Translations under genes and position numbers: made by a program | Part shown: piece by piece, positions 1 through 64,000 of the stretch | Position numbering within the stretch: the first letter of the stretch is position 1 | Layout of the letters: each line of letters starts with the position of its first letter | The notes under the pieces: generated by a model | The model's input: the letters and a program-made list of their open reading frames with translations, nothing else | Databases searched by the model: none | Told to the model about the DNA's origin: nothing | NCBI RefSeq assembly: GCF_011617245.1 | Contig: NZ_CP050152.1 | Coordinates: 992,001-1,056,000 of the forward strand | DNA from: Brevibacterium atlanticum | GTDB taxonomy: Bacteria; Actinomycetota; Actinomycetes; Actinomycetales; Brevibacteriaceae | DNA length: 64,000 nucleotides | Reading direction: 5' to 3'

Positions 1-238
1 ACGTATTGGTCGGCGGCAGTCCCTCGAGTCGGCGATACTCAGCCTTGGATAGATCGCCTCGGACGCGTGCTGCCAGTCGCGCAGTATGCTCTCGTTCGGG
101 TTCCCGACCTTCGTGCCAGCTTGAAGCAACGATCTCCGAAACGGTGTGTATCTGGCGTGATGTCATGCCTTCGAAGATCTCTGGCCATCTTGCCTCGAGG
201 TTCATTCCCGTTGCTGGTTCATCAAAATCCTTCGCCAC
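1..238 (-). CDS. VbhA-like antitoxin, partial (runs off left edge)
   Basis: An open minus-strand frame starts at a GTG (238-236), with an in-frame ATG at 205-203 as alternative, and runs without a stop to the window edge (79 codons). The peptide contains RWPEIFEGM, then a helix ending in ASSWHEGREPERE, then a helix ending KAEYRRLEG. This arrangement recalls the small VbhA-type antitoxins that pair with Fic AMP-transferase toxins in actinobacteria. Any toxin would lie beyond the left edge, so the pairing cannot be tested here. The stretch is more AT-rich than its neighbours, which fits a mobile toxin-antitoxin module. No clear ribosome binding site supports either start. The family call is by eye only. 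Confidence 0.4.
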   Translation of the reverse strand, partial: MAKDFDEPATGMNLEARWPEIFEGMTSRQIHTVSEIVASSWHEGREPEREHTARLAARVRGDLSKAEYRRLEGLPPTNT

Positions 239-342
239 GATCTATCCAATCTTTGCCTGCTGCTCTGGTGTCAGTTGCGCCCATGTTGACGTGTTCGGAA
301 GCTTAAGGCAATAGCGATTTGTCCACACGCCCATCGAGGGTC

Positions 343-376
343 TATAAACTCTATAAACGTGTATAAACTCTATAAA
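343..376. repeat. two direct copies of TATAAACTCTATAAA
   Basis: The 15-mer TATAAACTCTATAAA occurs at 343-357 and again at 362-376, separated by CGTG, so TATAAA appears four times in 34 bases. It sits in an AT-rich gap between the minus-strand antitoxin-like frame and the plus-strand gene at 552. Direct repeats of this kind upstream of an antitoxin commonly serve as autoregulatory operators; that role is inferred. A short palindrome TGCAATTGCA follows at 402-411. Confidence 0.5.
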
Positions 377-551
377 TTGGCATAAGCTCGAATGGGGTCG
401 ATGCAATTGCAAATCAGATAATCTAGCACTACATGGTTTATGGGTTCCATGATTATTGTACGGCGATAGCTGTTTCCGCAGTCTCGTCGGTCGTCACTTC
501 ATGCGGATCGGCCGAGGCCAGGTATGCATCGAATCCGCTCGAGGGGGAGCG

Positions 552-1115
552 ATGGGGAAAGTGGCATGGGGTTTCACCTGTTCGATCGACGGGTTCATCG
601 CGGGGCCGGGGCACGATATGTCCTGGCTGTCGGCCTCGGAGCCGATGGCCGAGGACTCCACCGAGGACATGGCTGCGAAGGTCGGGGTGATCATCTCAGG
701 ACGCCGCGGCTACGACGCGGCCAGGGCTCAGGTTGACGAACGCGACGAACTGACCTCGGAAGCGTACGGCGGGGCTTGGTCGGGGACGGAGTTCATCCTC
801 ACCCATCGTCCCGAGGAGCTCGCCGGGGACGCCTCGGTGACGGCTCTCGACTGCACCATCGCCGAGGCGGTCGACCGGGCCCGGGTCATCGCCGGCGATC
901 GCGACATCCAGATCATCAGCGCCGATATCGCGCGGCGGGCCCTCGAAGCCGACCTCATCGACGAACTTCAGGTCTACGTCGACCCGGTCTTCCTCGGCGA
1001 CGGAACCCGGATCTTCGATGTCCCCGGCGGCAGACGCGTCGATTGGGAACTCGTCGAGATCGACGACGCCAACCGCAGCAGTTTCGGACGCACGTACCGG
1101 CCGAAGCGGCCGTGA
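552..1115 (+). CDS. RibD/DHFR-fold family reductase
   Basis: A protein of 187 residues resembling the dihydrofolate-reductase-like RibD C-terminal family. It opens with the typical first strand and SIDGF turn (MGKVAWGFTCSIDGFIAG). Residues around 48-55 read GVIISGRRGYD, and near the end comes LIDELQVYVDPVFLGDGTRIF, a family signature. Such proteins bind NADPH; the substrate here is unknown and a riboflavin role is not implied. ATG 552 is chosen because GAGGGGGAG lies just upstream at 541-549. An in-frame start at 456 would add 32 residues unlike the family. The gene stands alone, convergent with the alarmone synthetase. Confidence 0.7.
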   Translation: MGKVAWGFTCSIDGFIAGPGHDMSWLSASEPMAEDSTEDMAAKVGVIISGRRGYDAARAQVDERDELTSEAYGGAWSGTEFILTHRPEELAGDASVTALDCTIAEAVDRARVIAGDRDIQIISADIARRALEADLIDELQVYVDPVFLGDGTRIFDVPGGRRVDWELVEIDDANRSSFGRTYRPKRP

Positions 1116-1118
1116 ACC

Positions 1119-1850
1119 TCAGCTCTTCCGCTGACTGAGCTCCCACAGGATCCGCAGAGTCTCCTCGTTGAAGTCTTCGCCGGAATCGACATCGGGGTCT
1201 CCGCCGTGAACCTCGGAATGGAGCCGCTCCATCTGTCTGTCGAGCTGATCAGAGGCCTCGGCGGCAGCGGTGAGTTCGTCGATGAGGCGATCAGGGACGG
1301 CGCCGTTGTACTTGTAATGGATCTTGTGTTCGAGACTGGCCCAGAAGTCCATCGCGATCGTGCGGATCTGCACCTCGCAGATGACCGGCACCGGGCCGTC
1401 GCTGAGGAACACGGGGACTTCGAGGATCGCGTGCAGGCTGCGGTAGCCGTTGGGCTTCGGGCGGGCGATGTAATCCTTGATCTCGACGACCCGGATATCG
1501 TTCTGAGCGGTGAGCAGCTCGAGAACCTGATAGGTGTCGGAGATGAAGCTGCAGGTGATGCGAATGCCCGCGATGTCGGTGATCTGCTCACGGATGGTGT
1601 TGATGTCGAGCGGCAGCCCGCGACGGTGCACCTTCTCAAGCAGACTCTGCGGTGACTTCACGCGCGAGGAGATGTGTTCGATCGGGTTGTAGCTGTGCGC
1701 CTGAGCGGACTCCTCGCGCAGGATCGAGATCTTCGTGAGCACCTCGTCGATGACGAAGCGGTGCTGCATGATCAGCCGGGAGAAGTCCTGGCGCAGGGTA
1801 CGGAGACTTTCGATCTGCTGCGGCGTCAGTGTGGGTTCGCCTGGCGACAT
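1119..1850 (-). CDS. small alarmone synthetase, RelA/SpoT domain (RelQ/YjbM type)
   Basis: A 243-residue single-domain (p)ppGpp synthetase that would transfer pyrophosphate from ATP to GTP/GDP in the cytoplasm during stress. Family marks are RVKSPQSLLEKV for ATP binding, TDIAGIRITCSF, the GYRSLHAI loop, CEVQIRTIAMDFWASLEHKIHYK, and a C-terminal helix. It lacks the HD hydrolase, TGS and ACT domains of long Rel proteins, so it is a synthetase-only small form. The start has GGAGGATC immediately before the ATG. It is monocistronic and divergent from the DUF2277 gene. Confidence 0.88.
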   Translation of the reverse strand: MSPGEPTLTPQQIESLRTLRQDFSRLIMQHRFVIDEVLTKISILREESAQAHSYNPIEHISSRVKSPQSLLEKVHRRGLPLDINTIREQITDIAGIRITCSFISDTYQVLELLTAQNDIRVVEIKDYIARPKPNGYRSLHAILEVPVFLSDGPVPVICEVQIRTIAMDFWASLEHKIHYKYNGAVPDRLIDELTAAAEASDQLDRQMERLHSEVHGGDPDVDSGEDFNEETLRILWELSQRKS

Positions 1851-1932
1851 GATCCTCCCGATGAACGAATTTCACCCAGTTTATCGACCTGATTCCTGTT
1901 CTCGCGTCAGTGCCGCCGCGTAGTGTTTGAGC

Positions 1933-2196
1933 ATGTGCAGGAATATCAGGACACTCCATAACTTCGAACCCGCCGCCACCTCCGATGAAGTCCATGCTGC
2001 GGCGTTGCAGTATGTGCGCAAGATCGCCGGCACGACGAAGCCCTCCCAAGCCAACACTGAGGCCTTCGACGAGGCGGTCGAGCAGATCGCCCACATCACC
2101 CAGCACCTCCTCGATGCTCTCGTGACGAATGCGCCGCCGAAGAATCGCGAAGTCGAAGCCGAGAAGCGCCGAGCCAGATACGAGGCTCGCGCATGA
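1933..2196 (+). CDS. DUF2277 family protein
   Basis: An 87-residue protein opening MCRNIRTLHNFEPAAT, the diagnostic start of DUF2277 proteins, followed by a helical body with LQYVRKIAGTTKPSQAN and a basic tail. The function of the family is unknown. ATG 1933 is preferred over the TTG six bases upstream because family members start with MCRNI. Its stop overlaps the start of the DUF1304 gene (ATGA), so the two are co-translated. Confidence 0.8.
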   Translation: MCRNIRTLHNFEPAATSDEVHAAALQYVRKIAGTTKPSQANTEAFDEAVEQIAHITQHLLDALVTNAPPKNREVEAEKRRARYEARA

Positions 2197-2579
2197 TCAT
2201 CATCGGCCTCGTGCTCGCCGGCCTCGCCGCGGCCCTGCACGTCTTCATCTTCTACATGGAATCCATCGCCTGGACGAGTCCGCGCGCTCGAGCGACCTTC
2301 GGTACCACACCCGAGGAGGCCGAGGCGACGAAGTCCCTGGCCTACAACCAGGGCTTCTACAACCTCTTCCTCGCAGTGGCAGTGATCATCGGCATCCTCT
2401 GTGTCTCCGGCGGTGCCGCCGAGATCGGCTACACCCTCGTCCTCACCGGAGTCGGATCGATGCTCGCGGCCGCCTTCGTCCTGCTCTTCTCGAACGCCGA
2501 TCTCGTCGCCTCGGCGATCAAGCAGGGCATCTTCCCCTTCCTCGCGGTCGTCCTGCTCGTCCTGGGAATCGCCATGTGA
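2193..2579 (+). CDS. DUF1304 integral membrane protein
   Basis: A 128-residue protein with four predicted membrane helices: residues 1-20, about 55-73, 77-98 and 108-127. FIFYMESIAWTSPRARATFG after the first helix and the YNQGFYN motif are typical of DUF1304 membrane proteins, whose role is unknown. The start overlaps the preceding DUF2277 gene by four bases, so both probably come from one transcript. Confidence 0.8.
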   Translation: MIIIGLVLAGLAAALHVFIFYMESIAWTSPRARATFGTTPEEAEATKSLAYNQGFYNLFLAVAVIIGILCVSGGAAEIGYTLVLTGVGSMLAAAFVLLFSNADLVASAIKQGIFPFLAVVLLVLGIAM

Positions 2580-2599
2580 TCGCTGCGGTGGGTGAGTGC

Positions 2600-3373
2600 T
2601 CAGCCCGCGGAGACCGTGTCCTCGGCGGCGAGGTCCTGCGTGATCCTCGCCGAGGCGGTCCTCAAGGCCCGCATGATCGCGGGCACTCCTTTCCGGTGCT
2701 CCGAATCGATGACGACGCCCAGTCCTGCGATCGCCGCGCCGCCGGCGTCGAAGACCGGAACCGTGATGCCCGTGGTCCCGTCATCGATATGACCGGAGAG
2801 CTCGGCGAAGTGATGGGACCGGATCGTCGAGAACATCTTTCTCAGCTCGGCGGGATCCGTCGTCGTTTTTTCGGTGATCGCCGCCAGGGGCCCGCGCAGA
2901 TACGCCTCGCGCACATGCTTCGGCGCATAGGCCAACAGCACCAGCCCGCACGAGGAGGCATGCGCGGGCAGGCGCCCGGCCGTCTTCGACCTGTGGATGA
3001 CAGCGTTCGGCGCCGACATCCGTTCGATGATGAGCACCTCGCGCTCCCGCAGAATGCCCAGCTGGGTGTTCTCGCCGACGAACTCGTGCACGGCCATCAT
3101 GTGCCGCCTGGCGACCGAGGCGAGGTCGACGGCATCCGAAGCCCGATTCGACAGTTCCCACATGCCTACGCCGATGCGGATCCGCCCGGTCGGATCGCGC
3201 TGCAGCAGATCGTGGCGCATCATATCGGTGATCAGCCGGTAAGCCGTCGACTTCGGCAGGTCGGCGCGATCAGCGATCTCCTCGGTGCTCAGGCTCTGAT
3301 GATCCGGGTCGAAGGACGCGAGCACACGCACGAGCCGATCGATCATCGAGTCACCGGACTGGGAGTTCGCCAT
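2600..3373 (-). CDS. IclR-family transcriptional regulator
   Basis: A 257-residue regulator. An N-terminal winged helix (about 12-75: LVRVLASFDPDHQSLSTEEIADRADLPKSTAYRLI) is followed by an IclR effector domain with SSCGLVLLAYAP, RSHHFAE and a C-terminal GLGVVIDSEHRK stretch. It is transcribed away from the benzoylformate decarboxylase operon with a 151-base shared promoter region holding an inverted repeat. It is therefore the likely regulator of mdlC, the aldehyde dehydrogenase and the MFS carrier, responding to an aromatic acid. The effector is inferred from neighbours only. Confidence 0.85.
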   Translation of the reverse strand: MANSQSGDSMIDRLVRVLASFDPDHQSLSTEEIADRADLPKSTAYRLITDMMRHDLLQRDPTGRIRIGVGMWELSNRASDAVDLASVARRHMMAVHEFVGENTQLGILREREVLIIERMSAPNAVIHRSKTAGRLPAHASSCGLVLLAYAPKHVREAYLRGPLAAITEKTTTDPAELRKMFSTIRSHHFAELSGHIDDGTTGITVPVFDAGGAAIAGLGVVIDSEHRKGVPAIMRALRTASARITQDLAAEDTVSAG

Positions 3374-3416
3374 GCCCCGGAGTCTAGCGGTTCGCGCCCA
3401 AAATTCTCAATCAATG

Positions 3417-3431
3417 GGACCACTATGGTCC
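3417..3431. promoter_or_regulatory. inverted repeat GGACC-N5-GGTCC, probable IclR operator
   Basis: GGACCACTATGGTCC at 3417-3431 is a perfect 5-bp inverted repeat with a 5-base spacer. It lies in the intergenic region shared by the divergent IclR regulator (start 3373) and the decarboxylase (start 3525). Its position suits autoregulation plus operon control. Binding by the IclR protein is inferred. Confidence 0.45.
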
Positions 3432-3524
3432 TGCGTGGTTCGTATCACTAATGTGGCGAGATGTGCACCACAGTCCGCGATCGACTGTGCCCGCATCACC
3501 ACCATCTCAAGGAGCATCACGTCG

Positions 3525-5141
3525 ATGACGACAGTCACGGTCCGCCGAGCAGTCCACGAACTCATGGCCTTCCACGGAATGACCACGATGTTCGGCAATC
3601 CCGGCTCCAATGAGCTGCCCTTCCTCAAGGATCTACCCGCCCGCTACATCCTCGGCCTCCACGAAGCCACCGTCGTCGCGATGGCCGACGGGTACTCCCA
3701 GATCACCGACCGGCCCACCCTGATCAACCTCCATGCCGCGTCCGGCACCGGCAATGGTCTCGGGGCCCTGACGAACTCCGCGATCTCGAAGTCGAAGCTC
3801 GTCATCACCGCTGGCCAGCAGGTCCGTGACATGGTCGGGCCCGAGGTCATGCTCGCCAACGTGCAGGCCGCCAAGCTCGCCGAACCGCTCGTCCACCAAT
3901 CGCTCGAACCGCTGAGCGCTCGTGATGTTCCCCGCGCCTTCTCCCAGTCCGTGTTCGCCGCCGAGGATGGCCCCGTCTACCTCTCCGTGCCCTACGACGA
4001 CTGGGACGCTGAGGTGCCCGCCGAGGTCATCGCCCAGCTGAGTCGGATCGTGTCCTCCGCCCGCACCGTCGATCCGGCCGCCATCACCGACCTTGCGGGC
4101 AAGCTGCGCGGCGCCGACTCGCCGGTGCTGGTCCTCGGTCCCGATGTCGACGCCGACCGCGTGTGGACGACGACGATCGCGCTGGCCGAGGCTCTCGACC
4201 TGCCCGTCTGGGCGGCCCCCTCGCTGCCGCGTCTGCCGTTTCCCAACCAGCATCCGAACTTCCGCGGAGTCCTGCCCGCCGGCATCGCCCCGATCGGGCA
4301 GATCCTCGGCGAACACGACCTCGCACTCGTCATCGGTGCCCCCGTCTTCCGCTATCACCAGTGGCAGCCCGGCCGGTACCTGCCCGAGACCACCGAACTC
4401 ATCCAGGTCGGCGACGACTCCGCAGCCGCCGCCCGCGCCCCCTTCGGCGACGCCCTCATCGCCGACCCAGTCGAGACGATCCTCGCGCTGGCGAAGACCC
4501 TCGATATCACCCCGACCACGGCCGCCAACTCAGCCGCCACGAAACCCTCACGGGCCATTCCCGGTCCGGCCACCTCGGCGATCGATGGGGCCCTCCACCC
4601 GGAGGAGGTCTTCGCAAGCCTGCGCGAATCGGTGCCGGGCGAGACCCGCTTCGTCGTCGAATCGACCTCGACGAACGCCGCCTTCTGGACGCAGATGGAC
4701 CTCAAGCGGCCCGGCTCCTACTTCTTCCCCGCCTCGGGCGGACTCGGGTGGGGACTGCCCGCGTCCATGGGCGTCGCGCTGGCCGACCCCGAGCGCCCGG
4801 TCGTCGCGATCATCGGTGACGGCTCCGCGCACTATTCGATCTCCGCGCTGCGCACCGCCGTCGAGGAGAACATCGGCGTCATCATCGTCCTGCTGCGCAA
4901 CGGCACCTACGGGGCACTCGACTGGTTCGCGGACATGCTCGGCGTTGACAAGGCACCTGGGCTCGACCTCGGCGAGGTCGACTTCGTGTCCATCGCCGCC
5001 GGGTACGGCATGCACGCCGATCACGCGGATACCGCCGCTGACCTCGACCGACTGCTCGCCGAGGCGGCCGACCGCGCCAGCCGCGGCGCGCCCACCCTCA
5101 TCGAAGTGACCACCGAGAAGACCCGTCCCGAGAAGAAGTGA
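3525..5141 (+). CDS. mdlC: benzoylformate decarboxylase (thiamine diphosphate-dependent)
   Basis: A 538-residue ThDP enzyme that would convert benzoylformate to benzaldehyde and CO2. It tracks the Pseudomonas putida enzyme closely: GNPGSNELPFL places active-site Ser at 28, LHEA gives the cofactor-activating Glu 47, NLHAASGTGN gives His 70, and VIGAPVFRYHQ supplies the second His. GDGSAHYS with NNGTYGAL-like NGTYGAL binds Mg-ThDP. ATG 3525 is chosen because AAGGAG lies at 3509-3514; earlier in-frame starts lack this. It heads an operon with an aldehyde dehydrogenase and an aromatic-acid carrier. Isatinate (2-aminobenzoylformate) from the neighbouring cluster is a conceivable additional substrate. 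Confidence 0.88.
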   Translation: MTTVTVRRAVHELMAFHGMTTMFGNPGSNELPFLKDLPARYILGLHEATVVAMADGYSQITDRPTLINLHAASGTGNGLGALTNSAISKSKLVITAGQQVRDMVGPEVMLANVQAAKLAEPLVHQSLEPLSARDVPRAFSQSVFAAEDGPVYLSVPYDDWDAEVPAEVIAQLSRIVSSARTVDPAAITDLAGKLRGADSPVLVLGPDVDADRVWTTTIALAEALDLPVWAAPSLPRLPFPNQHPNFRGVLPAGIAPIGQILGEHDLALVIGAPVFRYHQWQPGRYLPETTELIQVGDDSAAAARAPFGDALIADPVETILALAKTLDITPTTAANSAATKPSRAIPGPATSAIDGALHPEEVFASLRESVPGETRFVVESTSTNAAFWTQMDLKRPGSYFFPASGGLGWGLPASMGVALADPERPVVAIIGDGSAHYSISALRTAVEENIGVIIVLLRNGTYGALDWFADMLGVDKAPGLDLGEVDFVSIAAGYGMHADHADTAADLDRLLAEAADRASRGAPTLIEVTTEKTRPEKK

Positions 5142-5149
5142 GGCAGACG

Positions 5150-6613
5150 ATGAGTGAGACCACGTTCCTAGGAACCGAGTGGCACGAGAAGATCTTCACC
5201 GGGACCTGGACCGACGGTGCGGGTCAGACCTACGATGTCGTCGAACCCGCGACAGGGGAGACGCTGGGCCGCCTCGGCGCCGCCAGCGCCGAGGACGTCA
5301 ACACCGCGGCCACCCGAGCCGCGGCCGCACAGAAGGAATGGGCTCGCACGACCCCGGCCGAACGCGCCGCGGTGCTCCGACGCGCCGGGGCCCTGTGGGC
5401 CGAACACGCCGAAGAGCTGTCGGGCTGGATCGTCCGCGAAGCCGGTTCCATCCCGGCCAAGGCCGCACTCGAGATCAGCTCCGCCGAGCAGATCTGCTAT
5501 GAGTCGTCCGCTCTGCCGAGCCACCCCAAGGGCCAGGTCCTGACCTCGAACGAACCGCGCTGGTCGTTCGCCCGCCGTGTGCCGGCCGGAGTCGTCTCCG
5601 TCATCGCCCCGTTCAACTTCCCGCTCATCCTCGGCATCCGCTCCGTCGCCCCGGCACTCGCCCTGGGCAACGCCGTGCTGCTCAAACCCGACCCGCGCAC
5701 CGCCGTGTGTGCGGGCGTGTCCATCGCCAAGGTCTTCGCCGAGGCGGGCCTGCCCGAGGGTCTCCTTCAGGTGCTGCCCGGCGGACTCGACGCCGGTGAA
5801 GCCGTCGTCGCCGCCCCCGAGGTCTCGGTCATCTCCTTCACCGGCTCGACCGCGGCAGGACGGAAGGTCGGCGAAGCCGCCGGTCGCCTCCTCAAACGCT
5901 GCCACCTCGAACTCGGGGGAAACAACGCGCTCGTCGTCCTGCCCGGCGCCGAGGTCGGTCCGGCCACCTCGGCGGGGGCCTTCGGTTCGTGGATGCACCA
6001 GGGCCAGATCTGCATGACCACCGGCCGCCACCTCGTCCACGAATCGATCGTCGACGACTACGTCGAACAGCTGGCCGAGCGCGCCCGGAACCTGCCGGTG
6101 GGCGATCCCGCCACCGAGGAGGTCGCGATCGGGCCGATCATCGACGACAAACAGCGCACCCACGTTCGCGACATCCTCGACAAGGCCACCGCCGACGGTG
6201 CCCGCCTCGTCGCCGGCGGACCCGGCGAAGGGGCCTTCGTCCCGCCGACGGTGCTCACGGATCTCAGCCCGTCGAACCCGGCGTGGACGCAGGAGATCTT
6301 CGGACCCGTCGCCCCTGTGGCGACGTTTGCCACCCTCGAAGAGGCCGCGGAGATGGTCAACGCCAGCGAATACGGTCTGTCATTGGGCATCCTCGGCGAT
6401 GTGGGCATGGCGATGGAGCTCGCCGACCTCGTCGACACGGGCAAGGTCCACATCAACGAACAGACCGTCTCCGATGAGGCCAACGTCCCCTTCGGCGGGA
6501 TGAAGGACTCCGGCAACGGCTCCCGCTTCGGCGGTGCCGAGGCCAATATCGAGGCCTTCACCGAAACCCAATGGGTGACGATGCGCTCATCCATCGCGCC
6601 CTACCCGTTCTGA
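5150..6613 (+). CDS. benzaldehyde dehydrogenase (NAD(P)+)
   Basis: A 487-residue aldehyde dehydrogenase, the same length as XylC-type benzaldehyde dehydrogenases. It shows the APFNFPLILGIRS coenzyme-entry segment, SFTGSTAAGRKVG, LELGGNN (general-base Glu 254), GQICMTT with nucleophile Cys 288, EIFGPVAPV and PFGGMKDSG. Placed eight bases after the decarboxylase stop, it would oxidise benzaldehyde to benzoate. ATG 5150 is chosen because an AGG-containing site precedes it and the alternative start at 5138 overlaps the upstream gene. Aminobenzaldehyde could be handled too, but that is speculation. Confidence 0.85.
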   Translation: MSETTFLGTEWHEKIFTGTWTDGAGQTYDVVEPATGETLGRLGAASAEDVNTAATRAAAAQKEWARTTPAERAAVLRRAGALWAEHAEELSGWIVREAGSIPAKAALEISSAEQICYESSALPSHPKGQVLTSNEPRWSFARRVPAGVVSVIAPFNFPLILGIRSVAPALALGNAVLLKPDPRTAVCAGVSIAKVFAEAGLPEGLLQVLPGGLDAGEAVVAAPEVSVISFTGSTAAGRKVGEAAGRLLKRCHLELGGNNALVVLPGAEVGPATSAGAFGSWMHQGQICMTTGRHLVHESIVDDYVEQLAERARNLPVGDPATEEVAIGPIIDDKQRTHVRDILDKATADGARLVAGGPGEGAFVPPTVLTDLSPSNPAWTQEIFGPVAPVATFATLEEAAEMVNASEYGLSLGILGDVGMAMELADLVDTGKVHINEQTVSDEANVPFGGMKDSGNGSRFGGAEANIEAFTETQWVTMRSSIAPYPF

Positions 6614-6627
6614 CCCAGGAGACACCG

Positions 6628-7905
6628 ATGTCCTCACCTGCTCCTTCTTCAGCCACCGCCGCTGCTGCTTCGGCCGGGCGCTGGCCTGCCGTCCTCTGTT
6701 GGCTCGCCGTCGCCCTCGAGGGCTTCGACCTCGTTGTCCTCGGCGCGGTCATCCCCGAACTGCTCGCCACCGGGGCGCTCGGCTTCACCCCGGAGGCGGC
6801 CACTGTCGTGGCCACGCTCAGCCTCGTGGGAGTCGGCCTCGGCGCTGTGGCCGTCGGGCCGGTCGTCGACCGGATCGGGCGGCGCTGGGCGATCATCGCC
6901 TGCGTCATCGGCTTCAGCGTCTTCACCCTCTTCGTCGCCTTCGCCCCGAACGTCGCGCTGTTCACGACGTTCCGCTTCATCGCCGGACTCTTCCTCGGCG
7001 CCGTGATGCCCAGCTGCCTGGCTTACATCGGCGAATACACGAAGGCCGGCAACACCGGCAAGGCGACGACACTGACGATGACCGGCTACCACGCCGGCGC
7101 CGTCGCGATCTCCCTGCTCGCCGTGGCGTACTCGCACAACTGGCACCTGCTCTTCCTCGCCGGCGGCATCGCGGGACTGCTCATGGTTCCACTGCTGTGG
7201 TGGAAGCTGCCTGAATCCCAGGCGTTCCTCGTCGCCCAACAGGCGAAACGGGACCCGGTGGCCGCCTCGGAGCTGGCCGAAGCGAACGACCCGACCGGCA
7301 CCGTGGATGCGAACGCGAAGTCGGGCATGGCCGGACTCTTCGCCGGCAAGCTGGCGCTCGTGACGATCGGCGTGTGGGCGGCGAGCTTCATGGGACTCCT
7401 CCTCGTCTACGGACTCAACACGTGGCTGCCGAAGATCATGGCCGACGCCGGCTACGAGGTCTCGGACTCCCTCGTCATGCTCTTCGTGCTGAACATCGGT
7501 GCCGTCGTCGGCCTCGTGCTGGCCGGCTGGCTGGCCGATAAGCACGGGACGAAGAAGATCGTGCTCATGTGGTTCGTCCTCGCCGCGATCTTCCTCGCCG
7601 CGCTGTCGATTCCGATGACCAGCCAGGTGCTGCTCAACATTGCCGTGTTCATCACCGGCGTCTTCGTCTTCTCCGCCCAGGTCCTCGTCTACGCCTTCGT
7701 CTCCGCGATCTACCCCGCGCAGGCACGCGGCACAGCGCTCGGCATGGCATCGGGCATCGGGCGCATCGGCGCGATCGTCGGACCCTTCATCACCGGTGCC
7801 CTGGTCACCGCGGGTATCGCTTACCCGTGGGGCTTCTACCTCTTCGCCGCCGTCGCGGTCCTCGGCTTCGCGTCCATGGCCATCGTGCCGCGGTCGGTGA
7901 AGTGA
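6628..7905 (+). CDS. MFS transporter, aromatic acid:H+ symporter (AAHS) type
   Basis: A 425-residue, 12-helix major facilitator. The first loop carries the AAHS pattern (EGFDLVVLGAVIPEL in helix 1), then GPVVDRIGRRWA between helices 2 and 3. A second-half copy reads GWLADKHGTKK, and LGMASGIGRIGAIVGP falls in helix 11. Relatives import benzoate, 4-hydroxybenzoate or related acids. It is the third gene of the benzoylformate operon, with AGGAGA at 6617-6622 ahead of the ATG, so uptake of mandelate, benzoylformate or benzoate is likely. It ends close to the convergent aryl-CoA monooxygenase gene. Confidence 0.85.
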   Translation: MSSPAPSSATAAAASAGRWPAVLCWLAVALEGFDLVVLGAVIPELLATGALGFTPEAATVVATLSLVGVGLGAVAVGPVVDRIGRRWAIIACVIGFSVFTLFVAFAPNVALFTTFRFIAGLFLGAVMPSCLAYIGEYTKAGNTGKATTLTMTGYHAGAVAISLLAVAYSHNWHLLFLAGGIAGLLMVPLLWWKLPESQAFLVAQQAKRDPVAASELAEANDPTGTVDANAKSGMAGLFAGKLALVTIGVWAASFMGLLLVYGLNTWLPKIMADAGYEVSDSLVMLFVLNIGAVVGLVLAGWLADKHGTKKIVLMWFVLAAIFLAALSIPMTSQVLLNIAVFITGVFVFSAQVLVYAFVSAIYPAQARGTALGMASGIGRIGAIVGPFITGALVTAGIAYPWGFYLFAAVAVLGFASMAIVPRSVK

Positions 7906-7950
7906 GCAGTCGGGCCGGTGAGGCCGGGCGGTGACCCGGGTCAAGGTCGA

Positions 7951-10335
7951 TCACACGGCGGCGTTCTCCCTCGTGGAGGGTTTCCACCGCAGGTGAGGGT
8001 CGTCGGTGAGTTCGTCCTCACGCAGCAGTGAGAGACGCGGTCGGACGGCGTCGGTGCGCGCAGCTGGCGGCTTGCGTCGTCCGGCCCGGAACTGGTCTAA
8101 CCACTCGGCACCCGAACCGCGATACTCCTGTTCGGCCGCTGCCTGAAGAGTCCAGTGAGGGTTGTACAGATGGGTACGACCCACCGCGATGAGATCTGCT
8201 CGCCCAGCAAGCAGGATCGAGTTCGCGTCATCAAAGGATGAAATCGCTCCGACTGCGATGACGGCGACGTTCGCCGGTCCGGCGACGTCCTGCCTGATCC
8301 GGTCTGCGAATGGCGTCTGATATGACCGTCCGTAAGCCGGCGACTCCTCAGGCGTAACCTGACCAGTTGAAACATCGATCCCATCGACACCGTGCTCGAC
8401 GAAGGCTTGTGAGATGGCGAGTGCGTCTTCAACCGTGTTCCCGCCCCGTACCCAGTCGGTGGCCGAGACTCGCACGGTGATCGCCTTTTCCGCTGGCCAG
8501 GCCTGCTTGACTGCGTCGAACACCTCGAGCGGGAATCGCAGCCTGTTCTCCATAGATCCCCCGTACTCGTCCGTCCGTCTGTTGGTGAGGGGAGAGAGGA
8601 AGGCAGAAAGCAGGTAGCCGTGAGCTGCATGGAGTTCGATGACGTCGAATCCAGCATCTGCGGCATTTCTCGCGGCCGCGACATAATCGGCGACGACAGC
8701 GTCCATGCCGGCACGATCGAGCTCTGTGGGAACCGCGTTGACAGAAGCGTAGGGCAGCGCCGAGGCGGACACAATGTCCCAATTTCCTGATTCCAGCGGC
8801 TGGTCGATTCCTTCCCACATCCGCTTGGTCGAGCCTTTGCGGCCAGCATGTCCGAGCTGGATTCCGATCTTCGATTGCGTCATCGTATGGACGAATTCAG
8901 TGATGCGCTTCCACCCGGCGACTTGTTCAGGCGAGTACAGGCCGACACAGGCAGGGGTGATCCGTGCCGATCGCGAGATCGCTGTCATCTCGGCCATGAC
9001 CAGGCCTGCTCCACCCATAGCCTTCGACCCCAGATGGGCGAGATGGAAGTCTGTGGGTACTCCATCTTCGCCGGCGGAGTACATATTCATCGGGGATACG
9101 ACGATCCGATTGGCCAACTCGACGCCACCGAGACGGTACTTCTGGAACATCGCGGGGGCCACCTCGGCGAGGGCCTGACTGGTCGCGAAATGCTCTTCGA
9201 CCCGCTTGGCGAACTCCGGATCACGCAACCGCAGGTTCTCCTGGGTGATGCGACGTGACCGGGTGAGCAGATTGAAAGCGAACTGCACAGGATCCTGGCC
9301 TGCGTACATGCCGATGCTCTCGAACCATTCGAGAGATGCCTGAGCCGCGCGCTGAGTCGATTCGACGACGGGACGTCGTTCGGTCTCGTAGGCCCGGAGC
9401 GCGGTATTGAGGTCGGAGTTCTCGAAGATGCACGCGGCGAGCGCAAGAGCGTCTTCCATAGCGAGTTTGGTGCCCGAACCGATCGAGAAATGTGCTGTAT
9501 GCGCGGCATCGCCGAGCAGCACGATGTTCTCATGCACCCAGTTCTGGTTGCGCACAGTGGTGAAGTTGATCCACTTGGAATTGTTCGTCAGCAGCTCATA
9601 GCCTTCGAGCTCTTCTGCGAAGATCTCTCTGATTCGGTTGACCGCGTAGTCGTCATTGACCCCGGGTCCGAACACTTCGTTCTCCGTCTTGTCGAAACCG
9701 GCACGACGCCACACGTCCTCGTGCATCTCGACGATGAACGTCGACCCCTGATCGGAGAACGGGTAACCGTGGACCTGCATGACGCCGTGTTCGGTCTCTT
9801 TGATGAAGAATTTGAATGCTTCGAAGACCTCACTCGTCCCCAGCCAGATGTATTTGTTCGCGCGGAGATCGAGAGAAGGTTTGAAACTGTCAGCGAAGGT
9901 GCGACGAATGAGCGAGTTGAGTCCGTCGGCGGCGACGACGAGGTCGTAGTCCGCGGCGAGTTCATTCACATCAGGTGCTCTGGTTGAGAACCTGACATCG
10001 ACGCCGAGCTCCCGTGTGCGCTGTTGGAGCATTTCGAGCAGGTCCTTGCGGTACATCGCCGCAAAACCCTGACCTCCGACGGTGAGCTGCTCGCCGCGAT
10101 AGTGGATGTCGATGTCAGCCCAGCGGGCGAAATGCCGCTCCATGTAGTCCGCGACGACCGGGTCGGCGTTGCCGATTCCTCCGAGAGTCTCGTCGGAGAA
10201 CACGACGCCGAATCCGAACGTGTCCGAAGCGGCATTCTGCTCCCAGACTGTGATCTCGACGTCCGAACGCAGCTGCTTGACGAGTGCGGAGAAATAGAGG
10301 CCTCCTGGCCCTCCTCCGACGACGGCGATCTTCAT
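7951..10335 (-). CDS. bifunctional aryl-CoA 5-monooxygenase / Old Yellow Enzyme reductase
   Basis: A 794-residue two-domain flavoprotein. Residues 1-390 form a class A flavin monooxygenase (GGGPGG at 8-13, a DLVVAADGLNS motif, VLLGDAAHTAHFSIGSGT). Residues from about 396 form an Old Yellow Enzyme barrel (SPMNMYSAGEDGVPTDFH, GIQLGHAGRK, FDVIELHAAHGYLLSAFLSPL). This layout is that of salicylyl-CoA 5-hydroxylase/oxidoreductase and of 2-aminobenzoyl-CoA monooxygenase/reductase. With the aryl-CoA ligase upstream and isatin genes nearby, anthraniloyl-CoA is the favoured substrate, giving a 5-hydroxylated or 5-oxo product. Salicylyl-CoA to gentisyl-CoA is the main alternative. It is the last gene of a five-gene minus-strand operon. 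Confidence 0.85.
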   Translation of the reverse strand: MKIAVVGGGPGGLYFSALVKQLRSDVEITVWEQNAASDTFGFGVVFSDETLGGIGNADPVVADYMERHFARWADIDIHYRGEQLTVGGQGFAAMYRKDLLEMLQQRTRELGVDVRFSTRAPDVNELAADYDLVVAADGLNSLIRRTFADSFKPSLDLRANKYIWLGTSEVFEAFKFFIKETEHGVMQVHGYPFSDQGSTFIVEMHEDVWRRAGFDKTENEVFGPGVNDDYAVNRIREIFAEELEGYELLTNNSKWINFTTVRNQNWVHENIVLLGDAAHTAHFSIGSGTKLAMEDALALAACIFENSDLNTALRAYETERRPVVESTQRAAQASLEWFESIGMYAGQDPVQFAFNLLTRSRRITQENLRLRDPEFAKRVEEHFATSQALAEVAPAMFQKYRLGGVELANRIVVSPMNMYSAGEDGVPTDFHLAHLGSKAMGGAGLVMAEMTAISRSARITPACVGLYSPEQVAGWKRITEFVHTMTQSKIGIQLGHAGRKGSTKRMWEGIDQPLESGNWDIVSASALPYASVNAVPTELDRAGMDAVVADYVAAARNAADAGFDVIELHAAHGYLLSAFLSPLTNRRTDEYGGSMENRLRFPLEVFDAVKQAWPAEKAITVRVSATDWVRGGNTVEDALAISQAFVEHGVDGIDVSTGQVTPEESPAYGRSYQTPFADRIRQDVAGPANVAVIAVGAISSFDDANSILLAGRADLIAVGRTHLYNPHWTLQAAAEQEYRGSGAEWLDQFRAGRRKPPAARTDAVRPRLSLLREDELTDDPHLRWKPSTRENAAV

Positions 10336-10430
10336 ACTGGTGTCCTTTCATTGCATGATCTGGTGACCGTTCGGCGCGGCTCAGGATAGGACTGTCGCGC
10401 TCTCACGGAATGTTTTTGGGAAAGGGGTAC

Positions 10431-12083
10431 TCAGACCCCTTCGGGTACCTTGCGCTCGTCTGATCTGCTGAGCTGTTCCCGGAGACGGAAATGCTGGAGC
10501 TTGCCGCTGGGATTCTTCGGAAGCTCATCGACGAAGTGGATCTCTCGCGGGTACTTGTACGGCGCGATCTGAGCTTTGACGAAATCCTGAATCTCCTTGA
10601 CCTTCTCCGGCCCGGACTCTGTGCCCGCCCGAAGCACGATGAACGCAGTGACCAGCGATCCTCGATCCTCGTCGGGCTTCGCGACGACAGCGCTCTCAAG
10701 GACCTCGTGATGCTCATTGATCGCCGTCTCCACCTCTGGAGCTCCGATGTTGTAGCCGGACGAAACGATCATGTTGTCGCTGCGCGCCTGGTAGACGAAA
10801 TAGCCGTCCCCATCGCGATAGAAGGTGTCGCCGGTGACGTTCCACCCATTGACGACGTACTTCGTCTGCCGTGGGTCATCGAGATATCGGCAGCCAAGGG
10901 GGCCGCGCACGGCGAGACGACCAGGCTCGTTGTCGCCGAGCTCGTTCCCGTCGGCGTCGAGGATGACCGCGCGAAATCCCGGAACCGGTTTGCCGACCGC
11001 GCCCGGCTTGATGTCATCGCCGGCAGCCGAGATGAAGACATGGAGCATCTCCGTCCCGCCGATTCCGTCGATGAGAGCGAGGCCGGTTGCTCGGAGAACT
11101 GCCTCTCTGGTCTGCACCGGCAGATGCTCGCCGGCGGAGATCGCCTTTCGAAGACCGCTGAGCAGGTCACCGCGTCCCTCTTTGATGATCACCCGATAGG
11201 CCGTCGGCGCCGTGTAGAGGATCGTCACCCCGGCATCGGCCGCATAGTTTGCAAGATCGAGCGGTGCGGCCTTCTCGACCATGAGTGACGCGGCCCCGAA
11301 ATAGAGAGGGAAGACGACGAGAGCGCCGAGCCCGAAGGTGAATGCCAGCGGTGCCGAACACGCACAGATGTCATCGGGTTCAACGCCGACAATGTGTCGT
11401 CCGAAGGTGTCGGCATTGATGAGGATGTCGCGATGGAAATGCATTGTCACCTTGGGCACACCCGTGGTCCCTGACGTGGGGCAGAGGAGGGCGACGTCGT
11501 CTGCCGCCGTTTCGACGTTGTCGAACGTCGTCTCCTTCGTTGCCGAAGTGATGGTGAGATCCTCGAGGGAATCTCCACCGCACGCGATGAGGTCGACCCC
11601 ATGATCCGCCGCAGGTGCGGTGATGTCTTTGAGGAAGCGGTGGTCGGTGATGGCGACCGTAGGCTGAGTCAAAGTGATGAGCTTATCGACCTCGGACTCC
11701 CGCAGGAGAGGCATTGTGGTCACGACGACGCCTCCGGCTTTGAGGGTTCCCAACCATGCTGCGACGAGCCAGGGATTGTTCGGTGCACGGAGCAGCACCC
11801 TGTTGCCTGGGACCACACCATGATCGTCGACAAGGACTCGAGCAATCTGATTTGACCGCGCGAGCAGCTGACCATAGGACCAGGTCTCACCTTCTGGTGT
11901 CGTCAGCGCCATTCGATCGGGGCCAAAGCGCTGCGTCGGAGTGTCGATGAGTGCAGTGGCTGCGTTGAGGCGATCCGGGTAGTGGACGTCGTCGATGGTG
12001 AATTCGAGAATGGGCCACTGGTCGTCCGGGGGCAGATGATCGCGCGCGAATGTATCGAGATGGCCTGTACGGGAGAGTTCCAT
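10431..12083 (-). CDS. aryl-CoA ligase (2-aminobenzoate/benzoate-CoA ligase family)
   Basis: A 550-residue ANL-superfamily adenylating enzyme that would activate an aromatic carboxylate with ATP and CoA. CPTSGTTGVPKVTMHFHRD is the P-loop, GIGGTEMLH the A5-type motif, WNVTGDTFYRDGDGYFVYQARSDNMI the hinge region, and PKNPSGKLQHF near the C-terminus holds the catalytic Lys. The family look is benzoate/2-aminobenzoate-CoA ligase. The start ATG 12083 is followed by MELSRTGHLDTFARDHLPP; longer upstream starts overlap the thioesterase. Sitting between a thioesterase and the aryl-CoA monooxygenase, it is the likely anthranilate-CoA ligase of the cluster. Confidence 0.82.
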   Translation of the reverse strand: MELSRTGHLDTFARDHLPPDDQWPILEFTIDDVHYPDRLNAATALIDTPTQRFGPDRMALTTPEGETWSYGQLLARSNQIARVLVDDHGVVPGNRVLLRAPNNPWLVAAWLGTLKAGGVVVTTMPLLRESEVDKLITLTQPTVAITDHRFLKDITAPAADHGVDLIACGGDSLEDLTITSATKETTFDNVETAADDVALLCPTSGTTGVPKVTMHFHRDILINADTFGRHIVGVEPDDICACSAPLAFTFGLGALVVFPLYFGAASLMVEKAAPLDLANYAADAGVTILYTAPTAYRVIIKEGRGDLLSGLRKAISAGEHLPVQTREAVLRATGLALIDGIGGTEMLHVFISAAGDDIKPGAVGKPVPGFRAVILDADGNELGDNEPGRLAVRGPLGCRYLDDPRQTKYVVNGWNVTGDTFYRDGDGYFVYQARSDNMIVSSGYNIGAPEVETAINEHHEVLESAVVAKPDEDRGSLVTAFIVLRAGTESGPEKVKEIQDFVKAQIAPYKYPREIHFVDELPKNPSGKLQHFRLREQLSRSDERKVPEGV

Positions 12084-12109
12084 GAGTCTGTGTCCTCGTG
12101 TTCGGAATG

Positions 12110-13036
12110 TCAGTGGGCGATCATGCCCTCTTGGGCTACGGTGGCGAGCAGCCGACCGCTGCGATCGAAGAATCGGCCTAGTGCGAGTCCGCGGGAAGAC
12201 TGCAGAGACTCTGCCTCTTGGGCATAGAGGATCCAGTCGTCGACGTTGGCAGTGCGGTGGAACCACATCGCATGGTCGAGGCTGGCGGTGACGAGTCCGT
12301 CCGATGACCAGCTGAGGCCCTGCGTGCGCAGCAACGGCTCGAGAATGGTGTAGTCGCATACATAGCTGAGCGCGATGCGGTGCAGATTCGCGGTTTCGGA
12401 ATCTGTCGACTGCACGGCAAGCGGAGTAAAGGATTTCAGCCAGATCGCTTGAGTGACGGTCAGCGTCTCTGCGCCGGCGGAGCCGTGTCCAGCGTTGTCA
12501 CCACTGAGGTAGACCGGACCGGGAATGTGCCGCATGTCGAAGCTGCGGCCGGTGGCCCAATACTCGGCTGCCGGGGTCGAGACTCCGGACAGGGCTGTTT
12601 CAGCGGAGGCCAGTGACTCCGGGTCGACGCGGAGTTCTTCCGTGCCGCCCCTCTGATAATCAGGGCCCTTCTGCGGCACCTGGAATGACCCGGTTGAGAG
12701 GAAGACGGTCTTTCCGCCCTGCACCCCGCGGACGTGACGAGTCGAATAGTTGCGTCCGTCACGGATTCGTTCGACGTCGTATCGGACGGGCTCGAACATC
12801 GTCACCGGTCGCATGAAGGTCGAATGCGTCGAATGGAGCACTCTGTCCTGACCTGCGGTGGCGATCATCGCAGCTGTGGCTTGGGCGACCATATCTCCGC
12901 CATAGGCTTTGGGCCACGGCGCGTACTGCGGTACGGCAGTGAAGGAGTCGACGTCGGATCCGCTTTCGACCGGGGTCAGTGAGATCGCTTCGACGAAAGT
13001 CGAGGACGTTCTCGGGGAGGTGATGTCAGTGCTCAT
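12110..13036 (-). CDS. acyl-CoA thioesterase, TesB-like double hotdog
   Basis: A 308-residue protein of the TesB (acyl-CoA thioesterase II) family. The first hotdog has PWPKAYGGDMVAQATAAM and HSTHSTFMRPV; the second has ASLDHAMWFHRTANVDDWILYAQEAESLQSSRGLALGRFFDRSG, a family hallmark. In this operon it could release the free acid from a hydroxylated aryl-CoA such as 5-hydroxyanthraniloyl-CoA or gentisyl-CoA. ATG 13036 has GAGAGAGG upstream. An alternative ATG at 13075 overlaps the cupin stop as ATGA and adds 13 residues. Confidence 0.78.
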   Translation of the reverse strand: MSTDITSPRTSSTFVEAISLTPVESGSDVDSFTAVPQYAPWPKAYGGDMVAQATAAMIATAGQDRVLHSTHSTFMRPVTMFEPVRYDVERIRDGRNYSTRHVRGVQGGKTVFLSTGSFQVPQKGPDYQRGGTEELRVDPESLASAETALSGVSTPAAEYWATGRSFDMRHIPGPVYLSGDNAGHGSAGAETLTVTQAIWLKSFTPLAVQSTDSETANLHRIALSYVCDYTILEPLLRTQGLSWSSDGLVTASLDHAMWFHRTANVDDWILYAQEAESLQSSRGLALGRFFDRSGRLLATVAQEGMIAH

Positions 13037-13071
13037 GGGGCCTCTCTCAGTCGTCGTGATATCGATGGAGC

Positions 13072-13539
13072 TCATGCGCGGCGATAGCCTTCGAGCTGCT
13101 CATCGGGAACGTCTTTGAGATTGACGACGATGTTCTCCGGAGTTCTGGTCGTGATCCAGATGAGCTGCTCGGTCGTCGACATGTTCGCTTCGACGTGCGG
13201 CATATAGGGCGGAACGAAGACCCAGTCGCCCTCGACCATGTCGAGGTATTCCTTATAGTCCTCGCCGAAGTAGATTCGGCCCTTTCCCTTGAGCACTCGA
13301 CCGCCGGTCTCCGCCTCGCCGTGGTGATGCGGAAGCGAACGATAGCCGGGCTCGTTGGAGACCTCTCCGTACCAGATCTTCGTCGCCGGAGTGTGCTGAA
13401 TCGAGACACCTGAGACGCGCACACAGTCGCCGGACTGAGTGGTATTGCGATCTTCCTCGCCCTTGCGGGTGACGACGGGAACGACCTGCCCGCGTTCGTT
13501 GGCATAGATCGAATTGTCGATGGTGTTGTGTTCGGACAT
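13072..13539 (-). CDS. single-domain cupin, candidate ring-cleavage dioxygenase
   Basis: A 155-residue cupin. Motif 1 reads GYRSLPHHHGEAETGGRVLKGKG and motif 2 GDWVFVPPYMPHVEAN, giving the usual His-His-Glu-His metal set. It is too short for a canonical gentisate 1,2-dioxygenase, which has two cupin folds. Its place between an FAH hydrolase and a thioesterase in an aryl-CoA degradation operon suggests a ring-cleaving or accessory dioxygenase. A likely substrate is 5-hydroxyanthranilate or gentisate, but no substrate is shown by sequence. A simple binding or isomerase cupin cannot be excluded. Confidence 0.6.
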   Translation of the reverse strand: MSEHNTIDNSIYANERGQVVPVVTRKGEEDRNTTQSGDCVRVSGVSIQHTPATKIWYGEVSNEPGYRSLPHHHGEAETGGRVLKGKGRIYFGEDYKEYLDMVEGDWVFVPPYMPHVEANMSTTEQLIWITTRTPENIVVNLKDVPDEQLEGYRRA

Positions 13540-13574
13540 TGTGAGAACCTCTTTCTTCTGCGTTGGGAGGGTGT

Positions 13575-14405
13575 TCAGACGGTGATCGGGTTGAGCAGCT
13601 CGCCCAGCCCCGAGGCGGCGGTGCGAATGACGTCTCCCGGATTGGCGTAGCGCGGAGGCTGCATTCCCTGGCCGACGCCACCGGGGGTTCCGGTGAGGAT
13701 GACGTCTCCCGGGGCGAGTGTGGTGAAGCCGCTGATGTACGAGAGCAGCTGTGCCGGCGGAAACACCAGCGATGAGGTGTCTCCGCACTGAACTCGTTCG
13801 TCGTTGATCCACCCTTCGACAGTGAAATGGGGGTCGGAATCGAATTCGTCGGCAGTGGTCAACCACGGCCCCAGTGGGGTGCTGGCTGTGAAGTTCTTGC
13901 CTTGGAACCATTGGAGAGTGCGCTTCTGCCAGTCACGCATGGACACGTCGTTGGCGACGCAGTACCCCGCTATCGCCGAGGAGGCTTCATCCTCTGACGC
14001 GTGTGTGAGCTGAGCGCCGACGATGACGGCGAGTTCGGCTTCCCAATCGACTGAGTTGCTGCCTCCGGTAGCGATCGCGTCATGTGCTCCGGTGAGGGTG
14101 TCCGTGTATTTGGCGAACAGGGTGGGGTGACGGGGCAGCGCGCGACCCATCTCGCGGATGTGATCGGAGTAGTTGAGACCGCAGCAGATGATCTTGCGCG
14201 GAGAGGTTAAGACGGACGCGAACTCGGCCTGCGAACTGGCGACGAAGTCACCTGACGGCGCGCTGACTGCGGCGATGGCCTTCGAGCGCCAGTCGCCCGC
14301 GGTGAGCAGTTCAGCGATGTCTGAGTAGGGGAGCAGCGCCCAGCCGCTGTTCGTCTCTGCTGCTGCGGCAGTGCCGGACTGTGTGCGAAGGGTGGCCAGC
14401 TTCAT
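13575..14405 (-). CDS. fumarylacetoacetate hydrolase-family enzyme
   Basis: A 276-residue FAH-fold protein: CCGLNYSDHIREMGR, then the metal-ligand segment SVDWEAELAVIVG, NDVSMRDWQ, GKNFTASTPLGPWL, FPPAQLLSYISGFTTLAPGDVILTGTPGGVG. Relatives hydrolyse fumarylpyruvate, maleylpyruvate or acylpyruvates, or decarboxylate. As first gene of the lower operon it would cut the ring-cleavage product to pyruvate plus a C4 dicarboxylate. GAGGTG precedes the ATG at 14405. The palindrome TGACGAGCGTCA lies 36 bases upstream of the start codon. Confidence 0.82.
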   Translation of the reverse strand: MKLATLRTQSGTAAAAETNSGWALLPYSDIAELLTAGDWRSKAIAAVSAPSGDFVASSQAEFASVLTSPRKIICCGLNYSDHIREMGRALPRHPTLFAKYTDTLTGAHDAIATGGSNSVDWEAELAVIVGAQLTHASEDEASSAIAGYCVANDVSMRDWQKRTLQWFQGKNFTASTPLGPWLTTADEFDSDPHFTVEGWINDERVQCGDTSSLVFPPAQLLSYISGFTTLAPGDVILTGTPGGVGQGMQPPRYANPGDVIRTAASGLGELLNPITV

Positions 14406-14440
14406 CACTTCACCTCTTTCTCTAACATGTTGCTTATTTG

Positions 14441-14452
14441 TGACGAGCGTCA
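14441..14452. promoter_or_regulatory. palindromic operator TGACG-AG-CGTCA (copy 1)
   Basis: TGACGAGCGTCA is a perfect 5-bp inverted repeat around two central bases, 36 bases upstream of the FAH-family gene. A second copy lies at 14522-14533 and near copies at 23129-23140 and 21474-21485, all in divergent promoter regions of this cluster. It is a probable operator; whether PaaX, AraC or another protein binds it is not visible. Confidence 0.55.
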
Positions 14453-14521
14453 TTGAAGTGAAACTTAGCATGAAGATCGAGTATGCAACAGAGGTTCAGG
14501 AAAATTTTTATATAGACAATC

Positions 14522-14533
14522 TGACGGGCGTCA
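14522..14533. promoter_or_regulatory. palindromic operator TGACG-GG-CGTCA (copy 2)
   Basis: TGACGGGCGTCA, followed by CA, lies in the same divergent intergenic region 81 bases from copy 1. It immediately follows an AT-rich TTTTTATATAGACAATC stretch that may hold the -10 region for the RidA gene. Overlap with the promoter core would suit repression. Confidence 0.55.
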
Positions 14534-14580
14534 CATAGTGTGAATTTTGCAAGCAATGCCCACGGTCTTCGGAGGACACC

Positions 14581-15009
14581 ACGAGTGACGCACAGAAATT
14601 CGCAACCGACCACACGATCGTCAACCCTGATTCGTTGGCGAAACCGTCGGGCTATGCCCATGGCGTACGGGCAGGCAGAAGGGTCTACCTCGGAGGTCAG
14701 ACCGCCTTGGACAAAGACATGAATATCGTGCCCGGGGGCATCGTCGCGCAGTTCGAGCAGGCATTCTCGAATGTGCTGACAACGTTGCGTGAGGCGGGGG
14801 GAGAGCCACGCGATCTCGTCAGTGTGACGATCTATCTCACCGATGTTGACGACTACTTGGCCAACGGGCGCGAAATCGGTCGTCGATGGAGGGCGATGGC
14901 AGGAACCGACTACCCGGCCATGGCGGGAATCGGAGTCTCGAGGCTGTGGCAGGCTGATGCGCTCATCGAGATCCAGGGAACCGCAGAAATCCCAGCGTAT
15001 CGAGCGTGA
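14581..15009 (+). CDS. RidA-family deaminase with apparent ACG start codon
   Basis: A RidA/YjgF-family protein, 142 residues if translation begins at ACG 14581. That codon has a strong GGAGG (14571-14575) five bases upstream. The segment TIVNPDSLAKPSGYAHGVRAGRRVYLGGQT is the standard RidA first strand and loop. The first in-frame conventional start, TTG 14635, falls inside this segment and would delete the first strand. Between the upstream in-frame stop and 14635 there is no ATG, GTG or TTG. RidA proteins hydrolyse enamines/imines, and the family includes 2-aminomuconate deaminases. Here it could deaminate an amino-substituted ring-cleavage product. Divergent from the FAH gene and convergent with PaaX. 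Confidence 0.75.
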   Translation, partial: TSDAQKFATDHTIVNPDSLAKPSGYAHGVRAGRRVYLGGQTALDKDMNIVPGGIVAQFEQAFSNVLTTLREAGGEPRDLVSVTIYLTDVDDYLANGREIGRRWRAMAGTDYPAMAGIGVSRLWQADALIEIQGTAEIPAYRA

Positions 15010-15028
15010 GGCCCAGACCCTATGGGCC

Positions 15029-15862
15029 CTATTCGGAGAGCACCTGTTCGACGTAGCGTTCTGCGCTGGCGGAGAGCCGGCGATGTGCTGTGTAGAACAG
15101 AGTGCGAACCCGAGGCCCGTTCCATCCGGAGGGGACGAACTCAGGTGGGAGCGGAGGAATCGAGTATGGCAACTCGCGCCACATCGTGAGCATGGGCACG
15201 TACATCCGGAACGCGTCCCGTTCGGTGGCTGCGGCTTCGTCGAGCCACTTGTCCCAGGTCTTCTCGTCGGGCACGTAGGCGGCGAGGAACGGGTCGAACC
15301 GTGAGTTGAGTTCTTCGAGGTCCCACCACTGTCCGATTCTCGTCGCCAGCTGCTCTTCGTCGGAGTACGCGCCGACGAAGAAGTCGACATAGTCGTCGAG
15401 GCCTCGGCGGCGAAGCACGACTTCCGCCTCGTGGAGGTTCGCCGCCGGGGCAATCCAGACTCCTTGCCCTGCGATGCCGAAGCCCAGCCGGGACAGAGAA
15501 GAGCGGATCTGGTGGCGCAGGGATCGTTGGGATTCCGGCACGGTGAATGTGGCGAGTGCCCATTGCCCGCTGCTGTCGGGGCGGGTGTCGGCGAAAATGC
15601 GCACGTCGCCTTCGTCGATCGTTTCTGCCATCGATGGATCGATGCTGTACACCGCTTGGCGGTCGAACTTCTCTGCGACGAGGATGCCCTTGCTCTTGAG
15701 GCGGGAGACAGCGGATCGCACGCCCGGTGCGTCATAGCCGAGATCCCCCATCATCTGCACGAGCTTCGCGATTCTGATGCGATCTCTGGGTGGCCTGGCA
15801 TACAGGCCGAAGAGCGTGATGATGAGGTCTTGGTGGCGCAGCGCCGGCTGAGGCAGGGGCAT
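15029..15862 (-). CDS. PaaX-family transcriptional repressor
   Basis: A 277-residue PaaX-like regulator. The N-terminal winged helix (LIITLFGLYARP to AVSRLKSKGILVAEK, about 13-65) is followed by the PaaX central domain with GQWALATFTVPESQRSLRHQIRSSLSRLGFG and a C-terminal domain ending HRRLSASAERYVEQVL. PaaX proteins generally sense aryl-CoA thioesters, which matches the aryl-CoA steps encoded alongside. It lies 60 bases downstream of the FAD dehydrogenase and is probably the last gene of the upper-pathway operon. It is a candidate reader of the TGACG-N2-CGTCA palindromes. Confidence 0.8.
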   Translation of the reverse strand: MPLPQPALRHQDLIITLFGLYARPPRDRIRIAKLVQMMGDLGYDAPGVRSAVSRLKSKGILVAEKFDRQAVYSIDPSMAETIDEGDVRIFADTRPDSSGQWALATFTVPESQRSLRHQIRSSLSRLGFGIAGQGVWIAPAANLHEAEVVLRRRGLDDYVDFFVGAYSDEEQLATRIGQWWDLEELNSRFDPFLAAYVPDEKTWDKWLDEAAATERDAFRMYVPMLTMWRELPYSIPPLPPEFVPSGWNGPRVRTLFYTAHRRLSASAERYVEQVLSE

Positions 15863-15922
15863 TCTTCGTCGTCTTCCGGTCTGGGGTCGTCACCCGACAG
15901 TATGCCACTGGAGCCGCCTCCG

Positions 15923-17569
15923 CTATCGCGACGTGAATCGGGAACGCATCCGGGCCAGACGTCCGGGCGAAAGGATCTGCTGGGCAGCGAGGAACCCAGA
16001 CCCTCCTCCGAGTCCCGGTCCCGGATGGGTCGCCGCACCGATGTGCCAGACTCCCCGCACTGCCGTTGCATGGGCTGCGCCGGACAGAAAGGGCCGGAAC
16101 ATGAGATTCTGATCGAGTTCCGCCGAACCACCGTAAGGATCGCCGTTGACCGCATTGGGATTGTGCGCTTCCAAGTCAGTCGGGCTGATCAGATCGTCAG
16201 CGAGAATCGTCTGTCGGAACCCGGGCGCATATTCTTCGATCCGGTCGATGATGCGATCGACGAATGCCCGGCGAAATGACGATTCTGACCATTCGAGTGG
16301 CCCCTCGATCTCGCCCGCGGCGTCTCCTTCCGGTCGATACGGGACCTCCTGCAGCTGTACCCACAACGTGGCATGCCCAGAGGGTGCGCGGCTGGGATCG
16401 AGGACGCACTGCTGGCCGACGACCACAGTGGGTCTGCGCGGGACCAAGCCCGCTGCCGCCTCGGCGATGGAGATGGCGGTACCCGACGATCCTTCGCTGA
16501 GATGCACCAGTGGGATGTCGGCAAGAGACGAATCGCTCCATGGGACTGGGCTCGACAACGCGAAATGAATCTGTGCGGCCCCTTTCCCGCTGCGGAATCT
16601 TCGTGAATCAGTTGTCTGTTGGGAGACCCCGTCGGCATCAGCGAGAAGGTTCTGATAGAGAGCTTGCGGAGATGTGCTTGCGATGACTATTCCTGTGGTG
16701 ATGCGGCCGCCGTCCGTACGGACCGCACGGACGGAGCCGTGCGACGTTTCAATGCCTGTAGCAGTCGTGTCGGTGAGAATCTCGACATCACGGCCGCGAA
16801 GGAGCGAGGTGAATGCGGCGATGAAGTTCGCTGCGCCCCCGCGGACTACCGGCATGCCGAATCCGTGCAGAGATGCAGCGAATACCGGCACCATGATCCC
16901 GCCTGTCGCACTGTCGGGGCCGAGACCGGAGTGCAGCAGCCATGGTGTCCACAGCGCATCGACGTCGGTGCCGACGAAAGTCGATTCGAAGAGCGCACGT
17001 GCACTCGATGCACCGGAACGGACCAAGCCGAGGCTTCCCTTCGGCCCGAGAGTGCGCAGAGCCGTGAAGCCCGTTCGGGCTAAGGCCGACCACTGCGATA
17101 CTTCAGTTCCCAGCATTCCGAAGACAGTTGGGCTCTGTCGATCGAATTCGTCGAGCATGTCGAGGTAGGCACGTCCGTCCTCGCTATTGGTCAGACTCTC
17201 CGCTGTCTCTGCACGCGATCTGTGGGCGATGACGCAGCGCTGTTCGCCTCGGACGGTACCGACAGTGGCGGCCATGGCCCTGTCTGTGTTCGCATATTCA
17301 AGGCCGTGTTCATGCAGATCATCGCCGAATTCGGCATAACCGGGTCCCGACACGAACAACGGGTGCCATGAGCTGAATGTGTCGTGCACGAATCCAGGCA
17401 GAGTTCGCTCGCCCGAGGCGATGAAACCGCCGATCGTCGAACGGCTTTCGAGCAGTACGACCTTTCGCCCCGCGCCCGAGAGCTTGGCAGCGGCGACGAG
17501 CGAATTGATCCCGCTGCCGATGATGACGACATCGGCGTCAGAATTCCGGGACGAAAGAGGGGTGCTCAT
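15923..17569 (-). CDS. FAD-dependent NAD(P)/phytoene dehydrogenase-like oxidoreductase
   Basis: A 548-residue flavoprotein of the phytoene desaturase/amine oxidase superfamily. The N-terminus has ADVVIIGSGINSLVAAAKLSGAGRKVVLLES for FAD binding, followed by TIGGFIASGE and GFVHDTFSSWHPLF. The C-terminus reads GVWHIGAATHPGPGLGGGSGFLAAQQIL, the second FAD signature. Its ATG overlaps the stop of the monooxygenase-reductase fusion (TGATG), so the two are translationally coupled. It may oxidise an intermediate such as a hydroxyoxindole to isatin; this role comes from context only and the substrate is unknown. Confidence 0.75.
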   Translation of the reverse strand: MSTPLSSRNSDADVVIIGSGINSLVAAAKLSGAGRKVVLLESRSTIGGFIASGERTLPGFVHDTFSSWHPLFVSGPGYAEFGDDLHEHGLEYANTDRAMAATVGTVRGEQRCVIAHRSRAETAESLTNSEDGRAYLDMLDEFDRQSPTVFGMLGTEVSQWSALARTGFTALRTLGPKGSLGLVRSGASSARALFESTFVGTDVDALWTPWLLHSGLGPDSATGGIMVPVFAASLHGFGMPVVRGGAANFIAAFTSLLRGRDVEILTDTTATGIETSHGSVRAVRTDGGRITTGIVIASTSPQALYQNLLADADGVSQQTTDSRRFRSGKGAAQIHFALSSPVPWSDSSLADIPLVHLSEGSSGTAISIAEAAAGLVPRRPTVVVGQQCVLDPSRAPSGHATLWVQLQEVPYRPEGDAAGEIEGPLEWSESSFRRAFVDRIIDRIEEYAPGFRQTILADDLISPTDLEAHNPNAVNGDPYGGSAELDQNLMFRPFLSGAAHATAVRGVWHIGAATHPGPGLGGGSGFLAAQQILSPGRLARMRSRFTSR

Positions 17570-19296
17570 CACGACACCGCCGGATGATCGGCAGTCTCTC
17601 GGTACGCTCCGGAGTGGAAGACGAGCGGTTCTGCGCGGTCATGCGCGTACTGCTCTACCTCACCGATGTAGATGACGTGGTCGCCGGCATCATGGCGAGC
17701 AACGGTCCGGCATTGGAAGGACGCCACGGTTCCCGCGAGCACCGGCAGTCCTGCCGCACCCTCGATGATCTCCACACCGGCGAACTTGTCAGGAGCCGGG
17801 GTGGCGAACTGCCTGGAAAGAGCGTGCTGGTCACTGGCCAGGACGTTGATCGCGAAATGGGTACTCGACTCGAAATCCGCCAAGCTGGGCACGTGTTTGC
17901 CAGGGCACCAGAGGACGAGCGGAGGATCCATCGAGACCGACGTGAAAGAGTTTGCGGTCATTCCGACCTTCCGGCCGTCGGCTGTGCGGGTCGTGATCAC
18001 TGTGACGCCGGTAGCGAACTGTCCGAGCGCTGTGCGGAAGTCGCGCAGATCGAATTCGGCGGATTCGGCGCGAGCGCTCGCTTCGATGAAAGCGTGTGCC
18101 TCAGACACGTCGGACCACCAGGGGAATAGTGTTCTCGGATCGTCGAAGCCTGCGACGAGCGACGCGGCCAGCGACGGATGCGTCGCGGCGGCCGAGAACA
18201 GTTCGAGCTGGTGATTCCGCAATCCGCCGAGCAGAGAGTTCGTCCACGTGGTCGACCACTTGCCCCAACTTCTCCAATAGCCTTCGAACGTCTGCTGCTT
18301 CCACTCGTCATCGAACATTGCGCCGGACCGGATTCGTCTGATGATGGCGTCCGTGCAGTGCGCTGCAGCGAGCGCTGCATTGTTCGAGCCCTGGCCGGTG
18401 ATCGGGTCGTTGAGGATCACCGCATCGCCGATGCCCATGACGGTGGCACCGCTGGGAAGAGTTCCGACAGGATGCTTGACCGTTGGGGTGATCCGTCCGC
18501 GCAGCGTGGCCCCGCGATCGCTGAGCTCGCATTCCCCAAGACGAGCGAACTCGTCGGGGAAGTGCTGTCTGAGCACATCGCGCGTCCGCTGCAGATGTTC
18601 GTCGGGGTCGGACACGTCATCCCAGACGTCCAACTCCGAACCGGGGACTGCTTCGAAAACGAGCATCTGACATTCCTTGCCGTGCGTCAGTCCCGGGAAA
18701 GTGAAGAATTCACCGGACTCTGGCTTGTGGTGGAAGCGAATGTGGTTGGCTTCGTCATCCGCCGGCAAGGGCCGGTCCAGATAGGTCGCTGCGACGACCC
18801 TCTGTGGGCGGTCGTAGGGAGATCTCGCCCTGTCGACGGGGAAGATCTGTGAGAGCTCGGCTTTGCCGGTGGCGACGATGACGAGATCGTAGCGGCTGGT
18901 GATCTGTTCGAGAAGCCTCACACCCACCTTCTCGATACGGAAGTCGCCACCGCGCTGAGTGAATTGCGTGATCCAATCGGAGACCTTGAGCCGCTGGTCG
19001 ATCGACTGCGCAGGATGGTCGAATTCAGCAGCGAACCCGGTCCCAGCCCCGGTTTGCTCGAAGCTCATCCCCGTGATCTTCACTCCGGAGAGCTGCTGAC
19101 AATCGAGGCTGAGGTCCTTCTGCGCGGTCAACGCCGAAGCGAACATGCACTGCGTCGAAGTGATCTCCCCTTCGGCGACCTCTGCTGCGGATTGGTCAGA
19201 GTAGAGGGTGACTTTGATATCGGAGTTCTGCAGACCGAGCGCAAGCTGTGCCCCGGCTTCTCCGGCTCCGATGATGGCAATGTGCGGGCTGTTCAT
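17569..19296 (-). CDS. styrene/indole monooxygenase fused to flavin reductase (StyA2B-like)
   Basis: A 575-residue fusion. Residues 1 to about 410 form a StyA-type FAD monooxygenase: IAIIGAGEAGAQLALGL, QCMFA, HPAQSIDQRLK, GDAVILNDPITGQGSNNAA. From about 415 a flavin reductase of the HpaC/StyB type follows: FRTALGQFATGVTVITTR, GMTANSFTSVSMDPPLVLWC, FAINVLA. The same architecture is known from StyA2B of Rhodococcus opacus. It would supply reduced FAD for itself and for the adjacent stand-alone monooxygenase, whose stop it overlaps by ATGA. Such enzymes epoxidise styrene and indole; isatin genes nearby favour indole. Confidence 0.85.
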   Translation of the reverse strand: MNSPHIAIIGAGEAGAQLALGLQNSDIKVTLYSDQSAAEVAEGEITSTQCMFASALTAQKDLSLDCQQLSGVKITGMSFEQTGAGTGFAAEFDHPAQSIDQRLKVSDWITQFTQRGGDFRIEKVGVRLLEQITSRYDLVIVATGKAELSQIFPVDRARSPYDRPQRVVAATYLDRPLPADDEANHIRFHHKPESGEFFTFPGLTHGKECQMLVFEAVPGSELDVWDDVSDPDEHLQRTRDVLRQHFPDEFARLGECELSDRGATLRGRITPTVKHPVGTLPSGATVMGIGDAVILNDPITGQGSNNAALAAAHCTDAIIRRIRSGAMFDDEWKQQTFEGYWRSWGKWSTTWTNSLLGGLRNHQLELFSAAATHPSLAASLVAGFDDPRTLFPWWSDVSEAHAFIEASARAESAEFDLRDFRTALGQFATGVTVITTRTADGRKVGMTANSFTSVSMDPPLVLWCPGKHVPSLADFESSTHFAINVLASDQHALSRQFATPAPDKFAGVEIIEGAAGLPVLAGTVASFQCRTVARHDAGDHVIYIGEVEQYAHDRAEPLVFHSGAYRETADHPAVS

Positions 19297-20573
19297 GCGC
19301 GTGCTCCCATCGTCGATGCGGAATTGATGGGGGCTTCGGGTATCGCCGCGTCGAAAGCCGCGAGGTAGTCGAGTCCTTGTTCGGGGTCGAGGAACCACGA
19401 GCCGAAGTCGGCCGGATCGTCGAAGCCGTTGGCAAATCGATGAGCGATCTGCGGATGATCGGCTGCTCCGCGAAGCAAGGCGAAAGCGTGATCAGCGGGC
19501 GGAAGGAGGAGTGCGTTCGTCCAGTCGACTACAGGCTTTGCAACCGACCAGTAGCGTTCGAAGGTCGAGTGCATGAACTGCTCATCGAATGCGGCGTCAC
19601 CGTGGGCGATGATGGATTGCAGATAGGACTGTGCGCAACGAGAAGCGTTGTTCGATCCTTGTCCGGTGATGGGGTCGTTGAGGACCACGACATCAGCGGC
19701 GCCGAGGATCTTCGCTCCGCTGGGCAGGGTCGCGACCGGTCGGCGAATTGTGGGAGGGAAGCGGCCCTGTAGGGTGCCGAGCGAGTCGGTCAGCTCGACC
19801 CGGCCCGCCCGCTCCGCTTCCCATGGCAAGAAGGTTCGCAGAACAGCCAGGGAGGCATCGAGGTGTTCCTCGGGCGTCAGGCCCTTGAACCGGTCCATCG
19901 GGCCTCCGGGGGTCCCTTCGAAGACCATAATGTGGCAGTCCCCTGACAGGGTCGTGGCTGGGAAGACGAAGTATTCGCCGACTCCGGGGATGAGGTTGAA
20001 GCTCACGGCTTCGTACCCCTCTCTCGGTTCGAGTCCGTGCACGTACGTCAGAGCGAGAGCTCGTTGCGGAGCACTGAATGTGCTTCGTGAGTCGTCGCGT
20101 TCGAACAAGCCTGCAATCTCACCTTTCCCTGCGGCGACGATGACGAGGTCAGTCTCACGGGCATACGCCTCGAGTTCATCGATGCCGGCGTCGACGTATT
20201 CGATGGAGCCGTCTCGGCGAGTGAAGAGGTCCATGAGCGCGGGAAACTTCACTCGCTGGTCGACAGACTGAGCTGGAGAAGAGAGACGTGCAGTCCATGA
20301 GAACAGTTTCTCTCCTCTTCGGTCCGGGTCGGGCACGGTGAATCCGATGCCCTCGACAGGCGGGGCGTCCGGCCACAGGTCGGCTCCGACCTGTGCCTCA
20401 TACGACAGCGGCGTGGCGAACATGCATTGGCTGGAAGCTACGCGGGACGAGGCGATGTCTTCGGGCGTGCGGTTGGAGACCATACGGACTTCATAGCCGG
20501 CCTGCTGAAGGCCTAGGCCCAGCTGCAAGCCGTTCTGTCCGGCTCCGACGATGGTGATGGTGCGTTGTGACAT
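19293..20573 (-). CDS. styrene/indole monooxygenase oxygenase component (StyA1-like)
   Basis: A 426-residue StyA-family two-component flavin monooxygenase lacking its own reductase. It has ITIVGAGQNGLQLGLGLQQAGYEV at the N-terminus, SSQCMFATPLSYE, SSPAQSVDQRVKF, and ADVVVLNDPITGQGSNNASRCA. The fused paralogue immediately downstream, overlapping by four bases, provides the reductase domain, as in StyA1/StyA2B pairs. The likely reaction is epoxidation of the indole 2,3-bond, which rearranges towards indoxyl or oxindoles. It follows an SDR gene by 53 bases in one operon. Styrene remains an alternative substrate, but no styrene oxide isomerase is present. Confidence 0.83.
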   Translation of the reverse strand: MSQRTITIVGAGQNGLQLGLGLQQAGYEVRMVSNRTPEDIASSRVASSQCMFATPLSYEAQVGADLWPDAPPVEGIGFTVPDPDRRGEKLFSWTARLSSPAQSVDQRVKFPALMDLFTRRDGSIEYVDAGIDELEAYARETDLVIVAAGKGEIAGLFERDDSRSTFSAPQRALALTYVHGLEPREGYEAVSFNLIPGVGEYFVFPATTLSGDCHIMVFEGTPGGPMDRFKGLTPEEHLDASLAVLRTFLPWEAERAGRVELTDSLGTLQGRFPPTIRRPVATLPSGAKILGAADVVVLNDPITGQGSNNASRCAQSYLQSIIAHGDAAFDEQFMHSTFERYWSVAKPVVDWTNALLLPPADHAFALLRGAADHPQIAHRFANGFDDPADFGSWFLDPEQGLDYLAAFDAAIPEAPINSASTMGARA

Positions 20574-20626
20574 TGCGATTCCTTTGAGAAGTCAGTGGTT
20601 CTGAGCGAGTGAAGATGAGAGGAGAA

Positions 20627-21409
20627 TCAGTCTGCGGCCAGCAGTGGGATGGTCTCCGACTTCTGTTCCGGTCCGAGAGCGGAGTATCCGCCGTCGGCTG
20701 CCCAGTCGGCTCCCGTGACGACGCTGGCGGCGTCGGATGCCAGAAAGGCCACGACCTCGCCCACCTCGTTGGGGCGCCCGACCCGACCGGTGATATGGAA
20801 GTCGGCGGCGACGCGATCAGTCTTCTCGATGTCTCCGCCGCTGAGGTTGTCCATGATCGCTGACCATGTCCATCCTGGGCTGACCGAGTTGACTCGAATG
20901 CGCTGAGGGGCGAGGTCGAGGGCCTGAGAGCGCGTGACTTGCGCGATCGCAGCCTTGCTCGCGGGGTACACCCACCGACCGGTCTGGGCCGCCCCGGCAG
21001 AGATCGAGGTGAAATTCACGACTGCGCCGACACCGTGGGCAGCAAGATGGGGGCGAGCCACCTCGACGAGGCGGATGCCGCTGACGAGGTTGACGTCGAG
21101 TCCGGACAGCCAATCCGCACGGCTCGTGGCGCTGCCATTGTCGAGATAGGTTGCAGCCAGGTTGACGATGATGTCGAGGCGACCGAAGCGTTCGACTGTC
21201 TCTTCGACCAGAGCCACGAGTGCCGCATCGTCGGTGATGTCCGTCTCGGACGTGACGATCGGTTCCGCTAGGTCTGCAAGTCCGACGGAGTCGATGTCGG
21301 CCGCGACGACCTCGGCGCCTCTGTCGCTCAGCACCTGGCATACACCGCGTCCGATCAGTGTTGCTCCGCCGGTGACGATGGCCACGCGGTCGGCAAGTGA
21401 ATCATCCAT
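20627..21409 (-). CDS. short-chain dehydrogenase/reductase
   Basis: A 260-residue classical SDR: VAIVTGGATLIGRGVC (glycine-rich), an acidic residue after ADID pointing to NAD+, IIVNLAATYLDN (NNAG equivalent), Ser in NFTSISAGAAQTG, and YPASK catalytic Tyr-Lys. It is the first gene of the upper operon, before the two monooxygenases, with GGAGGAAAGAAGG upstream of ATG 21409. It could dehydrogenate a hydroxylated indoline such as an indole dihydrodiol or dioxindole. The substrate is inferred from context. A much longer upstream frame exists but lacks SDR sequence. Confidence 0.8.
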   Translation of the reverse strand: MDDSLADRVAIVTGGATLIGRGVCQVLSDRGAEVVAADIDSVGLADLAEPIVTSETDITDDAALVALVEETVERFGRLDIIVNLAATYLDNGSATSRADWLSGLDVNLVSGIRLVEVARPHLAAHGVGAVVNFTSISAGAAQTGRWVYPASKAAIAQVTRSQALDLAPQRIRVNSVSPGWTWSAIMDNLSGGDIEKTDRVAADFHITGRVGRPNEVGEVVAFLASDAASVVTGADWAADGGYSALGPEQKSETIPLLAAD

Positions 21410-21473
21410 GATCCTTCTTTCCTCCGAGGTTCGATTGGGTCGGTCCGAATCGGTCGATTGCCGAAACGGAGTA

Positions 21474-21485
21474 TGATTTCCGTCA
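21474..21485. promoter_or_regulatory. degenerate TGACG-N2-CGTCA-like site
   Basis: TGATTTCCGTCA, followed by CA, in the SDR/AraC divergent promoter keeps one full half-site (CGTCACA) and TGA of the other. It lies 65 bases upstream of the SDR start. Nearby, TCGGTC occurs twice at 21440-21460, the sort of direct repeat AraC proteins bind. Both assignments are tentative. Confidence 0.3.
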
Positions 21486-21574
21486 CACCAGTCAACCGGT
21501 GAGCGAATGCACGGTTCTAGCCACGAGGCGCTGGGTTTATCCGATTCGCGCAGTTCTGAACAGAGGAGCGGCAT

Positions 21575-22594
21575 ATGGCCTTGAGTGCACCGGCATCTTT
21601 CCCCTTTGCGGATCAGGTCCTTCCCGGCCGCCGGGTAAAGAGCGCTCAAGAGCCCGAGGAAGCGCAGCGCATCGTCGCGGAGATGTTCTGCGGACATGAC
21701 TTGGCTGTCCTCGATGCCCGACTGGGAATGCAGGTGCGTTCCTTGCAGGCGCACGATGTCGGGCTGCATCTGCTTGACTACCGCAGTCATGTGAAGATCT
21801 CTCCGCAGGGCCTCTCGGACTTCTACCTCGTGCAGATTCCGTTGCGGTCGCGTGCCTGGATGCGTGTCGGCTCCACGGAAGTAGAGTCATCGGTGACGAT
21901 GGCGACGCTGCCTCCGATCGATCGGGAGTGCCAGCTCGAATGGCTGCCGGATGCCGCTCATGTCATTGTCTACGTCAAGCGTTCTCGGCTGGAACGGGCC
22001 GCGTGCTCGAACTATGGATTCGAAGATCCTTCGAAGTTGTCGCTCGGCTACGGTCTCAGGCTCGATACTGATGCGGGGCAGTCGTTCCTCCGTGCGCTGT
22101 GGGAACTCCATGATGCGCTGGTGGAGACGGCTGCAGCCCCGAGCGCCTATTCTCTCTCGTTGCTCGTCGAAATGCTCATGGTGCGCCTGCTCGATGCGGC
22201 GGATCATTCGCTGTCGCGCTCGCTCGAGCAGTGGACCAGCGGAATGCCTGAGCGCGGGCGTACGGGCGCGTCCGCGCGAGTGTATCGACGATTCATCCGC
22301 GAGCTCGAAGCAGTTGAGACGGCTGACCTCAACGTCGCCGACATCGCGTCTCGTCTCGACGTGCCGGTGCGCTCGCTGCAGGAGCATGTGCGGCGCGAAT
22401 CGGGTTCGACTCCATCAGCGCTGCTGAGAGACGCGAGGCTGCTGAGGGCGCGGGCTGCGCTCGAGAGTGCTGATCCAAGCCGTTCGACCGTCGGTTCGGT
22501 CGCTGCTGCGGCGGGTTTTTATCATCAGGGTCGGTTTTCGGCTGAATACACTAGACGCTTCGGTGAGAGTCCTACCGCCGCGCTTCAGAGATGA
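21575..22594 (+). CDS. AraC-family transcriptional regulator
   Basis: A 339-residue activator type protein. The first 200 residues form an AraC-binding-like ligand domain (DLAVLDARLGMQVRSLQAHDVGLHLLDYRSHVKI). The C-terminal 100 hold two helix-turn-helix units (NVADIASRLDVPVRSLQEHVRRESG and VGSVAAAAGFYHQGRFSAEYTRRFGESP). Divergent from the SDR-monooxygenase operon, it is the natural activator of the upper pathway; AraC regulators also control described indole oxygenase clusters. Its 3' end overlaps the convergent thioesterase gene by 23 bases. Confidence 0.83.
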   Translation: MALSAPASFPFADQVLPGRRVKSAQEPEEAQRIVAEMFCGHDLAVLDARLGMQVRSLQAHDVGLHLLDYRSHVKISPQGLSDFYLVQIPLRSRAWMRVGSTEVESSVTMATLPPIDRECQLEWLPDAAHVIVYVKRSRLERAACSNYGFEDPSKLSLGYGLRLDTDAGQSFLRALWELHDALVETAAAPSAYSLSLLVEMLMVRLLDAADHSLSRSLEQWTSGMPERGRTGASARVYRRFIRELEAVETADLNVADIASRLDVPVRSLQEHVRRESGSTPSALLRDARLLRARAALESADPSRSTVGSVAAAAGFYHQGRFSAEYTRRFGESPTAALQR

Positions 22595-23039
22595 GGAACG
22601 GAGACAGAGCGGATATCCACTCTGCGGGCCAAGGGGACGATGCAGTTTCACCCTTCGCGACATGCGCAGTGACGAGTTCTCCACTGGCCGCTGTCAGCCA
22701 GTCGCTGTGTCGTGGATCCGGCGAGTCCGAGAGCCGGCCGCAAACCTCGAATGCGAAGGTCATCGATGTCGTTCCGATGCGATCGATCCACAGCCGCGTT
22801 CGTACGAGCTGGCCGAAAACCAGCTTCGCTGAGAAGTTGATGCTCTGGTGAACGCGCGGTGCCTCGGGGAAGTACTCCGGGAGGCGCGCTCGCCGCATCA
22901 TCTCCGCTTCTGCCGCTTCGACCCACCGCATGATGGACGAATTGTGATGGTGCCCGGCTGCATCGGTGTCGATCCACTGCACGCGAGAGTCCAATGCGAC
23001 GCCTTCGATCGGGGTAGTGGTGGGTTCTGCCTTCGACAT
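22572..23039 (-). CDS. 4HBT-type hotdog acyl-CoA thioesterase
   Basis: A 155-residue single hotdog protein. The WIDTDAAGHHHNSSIMRWVEAAEAEMMRRARL segment places Asp before a His-rich turn and long helix, as in 4-hydroxybenzoyl-CoA thioesterases. VHQSINFSAKLVFGQLVRTRLWID forms the next strands. It would hydrolyse an aryl-CoA ester. It is divergent from the isatin hydrolase gene and shares that gene's promoter region, including a TTACGAGCGTCA site. Together with the TesB-like protein it gives the cluster two thioesterases. Confidence 0.75.
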   Translation of the reverse strand: MSKAEPTTTPIEGVALDSRVQWIDTDAAGHHHNSSIMRWVEAAEAEMMRRARLPEYFPEAPRVHQSINFSAKLVFGQLVRTRLWIDRIGTTSMTFAFEVCGRLSDSPDPRHSDWLTAASGELVTAHVAKGETASSPWPAEWISALSPFLISEARR

Positions 23040-23128
23040 GAGCGGTCCTCTGTGTCTGATCGGATATTTCGTGGTCGCACTCTGGTCGACCGGGCCGTGT
23101 CCTGCTATATTCAATCTACCCGAATTGT

Positions 23129-23140
23129 TACGAGCGTCAC
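23129..23140. promoter_or_regulatory. TGACG-N2-CGTCA operator (copy 3, one mismatch)
   Basis: TTACGAGCGTCA differs from the 14441 copy by a single base and is followed by CAGACTGTCA. It lies in the divergent region between the thioesterase (start 23039) and isatin hydrolase (start 23257). It links these promoters to the FAH/RidA promoter nearly 9 kb away. Confidence 0.5.
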
Positions 23141-23256
23141 AGACTGTCAATAATATGCTGATGGAAGGCCAATCCGCTTGCGGATGAGCCTACGACATGG
23201 CAGTCGGTCAGTGACGCGGGCCAGACGCTGCTGCGCACTAAGTGAGGAATTCTCCG

Positions 23257-24069
23257 ATGTCCCAATCCAATGAAATCGCCAGCCCTGCCTCGACTATGGC
23301 TCACGCTCTGACGAGCGGGAGAATGAATGTCGTCGATCTGACGACGCCGTTGTCGGCAGCAACGCCGACGCTCGAGTTGCCGGACCCTTTCGTCAATCTC
23401 ATCGACTTCTCGATCGACTACCAGTCTGAATACGATGACAGGGGACCATTCTGGAAGCACGCCAATATCCATACAGGTGAACACATCGGCACCCATATCG
23501 ATGCCCCGGTTCACTGGATTTCGGGCCGCGGTGGCAAGGATGTCTCCGAAATCGAGCCAACGCGTCTGGTCGGACCTGCCGTCGTCATCGACTTCTCTGA
23601 ACGGGCGGCCGACGATCCTGATCTGCTCATCGACGTCTCTGACATTGCTTCTTGGGAATCGGCCAACGGCGCATTCCCTGACAACTGCTGGCTGTTGGTA
23701 CGGACGGGTTGGGACTCCCGCGGGCATGATCGCAACGAGTTCCTCAACAAGTACGACGGCGGCTCACACACCCCAGGCTTCACTGCGGAGTGCGCACAGT
23801 GGTTGGCTGAGCGGGACGAGATCTCGGGGGTAGGAGTGGAGACGGTCGGTATCGATGCCGGTGGAGCAGCCTCTCTCGAGCCGGCATTCCCGATGCACTA
23901 TCACCTGCTCGGGCATGACAAATATGGGTTGACCTCGCTGAAGAATCTGCAGCGGCTGCCCTCTCAGGGGGCCGTGATCGTCGTGGCGCCTCTGCCGATC
24001 GAGGGCGGGACAGGCTCTCCCGCTCGGGTCTTCGCTTTCGTTGACAGTACCGGCGGCGGTGCTCGATGA
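23257..24069 (+). CDS. cyclase-family amidohydrolase, probable isatin hydrolase
   Basis: A 270-residue member of the cyclase family (kynurenine formamidase/isatin hydrolase fold). The metal motif is HIGTHIDAPVHW, followed by GGKDVSEIEPTRLVGPAVVID. Later come LVRTGWDSRG and VGVETVGIDAGGAAS, and a HYHLLGHDKYGLTSLKNL segment near the C-terminus. Known isatin hydrolases open the lactam of isatin to isatinate using Mn2+. The coupled TPP decarboxylase, overlapping by ATGA, fits an arylglyoxylate product and favours isatin over N-formylkynurenine. ATG 23257 is chosen with GAGGAAT upstream. Confidence 0.75.
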   Translation: MSQSNEIASPASTMAHALTSGRMNVVDLTTPLSAATPTLELPDPFVNLIDFSIDYQSEYDDRGPFWKHANIHTGEHIGTHIDAPVHWISGRGGKDVSEIEPTRLVGPAVVIDFSERAADDPDLLIDVSDIASWESANGAFPDNCWLLVRTGWDSRGHDRNEFLNKYDGGSHTPGFTAECAQWLAERDEISGVGVETVGIDAGGAASLEPAFPMHYHLLGHDKYGLTSLKNLQRLPSQGAVIVVAPLPIEGGTGSPARVFAFVDSTGGGAR

Positions 24070-25787
24070 CGGCAGAAGGAATGCAGAGCGATGAGATTCT
24101 CAACGGTGCGGAAGTGGTGGCGAGGGCTGTGTCGCGGCTCGGAGCCTCACACTGCTTCGGAGTTGTGGGATCGGGAAACTTTGCTGTGACCAATGCACTC
24201 ATCGCCGACGGGGTCCGCTTCGTCGCTGCCCGTCACGAAGGCGGAGCGGTGACTATGGCCGACGGATGTGCTCGCATGAGTGGAATTCCCACTCTGGTCA
24301 GCGTCCATCAAGGCTGTGGTCTGACGAACACAGCGACCGGTCTGGGTGAAGCTGCGAAGTCGAGGACTCCGATCATCGTCCTCACCGCAGAATCCGCGCG
24401 CGGCGACGTGAACTCGAACTTCACGATCGATCAGGACGCATTTGCGGAATCTGTCGGTGCGACGGCTCGGCGGCTGCATCGGCCGGAGACTGTGCTCGAC
24501 GACGTGCTCGACGCCTGGCGCACAGCGGTTGTCGAACGACGAACCGTCGTGCTCAGTATGCCCTTGGACGTGCAATCCGCCTCGGTGCTGAATTGCGCAG
24601 ATGTCGATGAAGCTGTCGATCGTCTGCGTGAGCAGCTGGATGGGGCGGCAACTGTTGTCCCCGCTGATGTCGAGGCTCTGTTCGATGAACTCGATCGGTC
24701 GGAGCGCCCGGTGTTCATCGCCGGTCGCGGAGCTCGCCGGGCAGCGGGGGCCATCGCAGAATTCGCCGAAGCCACAGGAGCGCTTGTGGCGACCTCAGCG
24801 GTGGCGAAGGGACTATTCAATACCGCAGGCCACCAAGCTCCGGACTTCAACCTGGGAATATCGGGTGGGTTCTCCTCGCCGGCAACTGCCGACCTGATCA
24901 TGAATGCGGATCTCATCGTCAGTTTCGGATGTGCCCTCAATGATTGGACTACCCGGCACGGGAGACTGCTTGCAGATGGGGCTCGTCTCGTCCAGATCGA
25001 CGTCGACGCGGCGGCGCCGGGACGCTTTCGGGACATTGATCTTGCTCTCGTCGGCGATGCGGCCGCCACCGCTCGGGTGGCTGTCCAGTCTTGGAGAAGC
25101 TCTCGCAACGGATCCTCTCGAATCGGCTATCGCACCGTGGAGGTGAAGAGAGCGATCGCCGAGGGAGACTGGAGGAGTCAGCCGATCGATCCGGATCTCG
25201 TCAGCGGACCGGGCGTTGACCCCCGTGCGATCACGCTGCGACTCGACGAAATCCTGCCGGATGAGCGGATAGTCTCGGTCGATTCGGGGAACTTTATGGG
25301 CTACCCGTCTCAATTCCTCGGAGTCCCCGACGAGAATGGGTTCTGTTTCACCCAGGCGTTCCAATCCATCGGATTGGGGCTGGCAACGGCGATCGGTGCT
25401 GCGTTGGCGCAGCCGGGCAGGCTTCCGGTGCTCGGCACCGGTGATGGTGGATTCCACATGGCCATTGCCGAGCTCGAAACGGCTGTGCGCCTGAGTCTGC
25501 CGCTCGTGTGCATCGTCTACAACGACGCAGCCTACGGTGCCGAGGTTCACCATTTCGGTACGCGCGGTGCGCAGGTGTCTCTCGAAACGGTGAGGTTTCC
25601 GCAGACCGATGTGGCGGAGATCGCTCGGGGATTCGGTGCCGACGCGATTACGGTCGAGGCGCTGTCCGACCTCGATGCTGTCACGGAATGGATCGCGGGC
25701 AGTCCGACGAAACCTCTTATCATCGATGCCCATATCTCCTCCGACGGAGGAGCCTGGTGGTTGCAGGAGGCGTTCAGCCACCACTGA
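24066..25787 (+). CDS. thiamine diphosphate-dependent decarboxylase, candidate isatinate decarboxylase
   Basis: A 573-residue enzyme with the acetolactate-synthase/benzoylformate-decarboxylase three-domain fold. VAARHEGGAVTMADG gives the cofactor-activating Glu, SVHQGCGLTN follows, and a central Rossmann-like domain spans about 190-330. The Mg-ThDP motif is GTGDGGFHMAIAELETAVRL...YNDAAYG. It differs from mdlC at 3.5 kb: the GNPGSNE serine motif is replaced by VGSGNFAV. Coupled to the isatin hydrolase, it probably decarboxylates isatinate (2-aminophenylglyoxylate) towards 2-aminobenzaldehyde or anthranilate. ATG 24081 is an alternative start. Confidence 0.75.
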   Translation: MTAEGMQSDEILNGAEVVARAVSRLGASHCFGVVGSGNFAVTNALIADGVRFVAARHEGGAVTMADGCARMSGIPTLVSVHQGCGLTNTATGLGEAAKSRTPIIVLTAESARGDVNSNFTIDQDAFAESVGATARRLHRPETVLDDVLDAWRTAVVERRTVVLSMPLDVQSASVLNCADVDEAVDRLREQLDGAATVVPADVEALFDELDRSERPVFIAGRGARRAAGAIAEFAEATGALVATSAVAKGLFNTAGHQAPDFNLGISGGFSSPATADLIMNADLIVSFGCALNDWTTRHGRLLADGARLVQIDVDAAAPGRFRDIDLALVGDAAATARVAVQSWRSSRNGSSRIGYRTVEVKRAIAEGDWRSQPIDPDLVSGPGVDPRAITLRLDEILPDERIVSVDSGNFMGYPSQFLGVPDENGFCFTQAFQSIGLGLATAIGAALAQPGRLPVLGTGDGGFHMAIAELETAVRLSLPLVCIVYNDAAYGAEVHHFGTRGAQVSLETVRFPQTDVAEIARGFGADAITVEALSDLDAVTEWIAGSPTKPLIIDAHISSDGGAWWLQEAFSHH

Positions 25788-25812
25788 CCGTCACTTCGGC
25801 TAACCTGGCCCC

Positions 25813-26967
25813 ATGACGCGATGGATCGAGGCCGCGTTCGTGCGCGGCGGCACGAGCAAGGGCCTGTTCTTCCGGGAGGATGCGCTGCCCGCGCTGGGAG
25901 AGGACGGCGACACCTCCGCGTGGGACGCCATATTCACCTCGGCCCTGGGGTCCCCGGATTCCTTCGGTCGGCAGCTCGACGGGATGGGCGGCGGCATCTC
26001 CTCCCTGTCGAAGGTGATGGTCGTGTCCGCCTCGACGCGGGAAGGCGTCGACCTCGACTACACATTCGGTCAGGTCGCCATCGCCGAGGCGGCCGTCGAC
26101 TACTCCGGCAATTGCGGAAATCTGTCGTCCGGTGTCGTGCCCTTCGCCCTGTCGGCCGGGTTGGTCACGGCCTCCGACGGTTGGCACGTGTTCCGCCTGT
26201 TCAATACGAACACGTCGAAGTTCGTCGACGTCGGGCTCAACGTCGTCGACGGACAGGCCGCTGTCGACGGCGAGCTGGTGCTGCCGGGAGTCAGCGGCAC
26301 GGGTGCCTCGATCGAACTCATCTACCCCGACCCTGCGGGCAGTCGGACCGGTTCACTGCTGCCGACTGGAGTCGCACGCGAGAAGTTTGACGTGGACGGG
26401 TGCCGGTTCGAGGCGACGCTTGTCGACGCCACTCTGCCGCTCGTCGTGGTGCCGTCCTCACTGGTGATGCTGCGCGGTACGGAAGCACCGGGTGCCATCG
26501 ACGTCAGCGCGCCGACGATGCGGCTCATCGACGAGCTGCGACGCAAAGCGGCCGTGCGCATGGGACTGTGCTCGACGCCGGAGACGGCGCCCGAGGTTGT
26601 GCCGAAGGTGGCGATCGTGAGCAATCCACAGTCGACCACCCTGCTCGACGGCACGGAGCTTCCCGCCGTTGATGTCGACATCCTCGTCCGCGTCATCTCG
26701 ATGGGACAGGCGCACAAGGCCGTCCCGGGAACTGCGGCGATGTGCCTGGCTGCGGCCGCGCTGCTGCCCGGCGATGATTCGTATGTGCGGTCGATCATCG
26801 AACGCAACAGCCCCGACTGGATCGGCCCCGAGGTGCGACTGGGCACACCATCGGGCGTGGTGACCGCCTCGGCGGTGTGGGACGACGATGGACAGACGGT
26901 GACGGCGACCTCCCTGTTCCGCACCGCACGGGTGCTCATGGTCGGGAAGGTCGCCGTCAGCGACTGA
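25813..26967 (+). CDS. PrpF-family isomerase
   Basis: A 384-residue protein of the PrpF/4-oxalomesaconate tautomerase family. It opens EAAFVRGGTSKGLFF, the family signature, has YSGNCGNLSSGV with the active-site Cys region in the first half, and PKVAIVSNPQ in the second. Members isomerise double bonds in tricarboxylates or unsaturated dicarboxylates. It begins 25 bases after the TPP enzyme, with no clear ribosome site but TAACCT seven bases before ATG, so it may be leaderless. A role in isomerising a ring-cleavage product is possible but unproven. Confidence 0.75.
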   Translation: MTRWIEAAFVRGGTSKGLFFREDALPALGEDGDTSAWDAIFTSALGSPDSFGRQLDGMGGGISSLSKVMVVSASTREGVDLDYTFGQVAIAEAAVDYSGNCGNLSSGVVPFALSAGLVTASDGWHVFRLFNTNTSKFVDVGLNVVDGQAAVDGELVLPGVSGTGASIELIYPDPAGSRTGSLLPTGVAREKFDVDGCRFEATLVDATLPLVVVPSSLVMLRGTEAPGAIDVSAPTMRLIDELRRKAAVRMGLCSTPETAPEVVPKVAIVSNPQSTTLLDGTELPAVDVDILVRVISMGQAHKAVPGTAAMCLAAAALLPGDDSYVRSIIERNSPDWIGPEVRLGTPSGVVTASAVWDDDGQTVTATSLFRTARVLMVGKVAVSD

Positions 26968-26978
26968 GCGCTGGCTTG

Positions 26979-27031
26979 GGTGGTCATTCTGGTCGGCTCA
27001 GGTCGAGAATGATCCGACCATTCTTCCCACC
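26979..27031. terminator. imperfect hairpin between convergent genes
   Basis: TGGTCGG (26990-26996) pairs with CCGACCA (27014-27020). An outer GGTGG/CCACC pair adds a second short stem across an internal loop. It lies in the 78-base gap between the convergent prpF-like and nuclease genes, where a two-way terminator is expected. There is no clear U-tract. Confidence 0.35.
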
Positions 27032-27045
27032 TAAGGCATCTCTCC

Positions 27046-29877
27046 TCAGCTCAGACGGCGCCGGCGGATGAGGAGGACGACGCTCGCGCCGATCGCGATG
27101 AGACCCGCCGCGATCGCCATCATCACCGTCGGGTCGGCACCCGTTCTGGGCAGATGGCCGGCCGCGTCGCTGCCGCTCGCGCTGTTGCTGCCAGCGTTCG
27201 TCCCGTCGGAATCGCTTGCAGAAGCACCGCCGTCAGCGGCCGAGCTGCCGCCGTCGGCGTTGCTTCCGCCGCCGTCCGAGCCGGCAGAGTCCGAGCTGTC
27301 TGCGTCCTCGGAACCCTCGTCGGCCCCGTCCTCCGAGTCCTCATCGAAGAGTCCGACGACCACCGGATCGTGGTCGGAGGCGCGGAACTGGTCCGGTGCG
27401 AAGAGATCGGCGACGTTGTAGTTGAACCGGCTGTATTCGAGAGCGAGCGGTTCGACCGAATTGATGTTCCACACGTCGGCGCCGGTGATCGCGTCGAATC
27501 CGCTGGAAGGCAGGGCCGCCTCGGTGCCGGTGTTCTGTGCACCGGTCGACGCGTCCCCGTCTGTCGAGGTGTCGAGCGCGAGCACATGGTCGAGGCTGCC
27601 GGTGCGTGACTGATAGACATAGGTCGATTTCTTCGTCTTCTCCGCTGCGACATCCTTGTACCCGGCCTCGTAGAAGACCTGCATCGGATCCTCCTGCGTG
27701 TAGGAGTTGAAGTCTCCGAGCAGGTAGACGAAGTCGCTGTCCGCAGCCTCCTGCCGGTCTGCGGCGAAGTCCACGAGTGATTTCGCCTGCATCACACGGT
27801 CGGCGTTCGAGGCTCCCTGACCATCACCGCTGTCCTCATTGCCCGGGCCCTCGCCCGAACCCTTCGACTTGAAGTGGTTCGTGATCGTCACGAAGGTCTT
27901 GTCCTTCTCGACCTCGCCGGCCGAATCCTTCGGTGCAAACGCCTGGGACAGGGGTTCGCGCGCATTCGAGAACGCATCCTCATCGTCAAGGATCGTTGAC
28001 ACTCCCTGCGGGGCCACCTCGGCGGGCTGATAGATCTGCGCATTGCGGATGACGTCCTCATCGGACGGCACCTGCGTGGGGGAGGGCACGAAAGCCCACT
28101 TCTCGGCCCCGGCCGCCTCGTTGAGGCGATCGACGAGCGTCGACAGGGCCGCGTCGCGATCCTCGCCGAAGGCCGCGGAGTTCTCGATCTCCATGAGCGA
28201 AACGACAGAGGTGTCGACCTTGTTGATCGCGGTGACGATCTTCGTCTCCTGGCGCTTGAGGCTCTCCTCCGTCGCCGCTCCACGAGTATCGCAGCCGCCG
28301 CGGACGGTGATGTGGTTGCCTTCGCGATCATCGTAGTACTCGCACCCGTCGAGCTGATCACCGGTCGTGGTGAAGTAGTTGAGGACGTTGAAGCTCGCGA
28401 GGCTGACCTGACCGCCGACGGATTCCGGGGCGTCGGTGCGAGTGTCGGTGAATCTCGTCGGCTGCACTGCTTCGGCGTTATCACCGGTCAGACGGGTCGT
28501 CGGCTGGAACCGCCACTTCTCGTGATCGAAGCCGAGGACCACGGGCGAGGTGAACGACGCGCTCGCCCCGACACGGACCGGGGCGTCCTTGGACAGGTAG
28601 GGCAGCGGCACGTCCGTGTCGGACTTGAGGAAGTTGACGGTCGCCCCGTCGTCGAGGACGACCTCACGTTCGAGGTTCTCCTGCTCCAGGGCCTTCGCCT
28701 CGGGGCTGCCGGGTCGTTCGACGTCGGTGGCCTGCGGGAGGGTGCCCTCGCCGGTGGCCAGCACGACCTCACCGTACGTGTTCGTGTTGTAGTTATCGGC
28801 CACGGTCAGCGCTTCGCCGGGCTGGAGGAGCATGCCCTCGAGCGCCTCACGTTCGGCAGGATCGTCGGGGAACGCGTCCTCATCCGGTTTGACCGCCTCG
28901 GCGGGTTCATCGAGCGTGGTCAGTCCGCTGACGGACACGGAGATCTGGGTCTGGCCGTAGCGTTCGGACACGGTGCCGGTGACCTCGACGTGGTCGTCGA
29001 TGTCCACGTCGGCGACGGTGTCGGGGGAATAGACGAACACGCCGTCGGAGGCTCCCGGGGTCGCATCGTCGGGGCCACCGGACCCCGGCGTCTGAATGTA
29101 GTAGCCGTCGAGGCCGCCCTCGGGATAGGCGGCGGTGACGATGCCGCGGGTGGTCACCTTTTTGCCCTGCAGGGGGCTTTCCTCGCCTGTGCTTTGGATG
29201 TCGGCGATCGGGGTGACTTCGCCGGGGGTGGTGCCATCGCCGTCGTCGTCCCCGTCGCCGTCGTCCCCGTCGCCGTCGTCGTCGCTGTCGGGTAGGGCAT
29301 TCGGGGTCGGGGAGGCGGATGTCCAGGCGTCATCGACGAGTTGGATCGAGTCTCCGCCCGAGGCAGTCGCGCCGGTCGGTTCGGCGTCCTGGCCGATGAC
29401 GGGATCGGGGGTGAAGGTGTTCTTCGTGCCGGTGACTCCCTTGCCGCCGACGGTGCCGCCGATCTGCTGGAAATCAAGAAGCGCGCCGGATTCGTCGATG
29501 ACAAAGGCGCTCGAACCGTAATCGCCGTCGGCGGCCGAGCCTGCCCTGACGGAGTTCGTGATCGGCACCTCGAGCGCCAGTGCGCCGGAGTCGCCGACCG
29601 TCGTGTCCTCCGGCACCGTGGTCGTGTTCTCCTGTGCCTGGACGCTGCCTCCGCGAGTCACGGAACCGACGGTCCAGCCCGAGACATCGGTACCGGGATC
29701 GGCGGCGATCTCGACGAAGTCCGTGTCGAGCGTGTAGGCGATCTCGGAGATGTGAGTGTCGCCGGCCGGGGTATCGGCATCCGCGACGGTGGCGGCACCG
29801 GCAGGGTCCAGCGGGAGCGTCAGTCCCGCGACGAGGCTGATCGCTGCGGCGGCGGAGAGGGTGGTCGTGACTTTCAT
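27046..29877 (-). CDS. LPXTG-anchored extracellular nuclease (ExeM/NucH-like)
   Basis: A 943-residue secreted protein. A signal peptide covers about residues 1-28 (hydrophobic core, then PAGAA). A lamin-tail-like domain follows (HISEIAYTLDTDFVEIAADPGTDVSGWTV), then an Asp/Gly-rich linker and an OB-type segment. The endonuclease/exonuclease/phosphatase catalytic domain includes SLASFNVLNYF, LMEIEN, ITNHFKSKG, LLGDFNSY, SLDHVLA and ASDHDPVVV. A Ser/Gly/Asp-rich spacer leads to LPRTG, a membrane helix and RRRRLS, the sortase signal. It should degrade extracellular DNA while tethered to the cell wall. Confidence 0.87.
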   Translation of the reverse strand: MKVTTTLSAAAAISLVAGLTLPLDPAGAATVADADTPAGDTHISEIAYTLDTDFVEIAADPGTDVSGWTVGSVTRGGSVQAQENTTTVPEDTTVGDSGALALEVPITNSVRAGSAADGDYGSSAFVIDESGALLDFQQIGGTVGGKGVTGTKNTFTPDPVIGQDAEPTGATASGGDSIQLVDDAWTSASPTPNALPDSDDDGDGDDGDGDDDGDGTTPGEVTPIADIQSTGEESPLQGKKVTTRGIVTAAYPEGGLDGYYIQTPGSGGPDDATPGASDGVFVYSPDTVADVDIDDHVEVTGTVSERYGQTQISVSVSGLTTLDEPAEAVKPDEDAFPDDPAEREALEGMLLQPGEALTVADNYNTNTYGEVVLATGEGTLPQATDVERPGSPEAKALEQENLEREVVLDDGATVNFLKSDTDVPLPYLSKDAPVRVGASASFTSPVVLGFDHEKWRFQPTTRLTGDNAEAVQPTRFTDTRTDAPESVGGQVSLASFNVLNYFTTTGDQLDGCEYYDDREGNHITVRGGCDTRGAATEESLKRQETKIVTAINKVDTSVVSLMEIENSAAFGEDRDAALSTLVDRLNEAAGAEKWAFVPSPTQVPSDEDVIRNAQIYQPAEVAPQGVSTILDDEDAFSNAREPLSQAFAPKDSAGEVEKDKTFVTITNHFKSKGSGEGPGNEDSGDGQGASNADRVMQAKSLVDFAADRQEAADSDFVYLLGDFNSYTQEDPMQVFYEAGYKDVAAEKTKKSTYVYQSRTGSLDHVLALDTSTDGDASTGAQNTGTEAALPSSGFDAITGADVWNINSVEPLALEYSRFNYNVADLFAPDQFRASDHDPVVVGLFDEDSEDGADEGSEDADSSDSAGSDGGGSNADGGSSAADGGASASDSDGTNAGSNSASGSDAAGHLPRTGADPTVMMAIAAGLIAIGASVVLLIRRRRLS
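29237..29290. repeat. short tandem repeat coding an Asp/Gly linker
   Basis: Repeats built from CCGTCGCCGTCGTC units inside the nuclease gene encode an acidic DSDDDGDGDDGDG-type linker between the lamin-tail-like and OB-type parts. Such repeats can change length by slippage. Calcium binding by the linker is conceivable but not shown. Confidence 0.6.
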
Positions 29878-30078
29878 GGTGCCCTTTCGTCAAGGCTGAG
29901 AAGCGGTGCACAACGTGACGCTTCACGCGCGCAGACTTTTGCACCCTACTGGCCCACACGTCGACGACGACGGCGAAGATGTGAACAGCTTGTGAACACT
30001 CGGGCAGTCCACTGAACGTCACGGATGTGACCGATCCTACACGGTGAGTGCCAACTCCCCTTCCCTCCCAGAACTACG

Positions 30079-30124
30079 TGACGGCGGCCCAGCAACCTCG
30101 CGCGAGGTTGCTGGGCCGCCGTCA
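30079..30124. terminator. perfect 46-nt palindrome downstream of putA
   Basis: The 23-base arms are fully complementary with no unpaired base (arm core ACGGCGGCCCAGCAACCTCG). The structure begins nine bases past the putA stop codon. As RNA it would form a very stable hairpin ending putA transcription; the U-tract is absent, as is common in actinobacteria. The adjoining 29878-30078 stretch upstream of the nuclease shows no gene. Confidence 0.7.
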
Positions 30125-30132
30125 GGTAGCAA

Positions 30133-33100
30133 TTAGGAGGTGAGGGTGGTGGCGAGGGTGTGGAAGTCGCGGCTGGGGTTGCCGAAGCGGTGCAGCGTCA
30201 TCGACACCGCCTGCTCCTGCACGTAGTACCGCAGCTCGACTCTCCCCGAGGAGGTCACCGGCTCATCGATGATCGCGACCTCCGGGCGCGGTGCGGCCGC
30301 GGCCAGCAGCTCGTCTTCGAAGCGGCCGAGGATGCGGATGCGCGCACCCACGGTGTCGTCGTAGCGACCTTCGCCCACCATCTCGGCGAACTTCTCCGCC
30401 GACTCCGTGCGAGCCGCGACATTGGCGTTCGTGATGGCCAGCTTCACCTCGGCGGGCACATCCTCGGCGACGGAGACCTGCACCGTCGACCCCACGGTCG
30501 CCGCCGCATGCAGGGAGCGTTCGAGGTCGAACAGGCTCGCTTCGGCGCTCACTCGCAGGGTGACCGGGCGTGGGCGGTAGCGGAAGATGTTCGCTTCGGC
30601 ATTGAGCCCGGTGAGGTCCTTCGCCGCCCCGAATTCGCGATCGAACCAGCGGCGATCATCGGCCTTCGCCGCCTCGAGGCGGCGATTGTCGTCGTCTCCG
30701 GCACCCGGCAGCGAGGCCGGGTCATCGTCGAAGTGACCGAAGAGCATGAGGTAGTTCGGCCCGCCGGCCTTCGACCCCAGCCCCACCGACGACTGCTTCC
30801 AGCCGCCGAAGGACTGCCGGCGCACGATCGCTCCGGTGATGCCGCGATTGACGTAGGCGTTGCCGACCTCCACCCGGTCGAGCCAGGTGGCGACCTCCTC
30901 GGGGTCGAGGGAGTGGATGCCGCCGGTGAGCCCGAAGTCCACGGCGTTCTGGAACTCGATCGCCTCGTCGAGATCATGGGCGTGCATGAGTCCGAGCACC
31001 GGACCGAAGACCTCAGTGAGGTGGAAGAACGACCCCGGCTTCACCCCATCCTTGATGCCCGGGCTCCACAGCCGGCCGGTGTCGTCGAGCTGCTTGGGCT
31101 CGAGCAGCCAGGACTCGCCGGGCTCGAGCGAGGTCAGCGCCCGGTGCAGCTTGTCGGAGGGATCCTCGGTCAGTGGTCCCATGGTGGCCGCGAGGTTCGC
31201 CGGCCAGTCGACGACCATCGACGAGGCGGCATCGACGAGCTGGCGCCGGTAACGCTCGGAATCGTAGGTCGAACCGACCATAATGCCCAACGAGGCGGCC
31301 GAGCACTTCTGCCCGGCGTGGCCGAATGCCGAATACATGAGATCGGCCATTGCCAGGTCCCGGTCCGCGGCCGGGGTGATGACCAGGGCGTTCTTGCCCG
31401 AGGTCTCCGCGTTGACGTGGAGTTCGGGGCGGAAGGACTTGAACAGCGCCGCCGTCTCCGAGGCCCCGGTGAGGATGACCCTGTCGACATCGGGATGCGA
31501 GACGAGATGCTGGCCGAGCTCGCGCTCGACAGGGGCGCACAGCTGGAGGACGTCCTTCGGAACGCCGGCCTCCCACAGGCAGTCGATGATGAGCGCCGAG
31601 CAGTGCGGCGTCGGCTTCGATGGCTTGTGGATCACCGCGGACCCGGCCGCCAGGGCCGCCACCGTGCCGCCGGTGGGGATTGCGATGGGGAAGTTCCACG
31701 GGGGAGTGATGACGACCATCTCGTCCGGGGTGAACGTCGCACCGTCGAGGCTCTCGAGTTCGAGCGAGTTGATCGCGTAGTAGCGGATGAAGTCGATGGC
31801 TTCGGAGACCTCGGGGTCTGACTGCGAGGGCATCTTGCCGACCTCGGCGGCCTCGACGGCGATGAACTCACCGCGGCGGGCAGCGAAGATGTTCGCCGCC
31901 TTGTGGAGGATCTCCGCACGACCGGCCGCCCCGAGCTCGCGCCAGCCCTTCGCCGCGGCGCGACCGCGGGCGATCATCTCATCGAGTTCGTCCGTCGATT
32001 CGACACTCGGCGCATGAGGGCGGTCGTCGAGGTAGCCCGGGGCGGTCGCCTCGGCGATGATCTTTCGCACCCACGCCTGGTTCGCCGGCAAGGAAGGATC
32101 GGTGTCGGGTTCGTTGAAGAACTGCTCGGGGACCACCGAGGCTGCTGCGGCGGCCGTGGAATCCGCCTCGGCGGCGCGATCCTGGGTCCGGTTCGGCTTC
32201 GGCGCGGTCTCACCCTCGGTCTCGAGGATGCCCTCGAGCTGGGCGACGGCGGCGGTGAACCGGTCGGCCTCGCGTTTGAATACCTCGTTGCCGTTGGCGA
32301 GGTCGAAGATGCCGGACATGAAGTTCTCCGAGGCGGAGTTCTCCTCGAGGCGGCGCACGAGGTAGGAGATCGCGACGTCGAACTCCTTCGGGTGTACGGC
32401 AGGGACATAGAGGAGGAGGTCGCCGACGTCCTCGGTCACGGCGGCAGCCTGTTCGCTGGCCATGCCCTGGAGCATCTCGAACTCGACTCGGTGGGTGACC
32501 TCGCGGTCATCGGCGAGGTGGTGGGCGAAGGCGATGTCGAAGAGGTTGTGTCCGGCTACGCCGATGCGCAGCCCCTTCATCCGCTCAGGCGTGAACAGCC
32601 AGTGCAGGACCCGCTTGTAGTTCGCGTCCGTTGACTGCTTCGAATCGCACGTCGTCGCCGGCCAGCCGGCGATCTCGGCGTGCACGGTCTCCATCGCGAG
32701 GTTCGCGCCCTTGACGAGGCGGACCTTGACGCCGACTCCGCCGTTCTCGACGCGGTTCGCAGCGAATTCGCTCAGACGCTGCACCGCGCCGAGGGCGTCG
32801 GGCTGGTAGGCCTGGATGACGATTCCGGCCTCGAGGTCCTTGAACTCCGGCTCCGAGAGCAGCCGGGTGAACACGGCGATCGTCAGCTCGAGGTCCTGGT
32901 ATTCCTCCATGTCGAGGTTGACGAACTTCGCCCCCGTCGGAGCTTTCGCGGCCTGACTGTAGAGGGGACGGAGACGGTCGACGACGTAGTCGACCGTCTC
33001 ATCGAAGGCCCACATCGAGATCTGCGAGGCGACCGAGGAGACCTTGACCGAGACGTAGTCGACGTCCTCCCGCGCGAGCAGACGGTGGGTCTCTTCGAGG

Positions 33101-33585
33101 TGATGATCGGCCTCGCCGTCACCGAGCACGGCTTCACCGAGGAGGTTGATGTTGAGTCGGTGGCCGTCGCCGGTGAGCGCGGCCACGGTCTTGCCGAACT
33201 GCTTGTCGCGGGCGTCGACGACCATGTGCCCGACCATCTGGCGCAGGCGGGTGCGGGCGGCGGGCACGACGACCTGCGGGGCGATCCGTCCGAGCGCAGC
33301 ACCGGCCCTGATCTGGGCACGGTCGAGAGCGGACATGGTCTCGGGGGCGAGCTTGCCGACCTCGCTCAGGGCGTCGGCGGCCGCGTGGACGTCATCGGTG
33401 CGCACCACGCGGTCGACGAACCCGACGGTGAAGTCGAGACCGTTGGGATCGGAGAGGACCGCGGAGAGCCGTTCGGCGGCGGGGTTCTTCGCGGCGGTCT
33501 TCGACGTCGCCACCCGCAGCCATCGGCGGACGGTGTCGATGGACCGGGCGGTCAGCTGTTCGAGATCGGTGTCGGTGTGCAGCAA
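30133..33585 (-). CDS. putA: bifunctional proline dehydrogenase / L-glutamate-5-semialdehyde dehydrogenase
   Basis: About 1,150 residues. The N-terminal half is an FAD proline dehydrogenase barrel (YVSVKVSSVASQ, VNLDMEEYQDLELT, VRLVKGANLAME, EFEMLQGMAS). The C-terminal half is the NAD+ aldehyde dehydrogenase (TPPWNFPIAIPTGG, VILTGASETA, GKNALVITPAADRDLAM, FGHAGQKCSAAS with the catalytic Cys, EVFGPVLGL). It converts proline to glutamate by channelling P5C. No ribbon-helix-helix DNA-binding domain is present, so it is not self-regulating. TTG 33585 is preferred because GAGAGGGAAG lies just upstream; GTG 33621 would add 12 residues. Divergent from the fused regulator. Confidence 0.88.
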   Translation of the reverse strand: MLHTDTDLEQLTARSIDTVRRWLRVATSKTAAKNPAAERLSAVLSDPNGLDFTVGFVDRVVRTDDVHAAADALSEVGKLAPETMSALDRAQIRAGAALGRIAPQVVVPAARTRLRQMVGHMVVDARDKQFGKTVAALTGDGHRLNINLLGEAVLGDGEADHHLEETHRLLAREDVDYVSVKVSSVASQISMWAFDETVDYVVDRLRPLYSQAAKAPTGAKFVNLDMEEYQDLELTIAVFTRLLSEPEFKDLEAGIVIQAYQPDALGAVQRLSEFAANRVENGGVGVKVRLVKGANLAMETVHAEIAGWPATTCDSKQSTDANYKRVLHWLFTPERMKGLRIGVAGHNLFDIAFAHHLADDREVTHRVEFEMLQGMASEQAAAVTEDVGDLLLYVPAVHPKEFDVAISYLVRRLEENSASENFMSGIFDLANGNEVFKREADRFTAAVAQLEGILETEGETAPKPNRTQDRAAEADSTAAAAASVVPEQFFNEPDTDPSLPANQAWVRKIIAEATAPGYLDDRPHAPSVESTDELDEMIARGRAAAKGWRELGAAGRAEILHKAANIFAARRGEFIAVEAAEVGKMPSQSDPEVSEAIDFIRYYAINSLELESLDGATFTPDEMVVITPPWNFPIAIPTGGTVAALAAGSAVIHKPSKPTPHCSALIIDCLWEAGVPKDVLQLCAPVERELGQHLVSHPDVDRVILTGASETAALFKSFRPELHVNAETSGKNALVITPAADRDLAMADLMYSAFGHAGQKCSAASLGIMVGSTYDSERYRRQLVDAASSMVVDWPANLAATMGPLTEDPSDKLHRALTSLEPGESWLLEPKQLDDTGRLWSPGIKDGVKPGSFFHLTEVFGPVLGLMHAHDLDEAIEFQNAVDFGLTGGIHSLDPEEVATWLDRVEVGNAYVNRGITGAIVRRQSFGGWKQSSVGLGSKAGGPNYLMLFGHFDDDPASLPGAGDDDNRRLEAAKADDRRWFDREFGAAKDLTGLNAEANIFRYRPRPVTLRVSAEASLFDLERSLHAAATVGSTVQVSVAEDVPAEVKLAITNANVAARTESAEKFAEMVGEGRYDDTVGARIRILGRFEDELLAAAAPRPEVAIIDEPVTSSGRVELRYYVQEQAVSMTLHRFGNPSRDFHTLATTLTS

Positions 33586-33738
33586 CGGTGCTTCCCTCTC
33601 TGTCTTTTCTGGTGCTCTCACGCATCGGCGCTGACCGTGGAGCTGTCGTCGGCTTCAGTATGCGCCGCGGAATTCGCGTGGTGAAGGGATCGGAAACGGA
33701 AGGAGGAATGAGTGAGTCAGAAGTCCTAGAATTGAGTC

Positions 33739-35280
33739 ATGTACTCCCCGGAATTCCGCCGTGAGGCCGTGGCGGCGCTGAAGACCTCCACCCTCGCCGA
33801 GGTGGCCGCCAACACGGGTGCGTCACCGTCGAGCCTGCGTCGCTGGGTCGGTCGTTCCGACCTCGCCGATCGCCCGCGCAGCGGGCGCCCGCCGATCCAG
33901 GACACGGCCGATCAGGTCGTCGAGGCGCTCGTCGCCACCGCCGGGGCGCGGATCTCGGGGAAGGACTATTCGACGCGGGCCCTGGCCGAGGCGACGGGGC
34001 TGAGTCAGAGCATCGTGTCGCGATCCGTGCGCGGTCTCACCGTACCCCTCACCGACGTCGGGGGCGGACGCGAACTCAGCCTCGTTGCTGCTGGGTTCCC
34101 CCTCCTCATCCTCGGTGCGCGCACCGAGGATGCCGGCGGCGAGGACGGTGGCGGCGGACCTGCGGTGCCGCCTCGGCGGATCCAGCGGCGCATCGCAGGA
34201 ATCGCCGCCGCACTGCGCTCAGCCGGAGTGGGGCGATGGGCGCAGCGCTTCGACAGCGAGCATCGGCAGGTGCCGACCGATAATCTGCTCGAACTCATCG
34301 CCGCAGGCGGCAGCGACCGCTTCCTCGTCTTCGACCCTCTGGGGGAGGTGCCGGTCGAGGTCGTCGCGGAATCCGATTCCCGGGTGGAGGTCCACCGTGA
34401 CTTCGCCGAGTTCCTCGAGGCGCTCAAGGATCTCCTCGCTGGATGCCAGGACATCCCCGGCTCGCTGCTCGATCTGCTCTCGGCCCGAGTGAGGAACGGT
34501 CTCGAAGGTGTGTTGTGGCGCGATTCGGTCGGTGTGGATGCGTCGAGAAGTTCCATGAGTTCTGACTCAATGGAGATCTCGTCGTGGCTGCCGAAAGAGA
34601 CGCGGTCGATCACCGAACACCTCGCGATCGCTCTGCGCGAAGAGATCATCGACTCCGCCTACGAGCCCGGGGACAGGATCAATCCTCGCCTGCTCTCCCG
34701 GCGTATGCGCGTGCCCCGCGCATCGGTCGACGCGGCGCTGCGCCGGATGGTCGATGACAAGCTGCTCGATGGGTCCCGCGGTGGTGCGCGGATCCCGCTG
34801 ATCACGACCGGCGATGTGCTCGACCTCTATGCCGCCCGCATGGCCATCGGCGAGGTGGTGCTGCGCTCTCTGTCCCTGCGTCCACAGCGCTACCTCGTGC
34901 CCGTACAGCTGGCCCTGCGGCAGGTCGAGGCGTCGGCGCCGACGCGCAGCGGGATCGACGTCGAGGACGCCGACCTGCACTACCAGCAGGAGCTCGCCAG
35001 GGCCTCGGGGCTGCGCGAGTCCGCACGGGTGTTCGAGGCCGTGACGCTGCGGCTGAGGCTGTTCATCTCCGTGCTCCAGCTCGACTACTCGCCGGCCAGC
35101 GACCGCATCGTCAGCGACGACCGGGCGATGTTCGCGGCCCTGAGCCGCGGGGACGCGAAGACCGCCATCGAGGTCTGGAGGGGCAAGGTCGACAATGCGG
35201 TGCGGCATATGGCGGGCCTGCTCGGACGGCGTCGCTTCGACCAGGAGCTGTGGACTCAGCTGACGCGCAGCCTCGCGTGA
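33739..35280 (+). CDS. fusion regulator: transposase-like HTH + GntR/FCD
   Basis: A 513-residue protein with unusual architecture. Residues 1-40 (MYSPEFRREAVAALKTSTLAEVAANTGASPSSLRRWVG) resemble the HTH of IS3-type transposases. Residues 60-95 hold a second HTH-like segment. The middle is poorly conserved. From about 290 it is a FadR-type GntR winged helix (EHLAIALREEIIDSAYEPGDRINPRLLSRRMRVPRASVDAALRRM) with an FCD effector domain to the end. It starts 117-153 bases from divergent putA and is a plausible proline-responsive regulator. TAGAAT at 33727-33732, six bases before ATG, suggests a leaderless mRNA. Confidence 0.7.
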   Translation: MYSPEFRREAVAALKTSTLAEVAANTGASPSSLRRWVGRSDLADRPRSGRPPIQDTADQVVEALVATAGARISGKDYSTRALAEATGLSQSIVSRSVRGLTVPLTDVGGGRELSLVAAGFPLLILGARTEDAGGEDGGGGPAVPPRRIQRRIAGIAAALRSAGVGRWAQRFDSEHRQVPTDNLLELIAAGGSDRFLVFDPLGEVPVEVVAESDSRVEVHRDFAEFLEALKDLLAGCQDIPGSLLDLLSARVRNGLEGVLWRDSVGVDASRSSMSSDSMEISSWLPKETRSITEHLAIALREEIIDSAYEPGDRINPRLLSRRMRVPRASVDAALRRMVDDKLLDGSRGGARIPLITTGDVLDLYAARMAIGEVVLRSLSLRPQRYLVPVQLALRQVEASAPTRSGIDVEDADLHYQQELARASGLRESARVFEAVTLRLRLFISVLQLDYSPASDRIVSDDRAMFAALSRGDAKTAIEVWRGKVDNAVRHMAGLLGRRRFDQELWTQLTRSLA

Positions 35281-35331
35281 GTACGGGAGGCGGGAGCCAC
35301 CTCGGCGGGGGTGGTGGTATAGATTTGGGGC

Positions 35332-35943
35332 GTGGAGACTTTGGTTGTAGGCGTGGCCGGCGGCACCGGCAGCGGAAAGACGACGCTGACTCAGGCGCTG
35401 TTGGACAAGTGCGCGGGACCGCCCTCTGTGCTCTATCACGACAACTACTACAAGCGGCGTGACGATCTGACCTACGAGGAGCGGGAGCAGGTCAACTACG
35501 ACGACCTCGACGCCTTCGACAACGACCTCTTCGTCGAACACCTCATCGCGCTGCGAGCCTCGCAGGCGGTCGACAGCCCGGTCTATGACTTCTCGAACCA
35601 CAACCGCAGCGATGAGACGACCCGTGTCGAGCCCGCCCCGGTGGTCATCGTCGAGGGCATCCTCATCTTCGCCGAACCGCGGATCTGCGGCCTGCTCGAC
35701 ATCAAACTCTTCGTCGACACCGATGCCGATGTGCGGCTGCTGCGGCGGATCAAACGCGACGTCGTCGACCGCGGGCGGACCCTGCAGTCGGTGGAGGATC
35801 AGTACCTGGGCACGGTCAAGCCGATGCACGAGCTCTACGTCGAGCCCTCGAAGCGCAACGCCGACCTCATCATCCCCGAGGGCGGGCACAACATCGTCGC
35901 GATGGACATGATCCTCAACCGGATCCAGCGCGGGGTCGGCTGA
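35332..35943 (+). CDS. udk: uridine kinase
   Basis: A 203-residue P-loop kinase phosphorylating uridine/cytidine with ATP or GTP in pyrimidine salvage. GVAGGTGSGKTT is the Walker A motif. DNYYKRRDDLTYEEREQVNYDDLDAFD is the family signature, VVIVEGILIF the Walker B region, and KLFVDTDADVRLLRRIKRDVVDRGR the lid. GTG 35332 is the only suitable start; TATAGAT seven bases before it suggests leaderless expression. Its partner salvage gene upp lies 20 kb away. Confidence 0.9.
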   Translation: METLVVGVAGGTGSGKTTLTQALLDKCAGPPSVLYHDNYYKRRDDLTYEEREQVNYDDLDAFDNDLFVEHLIALRASQAVDSPVYDFSNHNRSDETTRVEPAPVVIVEGILIFAEPRICGLLDIKLFVDTDADVRLLRRIKRDVVDRGRTLQSVEDQYLGTVKPMHELYVEPSKRNADLIIPEGGHNIVAMDMILNRIQRGVG

Positions 35944-35960
35944 GGCGGATCTCTTCTCGA

Positions 35961-36000
35961 CCGGTCCGGCCTATGGTTGGCCGGTCCGACCTCTGGTTGG
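35961..36000. repeat. 20-bp imperfect tandem repeat
   Basis: CCGGTCCGGCCTATGGTTGG at 35961-35980 is repeated at 35981-36000 with two changes, and a degenerate third copy (ACAGTCTGACCAGG) follows. The repeats lie between udk and the DUF222/HNH gene. They might be an operator or a duplication trace. Confidence 0.6.
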
Positions 36001-36077
36001 ACAGTCTGACCAGGTCAAACAGCCACTGTTGGGGCGAAGGTGGAAGTCATGTCAGTGCCGCGCAGTACGGTCTTTTC

Positions 36078-37754
36078 ATGGACACCGACCCCGCCTGGGA
36101 TCCGATGGAGGATTCCGCAGCGCTGACCGAGATCACTCGGTTCGGTGCCCTCCTGCGCGCTCTCGCGGTCGGTGAGACCGAGGCCGAGACGCTCGCGCGG
36201 ATCACCGCGCTCGAGGAGCTCAAGGCCACCGTCGTCGCAGCTCAGGCCAGGGAGGCCTTGGCCTTCGAAGAGCTGCGCATCCACCGCGACCAGGTCAACC
36301 GTGTGCCCGCCCGCGAGTGCGGGAGGCGGGCCGGCGACGAGGTTGGGCTGGCGAAGAAGGTCTCGCCCGGTTCGGGGCGGAAGTTCCTCAGCACCTCCCG
36401 CACCGTCGTGACGGGTATGCCCAATACGTTCAAGGCACTGTCGACCGGGGAGATCTCGGAGGACAAGGCGCGGATCATGGTCGAGGAGACCGCCGTGCTC
36501 GACGACGCCGATCGTCGCAGGGTCGACACACGCATGAAACGGAGCCTGGGACCGGCGGGACTGCGCAGCCTGCGCGCCGAAGCGCGAGCGCTGAGCGCGG
36601 AGATGGACGCCGAGGCGGCCGCAAAGCGTGCGGCGAAGGCGGCGGCGAACCGCCGGGTGAGCCTGACCCCGATCGAGGACGGCATGGGCAGGATCTCGGC
36701 GATCCTGCCGCTGCCTCAAGCCATTGCCGCCTTCGAGAGCCTCCGTGACGGTGCCGAGACGATCACCGCCGGAGGCGGCGCGGATGGTCGGGGCCGTCAG
36801 CAGGTGATGGCCGACCTGTTCGTCGAACGGCTGAGCGGACAGGCGGAGGCGGCCGCGGTTCCGGCGGAGATCCACCTGCTGGTCGAGGCCGAATCGCTGC
36901 TCTCGGACGGCATGGTTCCGGCCTGGCTGCCTGGCTTCGGCCCGCTGCCGGCGAAGACGGCGCGCGAGTTCGTGGCCGCGAACGAGGCTCAGATGTTCAT
37001 CAATCGAATCTTCACCCGCCCCGAGGACGGACAGCTGGTGGGCATGGAGGCGCGAGGCCGCGAGTTCACCGGTCGCCTGCGCCAGATGCTCGTCTTCCGC
37101 GACGACGTGTGCCGGACCCCTTGGTGCGATGCGCCCATCCGGCACGCCGATCATGCCGAGTCCTACGCCGAGGGCGGGCAGACGAGCTGGGAGAACGGCT
37201 CGGGGCTGTGCGCGGCCTGCAATTACGCCAAGGAACACCCCGGCTGGCTCCACGAAGCGACCGCCGAGGGGCTCAAGGTCACCACCCCGAGCGGCCGCAG
37301 CTACGAGGCAGCGACCCCGGCACTGGTGCGACGGATGAGGTTCCCCCGCCCCGAGGTGGCGCCTCGGTCGGGTAATTCCCCACCGGACGCAGCCGACTGG
37401 CGCCTCGCCTTCTCCCGGTTCCTCGAACCTGAGAGGCCTGGCGCGGACGTGCCCGGTTCGTCGGGTGCGGCGGACGTGGGCGAGACCGACGGCACCGGGT
37501 CGCGCGAGGTCGACCTTCTCTGTCTGCCGATCACCTCGGCAGAGGCCGAGAAGTTCGCCGACTTCTCGGGCGAATGGTGGACCATCGACCCGCCCGCCGA
37601 GTTCGCCGAGCACCATCTTCCCCGCCGGTACTGCACCCGCGCCGAGAAGGACGCCCGCAGGCGCACCGTCATCGGGCAGATGCGGTCGGAGCCGGTGTGC
37701 ACCGACAGCCAGATCGAGCGGCAGCTGGTCGCGCAGATCATCAGCCGCGGCTGA
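36078..37754 (+). CDS. DUF222 / HNH endonuclease-domain protein (13E12 family)
   Basis: A 558-residue protein common in actinobacterial genomes. The first 330 residues form the helical DUF222 region with basic, Ala-rich helices (about 170-200). The HNH module follows around 345-395: CRTPWCDAPIRHADHAESYAEGG, then WENGSGLCAACNYAKEHPGW, giving two Cys pairs around the catalytic His. A variable Pro-rich tail follows. The family's biological role is unsettled. ATG 36078 is preferred; the earlier start at 35973 runs through the tandem repeat and lacks family sequence. Confidence 0.8.
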   Translation: MDTDPAWDPMEDSAALTEITRFGALLRALAVGETEAETLARITALEELKATVVAAQAREALAFEELRIHRDQVNRVPARECGRRAGDEVGLAKKVSPGSGRKFLSTSRTVVTGMPNTFKALSTGEISEDKARIMVEETAVLDDADRRRVDTRMKRSLGPAGLRSLRAEARALSAEMDAEAAAKRAAKAAANRRVSLTPIEDGMGRISAILPLPQAIAAFESLRDGAETITAGGGADGRGRQQVMADLFVERLSGQAEAAAVPAEIHLLVEAESLLSDGMVPAWLPGFGPLPAKTAREFVAANEAQMFINRIFTRPEDGQLVGMEARGREFTGRLRQMLVFRDDVCRTPWCDAPIRHADHAESYAEGGQTSWENGSGLCAACNYAKEHPGWLHEATAEGLKVTTPSGRSYEAATPALVRRMRFPRPEVAPRSGNSPPDAADWRLAFSRFLEPERPGADVPGSSGAADVGETDGTGSREVDLLCLPITSAEAEKFADFSGEWWTIDPPAEFAEHHLPRRYCTRAEKDARRRTVIGQMRSEPVCTDSQIERQLVAQIISRG

Positions 37755-37829
37755 TCTGAAGGCCGGCCGTGTCGGATCTGCAACATCGCGGGAACACCTG
37801 GAACACCCCCTCATCAGAGGATCGTTTCT

Positions 37830-38399
37830 ATGGTCAGGGAACACGGCACTACGGGCGCAGGATCGAGCGACGGCATCGGGCGGGGTCTCGGTCTCGTGGC
37901 CCAAGTGCTGCCGCTCGGTGCTGTCGCCTGTTGGGTGATCACGATCTTCGTGCCCGTTCTCGACAGCGGCGAACCCGATTCCCTGCGGATCCGGGTCACC
38001 TCCCTCGGATTCTCACCGATCGACATGAACGACCTCGATGAGGTCTACCTCCTTCTGTGGGTCGTCATCCTCGTCGGCGCCGTCACGGCGTGGCTCATGG
38101 AGGCCTCGAAGTGGTGGTCGGTGGCCGCGATCGTCCTCGGCACAGGGCTCGGCCTGCGACTGCTGCAGATGGTCGTCGATCCGCCCTATCTGCTCTGGGA
38201 CGGACAGACCGCGAACGGCATGCCCACCGGCGGAATGGAGATCGCTTACCCGGCCGCGGGCTTCGGCTTCTGGGTCGTCGGCAGCCTGCTCTTCATCGCC
38301 GCCGGAATCTGCGGACTCATCGCCGAGGCGCGACGGACCCGCGAACGCCGCGACCGGATCAGACGGTGCATGAAGAAGAACCAGGGCTCGGCCGCGTGA
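37830..38399 (+). CDS. small membrane protein of unknown function
   Basis: A 189-residue protein with four predicted membrane helices (about 20-44, 72-92, 96-116 and 143-166) and a basic cytoplasmic tail rich in Arg (ARRTRERRDRIRRCMKK). A loop between helices 3 and 4 holds PPYLLWDGQTANGMPTGGMEI. I do not recognise the family. AGAGGA precedes the ATG by about eight bases. Convergent with the monooxygenase gene. Confidence 0.65.
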   Translation: MVREHGTTGAGSSDGIGRGLGLVAQVLPLGAVACWVITIFVPVLDSGEPDSLRIRVTSLGFSPIDMNDLDEVYLLLWVVILVGAVTAWLMEASKWWSVAAIVLGTGLGLRLLQMVVDPPYLLWDGQTANGMPTGGMEIAYPAAGFGFWVVGSLLFIAAGICGLIAEARRTRERRDRIRRCMKKNQGSAA

Positions 38400-38413
38400 A
38401 GGCCGAGCCGGCC

Positions 38414-40366
38414 TCACTTCACCGGAGCGAAGACTCCTGCGAAGAACTCGCCGATCTCCTCATGAGCATCCACGGGGAAGATTCCCGCGACGTACTGGTC
38501 GGGACGAACCACGACGACAGCACCGTCGCGACTGATCGCCCGTGCTTCGAAGATGTCCTCGTCGGGCAGCGTCGCATAGATCTTCTCCACGTACTCGAGG
38601 TCGAAGGCGCCCACATGCGGACGGAAGACCTGCGGCACATCGGGAAACGCGAACTCCTTGTGCTCCTGCTGGTAGATCACGCTGAGTTCGACCAGGGCAT
38701 CGACGTCCTCACCCTCGCGTCGGTAGGCGACCAGGGGAGAGGCCGGGTCCGATTCCAGCCAAGTGGCCAACGCGTTCACCTTCGACCGTGCATCGGCCGC
38801 AGAATCGCCGCCGGCCGTCGGGGCAGCGCGATCGGCAAAGACGTAGATGCGCCAGCGGCCGTCGGCGCGGGCCTCGTGGCCGAGGTGGACGAAGTTCGCG
38901 TCGCAGCTGCGCTTGACTCTCGCCGACTTGAACCGCTTGCCGATCGGGAATCCGGCCGCAAGCTCCTGATGCGTTGTCGAAGTCGTGATCATCGACTCGG
39001 TGTACTCGGTCATGAAGCCGGCCGGGAACTCCGCGGTTTTGACGTAGAACTCCTCGAGGTAGGTCTTGTCCGGCAGCTCCTCCTGCGGTGTCGCCATGAG
39101 CGTCGACCATTCCTTGTCGAAGTCGATGAGGTTCTTCGCCGCCACCTGGCGTTCCGCCGAATAGGTCCGCAGCAGCTCCGTCGATGACCGCCCTGTGATC
39201 ACCTGCCCGAGTTTCCACGCGATGTTGAACCCGTCCTGCATCGACACGTTCATGCCCTGACCGGCCTTCGCCGAGTGCGTATGGCAGGCATCGCCGGTGA
39301 TGAACACGCGCGGGCAGGGCGAGCCGGGATCCGACTCGTCCGAGTCGTCGAAGGCATCCGTGAGACGGTGCCCGACCTCGTAGACACTGTGCCACGCCAC
39401 GTTCTTCACATCGATGCTGTACGGGGCGATGATCGCGTTCGCCCGAGCGATGATCTCGTCGATGCCCGTCGACCGCACCCTCCGTGCATCGTCTGCCGGC
39501 ACCTCGCCGAGGTCGACGTACATGCGGAAGAGGTGACCGCCCTCGCGCGGGATGTGGAGGATGTTGCCGTTCTTCGATGAGATCGCGCACTTGGTGCGGA
39601 TGTCGGGGAAGTCGGAGTTCGCGAGCACATCCATCACACCCCACGCGTGATTGGCCTGGTCGCCAGTCATCGTCCGGCCGATCGCCGACCGCACCTTCGA
39701 CCTGGCCCCATCGCAGCCGACGACGTAGCCGGCGCGAATCGTCCGCTCCTCGCCGGCGCGTTCGCCGGCGGTATAGCGGACGGTGACGGAGACCGGATGC
39801 TCCTTCGCCGACGCAGCGGCTGCCTCGTCGGCGCCCTCGTCGACATCGGTGTCGACAGTGAGGTCGACGAATTCGATGCCGTAGTCGGGGGTGATCCGGC
39901 CCGGCGACTGGACAGCGAACTGGGCGAAGTAGTCGAGCACGCGCGCCTGGTTGACGATGAGGTGAGGGAACTCGCTGATTCCGTGCTCATCGTCCTTCGG
40001 TCGACCGGTGCGGATGATGTGCTCGGGGTTCTCCGGATCCGGGTTCCAGAACGACATCTCCGTGATGTGGTAGCCCTCGCGCATGATCTCCTCGGCGAAG
40101 CCGAACGCCTGGAACGTCTCGACCGAACGCGCCTGGATGCCGTCGGCCTGACCGATGACCAGACGCGAATCGCGCTTCTCGATCATCCTCGCGTTGACGT
40201 CGGGGTACTGCGAGAGCTGCGCGGCCGCAATCATTCCCGCGGGTCCGCTGCCGACGATGAGGACATCGACCTCATCGGGCAGATCCTCGCTGCGATCGAC
40301 TCCGAAGCCTGCGGCCTCCTCGATCCGCGGATCGGCCGAGACGTAGCCGTTCTGGTGGAAATGCAT
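38414..40366 (-). CDS. FAD aromatic hydroxylase, phenol/3-hydroxybenzoate monooxygenase type
   Basis: A 650-residue class A flavin monooxygenase. It has VDVLIVGSGPAGMIAAAQLSQ (FAD), GYVVGCDGARSKVRSAIG (DG motif), and RVFITGDACHTHSAKAGQGMNVSMQDGFNIAWKL (second FAD motif). A thioredoxin-like C-terminal domain sits from about 500, as in phenol 2-monooxygenase and 3-hydroxybenzoate 4-monooxygenase (MobA). GGAGG precedes the ATG. Downstream of the MHS carrier and near the homoprotocatechuate operon, it may hydroxylate 3- or 4-hydroxyphenylacetate to homoprotocatechuate in place of HpaBC. 3-Hydroxybenzoate is the main alternative substrate. Confidence 0.78.
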   Translation of the reverse strand: MHFHQNGYVSADPRIEEAAGFGVDRSEDLPDEVDVLIVGSGPAGMIAAAQLSQYPDVNARMIEKRDSRLVIGQADGIQARSVETFQAFGFAEEIMREGYHITEMSFWNPDPENPEHIIRTGRPKDDEHGISEFPHLIVNQARVLDYFAQFAVQSPGRITPDYGIEFVDLTVDTDVDEGADEAAAASAKEHPVSVTVRYTAGERAGEERTIRAGYVVGCDGARSKVRSAIGRTMTGDQANHAWGVMDVLANSDFPDIRTKCAISSKNGNILHIPREGGHLFRMYVDLGEVPADDARRVRSTGIDEIIARANAIIAPYSIDVKNVAWHSVYEVGHRLTDAFDDSDESDPGSPCPRVFITGDACHTHSAKAGQGMNVSMQDGFNIAWKLGQVITGRSSTELLRTYSAERQVAAKNLIDFDKEWSTLMATPQEELPDKTYLEEFYVKTAEFPAGFMTEYTESMITTSTTHQELAAGFPIGKRFKSARVKRSCDANFVHLGHEARADGRWRIYVFADRAAPTAGGDSAADARSKVNALATWLESDPASPLVAYRREGEDVDALVELSVIYQQEHKEFAFPDVPQVFRPHVGAFDLEYVEKIYATLPDEDIFEARAISRDGAVVVVRPDQYVAGIFPVDAHEEIGEFFAGVFAPVK

Positions 40367-40411
40367 GTCAACCTCCGGTTCGTGACACTTCGTCGTGATA
40401 TTCGAATGCTA

Positions 40412-41815
40412 TCAGTTCATATACGATCTGCTGGTGCCGGAGTGGTCCCGGTCACCGCTCGAGCTGGTCAGGTCTGCGCGCGATCCCATCCCGATGATCG
40501 GACTCACCGACTGCTCGGCCTCGTGGTCGGGGCCCAGCGGAATCCCGGTGCGATCGCGCAGCATCAGCGTGGCGATGAGCGCGAGCACGGTGACGATGCC
40601 CAGATACACGGCCACCGAGGTGGTCGTGCCCGTCGCTGAGACGAGGGCCTTTGCGATCGTCGGGGCGAAGGCCCCGCCGAGGATCGACCCGATCGCATAG
40701 GAGACCGAGACGCCGGAGAAGCGGACGCTCGAGGGGAACAGCTCGGCGTACATCGCCGGCTGCTGACCGTAGGTGAATCCGAGGCCGACGGTGAGGATGA
40801 CGAGGCCGAGCAGCAGCATCTCGATGCGGCCGGTGCCCACGAGCGGGAACAGCGATCCGATGCCGATCAGCAGCAGGAGCCAGCCGAGGATGTAGGTGTT
40901 CCGACGCCCGATCCGATCCGAGACCGCACCGGCGATGATTGTGAACACCAGCCAGGACACCGCCGAGGCGGCCACCGCCCACAGCACGGGACCGCGCTCG
41001 AGGCCGATGGGGCCGGCCGGATCCGTGGCGAAGTTCTGGATGTATCCGCCCGTGGTCATGTACCCCGCGGCATTGTTGCCCATGAACACCAGGGAGGCGA
41101 GGACGACGAGCAGCCAGTGGCCCTTGAACAGGCGGCCCAGCGGGTTCGACACCTGCTCCTTGCGGGCGGCGATCTCGTGGAAGACCGGGGATTCCTCGAC
41201 GCCGCGGCGGATCCAGTACCCGACGAACACGAGGGCGACCGAGAGGTAGAAAGGCACCCTCCACCCCCATTCGAGGAAGGCCTCGCCCGGGGCGATCGAC
41301 GTCATCAGCGCGAGCACTCCTGAGGACAGCAGCAGGCCGATCGAGACCCCGATCTGAGGGAAGGATCCGCGCAGGCCGCGGGTCTTCTCGCCTGCATGTT
41401 CGACCGCGAGCAGGACGGCCCCGCCCCATTCGCCGCCGGCGGAGACGCCCTGGACGATGCGCAGGGCGATGAGCAGGATCGGGGCCAGTGCGCCCGCGGA
41501 CTCATACGTCGGCAGGAAGCCGATGAGAGCCGTGGCCGCGCCCATGGCGATGAGCGTGATGATGAGGACGACGCGACGACCGAGCCTGTCGCCGTAGTGA
41601 CCGGCGAGGAAGGCGCCCAAGGGGCGGAAGAGGAAGCTGATGCCGACCGTCGCGAAGGCGACCATCGTCGACATCGTCGACCCGAGCGGGCCGAAGAAGA
41701 GCTGGTTGAAGACCAGTCCCGAGGCTGCCGCGTAGAGGAAGTAGTCGTACCACTCGATGCTCGTGCCCACGATCGTCGCGAACGCCACCCTGGTCTGGGT
41801 GTGCTGTGCTGCCAT
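40412..41815 (-). CDS. MFS transporter, metabolite:H+ symporter (MHS) family
   Basis: A 467-residue carrier with 12 helices and a hydrophilic tail. Family marks are GTSIEWYDYFLYAAASGLVFNQLFF in helix 1, GHYGDRLGRRVVL in loop 2-3, RIVQGVSAGGEWGGAVLLAVEHA in helix 4, and GAVSDRIGRRNTY in the second half. MHS carriers import organic acids such as shikimate, citrate or aromatic acids. Divergent from the homoprotocatechuate operon and 45 bases ahead of the monooxygenase, it probably imports a hydroxyphenylacetate. Confidence 0.82.
   Translation of the reverse strand: MAAQHTQTRVAFATIVGTSIEWYDYFLYAAASGLVFNQLFFGPLGSTMSTMVAFATVGISFLFRPLGAFLAGHYGDRLGRRVVLIITLIAMGAATALIGFLPTYESAGALAPILLIALRIVQGVSAGGEWGGAVLLAVEHAGEKTRGLRGSFPQIGVSIGLLLSSGVLALMTSIAPGEAFLEWGWRVPFYLSVALVFVGYWIRRGVEESPVFHEIAARKEQVSNPLGRLFKGHWLLVVLASLVFMGNNAAGYMTTGGYIQNFATDPAGPIGLERGPVLWAVAASAVSWLVFTIIAGAVSDRIGRRNTYILGWLLLLIGIGSLFPLVGTGRIEMLLLGLVILTVGLGFTYGQQPAMYAELFPSSVRFSGVSVSYAIGSILGGAFAPTIAKALVSATGTTTSVAVYLGIVTVLALIATLMLRDRTGIPLGPDHEAEQSVSPIIGMGSRADLTSSSGDRDHSGTSRSYMN
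40417..40428. promoter_or_regulatory. TCATATACGATC site upstream of the monooxygenase
   Basis: This 12-mer is identical to the one at 41907-41918 in the MHS/hpa divergent promoter. It lies about 50 bases before the monooxygenase start, inside the 3' end of the carrier gene. The shared core resembles the ATCRTATAYGAT-like sites of GntR/FCD regulators, suggesting common control by the GntR gene of the hpa operon. Confidence 0.45.
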
Positions 41816-41902
41816 GACTTCTCTGTCCTCACGTGCGATGGGGTCTCCGGGACAGCTGTTTCAGCGGTGAAGCTGTGTCCCGGTTTACTTGTCTGCAGGA
41901 AC

Positions 41903-41918
41903 CGTATCATATACGATC
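41903..41918. promoter_or_regulatory. CGTATCATATACGATC, probable GntR operator
   Basis: The core CGTAT-CAT-ATACG is an inverted repeat centred between the divergent carrier (start 41815) and the FAH-RraA gene (start 41954). Its right half is repeated exactly upstream of the monooxygenase. A FadR-type regulator is encoded as the second gene of the rightward operon. Confidence 0.5.
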
Positions 41919-41953
41919 GGTCGTGAAGCCAATCGAAATGAGGTGTGAGATCG

Positions 41954-43456
41954 ATGTCGACTCCAGCCGGTGTTCCCGCCCGACCGGGCAAGATCATCGC
42001 CGTTCATGTGGCGTATGAATCCCGGGCCGCCCAGCGCGGAAGACGGCCCGCCCAGCCGTCCTACTTCCTCAAGGCCGCGAGCTCCGTGGCCGCTTCGGGG
42101 GAGACGATCGCCCGCCCGGCCGGCACCTCGCTGCTCGCCTTCGAAGGCGAGGTCGCCGTCGTCATCGGCACCGCCGCCCGCAACGTCACCGAGGCCGACG
42201 CCTGGTCCCATGTGGCCGGAGTGACCGCGGCCAACGACTTCGGCCTCTACGACTTCAAGGCCCCCGACAAGGGGTCGAACCTGCGCTCGAAGAGCCGCGA
42301 CGGCTACACACCGCTCGGTCCCGAGCTCATCCCCGCCGCCGAGGCGGCCCCCGATTCCCTGCGCATCCGCACGTGGGTCAACGGCGAGCTCGTCCAGGAC
42401 GACGGAACGAGCGGGGATCAGCTGATCTTCAGCCTGCCGCGCATCGTCGCCGACCTCAGCCAGCACCTCACCCTCGAACCCGGAGACGTCGTCCTCACCG
42501 GAACCCCTGCCGGTTCCTCCGTCGTCGCCCCAGGTGACACGGTCGAGGTGGAGGTCACGGCCGCCTCGGCGAAGGGGGAAGCGAACGGCGAAGAACGCAG
42601 CTCCGGTCGACTGACCACGACCGTCGTCGCCGGTCCCGGCGACTTCGACGAAGACCTCGGCAGCACCCCGGCCGTCGACGAAGCGCTCATCGTCGACGCC
42701 TGGGGTTCGCGTGAGGCCGCCGGCCTGCCGCCCGAATCTGACGACGCGGACGACAGCGCAGCCGCCCTCGATGAGTCACTCCTGGCTCGCCTCCGCGTAG
42801 CTCCGACCGCCGGGCTCTCGGCCCAACTGCGTGCTCGCGGGCTCAATAACGTCGTCATCGAAGGCGTTGCACCGCTGAAGCCCGGCAGCAGGATCGTCGG
42901 CACCGCGAAGACCCTGCGCTTCGTGCCCAACCGCGAGGACCTGTTCAAAACCCACGGCGGAGGATACAACGCACAGAAGCGGGCCTTCGACTCGATCCGA
43001 CCAGGCGAGGTCATCGTCATCGAAGCCAGGGGCGAATCGGGCTCGGGCACGCTCGGCGACATCCTGGCGCTGCGCGCGAAGTCCCTCGGCGCCGCCGGAG
43101 TCATCACCGACGGGGGAGTCCGCGACTCCGCCGAGGTGGCCGGCATCCTGCCCGTGTTCGCGACCGCGACGAACCCCGCCGTACTCGGCCGCCGCCACGT
43201 CCCATGGGAATCCGACGTGGCCGTGGCCTGCGGAAACGCCACCGTCCTGCCCGGCGACGTCATCGTCGCCGATGACGACGGAGCGATCGTCATCCCCCGC
43301 GACCTCGTCGAGGAGGTCGTCGACGCGGCACTGGCGAAGGAGACCGAGGACGGCTGGGTGGCCGAACAGGTCGCCGCCGGACACCCCATCGACGGGCTCT
43401 TCCCACCCCAGGGTGAGTGGAAGACGAAGTTCGAGGAATGGAAGGCCCAGCAGTGA
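41954..43456 (+). CDS. FAH-RraA fusion, homoprotocatechuate pathway isomerase/decarboxylase candidate
   Basis: A 500-residue fusion. Residues 1-200 are an FAH-fold, HpaG/HpcE-like domain (KIIAVHVAYESRAAQRG, YFLKAASSVA, GEVAVVIGTAARNV, AANDFGLYDF, DLSQHLTLEPGDVVLTGTPAG). Residues 260-500 are RraA-like (LSAQLRARGLNNVVIEGVAPLKPG, LGDILALRAKSLGAAGVITDGGVRD, DVIVADDDGAIVIP). RraA-fold enzymes include 4-hydroxy-4-methyl-2-oxoglutarate aldolase and oxaloacetate decarboxylase. It probably isomerises and decarboxylates the carboxymethyl-hydroxymuconate product. GAGGTG precedes ATG 41954. First gene of the hpa operon, overlapping the next gene. Confidence 0.75.
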   Translation: MSTPAGVPARPGKIIAVHVAYESRAAQRGRRPAQPSYFLKAASSVAASGETIARPAGTSLLAFEGEVAVVIGTAARNVTEADAWSHVAGVTAANDFGLYDFKAPDKGSNLRSKSRDGYTPLGPELIPAAEAAPDSLRIRTWVNGELVQDDGTSGDQLIFSLPRIVADLSQHLTLEPGDVVLTGTPAGSSVVAPGDTVEVEVTAASAKGEANGEERSSGRLTTTVVAGPGDFDEDLGSTPAVDEALIVDAWGSREAAGLPPESDDADDSAAALDESLLARLRVAPTAGLSAQLRARGLNNVVIEGVAPLKPGSRIVGTAKTLRFVPNREDLFKTHGGGYNAQKRAFDSIRPGEVIVIEARGESGSGTLGDILALRAKSLGAAGVITDGGVRDSAEVAGILPVFATATNPAVLGRRHVPWESDVAVACGNATVLPGDVIVADDDGAIVIPRDLVEEVVDAALAKETEDGWVAEQVAAGHPIDGLFPPQGEWKTKFEEWKAQQ

Positions 43457-44169
43457 GCACTTCGGCCGCGACCGAGCCGGGAGCGCCGGAGGTGCTGAGC
43501 AAGGCCGAGACCGCCTACCGGTGGATCCGCGAACGCGTCGCCGATCAGACCTACCAGCCCGGGCACAAGCTCGTGCTCGCCCAGATCGCGCTCGAACTCG
43601 ACACCTCGGTCGTGCCGGTCCGCGAGGCTATCCGCCGTCTCGAGGCCGACGGACTCGTGACCTTCGAGCGCAACGTCGGGGCACGTGTCGCCATGGTCGA
43701 CCAAGGCTCCTACGCCCAGTCGATGGAGACGGTGGCCGTCCTCGAAGGTGCAGCCGTGGCAGCCGCGTTGGGCCACCTCGGCGAGGAGGACCTCACCGCG
43801 GCGGAGAGGATCAACGAGGCAATGCGGGCCCTGCTCGAGGTTTTCGAACCGGCCGAGTTCACCCGGCTCAACCACGAATTCCACGAGGCGCTCTACCGGC
43901 GCTGCCCCAACGAACGGCTGTGCACCCTCGTCGGGCTCGAATGGGATCGGCTCTCCCATCTGCGGGATTCGACGTTCGCGTTCGTTCCGAACCGTGCGCT
44001 CGAATCCGTCGAGGAGCACTCCCGCATCCTCGCCCTCATCCGGGCCAGGGCCTCGGCGCAGGAGGTCGAGCGGGCGGTGCGGGAGCACCGATCGGCCACG
44101 CTGCACAGCTACCAGAACTCACAGACGACCCCAGCACTGACCCCAGTCACAGGAAAGGACCAGCCATGA
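43453..44169 (+). CDS. GntR-family regulator with FCD domain
   Basis: A 238-residue FadR-subfamily regulator. The winged helix spans about 15-80 (AYRWIRERVADQTYQPGHKLVLAQIALELDTSVVPVREAIRRLEADGLV) and the FCD domain fills the rest with metal-ligand-type residues (RLNHEFHEALY, HSRILALIRARASAQEVERAV). GTG 43453 overlaps the previous stop (GTGA) and its own stop overlaps the next start (ATGA). It probably controls this operon and the divergent carrier/monooxygenase genes through the ATATACGATC sites. Confidence 0.82.
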   Translation: MSTSAATEPGAPEVLSKAETAYRWIRERVADQTYQPGHKLVLAQIALELDTSVVPVREAIRRLEADGLVTFERNVGARVAMVDQGSYAQSMETVAVLEGAAVAAALGHLGEEDLTAAERINEAMRALLEVFEPAEFTRLNHEFHEALYRRCPNERLCTLVGLEWDRLSHLRDSTFAFVPNRALESVEEHSRILALIRARASAQEVERAVREHRSATLHSYQNSQTTPALTPVTGKDQP

Positions 44170-45671
44170 CAGAGTCCACCACACCCCCGGCAGGACTGCC
44201 GGAGAAGATCCGCCACTACATCGGCGGGCAGTTCGTCGATTCGATCGACGGGGAGGAATTCGACGTCCTCAACCCCGTGACCAATGAGCCCTACATCCGG
44301 GCCGCCTCAGGCAAGAAGGCCGACATCGAAGCGGCCGTGGCAGCGGCGAAGACCGCCTTCGATGACGGCCCATGGCCGACGATGCTGCCCCGCGAACGCG
44401 CCCGGATCCTCTACCGAATCGCCGACATCGTCGAGTCCCGCAAGGACGAACTCGCCGCGATGGAGTCCTTCGACTCGGGTCTGCCGATCACCCAGGCCAA
44501 AGGCCAGGCGGCACGCGCGGCGGAGAACTTCCGCTTCTTCGCCGACCTCATCGTCGCCCAGGTCGACGACGCCTTCAAAGTCCCGGGCCGCCAGGCGAAC
44601 TACGTCAACCGCAAGCCCATCGGCGTGGCCGGGCTCATCACCCCGTGGAACACCCCGTTCATGCTCGAGTCGTGGAAGCTCGGTCCGGCGATCGCCACCG
44701 GCAACACCGTCGTGCTCAAGCCCGCTGAGTTCACCCCGCTCTCGGCCTCCCTGTGGCCGGGAATCTTCGAAGAGGCAGCGCTGCCCACAGGCGTGTTCAA
44801 TATGGTCAACGGCTTCGGCGAGGAGGGTTTCGCCGGTGACTCGCTGGTCAAGCACCCGGACGTTCCGCTCATCTCCTTCACCGGCGAATCGAGCACGGGA
44901 CAGACGATCTTCGCCAACGCCGCCCCCTGGCTCAAGGGCCTGTCGATGGAGCTCGGCGGCAAGTCCCCGGCCGTGGTCTTCGCCGATGCGGACATCGAGG
45001 CTGCCGTCAACGCCACGATCTTCGGCGTCTTCTCCCTCAACGGGGAGCGCTGCACTGCCGGTTCGCGCATCCTCGTCGAGGACTCGATCTACGACGAGTT
45101 CGTCGAGCGCTACGCCGCCCAGGCCAAGCGTGTGAAGGTGGGTCTGCCTGCAGACCCCGACACCGAGGTGGCCGCCCTCGTTCACCCCGAACACTACGAG
45201 AAGGTCATGTCCTACGTCGAGATCGGCAAGACCGAGGCTCGCCTCGTCGCCGGTGGCGGACGTCCTGAGGGCTTCGAGACCGGCAACTTCGTCCAGCCCA
45301 CCGTCTTCGCCGATGTCATGCCCGATGCGCGGATCTTCCAGGAGGAGATCTTCGGGCCCGTCGTCGCGATCACCCCCTTCAGCTCAGAGGCCGAAGCCCT
45401 GGAGCTTGCGAACAACACGAAGTACGGTCTCGCCGCCTACATCTGGACCTCGGATCTCAAGCGGGCGCACAACTTCTCGCAGGCCGTGGAGTCAGGCATG
45501 GTATGGCTGAACTCGAACAATGTCCGCGATCTGCGCACCCCCTTCGGTGGGGTCAAGGCCTCGGGCCTCGGCCACGAGGGCGGCTACCGCTCGATCGACT
45601 TCTACACGGAACAGCAGTCCGTGCACATCAACCTCGGCGAGGTCCACAATCCGGTCTTCGGAAAGCAGTGA
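44166..45671 (+). CDS. hpaE: 5-carboxymethyl-2-hydroxymuconate semialdehyde dehydrogenase
   Basis: A 501-residue NAD+-dependent aldehyde dehydrogenase oxidising the semialdehyde made by HpaD. It shows TPWNTPFMLESWKLGPAIATGN, ISFTGESSTGQTIF, SMELGGKSPAVVF, NGERCTAGSR with nucleophile Cys 296, EEIFGPVVAI, and the C-terminal RDLRTPFGGVKASGLGHEGG typical of HpaE. It overlaps the GntR gene by ATGA and is followed seven bases later by hpaD. Longer upstream frames are out of family. Confidence 0.87.
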   Translation: MTESTTPPAGLPEKIRHYIGGQFVDSIDGEEFDVLNPVTNEPYIRAASGKKADIEAAVAAAKTAFDDGPWPTMLPRERARILYRIADIVESRKDELAAMESFDSGLPITQAKGQAARAAENFRFFADLIVAQVDDAFKVPGRQANYVNRKPIGVAGLITPWNTPFMLESWKLGPAIATGNTVVLKPAEFTPLSASLWPGIFEEAALPTGVFNMVNGFGEEGFAGDSLVKHPDVPLISFTGESSTGQTIFANAAPWLKGLSMELGGKSPAVVFADADIEAAVNATIFGVFSLNGERCTAGSRILVEDSIYDEFVERYAAQAKRVKVGLPADPDTEVAALVHPEHYEKVMSYVEIGKTEARLVAGGGRPEGFETGNFVQPTVFADVMPDARIFQEEIFGPVVAITPFSSEAEALELANNTKYGLAAYIWTSDLKRAHNFSQAVESGMVWLNSNNVRDLRTPFGGVKASGLGHEGGYRSIDFYTEQQSVHINLGEVHNPVFGKQ

Positions 45672-45678
45672 GGCTGAC

Positions 45679-46815
45679 ATGACCAACCGCAAAGACATGA
45701 CACTGACCTCGGCCGGCTACTTCGTCAGCCAGGAGGCGCCGATCGTCACGGACAACCCCATCGCCACACCCCAAGCGAGTCCGCCCGACATCCTCCGCTG
45801 CGCCTATATGGAACTCGTCGTCACCGACCTCGCCGCCTCGCGGGAGTTCTACGTCGACGTGCTCGGACTCTATGTCACCGAAGAGGACGAGAACACGCTC
45901 TACCTGCGGTCGACGGAGGAATTCATCCACCACAACCTCGTCCTGCGCAAGGGCGAGGTCGCTGCTGTGGCCGCATTCTCCTACCGGGTCCGCAGCGCGG
46001 AAGAGCTCGACAAGGCGGTGGCCTTCTACACCGAACTCGGCTGCGATGTCCGCCGCAGCCCGGACGGTTTCGTCAAGGGAGTGGGCGACTCCGTGCGGGT
46101 GGTCGATCCGCTCGGCTTCCCGTACGAGTTCTTCTACCAGTCCGATCACGTCGAGCGCATGTCGTGGCGCTACGACCTGCACATCCCCGGCGAACTCGTC
46201 CGCCTCGACCACTTCAACCAGGTCACTCCGGACGTCCCGCGGGCTGTGAAGTACATGCAGGACCTCGGCTTCCGCGTCACGGAGGACATCCAGGACGAGG
46301 AGGGAACGGTCTACGCCGCATGGATGCGCCGCAAACCGTCCGTCCATGACACGGCGATGACCGGAGGCGACGGACCGCGCATGCACCATGTCTGCTTCGC
46401 CACCCACGAGAAGCACAACATCCTCGCCATCTGCGACAAGCTCGGTGCGCTGCGCCGGTCCGATTCGATCGAGCGCGGTCCCGGCCGCCACGGCGTCTCG
46501 AACGCGTTCTACCTCTACCTGCGTGACCCCGACGGTCACCGCGTCGAGGTCTACACGCAGGACTACTACACCGGTGACCCGGACAATCCGGTCGTCACCT
46601 GGGACGTCCACGACAATCAGCGCCGCGACTGGTGGGGCAACCCCGTCGTGCCCTCCTGGTACACGGACGCCTCCCTCGTCCTCGATCTCGACGGCAATCC
46701 ACAGCCGGTGCATGCCCGCACGGACGATTCGGAGATGGCCGTGACGATCGGCGCGGACGGGTTCTCCTACACCCGTGCGGATGAGACCGAAGGCAAGCTG
46801 GGCAACCAGCTCTGA
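45679..46815 (+). CDS. hpaD: homoprotocatechuate (3,4-dihydroxyphenylacetate) 2,3-dioxygenase
   Basis: A 378-residue type I extradiol dioxygenase cleaving homoprotocatechuate with O2. Long stretches match the Brevibacterium fuscum enzyme as remembered (PPDILRCAY, EFIHHNLVL, GFPYEFF, RLDHFNQVTPDVPR, RGPGRHGVSNAFYLY, DYYTGDPDNP, HDNQRRDWWGNPVVPSWY). By that alignment the metal ligands are near His 178, His 237 and Glu 290, with a second-sphere His near 223. Its N-terminus is about 23 residues longer and its C-terminus about ten shorter than that enzyme. ATG 45679 has GAGG upstream. Confidence 0.94.
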   Translation: MTNRKDMTLTSAGYFVSQEAPIVTDNPIATPQASPPDILRCAYMELVVTDLAASREFYVDVLGLYVTEEDENTLYLRSTEEFIHHNLVLRKGEVAAVAAFSYRVRSAEELDKAVAFYTELGCDVRRSPDGFVKGVGDSVRVVDPLGFPYEFFYQSDHVERMSWRYDLHIPGELVRLDHFNQVTPDVPRAVKYMQDLGFRVTEDIQDEEGTVYAAWMRRKPSVHDTAMTGGDGPRMHHVCFATHEKHNILAICDKLGALRRSDSIERGPGRHGVSNAFYLYLRDPDGHRVEVYTQDYYTGDPDNPVVTWDVHDNQRRDWWGNPVVPSWYTDASLVLDLDGNPQPVHARTDDSEMAVTIGADGFSYTRADETEGKLGNQL

Positions 46816-46826
46816 AAGGACCCCTG

Positions 46827-47612
46827 ATGCTTGATGAAGCGACGATCGCGAAGATCGCCGACGACCTCGCCGAGGCGGAGCGGAACCGTACGACAATCCC
46901 GCGGTTGACCTCGCAATACCCGGATATGACGGTCGAGGACTCCTATGCGGTGCAGAACGAATGGCGCCGCCGCGGCGAGGCAGCCGGTCGTCGGCTGTTC
47001 GGCCACAAGATCGGCCTGACCTCGAAGCCGATGCAGCATGCCACCGGCATCACCGAACCCGACTACGGGGCGATCTTCGCCGACCAGGTCTATGACACCG
47101 GGTCCGTGATCGAACATGCGCAGTATTCGGGCGTGCGCATCGAGGTCGAACTCGCCTTCGTGCTGCGCGAGGAGCTGGCCGGACCCGACGTCAGCCTCTT
47201 CGATGTCCTCCGCGCCACCGAATACGTCGTCCCGGCGCTCGAGATCCTCTCCTCGCGCATCGAGATGGAAGGCCGCACGATCGTCGACACGATCTCGGAC
47301 AATGCGGCACTCGGCGCAATGGTCCTCGGCGGTCGTCCGGTCGCCGTCGACACCGTGGATCTGCGGCGGGTGAACGCGCTGCTCTACCGCAACGAGACGA
47401 TCGAGGACTCCGGTGTCGCCGCCGCCGTCCTCGACCATCCGGCCCGCGGCATCGTGTGGCTGGCGAACAGACTCGCCGAACACGGCGATGTCCTCCGCGC
47501 CGGAGAGACTGTGCTCGCCGGATCGTTCACCCGCCCCATGTGGGTCCATCCGGGAGACACCGTCCACGCCGATTATGGAGAGTTGGGAGCCATCACATGC
47601 CGATTCGCGTAG
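46827..47612 (+). CDS. hpaH: 2-oxo-hept-4-ene-1,7-dioate hydratase
   Basis: A 261-residue member of the MhpD/HpaH hydratase family. It has [28 protein letters not shown], the metal-binding [11 protein letters not shown] pair of Glu residues, [16 protein letters not shown], and [24 protein letters not shown]. It adds water to the oxo-heptenedioate to give 4-hydroxy-2-oxoheptanedioate. It follows hpaD by 11 bases and overlaps hpaI by 16. Confidence 0.88.
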
Positions 47613-48385
47613 ACCTTCCACAGACCTTCACCGACCGGGTGGCCGGCCTCGACGGGGGAGAGTACCTGGCCGGGATGTGGGTGTGCTCGGGTTCGCCCGT
47701 GGCCGCCGAGATCGCCGCGAGCTCAGGCATGCAGTGGGTGCTCATCGACGCCGAGCATTCCCCGATCGGTCTCGAAACGACGACGAGCCTGCTGCGCGCC
47801 ATGAACGGCTACCCGGCCACTCCCGTGGTGCGCGTGCCGGTGAATGACCGGGTGCTCATCAAGGCGTACCTCGACCTCGGCGCGCAGAATCTGCTCGTGC
47901 CGATGGTCGACACGAAGACCGACGCCGAGGCGGCCGTGGCGTCCGTCCGCTACCCGCCCAAAGGTGTGCGCGGGGTCGGATCGGCCCTGGCCAGGGCCTC
48001 ACGGTGGAATGCCGTGGACGGATACCTCGGTCGAGCCGAGGACCTCGTGTCGCTGACCGTGCAGATCGAATCGGCGACCGCGGTCGACAATGCCGCCGAC
48101 ATCGCCGGAGTCGACGGCATCGACGGCGTCTTCGTCGGACCCTCGGACCTGGCAGCCTCGATGGGCCTGCTCGGTCAGCAGACGCACCCGGACGTCACCG
48201 CCGCGGTGATCCGGACGTTCGAGGCTGTGCGCGCGGCCGGCAAACCCGTCGGTGTCAACGCCTTCGACCCTGACCAGGCCCGTCAGTACCTGGAGGCCGG
48301 CGCCTCGTTCGTTCTCGTCGGCGCCGATGTCGGCCTGATGATGAACGGCGCCCGCGCCTGGGCGAAGGAATGGGTGCAGGACTGA
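47597..48385 (+). CDS. hpaI: 4-hydroxy-2-oxoheptanedioate aldolase
   Basis: A 262-residue class II aldolase of the HpcH/HpaI family, ending the pathway with pyruvate and succinic semialdehyde. Catalytic landmarks are IDAEHSPIGLE (His), PVVRVPVNDRVLIKAYLDLGAQNLLVPMVD (Arg), VQIESATAVDN (metal Glu) and DGVFVGPSDLAASMG (metal Asp). ATG 47597 lies within the hpaH 3' end. A strong hairpin follows the stop. Confidence 0.9.
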   Translation: MPIRVDLPQTFTDRVAGLDGGEYLAGMWVCSGSPVAAEIAASSGMQWVLIDAEHSPIGLETTTSLLRAMNGYPATPVVRVPVNDRVLIKAYLDLGAQNLLVPMVDTKTDAEAAVASVRYPPKGVRGVGSALARASRWNAVDGYLGRAEDLVSLTVQIESATAVDNAADIAGVDGIDGVFVGPSDLAASMGLLGQQTHPDVTAAVIRTFEAVRAAGKPVGVNAFDPDQARQYLEAGASFVLVGADVGLMMNGARAWAKEWVQD

Positions 48386-48390
48386 ATACG

Positions 48391-48444
48391 CTTCACCCCG
48401 GACTGCTCGCAGGCAGTGTGCTCGCGGGCAGACCGGGAGTGAAG
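48391..48444. terminator. long hairpin after hpaI
   Basis: CTTCAC (48391-48396) pairs with GTGAAG (48439-48444). Inside, CCCGG pairs with CCGGG and CTGCTCGC with a CG-GGCAG strand, leaving a loop of about 12 bases. It lies between convergent hpaI and the LPXTG-protein gene and should end both transcripts. Confidence 0.6.
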
Positions 48445-48460
48445 TGCATTCACAGGCGGA

Positions 48461-50410
48461 TCAGTCCTTCTCACGGCGGCTGCCGGAGATCAGCAATATC
48501 GTGGATCCGAGGCCGACGAGGACGATGCCCATGCCGATGAGCATGCCGTTGCCGGTGGTGCCTGTGCGAGGCAGCTCGGCCGGTGGGGCCGGGGCCGCGG
48601 GAGTCTCGGCGACCGGCGCGACCGGCGGGGTCTCAGGCTTCTCCGGGGCTTCGGGAGATTCCGGCTGCTCGGGAGGTGTGGTCGGCTGCTCGGGCGGCGC
48701 CGGCGGCGTGCTCGGTTCTTCCGGTGTCGGCGGCGCCGGGGGAGTGCTCGGCTTCTCCTCGGGTGGGCGGTGCACGGTCTCGGCGGGAACACCCCAGTCG
48801 CTCGTCCACTCCGCATTGACATCGCTGCCTTCGATCGCGGTGACGTAGGTGACCCAGCCGACGGGCATGTCGATCGCCTCGGTGTTGATCTCGGCTCTGC
48901 CGTCAGCATCGGCGACGACGGTGAAGTCCTGAACCGAGAGCTCCTCGCCTTGCACCTTCTGTGACAGCTCGGGCTCGCTTTCCACGTGGTAGGCGGTGAC
49001 GGTGACCACGGCCTCGGAATCGGGCCGCAGCCCGGCCACGGCCACCTCGTCGTGGGTCGATGTTCCCTCGAGCACCGCCTCGGTGTCGGCAGTCGGAGTC
49101 CAGGGGACGAACCCCGTCTCTCGAGGCTGGCCGTGGATGCCCTTCCATTCCTTCGTCGCCTTGTCTCCGGCGATCGTCTCGGTGAAGTACAGCCAGCCGC
49201 GGAAGTCCTCGGGCACCGTGACCTCCCCCGAAGTGTGAGTGCCGTTGCCGACGTCCTTCGAGGTCACCGACCCGATTTCGCGGGCGTCGTCGTTCTTCGT
49301 GCCCTGCTTCGGCTCGGTCGCCGTCTGCCACAGGGTGTGTTCGACGGTGACGGTGTGGTCGCCGATGAGACCGGAGACGGTGAACTCGTCCGTGACGCTC
49401 TCACCGGGAGTCGGCGACTGATCCGAGATCTCCGTGGTCACCTTCGGCTGAGAGCTCAGGTCCACGGAAGCCTTTCCGGCGACCGCGGCGGGGGAGTCAG
49501 GCGTGACGACCCGTTGGACACGGGTGCCCGACGTCGGTTCGAACACACGGACGGTCTGCGGAGCGACCTTCGCCTTCGCGGCAACGGACAGCGTGCCGGG
49601 CGCGCTCGCCTGCAGCGTGGTTGTCACGGGCTCATCTTCGGTGGTCAGGGTCTTCGGGGCGTCCTTCGTGCCGCTCGCCGTGAGCGAGACGGGGACGTCG
49701 GGGACGTGTGCCCCGGAAGCGCTGAGCAGCGCGACCTTCAGCGTCACCTCGTCCGTGGGAGTGCCGTGGATCTTGCCCTTGTCGGTGTCCTTCGGCTTCG
49801 ATGCCCAGGAGTCAGGAGAAGCGGCGGACTCCGGGGCGGTGTGGGGTTCGAGCACAGGCATCCGCAGGAGCGGTTCGAGACTGACCTCGAGAGTGTAGGG
49901 TCCGGCGTACTTCTTCGCCTTCGCGAGGATCTTCGCATGCTGTTTAGTCGCACCAGCGAACTTCTTGCCCAGGTCCGCGGGCTTCTGCGGCGGCACCGTG
50001 TGATCATGGGGCAGAGCCTTGTCGAGTCGAGCGATGGCGCTGAGCGCAGCCTGCACATCCTTCGATTTCGAGCCCGCATATGTGTGGAGAGCCCAGGCGG
50101 TTTGGGCCGAAGTGACCTGGTCGGCTTTCGCCTTCTTGAAATACTTCGGCAGAGGCGACTTCTTGCCCGCATCGATGCAGTACGCGGACGTGTCTGGGAA
50201 CGTGCGGTAGGACCCGTACCAGGTCTTTCCCTGTTTCGCGTGGTGCCAGATTCCGGGACCATATGCGTTCGGAGCGGTCTGCACAGGGACTTCGCCGAGG
50301 CTGACCGGCGGACCCGCGGCCATGGCCGGCCCCAGCCCGATGAGGGAGGCCACGGTGAGGATGGAGAGAAGCAGAGCGGTGCGCAGCGATGCGAGTCTGA
50401 AAGTAGTCAT
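48461..50410 (-). CDS. LPXTG-anchored surface protein with possible thioester domain
   Basis: A 649-residue secreted wall protein. The signal peptide runs to about residue 32 (TALLLSILTVASLIGLGPAMAA). The N-terminal domain has TSAYCIDAGKK (Cys 78) and TSAQTAWALHTYA (Gln 103, Trp 106), which resemble the paired Cys and Gln motifs of thioester adhesins. Repeated beta-sandwich segments follow (VTTEISDQSPTPGESVTDEFTVSGL). A Pro/Glu-rich wall spacer leads to LPRTG, a helix and RREKD. ATG 50410 is chosen because the signal peptide starts there; the frame's earlier start has no secretion signal. Its ligand is unknown. Confidence 0.75.
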   Translation of the reverse strand: MTTFRLASLRTALLLSILTVASLIGLGPAMAAGPPVSLGEVPVQTAPNAYGPGIWHHAKQGKTWYGSYRTFPDTSAYCIDAGKKSPLPKYFKKAKADQVTSAQTAWALHTYAGSKSKDVQAALSAIARLDKALPHDHTVPPQKPADLGKKFAGATKQHAKILAKAKKYAGPYTLEVSLEPLLRMPVLEPHTAPESAASPDSWASKPKDTDKGKIHGTPTDEVTLKVALLSASGAHVPDVPVSLTASGTKDAPKTLTTEDEPVTTTLQASAPGTLSVAAKAKVAPQTVRVFEPTSGTRVQRVVTPDSPAAVAGKASVDLSSQPKVTTEISDQSPTPGESVTDEFTVSGLIGDHTVTVEHTLWQTATEPKQGTKNDDAREIGSVTSKDVGNGTHTSGEVTVPEDFRGWLYFTETIAGDKATKEWKGIHGQPRETGFVPWTPTADTEAVLEGTSTHDEVAVAGLRPDSEAVVTVTAYHVESEPELSQKVQGEELSVQDFTVVADADGRAEINTEAIDMPVGWVTYVTAIEGSDVNAEWTSDWGVPAETVHRPPEEKPSTPPAPPTPEEPSTPPAPPEQPTTPPEQPESPEAPEKPETPPVAPVAETPAAPAPPAELPRTGTTGNGMLIGMGIVLVGLGSTILLISGSRREKD

Positions 50411-50820
50411 GCCCTGATTCGACACGGCGGACACAGACGTTGACCAGCGTCGAATATGAGCCTGTGGAAACACGATTCTGCATCCACAGGATTTCACGCT
50501 CGAGTGGCCCCGATACGAGCGTGGCCTGAGGTGGCGAGTCACCCGCGTCTGATGCGGGATCCGATGAGTTCGATGACGACGGACCTCGCCGAGGCGGCTC
50601 CGGAGTCTCCGTCCCATCCACAGCCGCGTACGTCGGAGTGGGAACTGACTGCGACGGAATAGGAGCCGAGTGCGACGGAATTGCGCCCCGGGGCGTATTC
50701 GCGTGCGGTGACAGTCCGCTGAAGTGTTACTGGACGGATACAACATCGACGACGTGATGCCGGAGTTCGACTCTAGACTTGGATGAGCGGTGCATTCCCC
50801 CAACGTGAGAAGGACGATCT
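50411..50820. other. gene-free 410-base divergent intergenic region
   Basis: This gap separates the LPXTG-protein start and the PrsW start. I see no convincing gene. It contains TGCGACGGAAT twice (50650-50660 and 50671-50681), and one copy of the recurrent 11-mer CGCCGAGGCGG at 50587-50597. Promoters for both flanking genes must lie here. Confidence 0.6.
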
Positions 50821-52470
50821 ATGTCGGCACAGAACGGTCCCGGTCCTCAGGACCCGAACCAGCCAGGGCCGCGGCGCCCGCAGCCGCCCCAGGTACAGGA
50901 CCCGCGGATGCAGGGCGCTCCGCCCGCCCACGGGGGACCGCAGCAGCAAGTACCGCAGCAGGTGCCTCAGCAAGTGCCGCCGCAGCAGAATAATGATCGG
51001 TTCCGTCCGCGCCCGCAGGGATCGCAGCAGCCGCCGTTTCAGCAGCCGCCCGTGCAGGGCCAGCCCATGCAAGACCAGCCCATGCAGGGTCAGCCACCGA
51101 TGCAGCGCCGACAACCACCCATGCAGGGCCAACCACCCATGCAACCCCAGTCGCCGATGCAGGTGCCGCCGCCACAGGCACGCGTCTACGCTCAGCCCAG
51201 ATTCGCCCCGACCGTCACGCAGGAGATGCGGATCCGCGCCGGGATGCAGGCGCCTCAGCAGGTAGTCACCGAGACCCCCTGGACAGGAGCGGTCCGGCAG
51301 ACACAGCCGGAGACCGAACCCGATTCGACCGGCAACATCATCCGGCTCGTCGCCGCCATCCTCGTGCTCGTGGCACTCGTCGGCGGGTTGATCATCCTCG
51401 CGATCGCCGGAGGATTCAACTTCGGTGTCAGGCTGTTCGCTCTCATCGGGCTCGCGGCGATCCCGCTCGTCGGCATCGTCGCCTATGTGCTCTGGCTCGA
51501 TCGATGGAAACCGCAGCCGAAGCTCCTCCTCGGCATCTGCCTGCTCTGGGGTGCTGTCGCCGCGGTCATCCTCACCCTCGCCTTCTCCCTCGTCGGCGAG
51601 ATCGCGCTGTACATGGTCGGCATCAACGGGATGCCCGACATCATCGGCACCGTCTTCCAGGCTCCGATCCTCGAGGAATCGACGAAGACCGTTCTCCTCG
51701 TCGTCATCGTCCTCGCTGCCCGACGCTACTTCGAAGGACCGCTCGACGGACTCGTCTACGGTTCACTCATCGGTGCAGGATTCGCCTTCACCGAGAACAT
51801 CCTCTACCTCGGCCAGTCCTGGAACGAGGGCGAGCTCGGTGGGCTGGCCGTGACATTCGCTATGCGCTGCCTGGGGTCTCCGCTGCTGCACGTCGCCTTC
51901 TCAACCTGCGCCGGTGTGAGCATCGGCTTCGCAGCCCGGAAATGGCCCTGGTGGGCCACGATCCTCATGTGGCTGCCGGGCCTCATCGTCGGCATGCTTC
52001 TTCACGGTTTCTGGAACGGATCGATGACGCTCCTCGGCGTTTGGGGACAACTGACCCGTGATGTCATGGGAGGAATGCTCCCGCAGATCATCGGCCTCAT
52101 CGTCCTCAGCGTCATCCTCTCCGGCGCCTGGGTGACGCTCGGGCTCCTGCTGCGACGAAGCGAACGGACGCACACGCAGAACATGCTCGGCGACTATGCG
52201 AACTCGGGATGGCTCACCCACGCCGAGGTCGACATGCTCGGCACCTGGAAGGGACGGAAGAACGGCCGCGACTGGGCGAAATCGTTCCCCGGCGGAAAAG
52301 AGGAGATGCGCACCATGATCCGCACCTCCGGAAAGCTCTCGACCACCAGGATGCGCGTCCTCGCCGGCATCGGCGGTGACCAGGAGCGCAAGATCGAACG
52401 TGCCGAACTCAAGCAGTTCTCCGATGCTCGCGAGCGACTGCTGGCCGCCTCCAGGGGAATGGTTCGGTAG
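50821..52470 (+). CDS. PrsW-family intramembrane metalloprotease with Pro/Gln-rich N-terminus
   Basis: A 549-residue membrane protein. Residues 1-125 are a low-complexity cytoplasmic segment rich in Pro, Gln and Met (repeats like PMQGQPPMQ). From about 160 there are some eight membrane helices. PrsW motifs are PILEESTKTV (catalytic Glu-Glu), AFTENILYLG and PLLHVAFSTCAG, providing metal ligands. PrsW proteases cleave anti-sigma factors or control membrane proteins; the substrate here is unknown. GAGAAGGA precedes ATG. The MarP-like protease gene follows nine bases later. Confidence 0.83.
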   Translation: MSAQNGPGPQDPNQPGPRRPQPPQVQDPRMQGAPPAHGGPQQQVPQQVPQQVPPQQNNDRFRPRPQGSQQPPFQQPPVQGQPMQDQPMQGQPPMQRRQPPMQGQPPMQPQSPMQVPPPQARVYAQPRFAPTVTQEMRIRAGMQAPQQVVTETPWTGAVRQTQPETEPDSTGNIIRLVAAILVLVALVGGLIILAIAGGFNFGVRLFALIGLAAIPLVGIVAYVLWLDRWKPQPKLLLGICLLWGAVAAVILTLAFSLVGEIALYMVGINGMPDIIGTVFQAPILEESTKTVLLVVIVLAARRYFEGPLDGLVYGSLIGAGFAFTENILYLGQSWNEGELGGLAVTFAMRCLGSPLLHVAFSTCAGVSIGFAARKWPWWATILMWLPGLIVGMLLHGFWNGSMTLLGVWGQLTRDVMGGMLPQIIGLIVLSVILSGAWVTLGLLLRRSERTHTQNMLGDYANSGWLTHAEVDMLGTWKGRKNGRDWAKSFPGGKEEMRTMIRTSGKLSTTRMRVLAGIGGDQERKIERAELKQFSDARERLLAASRGMVR

Positions 52471-52479
52471 ACGCCGCCC

Positions 52480-53670
52480 GTGACTGTCCTCGACATCCTT
52501 CTCATCCTCTTCGGGATCGGTGCGCTCTTCGCCGGTTTCCGCCAGGGCTTCATCACCGGGCTCGGCACCGCCGCAGGCTTCGTCGTCGGCTGGATCCTCG
52601 GGCGTCTGCTCTCGCCGCTGGTCGAAACGCTGAGCGAGGGCACGACCGCCATGGAGAACCCGGGTGTCCTCATGCTGCTGGCCTCGATGCCGCTGGTCCT
52701 CAGCGTCCTCTTCGCCTTCGCCGGCAGCGGCGTCGGCGTCTGGATCAAGCGGTCGATGGACTCCGACCTCGGACAGGGCATCGACGCCGTCGGCGGTACC
52801 ATCACCGCCGGCATCGTCTACGTCCTCGTCGTCTGGCTCGCCGCCGGCTTCGTCCGCACCACCCCGCTGGTCGAACCGAACCGGTGGGTCGCGGACTCCA
52901 CCGTCATCGCCTCCATCGACCGCACGATCCCCTACTCCTCCCAGATGGCCCTCGGCAGTCTGGCGGAGGGGCTCAACGCCACAGGTTTCCCGCAGGTGTT
53001 CTCCGGCCAGCCCGAACAGATCCGCGGCGTCGGCGAACCCGACGAAGCCATGGTCGACGTCGGCCGCAGCGTCGAGGACTCCGTCGTCAAGATCACGACC
53101 ACGGCCACCAGCTGCCCGACCGGCTCCGAAGGCTCGGGCTTCGTCTATCGCGACGGACTCGTCGCGACCAACGCCCACGTCGTGGCCGGCTCCTCGGATC
53201 TGGCCGTCCAGGTCGGAGGCAAGGGCCGTCCGTATCGCGCCGAGGTGGTCGAATTCGACGCCGAAGCCGACGTGGCCGTCCTCCGGGTGCCCGACCTCGA
53301 GGCTCCCGCGCTCGACTTCGGCAGCGGGCTCGGAGCAGGGGATGACTCCGTGGTCGTCGGCTTCCCCGCCAACGGTCCCTACACGATCTCACCGACGCGG
53401 GTGAGGGAGAAGATCAACGCTCGCGGCCTCGACATCTACGACGAGAACTCGGTCGTCCGTGAGGTGTATTCGGTGCGCGGTATCGTCCGTGAAGGCAATT
53501 CGGGCGGCCCCCTCATCGATGCTCAGGGCAGGGTCGTCGGCATGGTGTTCGCACGCTCGGCCACCGACGACGAGACCGGCTACGCCCTCACCCGAGCCGA
53601 GATCGCCGACGAACTCGAAGCCGGGGCGAACAACAGCACCCCGCAGCCGACGGGGCAGTGCACCAGCTGA
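52480..53670 (+). CDS. MarP-like membrane serine protease (CvpA + trypsin fold)
   Basis: A 396-residue protein. Four N-terminal membrane helices form a colicin-V-production-like domain (about 1-140: DILLILFGIGALFAGFRQGFITGLG). An extracytoplasmic chymotrypsin-like protease follows from about 195: SGFVYRDGLVATNAHVVAG (His), EADVAVLRVPD (Asp), REGNSGGPLID (Ser). Cys residues at SCPTG and the C-terminal QCTS resemble the disulfide pair that regulates MarP, the acid- and oxidative-stress protease of mycobacteria. The GTG start is set by the gap after the PrsW gene; the two are likely co-transcribed. Confidence 0.85.
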   Translation: MTVLDILLILFGIGALFAGFRQGFITGLGTAAGFVVGWILGRLLSPLVETLSEGTTAMENPGVLMLLASMPLVLSVLFAFAGSGVGVWIKRSMDSDLGQGIDAVGGTITAGIVYVLVVWLAAGFVRTTPLVEPNRWVADSTVIASIDRTIPYSSQMALGSLAEGLNATGFPQVFSGQPEQIRGVGEPDEAMVDVGRSVEDSVVKITTTATSCPTGSEGSGFVYRDGLVATNAHVVAGSSDLAVQVGGKGRPYRAEVVEFDAEADVAVLRVPDLEAPALDFGSGLGAGDDSVVVGFPANGPYTISPTRVREKINARGLDIYDENSVVREVYSVRGIVREGNSGGPLIDAQGRVVGMVFARSATDDETGYALTRAEIADELEAGANNSTPQPTGQCTS

Positions 53671-53691
53671 ACCAGTGCACGAGCTGATTGC

Positions 53692-54633
53692 CTACTTGAG
53701 GTCCAACCCCGCGAGCACGGCACGGTGATCGCTCGATCCCTTGTCGAGCACCTCGTCGCTGGTGGCGTCGAAGCCGCGATAGAGGATGTGGTCGAGTCGG
53801 GTGACGGGGAACTGCGCGGGCCAGGTGAAGCCGAAGCCGCCTCGGGCCTGTTCGCGCGAATCGGTCAGCGGGGGAACCAGCGTGGACATGTTGTTGTCGG
53901 TCGACGCGGTATTGAAGTCACCGGCGACGATGACATGGTCGGCGTCGTCGGTCTCCACGGTCGTGGCCAGGCGGCGCAGAGCGGCATTGCGCATGGACTC
54001 GTGTCCCGGACGGACCGAGGGCATGTGGACGGCGTAGAACCGGATGTCGCCGTGGTCGGTCGAGACCGTCGTGGCGAAAGCGCGCGGCCACTGCAGGCCG
54101 AGGTCGACCTCTTCGGGCTCGGTCATCGGCCACTTCGACCACACCCCGACAGTGTCGAGGACCTGCGAATGGGCGAACGAGGAGTCGAGCTCCTTGTGGA
54201 TGATCTTGCCCGACAGCGACTCGAGCTCCTGGATCGTGACGATATCGGGATCGCGGTCGACGAGGTTCTGCGCCGCGGCCGTGGGCTGCGGCATCCGCGC
54301 ACCGACATTGTGAGTGGCGACCGTGATGTCGGACTCTCCGGACTCCTCGTTCGGCAGCAGAGCCGGTCCGAACATGCCCGCCCACACGAGCGCGGGTACG
54401 AGGAACCCGATGGCCGAGAGCCACGAGAAGCGGATGAGGGTCATCAGCAGCACGAGAGCGAGGAAGACCCCCGTCCACGGCAGGATCGTCTCGACGACGA
54501 GCGCGAAGCCCATCCTCGTCGGAAGGAGTTCGTGGAGAAGCAGGAACGCCGCATAGAGGATCCCGAAGATCAATGCGGTGATGCCCTTTGCGGGGCTGTG
54601 CCGTCTGCGCGCTGGAGAATATGCCTGGTTCAT
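53692..54633 (-). CDS. membrane-anchored endonuclease/exonuclease/phosphatase family protein
   Basis: A 313-residue protein with three N-terminal membrane helices (about 18-36, 46-66 and 70-92) and an outward EEP domain. Motifs are VATHNVG, VTIQELES (metal Glu), FYAVHMPSVRPG, IVAGDFNTAS, TRLDHILYRG and GSSDHRAVLA. It may cleave nucleic acid or a phosphoester lipid headgroup; sequence alone does not decide. Convergent with the MarP-like gene. Confidence 0.8.
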   Translation of the reverse strand: MNQAYSPARRRHSPAKGITALIFGILYAAFLLLHELLPTRMGFALVVETILPWTGVFLALVLLMTLIRFSWLSAIGFLVPALVWAGMFGPALLPNEESGESDITVATHNVGARMPQPTAAAQNLVDRDPDIVTIQELESLSGKIIHKELDSSFAHSQVLDTVGVWSKWPMTEPEEVDLGLQWPRAFATTVSTDHGDIRFYAVHMPSVRPGHESMRNAALRRLATTVETDDADHVIVAGDFNTASTDNNMSTLVPPLTDSREQARGGFGFTWPAQFPVTRLDHILYRGFDATSDEVLDKGSSDHRAVLAGLDLK

Positions 54634-54765
54634 CGCTAAAGAATCTTAACCGCGAAGTCTGGCTCCACGCTGGGTGGGCGGTGCGATGCGGCTCACAGCC
54701 TCCGCGTGCAGGACAAGGCGCCCTGCACGCAGTTGTGCGTTCGGGTCAGGGCTGGTGCGTTCAGG

Positions 54766-55587
54766 TCAGCGACGAGCGGTCGCGCTCCAGACGGTGACGT
54801 CGGGATGCGTGTCGTAGCGGTAGCCCGAACCCCTCATCGTGCGCACCACTGAGGCGTATTCGCCGAGGCGGCGGCGCAGCCGGCGGATGTGCACGTCGAC
54901 GGTGCGCTCATCGGGGACCTCGCCCCCTGACCACACGGCGCTGATGAGGTCCTCCCGCGGCAGGGTCTCATCAGCGTGGGTGACGAGTGTGGCGAGGAGA
55001 TCGAACTCCTTCGTGGTGACGTCGACGAGTACGCCGTCGATGCGGACCTCGCGGCGGGGGATGTCGATGCGCAGCCGCTCGGTGGCGGCGTTGGCGTAGG
55101 CGTCGCCGGCGCGTCCGCCGAAACCGCGCGGTGCGGGTGCGGCAGGTGCCTGGTCCTCGTCGCGCAGCGTCGGCGGGTGGATGCGGTTGGGGATCCGCGA
55201 GCGCACCGGACCGTGCGTTGCCGCCGGTGCTCCGGTCGCGGCGGGGGAGCCGGTGGCCACGGCCCGGACGGCGTCGATGTCGCTGCCACGGCCCTCGGGA
55301 GCCAGGGCGATGACGGCCTGGGTCTCGGCCTGGCTGGCGAGTTCCTTCGCATAGGCCTGAAGCTCACCGGCGATGGCGGAGAGGTTCGTGCCGTCGGCGG
55401 CGGCCTTGGACTCATCGAGTCCGATGTAGACGATGATGCCGCGGGCGGCCTTCGGTGAGGGCACGACTCCGGCGGGGCCGAAGGTGTGCGGGGCGTTCTG
55501 CGGGTCCACTGCGCTCAACCTGGCTCCTGCGCGTCGGGTGGCCACTGCACTGCGTGGGTGGACGTAGGCGGGTTCTGGATTCGACAT
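54766..55587 (-). CDS. winged-helix transcriptional regulator (OmpR/PhoB-type DNA-binding domain)
   Basis: A 273-residue protein. The C-terminal 100 residues form an OmpR-type winged helix (LRIDIPRREVRIDGVLVDVTTKEFDLLATLVTHADETLPREDLISAVWSGGEVPDERTVDVHIRRLRRRLG...VRTMRGSGYRY). The N-terminal part (about 50-110) has an alpha/beta pattern but no recognisable receiver Asp pocket, so it is not a normal response regulator, and no histidine kinase is adjacent. The intervening linker is Ala/Pro-rich. The target is unknown. A CGTGCAGG/CCTGCACG hairpin lies downstream at 54705-54729. Confidence 0.78.
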   Translation of the reverse strand: MSNPEPAYVHPRSAVATRRAGARLSAVDPQNAPHTFGPAGVVPSPKAARGIIVYIGLDESKAAADGTNLSAIAGELQAYAKELASQAETQAVIALAPEGRGSDIDAVRAVATGSPAATGAPAATHGPVRSRIPNRIHPPTLRDEDQAPAAPAPRGFGGRAGDAYANAATERLRIDIPRREVRIDGVLVDVTTKEFDLLATLVTHADETLPREDLISAVWSGGEVPDERTVDVHIRRLRRRLGEYASVVRTMRGSGYRYDTHPDVTVWSATARR

Positions 55588-55904
55588 GACTGTCCTTTGC
55601 TCCGACCATCGGGTCGATATGACTGAATGAGTCCGCTGCTTGAGTGTGCGTGTTCTCGTTCGTGGCCGGACAGCGGGAGGGCAATCACCGACCGCGAACG
55701 CAGCGCATACACATGGCTGCTGCGGGCATTCGCATCAGGTGAGTGGCTGAAGTCATGGATTCATTATTTGTCACAAAACTCATGCGGTGCAAAGGAAAAA
55801 GCCGAAAATGAGACGACTGTGACGAAATATGACGACATCCTCGCCGAGGCGGCCGACCGAAATCGTCATCTGCAGGCGCCGATTACCGCGCCAGTCGCGC
55901 ACCG
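55588..55904. other. 317-base region without a supported gene
   Basis: This gap lies between the winged-helix regulator start and the upp stop. It includes an AT-rich stretch around 55755-55835 (ATTCATTATTTGTCACAAAA) that probably holds the regulator's promoter, and another CGCCGAGGCGG copy at 55842-55852. A 111-codon frame through it has no family features. Confidence 0.55.
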
Positions 55905-56543
55905 TCAGTCGACGATTCCGTACATCCGATCACCGGCATCGCCGAGACCTGGGACGATGTAGCCCTTCTCGTTGAGTCGCTCGTCAAGCGCAGCAGTGCA
56001 GATCTTCACCTCGGCGGACTCGCTGTAGTCGCGCTCGATGCGCTTGACGCCCTCGGGTGCGGAGACGAGGCAGATCGCGGTGACGTCGCGCGCGCCGCGG
56101 GCGAGCAGGAAGTCGATCGCCATCGCCAGGGTGCCGCCGGTGGCGAGCATCGGATCGACGATGAAGATCTGCCGACCGGTGAGGTCATCGGGCAGGCGGT
56201 CGGCGTACGCGCTGGGTTCGAACGTCGTCTCGTCGCGGACCATGCCGAGGAAGCCCACCTCGGCGGTGGGAAGGATACGCAGCATCCCGTCGAGCATGCC
56301 CAGCCCTGCACGGAGGATCGGGACGACGATCGGTCGGGGTTCGGCGATGCGGGTGCCGGTGAAGGTCGAGACCGGGGTGTCGATCTCCTTGTCCTCGACG
56401 GCGACCGACCGTGTGGCCTCGTAGGCCAGCAGCATGACGAGCTCCTCGGTGAGCTGCCGGAACCTTGCGGAATCCGTGGTCCGATCGCGCAGAGCGGTGA
56501 GTTTGTGGTCGATGAGCGGGTGATCGGCGACGTGAAGATCCAT
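55905..56543 (-). CDS. upp: uracil phosphoribosyltransferase
   Basis: A 212-residue enzyme making UMP from uracil and PRPP. It has [68 protein letters not shown], the PRPP loop [18 protein letters not shown], and the uracil-binding C-terminus [20 protein letters not shown] 56543 is preceded seven bases upstream by TACCAT, so it may be leaderless. Divergent from the TadA pair. Confidence 0.93.
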
Positions 56544-56615
56544 ACCCAAATGGTACGGGAGAAGTTCACATGTTCGGCAGTGGTCAATGCGGGTCCGAGC
56601 GTCCACAATGGAGGC

Positions 56616-57167
56616 ATGTCGTACTTCACTGAGATCCTGACCGATTCCGGCGATGGCTTCCGCGCCCTCGACGTCGACGTCCGTGACGCATCCGACCTCG
56701 ACGATCTGGTCGACATGATGCGTTCGGCCGCAGGCGAGGACGGGGAGGCGATCACCGTCATCGAGCATGAGGACGAATGGTTCGGCCTTGTGCGCCTGTG
56801 CGAGAACAACGAGATCAAGGTCTTCCTCTCCGACCTCGCCGCGGTCGAGGCGAGCCCGTTCGCGGAGATCTTCGCCGACTTCCTCGATTCCCGGCCCGAT
56901 GCCTACGAGGCCGAGCCCGAGGAGGACTTCGGCGCTGAGGAGGCCGAGGTCGACGATGTCGAGGATGAGGATGACGACGAGGTCGAGATGCTCGAATTCG
57001 ATCCGGACGCCGAATGGGGCGGGGACGCCGACATCTATTCCGATCGGGGAGTGCCCGCGGCCACGCTCATCGAGCAGGTCGAGGCGCACCGCTCCGACCC
57101 GGCCCGCGTCGTCGCCCACATCGGCGAGACCGTCGGATTCGCCGACCAGCTCGAGGCCGCCCGCTGA
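56616..57167 (+). CDS. tRNA adenosine deaminase-associated protein
   Basis: A 183-residue acidic protein matching the actinobacterial family found beside TadA. It starts [36 protein letters not shown], contains [11 protein letters not shown], and has a long Asp/Glu-rich tract at about 108-130 before a C-terminal [17 protein letters not shown]. Its role is undefined; genomic pairing with tadA is the main clue. GGAGG precedes ATG 56616; the earlier in-frame start lies inside upp. Confidence 0.82.
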
Positions 57168-57214
57168 GCGCGAGCGCCCGTCCGGCTGGGGATCCTGCCG
57201 CGTATGAGGAGTGG

Positions 57215-57646
57215 ATGGAGCTCGCCCTCGCCGAGGCTGCCCTGGCCTCTGCTCATGACGACGTTCCCGTCGGGGCAGTCGTCATCGGCCCTGACGGCGC
57301 TGTGGTCGGCCGCGGTCACAATCGTCGGGAGGTTGATGCCGATCCGCTCGGCCATGCCGAGCTGATGGCCCTGTCGGCCGCCGCTGCCGTCCTCGGTCGG
57401 TGGCGGTTGGACGACTGCACTCTTGTGGTCACCCTCGAACCGTGTGTGATGTGCGCCGGGGCGCTGGTGGGCTCACGCCTCGCCCGGGTCGTCTTCGGTG
57501 CCTACGATGACAAGGCCGGGGCGGTGGGGTCGATGTGGGATCTGCTGCGCGATCGTGCCGCGCTTCATCACCCCGAGGTGGTCTCGGGGGTGCGTGCCGA
57601 GGAGGGGACGGCCCTGTTGCGCGCGTTCTTCGCCGAGCGGCGGTGA
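57215..57646 (+). CDS. tadA: tRNA-specific adenosine deaminase
   Basis: A 143-residue zinc deaminase converting wobble A34 to inosine in tRNA-Arg(ACG). [12 protein letters not shown] carries the zinc His and catalytic Glu, and [12 protein letters not shown] the two zinc Cys. [23 protein letters not shown] precedes and [20 protein letters not shown] follows. ATG 57215 is the only conventional start after the in-frame region opens; GAGGAG lies very close upstream. It starts 47 bases after its associated gene, and tRNA-Ser follows. Confidence 0.9.
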
Positions 57647-57709
57647 CGTGGCTCAGCTCACTGGGATCTGATTTGGTCGCCGAGCGGGCCTGACTGTACA
57701 GTTGTCGGC

Positions 57710-57800
57710 GGTGGCGTGTCCGAGCGGCCGAAGGTGCAACACTCGAAATGTTGTGTACGGTAACCCCGTACCGTGGGTTCAAATCCCACCGCCACCGCCA
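57710..57800 (+). tRNA. tRNA-Ser(CGA)
   Basis: A class II tRNA with acceptor stem GGTGGCG/CGCCACC, discriminator G at 57797 and an encoded CCA tail (57798-57800). The anticodon loop CTCGAAA has anticodon CGA. The long variable arm is GTACGGTAACCCCGTAC, and the T arm is GTGGGTTCAAATCCCAC. The long variable arm and discriminator G confirm serine. Confidence 0.95.
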
Positions 57801-57805
57801 AGGGA

Positions 57806-57847
57806 AACCCCTGGTCGGCTCCGTCCGGCCAGGGGTTCTCTCTGTCT
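57806..57847 (+). terminator. intrinsic terminator after tRNA-Ser
   Basis: AACCCCTGGTCGG (57806-57818) pairs with CCGGCCAGGGGTT (57825-57837) around a six-base loop, with one G-T pair. It is followed by the pyrimidine run TCTCTCTGTCT. It starts six bases after the tRNA end. Confidence 0.8.
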
Positions 57848-58071
57848 GTCGACGGTTCGGTGGGTCATGTGCCGCTGGGTGCGGAGAGTGTGATGATTGA
57901 CACACCAGGGTCGAGCGGCGAGACTGTCTCGGTGAAATAGAAGAAGTTTTCCGGGATGTGGAACTTCGGTTGCGGATCGGAAGCTTGCCTGTTTCATTGC
58001 GCAGGTTCAAGGCGCAGAGCCGGCGACGATGATGTCGGCGGCTGACCAAATCGAACAACCTGAGGTGGTCC

Positions 58072-59538
58072 ATGGAAATGGCTGACAATGATCAAACGGT
58101 GCAGACTGCATCCCCGAGACAGGGGCTTCTCGACAGATTCTTCGAAATCACCCATCGCGGCTCGACAGTCAAGCAGGAGATCCGCGGCGGCATCGTCGCC
58201 TTCGTCGCGATGGCCTATATCGTCGTGCTCAATCCGCTCATCCTCGGCGGCGGCAAGGACATCGCCGGCGGCACCCTCGACTTCGCCCAGCTGACTGCGG
58301 TCACCGGGCTCGTCGCCGGTGTCATCACGATCCTCTTCGGCGTCGTTGCTCGGCTGCCCTTCGGCCTCGCGGCTGGCCTGGGAATGAACAGCTTCCTCGC
58401 CGTGTCCGTCGTCCAGGAGGTCACCTGGGCCGCGGCGATGGGCCTCGTGCTCATCAACGGCATCATCATCGTCCTCCTCGGTGCCACGGGCATCCGAACG
58501 GCGATCTTCAACGCCGTCCCGCATGAGCTGAAGATCGCGATCACCGTGGGCATCGGACTCTTCATCGCCTTCATCGGCTTCGTCAACGCCGGATTCGTCA
58601 CCCGCACACCCTCGGGTCCGCCCGTGCAGCTGGGCCAGGATGGGTCGATCGGCTCGCTGCCGACCCTCGTGTTCGTCTTCGCGCTGGTGCTCATCGGCAT
58701 CCTCGTGGCCAGACGGATTCCCGGCGGCATCCTCATCGGCATCCTCGTGGCCACCGTCGCGGCCATCATCATCCAGTCGATCGCCAAGTTGGGTACCATC
58801 GGCGATCCGGCCAACCCGGACCCGAAGGGGTGGAACCTCTCTGCACCGGAGATCCCGAAGCAGATCGTCGCCGCTCCTGACTTCTCGCTCATCGGAGCGT
58901 TCGACCCGATCGCCGCCTTCCAGCAGATCGGAGTCCTCGCCGCCACGATGCTCGTGTTCACCCTGGTGTTCACGAACTTCTTCGACGCCATGGGAGCGAT
59001 GACCGGGCTGGCGCGCCAGGCCGGAGTCCAGACCTCCGACGGCATGTTCCCGCGCATCCGCGGATCCTTCGTCGTCGAAGGTCTCGGCGCAGTCTTCGGC
59101 GGTGCCGCCTCGGCGTCGTCGAATACGGTCTTCGTCGATTCCGCCGCCGGCATCGCCGAAGGCGCGAGGACCGGTCTCGCCGCCTGCGTCACCGGGGTGC
59201 TGTTCCTGCTCTCGATCTTCTTCTCCCCGCTCATCGCCGTCATCCCGATGGAAGCCGGTGCCGCCGCGCTCGTCGTCGTCGGAGCCATGATGGTCACGCA
59301 GATCCGCGAGATCGAGATGACCGACTTCCGGGTCTCGCTGCCCGTCTTCCTCACCATGGTCACGATGCCGCTGACCTACTCGATCGCCAACGGCATCGGC
59401 GTCGGATTCATCTCCTGGGCTCTCATCCACGCGATGAGCAAGCGCGCCCGCGACGTGCACTGGCTGCTGTGGGTCGTCTCCGCCGGATTCCTCCTGTACT
59501 TCGTTCGCGGACCGATTTCGGCTATCTTGGGAGGATGA
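58072..59538 (+). CDS. NCS2-family purine permease (AzgA-like)
   Basis: A 488-residue carrier with about 12-14 membrane segments. It begins GLLDRFFEITHRGSTVKQEIRGGIVAFVAMAYIVVLNPLIL, the AzgA-type start, and has LPFGLAAGLGMNSFLAVSVV, LVFTLVFTNFFDAMGAMTGLARQAG and SASSNTVFVDSAAGIAEGARTGLAA. This branch imports adenine, guanine or hypoxanthine with H+. Placed just ahead of the xanthine dehydrogenase genes, it likely supplies their substrate. AGGTGG lies before ATG. Confidence 0.85.
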   Translation: MEMADNDQTVQTASPRQGLLDRFFEITHRGSTVKQEIRGGIVAFVAMAYIVVLNPLILGGGKDIAGGTLDFAQLTAVTGLVAGVITILFGVVARLPFGLAAGLGMNSFLAVSVVQEVTWAAAMGLVLINGIIIVLLGATGIRTAIFNAVPHELKIAITVGIGLFIAFIGFVNAGFVTRTPSGPPVQLGQDGSIGSLPTLVFVFALVLIGILVARRIPGGILIGILVATVAAIIIQSIAKLGTIGDPANPDPKGWNLSAPEIPKQIVAAPDFSLIGAFDPIAAFQQIGVLAATMLVFTLVFTNFFDAMGAMTGLARQAGVQTSDGMFPRIRGSFVVEGLGAVFGGAASASSNTVFVDSAAGIAEGARTGLAACVTGVLFLLSIFFSPLIAVIPMEAGAAALVVVGAMMVTQIREIEMTDFRVSLPVFLTMVTMPLTYSIANGIGVGFISWALIHAMSKRARDVHWLLWVVSAGFLLYFVRGPISAILGG

Positions 59539-59732
59539 CAGTTGTGATTGGAGACACAGCCTGGCAGAAGGGCCAGATCGCGCACGGGGTTTGACCCCCG
59601 AGGCGACGACCTCATCGCCTGACGTTCTTCGCTGCTGTTCGCATGGATAACCAGAAGTCTCGAAGAACAATGCCACTGTTCCAACCATGCACTGTGCGTC
59701 TCAGATATGAGGCGTGAGAGGTGTGAAGTGCA

Positions 59733-61249
59733 ATGTCGACCGCAGCAACGGATCTCGCCACTGCCGAAGTGACCATCAACGGAACCGTCACCCGATTCGA
59801 CGGTCCACCCCATACGAATGCGCTGGACTTCCTCCGCGGTCAGGGACTGACTGCAGCGAAGGAAGGCTGCGCCGAAGGTGAATGCGGGGCCTGCGCGATC
59901 CTCGTCGCCCGCCCCGATGACTCCGGCGGAACCCGCTGGACTTCGATCAACTCCTGCCTGCTGCCGGCCGCAGCCCTCGACGGAGGAGAGATCGTCACCG
60001 CCGAAGGACTCGCCGACGGCGGAACCGCCCACCCCGTCCAGGAAGAGATGGCCGTGCGCGGCGGATCCCAGTGCGGATACTGCACCCCCGGCTTCATCTC
60101 CTCGATGGCCGCCGAATACTACCGCCCCGAACGTGCGGCCGACGCGGCCTCGGGTGCCGCTTCCGAGCCGGGCGATGACGATGACCACCACTGCGGACCC
60201 AACGGCTTCGACCTCCACTCCCTGTCCGGCAACCTCTGTCGCTGCACCGGCTACCGCCCCATCCGCGATGCCGCCTTCGCCCTCGGCCAGCCGAGCACCG
60301 AGGATGCCCTGGCCGCCCGCCGCGACCGTCCGGCCCCTGCCCCTGTCGCCACCGACTACCGCCGCCCCGACACCGCGACCGGCAAGGTCGGTCGCTATCG
60401 CCGGCCCGCCGCACTCGCCGAGGCGGTCGAGATCCTCGCCGCCGAACCTGAGGTCACTGTCGTGGCTGGGGCCACCGATTGGGGCGTCGAGGTCAACATC
60501 AAAGGCGCCCGTGCCAAGGACATCCTCGCCGTCGACCGGCTGCCCGAGCTGCGCGGGATCCGCCGCACGGACTCACATATCGAACTCGGCGCCGCGCACA
60601 CGCTGACCGAGCTCGAACGCGAACTCGCCGGCGACATTCCGCTGCTGGGCAAGCTGTTCCCGCAGTTCGCCTCCCGGCTCATCCGCAATGGAGCCACGAT
60701 CGGCGGCAACCTCGGCACCGGCTCACCCATCGGCGACACCCCGCCGGCGCTGCTCGCGCTCGAAGCCGAACTCGTGCTCAGCTCGGTGCGCGGAGACCGC
60801 GTCGTCGCACTCGTTGACTACTTCACCGGCTACCGGCAGACCGTGCGGTCAGACGATGAGCTCATCACCGCTGTCCGGATTCCGCTGCCGCTGTCGCCAC
60901 TGACCTCGTTCCAGAAGATCGCGAAGCGACGCTTCGACGACATCTCGTCGGTGGCCATCGGCTACGCCGTCGACGTGGCCGACGGGATGATCGCGAAGGC
61001 TCGGATCGGCCTCGGCGGTGTCGCCGCGACCCCACTGCGGGCCACCGCCACCGAGGCTCTGCTCGAAGGCAGACCGTGGACCGTGGAGACCGTGCACGCC
61101 GCGGCCGAGACGCTCGCAGGCGAAGGCACTCCGATGGATGACCACCGGGCGAGTGCGCAGTACCGCACCGCAATGCTGCGCTCCTCACTCGAACGCTTCT
61201 TCGCCGAACAGCTCGGCCAGCCGGCCGTGACCGGACAGGAGGTCAAGTG

Positions 61250-61250
<1 letters not shown>
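59733..61250 (+). CDS. xdhA: xanthine dehydrogenase small subunit (2Fe-2S and FAD)
   Basis: A 505-residue subunit. Residues 1-85 form a plant-type ferredoxin domain (AKEGCAEGECGACAILV, NSCLLPAA). Residues 95-190 form the helical 2Fe-2S domain (GSQCGYCTPGFISS, LSGNLCRCTGYRPI). From about 205 it is a FAD-binding CO-dehydrogenase-flavoprotein-type domain (VVAGATDWGVEVN, RNGATIGGNLGTGSPIGDTPPALLAL). It passes electrons from molybdenum to NAD+. Its stop overlaps the large-subunit start (TGATG). Confidence 0.93.
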
Positions 61251-63624
<2,374 letters not shown>

Positions 63625-63628
<4 letters not shown>

Positions 63629-64000
63629 CCTGGATGGACACCGCATCCGAGCTCCGCAGGGCTCGGGTGCCGGCCGTCCTCGTCACTCTCACCTCGGTGC
63701 GCGGGCATGCCCCGCGTGAGGCGGGAGCGAAGATGATCGCCACCGTCGATGACCTGTTCGGGACCATCGGCGGGGGCAATCTCGAGATGACGGCCGTCAC
63801 CCGTGCCCGGGAGCTGCTGGCCGAAGGCGTGCGCGCCCCGGAGATGCTCACCCTGCGACTCAACGACAAGGCGCCGGCGAAGTACGGCAGGCAGTGCTGC
63901 GGCGGAGAGGTCGCCGTGCTGCTCGAACCCCTGCCCGTGCCCGCCTCGGTGGCGATCTTCGGCGCAGGCAACATCGGACTCGAACTCACCCGGATCCTGT
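63625..64000 (+). CDS. xdhC: XdhC-family molybdenum cofactor insertion protein, partial
   Basis: The first 125 residues are present; the gene runs off the right edge. It shows LVTLTSVRGHAPREAGAKMIATVDDLFGTIGGGNLEMTAVTRARELL, typical of XdhC/CoxI proteins, then GRQCCGGEVAVLLEPL with the paired Cys, and the start of a Rossmann domain (VAIFGAGNIGLELTRIL). XdhC binds and sulfurates the molybdenum cofactor before insertion into XdhB. Confidence 0.88.

Follow-up and report, generated by a model that had tools for sequence, protein, structure and literature searches.

A predicted anthranilate-CoA gene cluster of Brevibacterium atlanticum with a candidate alternative ring-opening module

Described systems and the Brevibacterium cluster

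In the 2-aminobenzoyl-CoA pathway of Azoarcus evansii, a CoA ligase and a fused monooxygenase/reductase prepare the ring, and beta-oxidation follows. In the Sdg pathway of Streptomyces and Rhodococcus, salicylyl-CoA is instead converted to gentisate. Gentisate 1,2-dioxygenase, a cupin paired with a FAH acylpyruvase, shares a 3-His metal site with the 153-aa beta-diketone dioxygenase Dke1. The substrate of Dke1 is a cis-beta-keto enolate (PMC4019311). Gentisate-type routes for anthranilate have been reported with their enzymes unknown (PMC6221969), and a pathway tool omitted tryptophan degradation via anthraniloyl-CoA monooxygenase/reductase for lack of knowledge (PMC9007349). The closest described cluster lies on plasmid pAL1 of Arthrobacter sp. 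Rue61a; its ligase gene was shown to encode an anthranilate-CoA ligase, and the paper assigns a 2-aminobenzoyl-CoA route with no mention of the cupin (PMC3534580). Beyond Rue61a, we found no published account of a cupin-type cluster in literature outside subscription journals.

We analysed a 64,000-nucleotide window of the soil actinobacterium Brevibacterium atlanticum (contig NZ_CP050152.1, positions 992,001 to 1,056,000). A five-gene minus-strand operon spans positions 14405 to 7951. It starts with a FAH-family putative acylpyruvate hydrolase (13575..14405; PF01557, 213 bits), followed by a 155-aa monocupin that is a candidate ring-opening dioxygenase (13072..13539; PF07883), a TesB-type acyl-CoA thioesterase (12110..13075; PF02551/PF13622), a predicted AMP-forming anthranilate-CoA ligase (10431..12083; benzoate-CoA ligase family, TIGR02262, 323 bits) and a 794-aa fusion of the 2-aminobenzoyl-CoA monooxygenase/reductase type (7951..10335; NF006101). 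TesB starts either at 13075, in an ATGA overlap with the cupin stop, or at an internal ATG at 13036. A RidA-family deaminase gene (14581..15009, plus strand; PF01042, 74 bits) diverges from the operon. Its start reads ACG (14581) behind GGAGGA, with no ATG, GTG or TTG at the right place; two cluster-bearing genus mates have ATG at this position. Next to it lies a conserved neighbour, a PaaX-family repressor that is likely the cluster regulator (15029..15862, minus strand), and an aromatic acid/H+ symporter of the MFS type (6571..7905, plus strand), whose membership is uncertain, is convergent with the operon. Plasmids and chromosomes of Arthrobacter, Rhodococcus, Tsukamurella and others show the same order of genes. 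The gene set is a genuine conserved cluster, far from chance.

The fusion protein consists of an FAD monooxygenase (residues 1-390) and an Old Yellow Enzyme domain (396-737), in which residues Y419, Q493, H496, H569, H572, Y574 and R622 are invariant in 25/25 cupin-type clusters. The window fusion has an intact reductase site, as expected for the Azoarcus-type pathway, and Azoarcus-type relatives likewise carry RidA. However, genes for the beta-oxidation that follows in Azoarcus (enoyl-CoA hydratase, acyl-CoA dehydrogenase) are absent from the window and from all cupin-type loci, where cupin and FAH hydrolase, in the window together with TesB, are found instead. The Sdg aryl-CoA ligase and 5-hydroxylase are also related in sequence to those of the window, but the window has RidA, a predicted anthranilate substrate and a cupin unrelated to gentisate dioxygenase at the family level. 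A first-pass annotation had described the operon composition and the divergent RidA, which are borne out by coordinates, profile matches and recurring gene order. Its suggestion of an anthranilate-CoA route with a lower module other than beta-oxidation, in which TesB, cupin and an acylpyruvate-type FAH hydrolase would work jointly, is supported.

Substrate and supply of the pathway

Plasmid pAL1 carries a syntenic copy of the cluster, with the same genes in the same order, a divergent RidA and a PaaX regulator. The window ligase is 65% identical to the pAL1 AMP-binding protein, and the monooxygenase/reductase is 71% identical to its pAL1 counterpart. As the syntenic ligase has been shown to be an anthranilate-CoA ligase, the cluster substrate is predicted to be anthranilate and not salicylate; family, identity and synteny all place the window ligase in the 2-aminobenzoyl-CoA pathway. 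In Rue61a, hydroxyanthraniloyl-CoA and a C7H8O4-CoA were found only after growth on anthranilate (PMC3534580); the latter could stem from chromosomal paralogues of that strain instead, as its chromosome has anthranilate genes too (ARUE_c41720/c41730). Related clusters adjoin genes that make anthranilate or its precursors, such as kynureninase/TDO, aqd quinolone genes, a quinaldine plasmid and isatin hydrolase.

Whereas the pAL1 cluster is fed from quinaldine, the window cluster is apparently fed from indole. The adjacent StyA1 indole/styrene monooxygenase (19293..20573, minus strand), StyA2B, which is fused to a flavin reductase (17569..19296, minus), an SDR dehydrogenase (20627..21427, minus), isatin hydrolase (23242..24069, plus) and a ThDP-dependent decarboxylase (24066..25787, plus) probably supply anthranilate from this source. 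Genes 54-57% identical to the SDR gene lie beside StyA in two other loci (L020, L032). The isatin hydrolase, of the cyclase family (PF04199), has isatin hydrolase 5nmp as its best solved relative (E=1.2e-66); its gene overlaps that of the putative isatinate (2-aminobenzoylformate) decarboxylase, and the pair is kept in three other loci (L084, L085, L035). A CrtI-like FAD oxidoreductase (15923..17572, minus), whose relatives adjoin isatin hydrolase genes in other loci, probably belongs to the same upper pathway. A hotdog thioesterase (22572..23150, minus) is a recurrent neighbour of such clusters.

Exchangeable lower modules and the place of RidA

Across the related loci, the monooxygenase/reductase core is accompanied by one of two lower modules, either the cupin/FAH type or the enoyl-CoA hydratase/acyl-CoA dehydrogenase type, and no cluster carries both. 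At least three exchanges of module are needed to explain the monooxygenase tree. This is exemplified by a Rhizobium cluster (L062), whose core is 83% identical to that of a hydratase-type Azospirillum cluster (L058); its FAH hydrolase is 77% identical to that of Celeribacter (L014), yet the monooxygenases of these two share only 54%. Seven monooxygenase loci carry neither module, and three of these are apparently not truncated. TesB is confined to actinobacterial cupin-type clusters, and the alphaproteobacterial versions have an extra SDR. A hydratase-type cluster of Ruegeria (L055) contains a cupin that aligns poorly and was therefore left out of the cupin counts.

RidA accompanies the same monooxygenase/reductase in 27/27 cupin clusters (25/25, and two in genus mates), and also in 31 of the 34 hydratase/dehydrogenase clusters, which lack the cupin; the three exceptions are cut by contig ends. 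An exclusive tie to a ring-cleavage enzyme, as for a 2-aminomuconate deaminase, was thus not found in these clusters. The RidA tree follows the monooxygenase and not the cupin, with cupin-type RidAs nested in two places among the others. The window protein has the PF01042 fold with R128 and E137, as in Rid imine/enamine deaminases, but the archetypal catalytic Arg occurs in only 10/25 and 10/31 of its relatives. As RidA is present with both lower modules, and these are swapped on one core, it most likely acts as a deaminase ahead of ring opening and not after it. Its most likely substrate is the shared dearomatised enamine 2-amino-5-oxocyclohexene-carboxyl-CoA, with 2,5-dioxocyclohexane-carboxyl-CoA as the product. 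A CoA ester with the formula of this product was found in anthranilate-grown Rue61a (PMC3534580). In principle, RidA could also act later in both branches.

Ring opening and its alternatives

We consider the chances about even that the cluster encodes a CoA-dependent anthranilate pathway that dearomatises the ring and then opens it with an alternative module. The ligase would form 2-aminobenzoyl-CoA, the activity shown for the syntenic Rue61a gene. The monooxygenase/reductase would then hydroxylate C5 and reduce the ring to 2-amino-5-oxocyclohex-1-ene-carboxyl-CoA, a step assigned because of homology to the Azoarcus enzyme, for which it was shown, and the intact reductase site. RidA would hydrolyse the enamine, releasing ammonia, and TesB would set free the cyclic beta-keto acid. 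Like Dke1 or gentisate dioxygenase, the cupin would use O2 to cleave this acid between C1 and C2, yielding 2,4-dioxoheptanedioate, an acylpyruvate from which the FAH hydrolase would form succinate and pyruvate. TesB, cupin and FAH hydrolase would thus stand in for the hydratase and dehydrogenase reactions of the Azoarcus-type pathway.

For the last step, family and active site agree. The FAH protein has a FAHD1-like His/Glu dyad (H82/E85) and carboxylate metal ligands, as in acylpyruvate hydrolases, and H82, E85, E122, E124, D153 and K170 are conserved in 23/23 sequences. Its relatives include FAHD1 and diketo-deoxyrhamnonate hydrolase, and the nearest named ones act on acylpyruvates.

O2-dependent cleavage by the cupin is the least certain of the steps, and is put forward as a proposal because the protein has only remote relatives among characterised enzymes. 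Its closest profile match is oxalate decarboxylase (E=3.6e-8); it matched no gentisate, salicylate or homogentisate dioxygenase family and no NCBIfam model, and its PDB sequence matches were weak and to other cupins. The cupin fold and a conserved metal site, as in class III ring-cleaving dioxygenases, are present: the site is 3-His/1-Glu (H71/H73, E77, H115), with H71, H72, H73, E77 and H115 invariant. As the AlphaFold model is of moderate confidence (pLDDT 73.6) and the top Foldseek matches are generic cupins, no function was read from the structure, and naming the cupin in this way was abandoned. Dke1 is of similar size, and the proposed window substrate is also a cis-beta-keto enolate, but no sequence match to Dke1 was seen, and the 3-His/1-Glu site differs from the 3-His sites of Dke1 and gentisate dioxygenase. 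In two other loci (L010, L016), cupins 72-80% identical to that of the window occur with FAH, SDRs and TRAP transporters, with no oxygenase found nearby; a third (L013) agrees by gene order. The SDR partner in alphaproteobacteria is closest to trans-4-hydroxycyclohexanecarboxylate dehydrogenase. Together, these neighbourhoods and the SDR kinship point to an alicyclic cupin substrate.

With the same RidA-deaminated reduced intermediate as above, the ring might instead be opened by hydrolysis of the cyclic beta-keto acid or thioester, the FAH hydrolase (or the cupin) producing 4-oxoheptanedioate and the cupin acting as a lyase, isomerase or decarboxylase. Members of the FAH family do hydrolyse 1,3-diketones, and the nearest relatives of the cupin by profile and fold, oxalate decarboxylase and a Mn hydroxynitrile lyase, would suit such a role, as would its 3-His/1-Glu site. 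We nevertheless regard hydrolytic opening as rather unlikely: the gentisate pathway has the same arrangement of a cupin beside a FAH acylpyruvase, in this genome too, which suggests an acylpyruvate intermediate. That second pair contains the only gentisate-family bicupin of the genome (376 aa; 3.1 Mb from the window in record coordinates), which adjoins a FAH gene 45% identical to that of the window (L063). With this bicupin elsewhere and no family match of its own, the window cupin was rejected as a gentisate dioxygenase, and the cluster has no gentisate 1,2-dioxygenase such as the salicylyl-CoA to gentisate pathway contains. This also makes it improbable that after deamination the ring is re-aromatised to gentisate or gentisyl-CoA, cleaved by the cupin to maleylpyruvate and then hydrolysed by FAH. 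Such a route would agree with the gentisate and 5-hydroxyanthranilate reported in anthranilate- or indole-degrading Nocardia and Alcaligenes (PMC4539516, PMC6221969) and with the extra SDR of the alphaproteobacterial versions, but actinobacterial clusters contain no candidate aromatising dehydrogenase, and Rue61a does not grow on gentisate, 5-hydroxyanthranilate or salicylate (PMC3534580).

The same growth data count against the first-pass proposal that free 5-hydroxyanthranilate is released and cleaved by the cupin and that RidA deaminates the product. Cluster composition, the hydroxyanthraniloyl-CoA mass in Rue61a (PMC3534580) and the existence of RidA-family 2-aminomuconate deaminases (PMC4433059, PMC6449761) favour it. 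However, the reductase site, intact in all cupin clusters, argues against a free aromatic intermediate, as do the modules interchanged on one core, and gentisate-type C1-C2 cleavage of 5-hydroxyanthranilate would, by chemical inference, yield an amide and no enamine for RidA to hydrolyse. A role for RidA after cleavage was rejected because of its presence in cupin-less clusters and its tree, and we judge the proposal as a whole very improbable. The database name of the monooxygenase, 'bifunctional salicylyl-CoA 5-hydroxylase/oxidoreductase' (NF006101, score 1170 bits, cut-off 1078), would imply salicylate degradation via salicylyl-CoA and gentisate. The substrate in this name was rejected on the strength of the syntenic anthranilate-CoA ligase and the neighbouring genes for anthranilate or its precursors, and RidA requires an amino substrate; we hold this route to be extremely unlikely. 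The first-pass annotation had named it the main alternative, one without need of RidA; unlikely it is, on account of ligase synteny and the growth data rather than for that reason.

The steps by which anthranilate, which arises from tryptophan, indole and quinolones, is broken down after CoA activation form an acknowledged gap. With two lower modules that can be exchanged on a retained core, RidA can be placed in the pathway and every missing step has a candidate. We tentatively propose, at somewhat less than even chances, that bacteria across the actinobacteria and alphaproteobacteria have a second, interchangeable ring opening, in which the thioester is hydrolysed, a small cupin then uses O2 to cleave 'dihydrogentisate', a cyclic beta-keto acid without aromaticity, between C1 and C2, and hydrolysis of the resulting acylpyruvate yields succinate and pyruvate. 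If true, this would extend ring-opening cupin dioxygenases to a non-aromatic (alicyclic) substrate.

Gene content and substrate of the cluster

Every gene named in the first-pass annotation was found in the window, which spans 992001-1056000 of a complete 4.16 Mb actinobacterial genome. The minus strand encodes an FAH hydrolase, a 155-aa cupin, a TesB-type thioesterase, an AMP-forming ligase of the benzoate-CoA family and a 794-aa FAD monooxygenase/Old Yellow Enzyme fusion; a RidA-family gene diverges from this operon, and the cluster (7951-15862) also contains a PaaX regulator. As operon G+C is low (0.605, flanks 0.656 and 0.667) and the cupin cluster occurs in only 3/57 genomes of the genus (a fourth match is a 55% paralogue), the cluster looks acquired. 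At 14581, behind GGAGGA, the RidA start codon reads ACG, where both cluster-bearing genus mates (L084, L085) have ATG; the ACG either serves as an unusual start or results from damage to the codon or an error in sequencing. Arthrobacter sp. ERGS1:01 carries the cluster twice, on two plasmids (L034, L060); in the second of these no intact FAH gene is left, and TesB and PaaX are both broken.

A cluster syntenic with the window's lies on the Arthrobacter sp. Rue61a plasmid pAL1, with identities of 71% for the monooxygenase, 65% for the ligase and 77% for the cupin. When expressed, ARUE_113p00220 of Rue61a is an anthranilate-CoA ligase, and cells grown on anthranilate contain anthraniloyl-CoA, C7H7NO3-CoA (hydroxyanthraniloyl) and C7H8O4-CoA, which its authors assigned as a possible cyclohexanedione-carboxyl-CoA (PMC3534580). 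Other cluster copies adjoin genes whose products form anthranilate or compounds leading to it: those for kynureninase and tryptophan dioxygenase, for alkylquinolone degradation, or for indole monooxygenase and isatin hydrolase. For the window monooxygenase, the database name 'salicylyl-CoA 5-hydroxylase' thus misleads, and activation of anthranilate to its CoA ester is close to certain.

A route from indole through isatin, isatinate and 2-aminobenzaldehyde to anthranilate is suggested by StyA1, StyA2B, SDR and CrtI-like oxidoreductase genes (15923-21427), together with those for an isatin hydrolase (23242-24069), whose closest solved structure is the isatin hydrolase 5nmp (E=1.2e-66), and for a ThDP decarboxylase (24066-25787) that overlaps it. 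The last two genes also adjoin the cluster in L084, L085 and a third neighbourhood (L035), and could convert isatinate to anthranilate via 2-aminobenzaldehyde. Several alphaproteobacterial cupin clusters have IorAB genes (2-oxoacid:ferredoxin oxidoreductase) next to isatin hydrolase (L032, 3036-6741; also L011, L012, L014, L015, L017, L018, L021, L024) and no CoA ligase beyond distant matches, which suggests that IorAB may oxidise isatinate (2-aminophenylglyoxylate) directly to anthraniloyl-CoA. In the window, a benzoylformate decarboxylase (612 bits against a cut-off of 493) and an aldehyde dehydrogenase are encoded on a high-G+C stretch (3372-6613), next to a transporter for aromatic acids; these enzymes may also accept isatinate or the aldehyde derived from it, or may be part of mandelate catabolism.

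Two lower modules beside one core

We compared gene content across the neighbourhoods of 66 monooxygenase/reductase genes, an uneven sample in which the cupin itself was the route to most cupin loci. The cupin was present in 25, nearly always with FAH alongside; all 25 carried RidA and none an enoyl-CoA hydratase or acyl-CoA dehydrogenase. Hydratase and/or dehydrogenase without cupin occurred in 34, with RidA in 31 and the remaining three cut by contig ends. No neighbourhood combined the modules (0/66), and seven had neither, some truncated and at least three not. Two further cupin clusters, from genus mates, showed the same pattern. When 396 Actinomycetota were sampled evenly, the three best-scoring of 45 monooxygenases fell in the three genomes that had the cupin. 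As the window's genome has four RidA-domain places in 4.16 Mb, a chance RidA neighbour is improbable.

The monooxygenase tree (FastTree) requires three module changes, each forced by well-supported branches. The clearest swap is that of Rhizobium leguminosarum (L062), whose monooxygenase and RidA are 83% and 62% identical to those of an Azospirillum locus with the hydratase module (L058). Against Celeribacter (L014), by contrast, the matching genes are FAH (77%), hotdog thioesterase (80%) and SDR (64%), with the monooxygenase at just 54%; a cassette was exchanged while the core was kept. Such an exchange means that both modules must accept the same or nearly the same intermediate. In the RidA tree, cupin-type RidAs are nested among hydratase-type RidAs in two places (23 rows, 16+7, support 100/100; 18 rows, 9+9, support 86/90).

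RidA and the ring-opening module

RidA tracks the core and not the cupin, which makes the core product its simplest and highly probable substrate. According to the Langkau work as cited in PMC3534580, the Azoarcus enzyme yields the enamine 2-amino-5-oxocyclohex-1-ene-carboxyl-CoA and leaks 5-hydroxyanthraniloyl-CoA only under NADH shortage. Hydrolysed by RidA, this enamine would yield 2,5-dioxocyclohexane-carboxyl-CoA, in agreement with the C7H8O4-CoA seen in Rue61a. The first-pass annotation had instead proposed free 5-hydroxyanthranilate, cleaved by the cupin, with RidA acting on the cleavage product; of that reading, CoA-activated anthranilate with a TesB/cupin/FAH module is supported, whereas these steps are not. 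A route via aromatic 5-hydroxyanthranilate would not need the reductase-site residues, yet the YqjM-equivalent Y419, Q493, H496, H569, H572, Y574 and R622 are invariant in 25/25 cupin-type enzymes, and the site is intact. Moreover, none of salicylate, gentisate and 5-hydroxyanthranilate supports growth of Rue61a (PMC3534580), although this could be an uptake problem. RidA also accompanies the cupin-free clusters (31/34), and gentisate-type C1-C2 cleavage would convert the amino group at C2 to an amide, which is no Rid substrate. The archetypal Rid arginine, present in the window RidA but in just 10/25 and 10/31 relatives, may be a weak hint that the substrate is a thioester and not a carboxylate.

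We favour TesB, cupin and FAH as a ring-opening module. TesB would act first; the cupin would split the C1-C2 bond of a cyclic beta-keto acid with O2, with a precedent in Dke1, which cleaves beta-diketones able to form cis-beta-keto-enolates (PMC4019311); and FAH would finally convert an acylpyruvate to succinate and pyruvate. All 23 cupin-type FAHs share the dyad H82/E85 and the carboxylates of the metal site, and the named relatives are acylpyruvate hydrolases (diketo-deoxyrhamnonate hydrolase, FAHD1, fumarylpyruvate and maleylpyruvate hydrolases). The exact cupin reaction, O2-dependent C1-C2 cleavage, is proposed tentatively. The cupin conserves a 3-His/1-Glu motif, R88, E117 and R132, matched no family of assigned function, and in Foldseek resembled oxalate decarboxylase, Mn hydroxynitrile lyase, quercetinase and gentisate and salicylate dioxygenases about equally.

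Circumstantial evidence points to an alicyclic substrate for the cupin. In Microvirga (L010) and Hoeflea (L016), cupins 72-80% identical to the window's have FAH, several SDRs, a TRAP transporter and an IclR regulator as neighbours, with no aromatic oxygenase found close to either; by gene order, a second Microvirga locus (L013) presents the same picture, and in Pacificitalea (L061) an Old Yellow Enzyme gene precedes the cupin. These four loci, without monooxygenase and RidA, probably serve breakdown of an alicyclic acid. The alphaproteobacterial SDR partner of cupin and FAH is closest, below cut-off, to trans-4-hydroxycyclohexanecarboxylate dehydrogenase.

The window's genome has a second cupin, ~53% identical (G000:C1:814389-814754; L037, about 8390-8755). 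Its neighbours are acyl-CoA dehydrogenase, carboxyltransferase and SDR genes, and the surroundings are alike in a genus mate (G403, L088); the cupin family thus also serves another pathway. Elsewhere (L063, G000:C1 about 4085.3-4086.4 kb), a gentisate-family bicupin has its own FAH hydrolase and AMP ligase and scores 277 bits against the gentisate 1,2-dioxygenase cut-off of 442.

The cluster is the known CoA-dependent anthranilate pathway, here in a new variant whose ring-opening step is possibly new and open to experiment.
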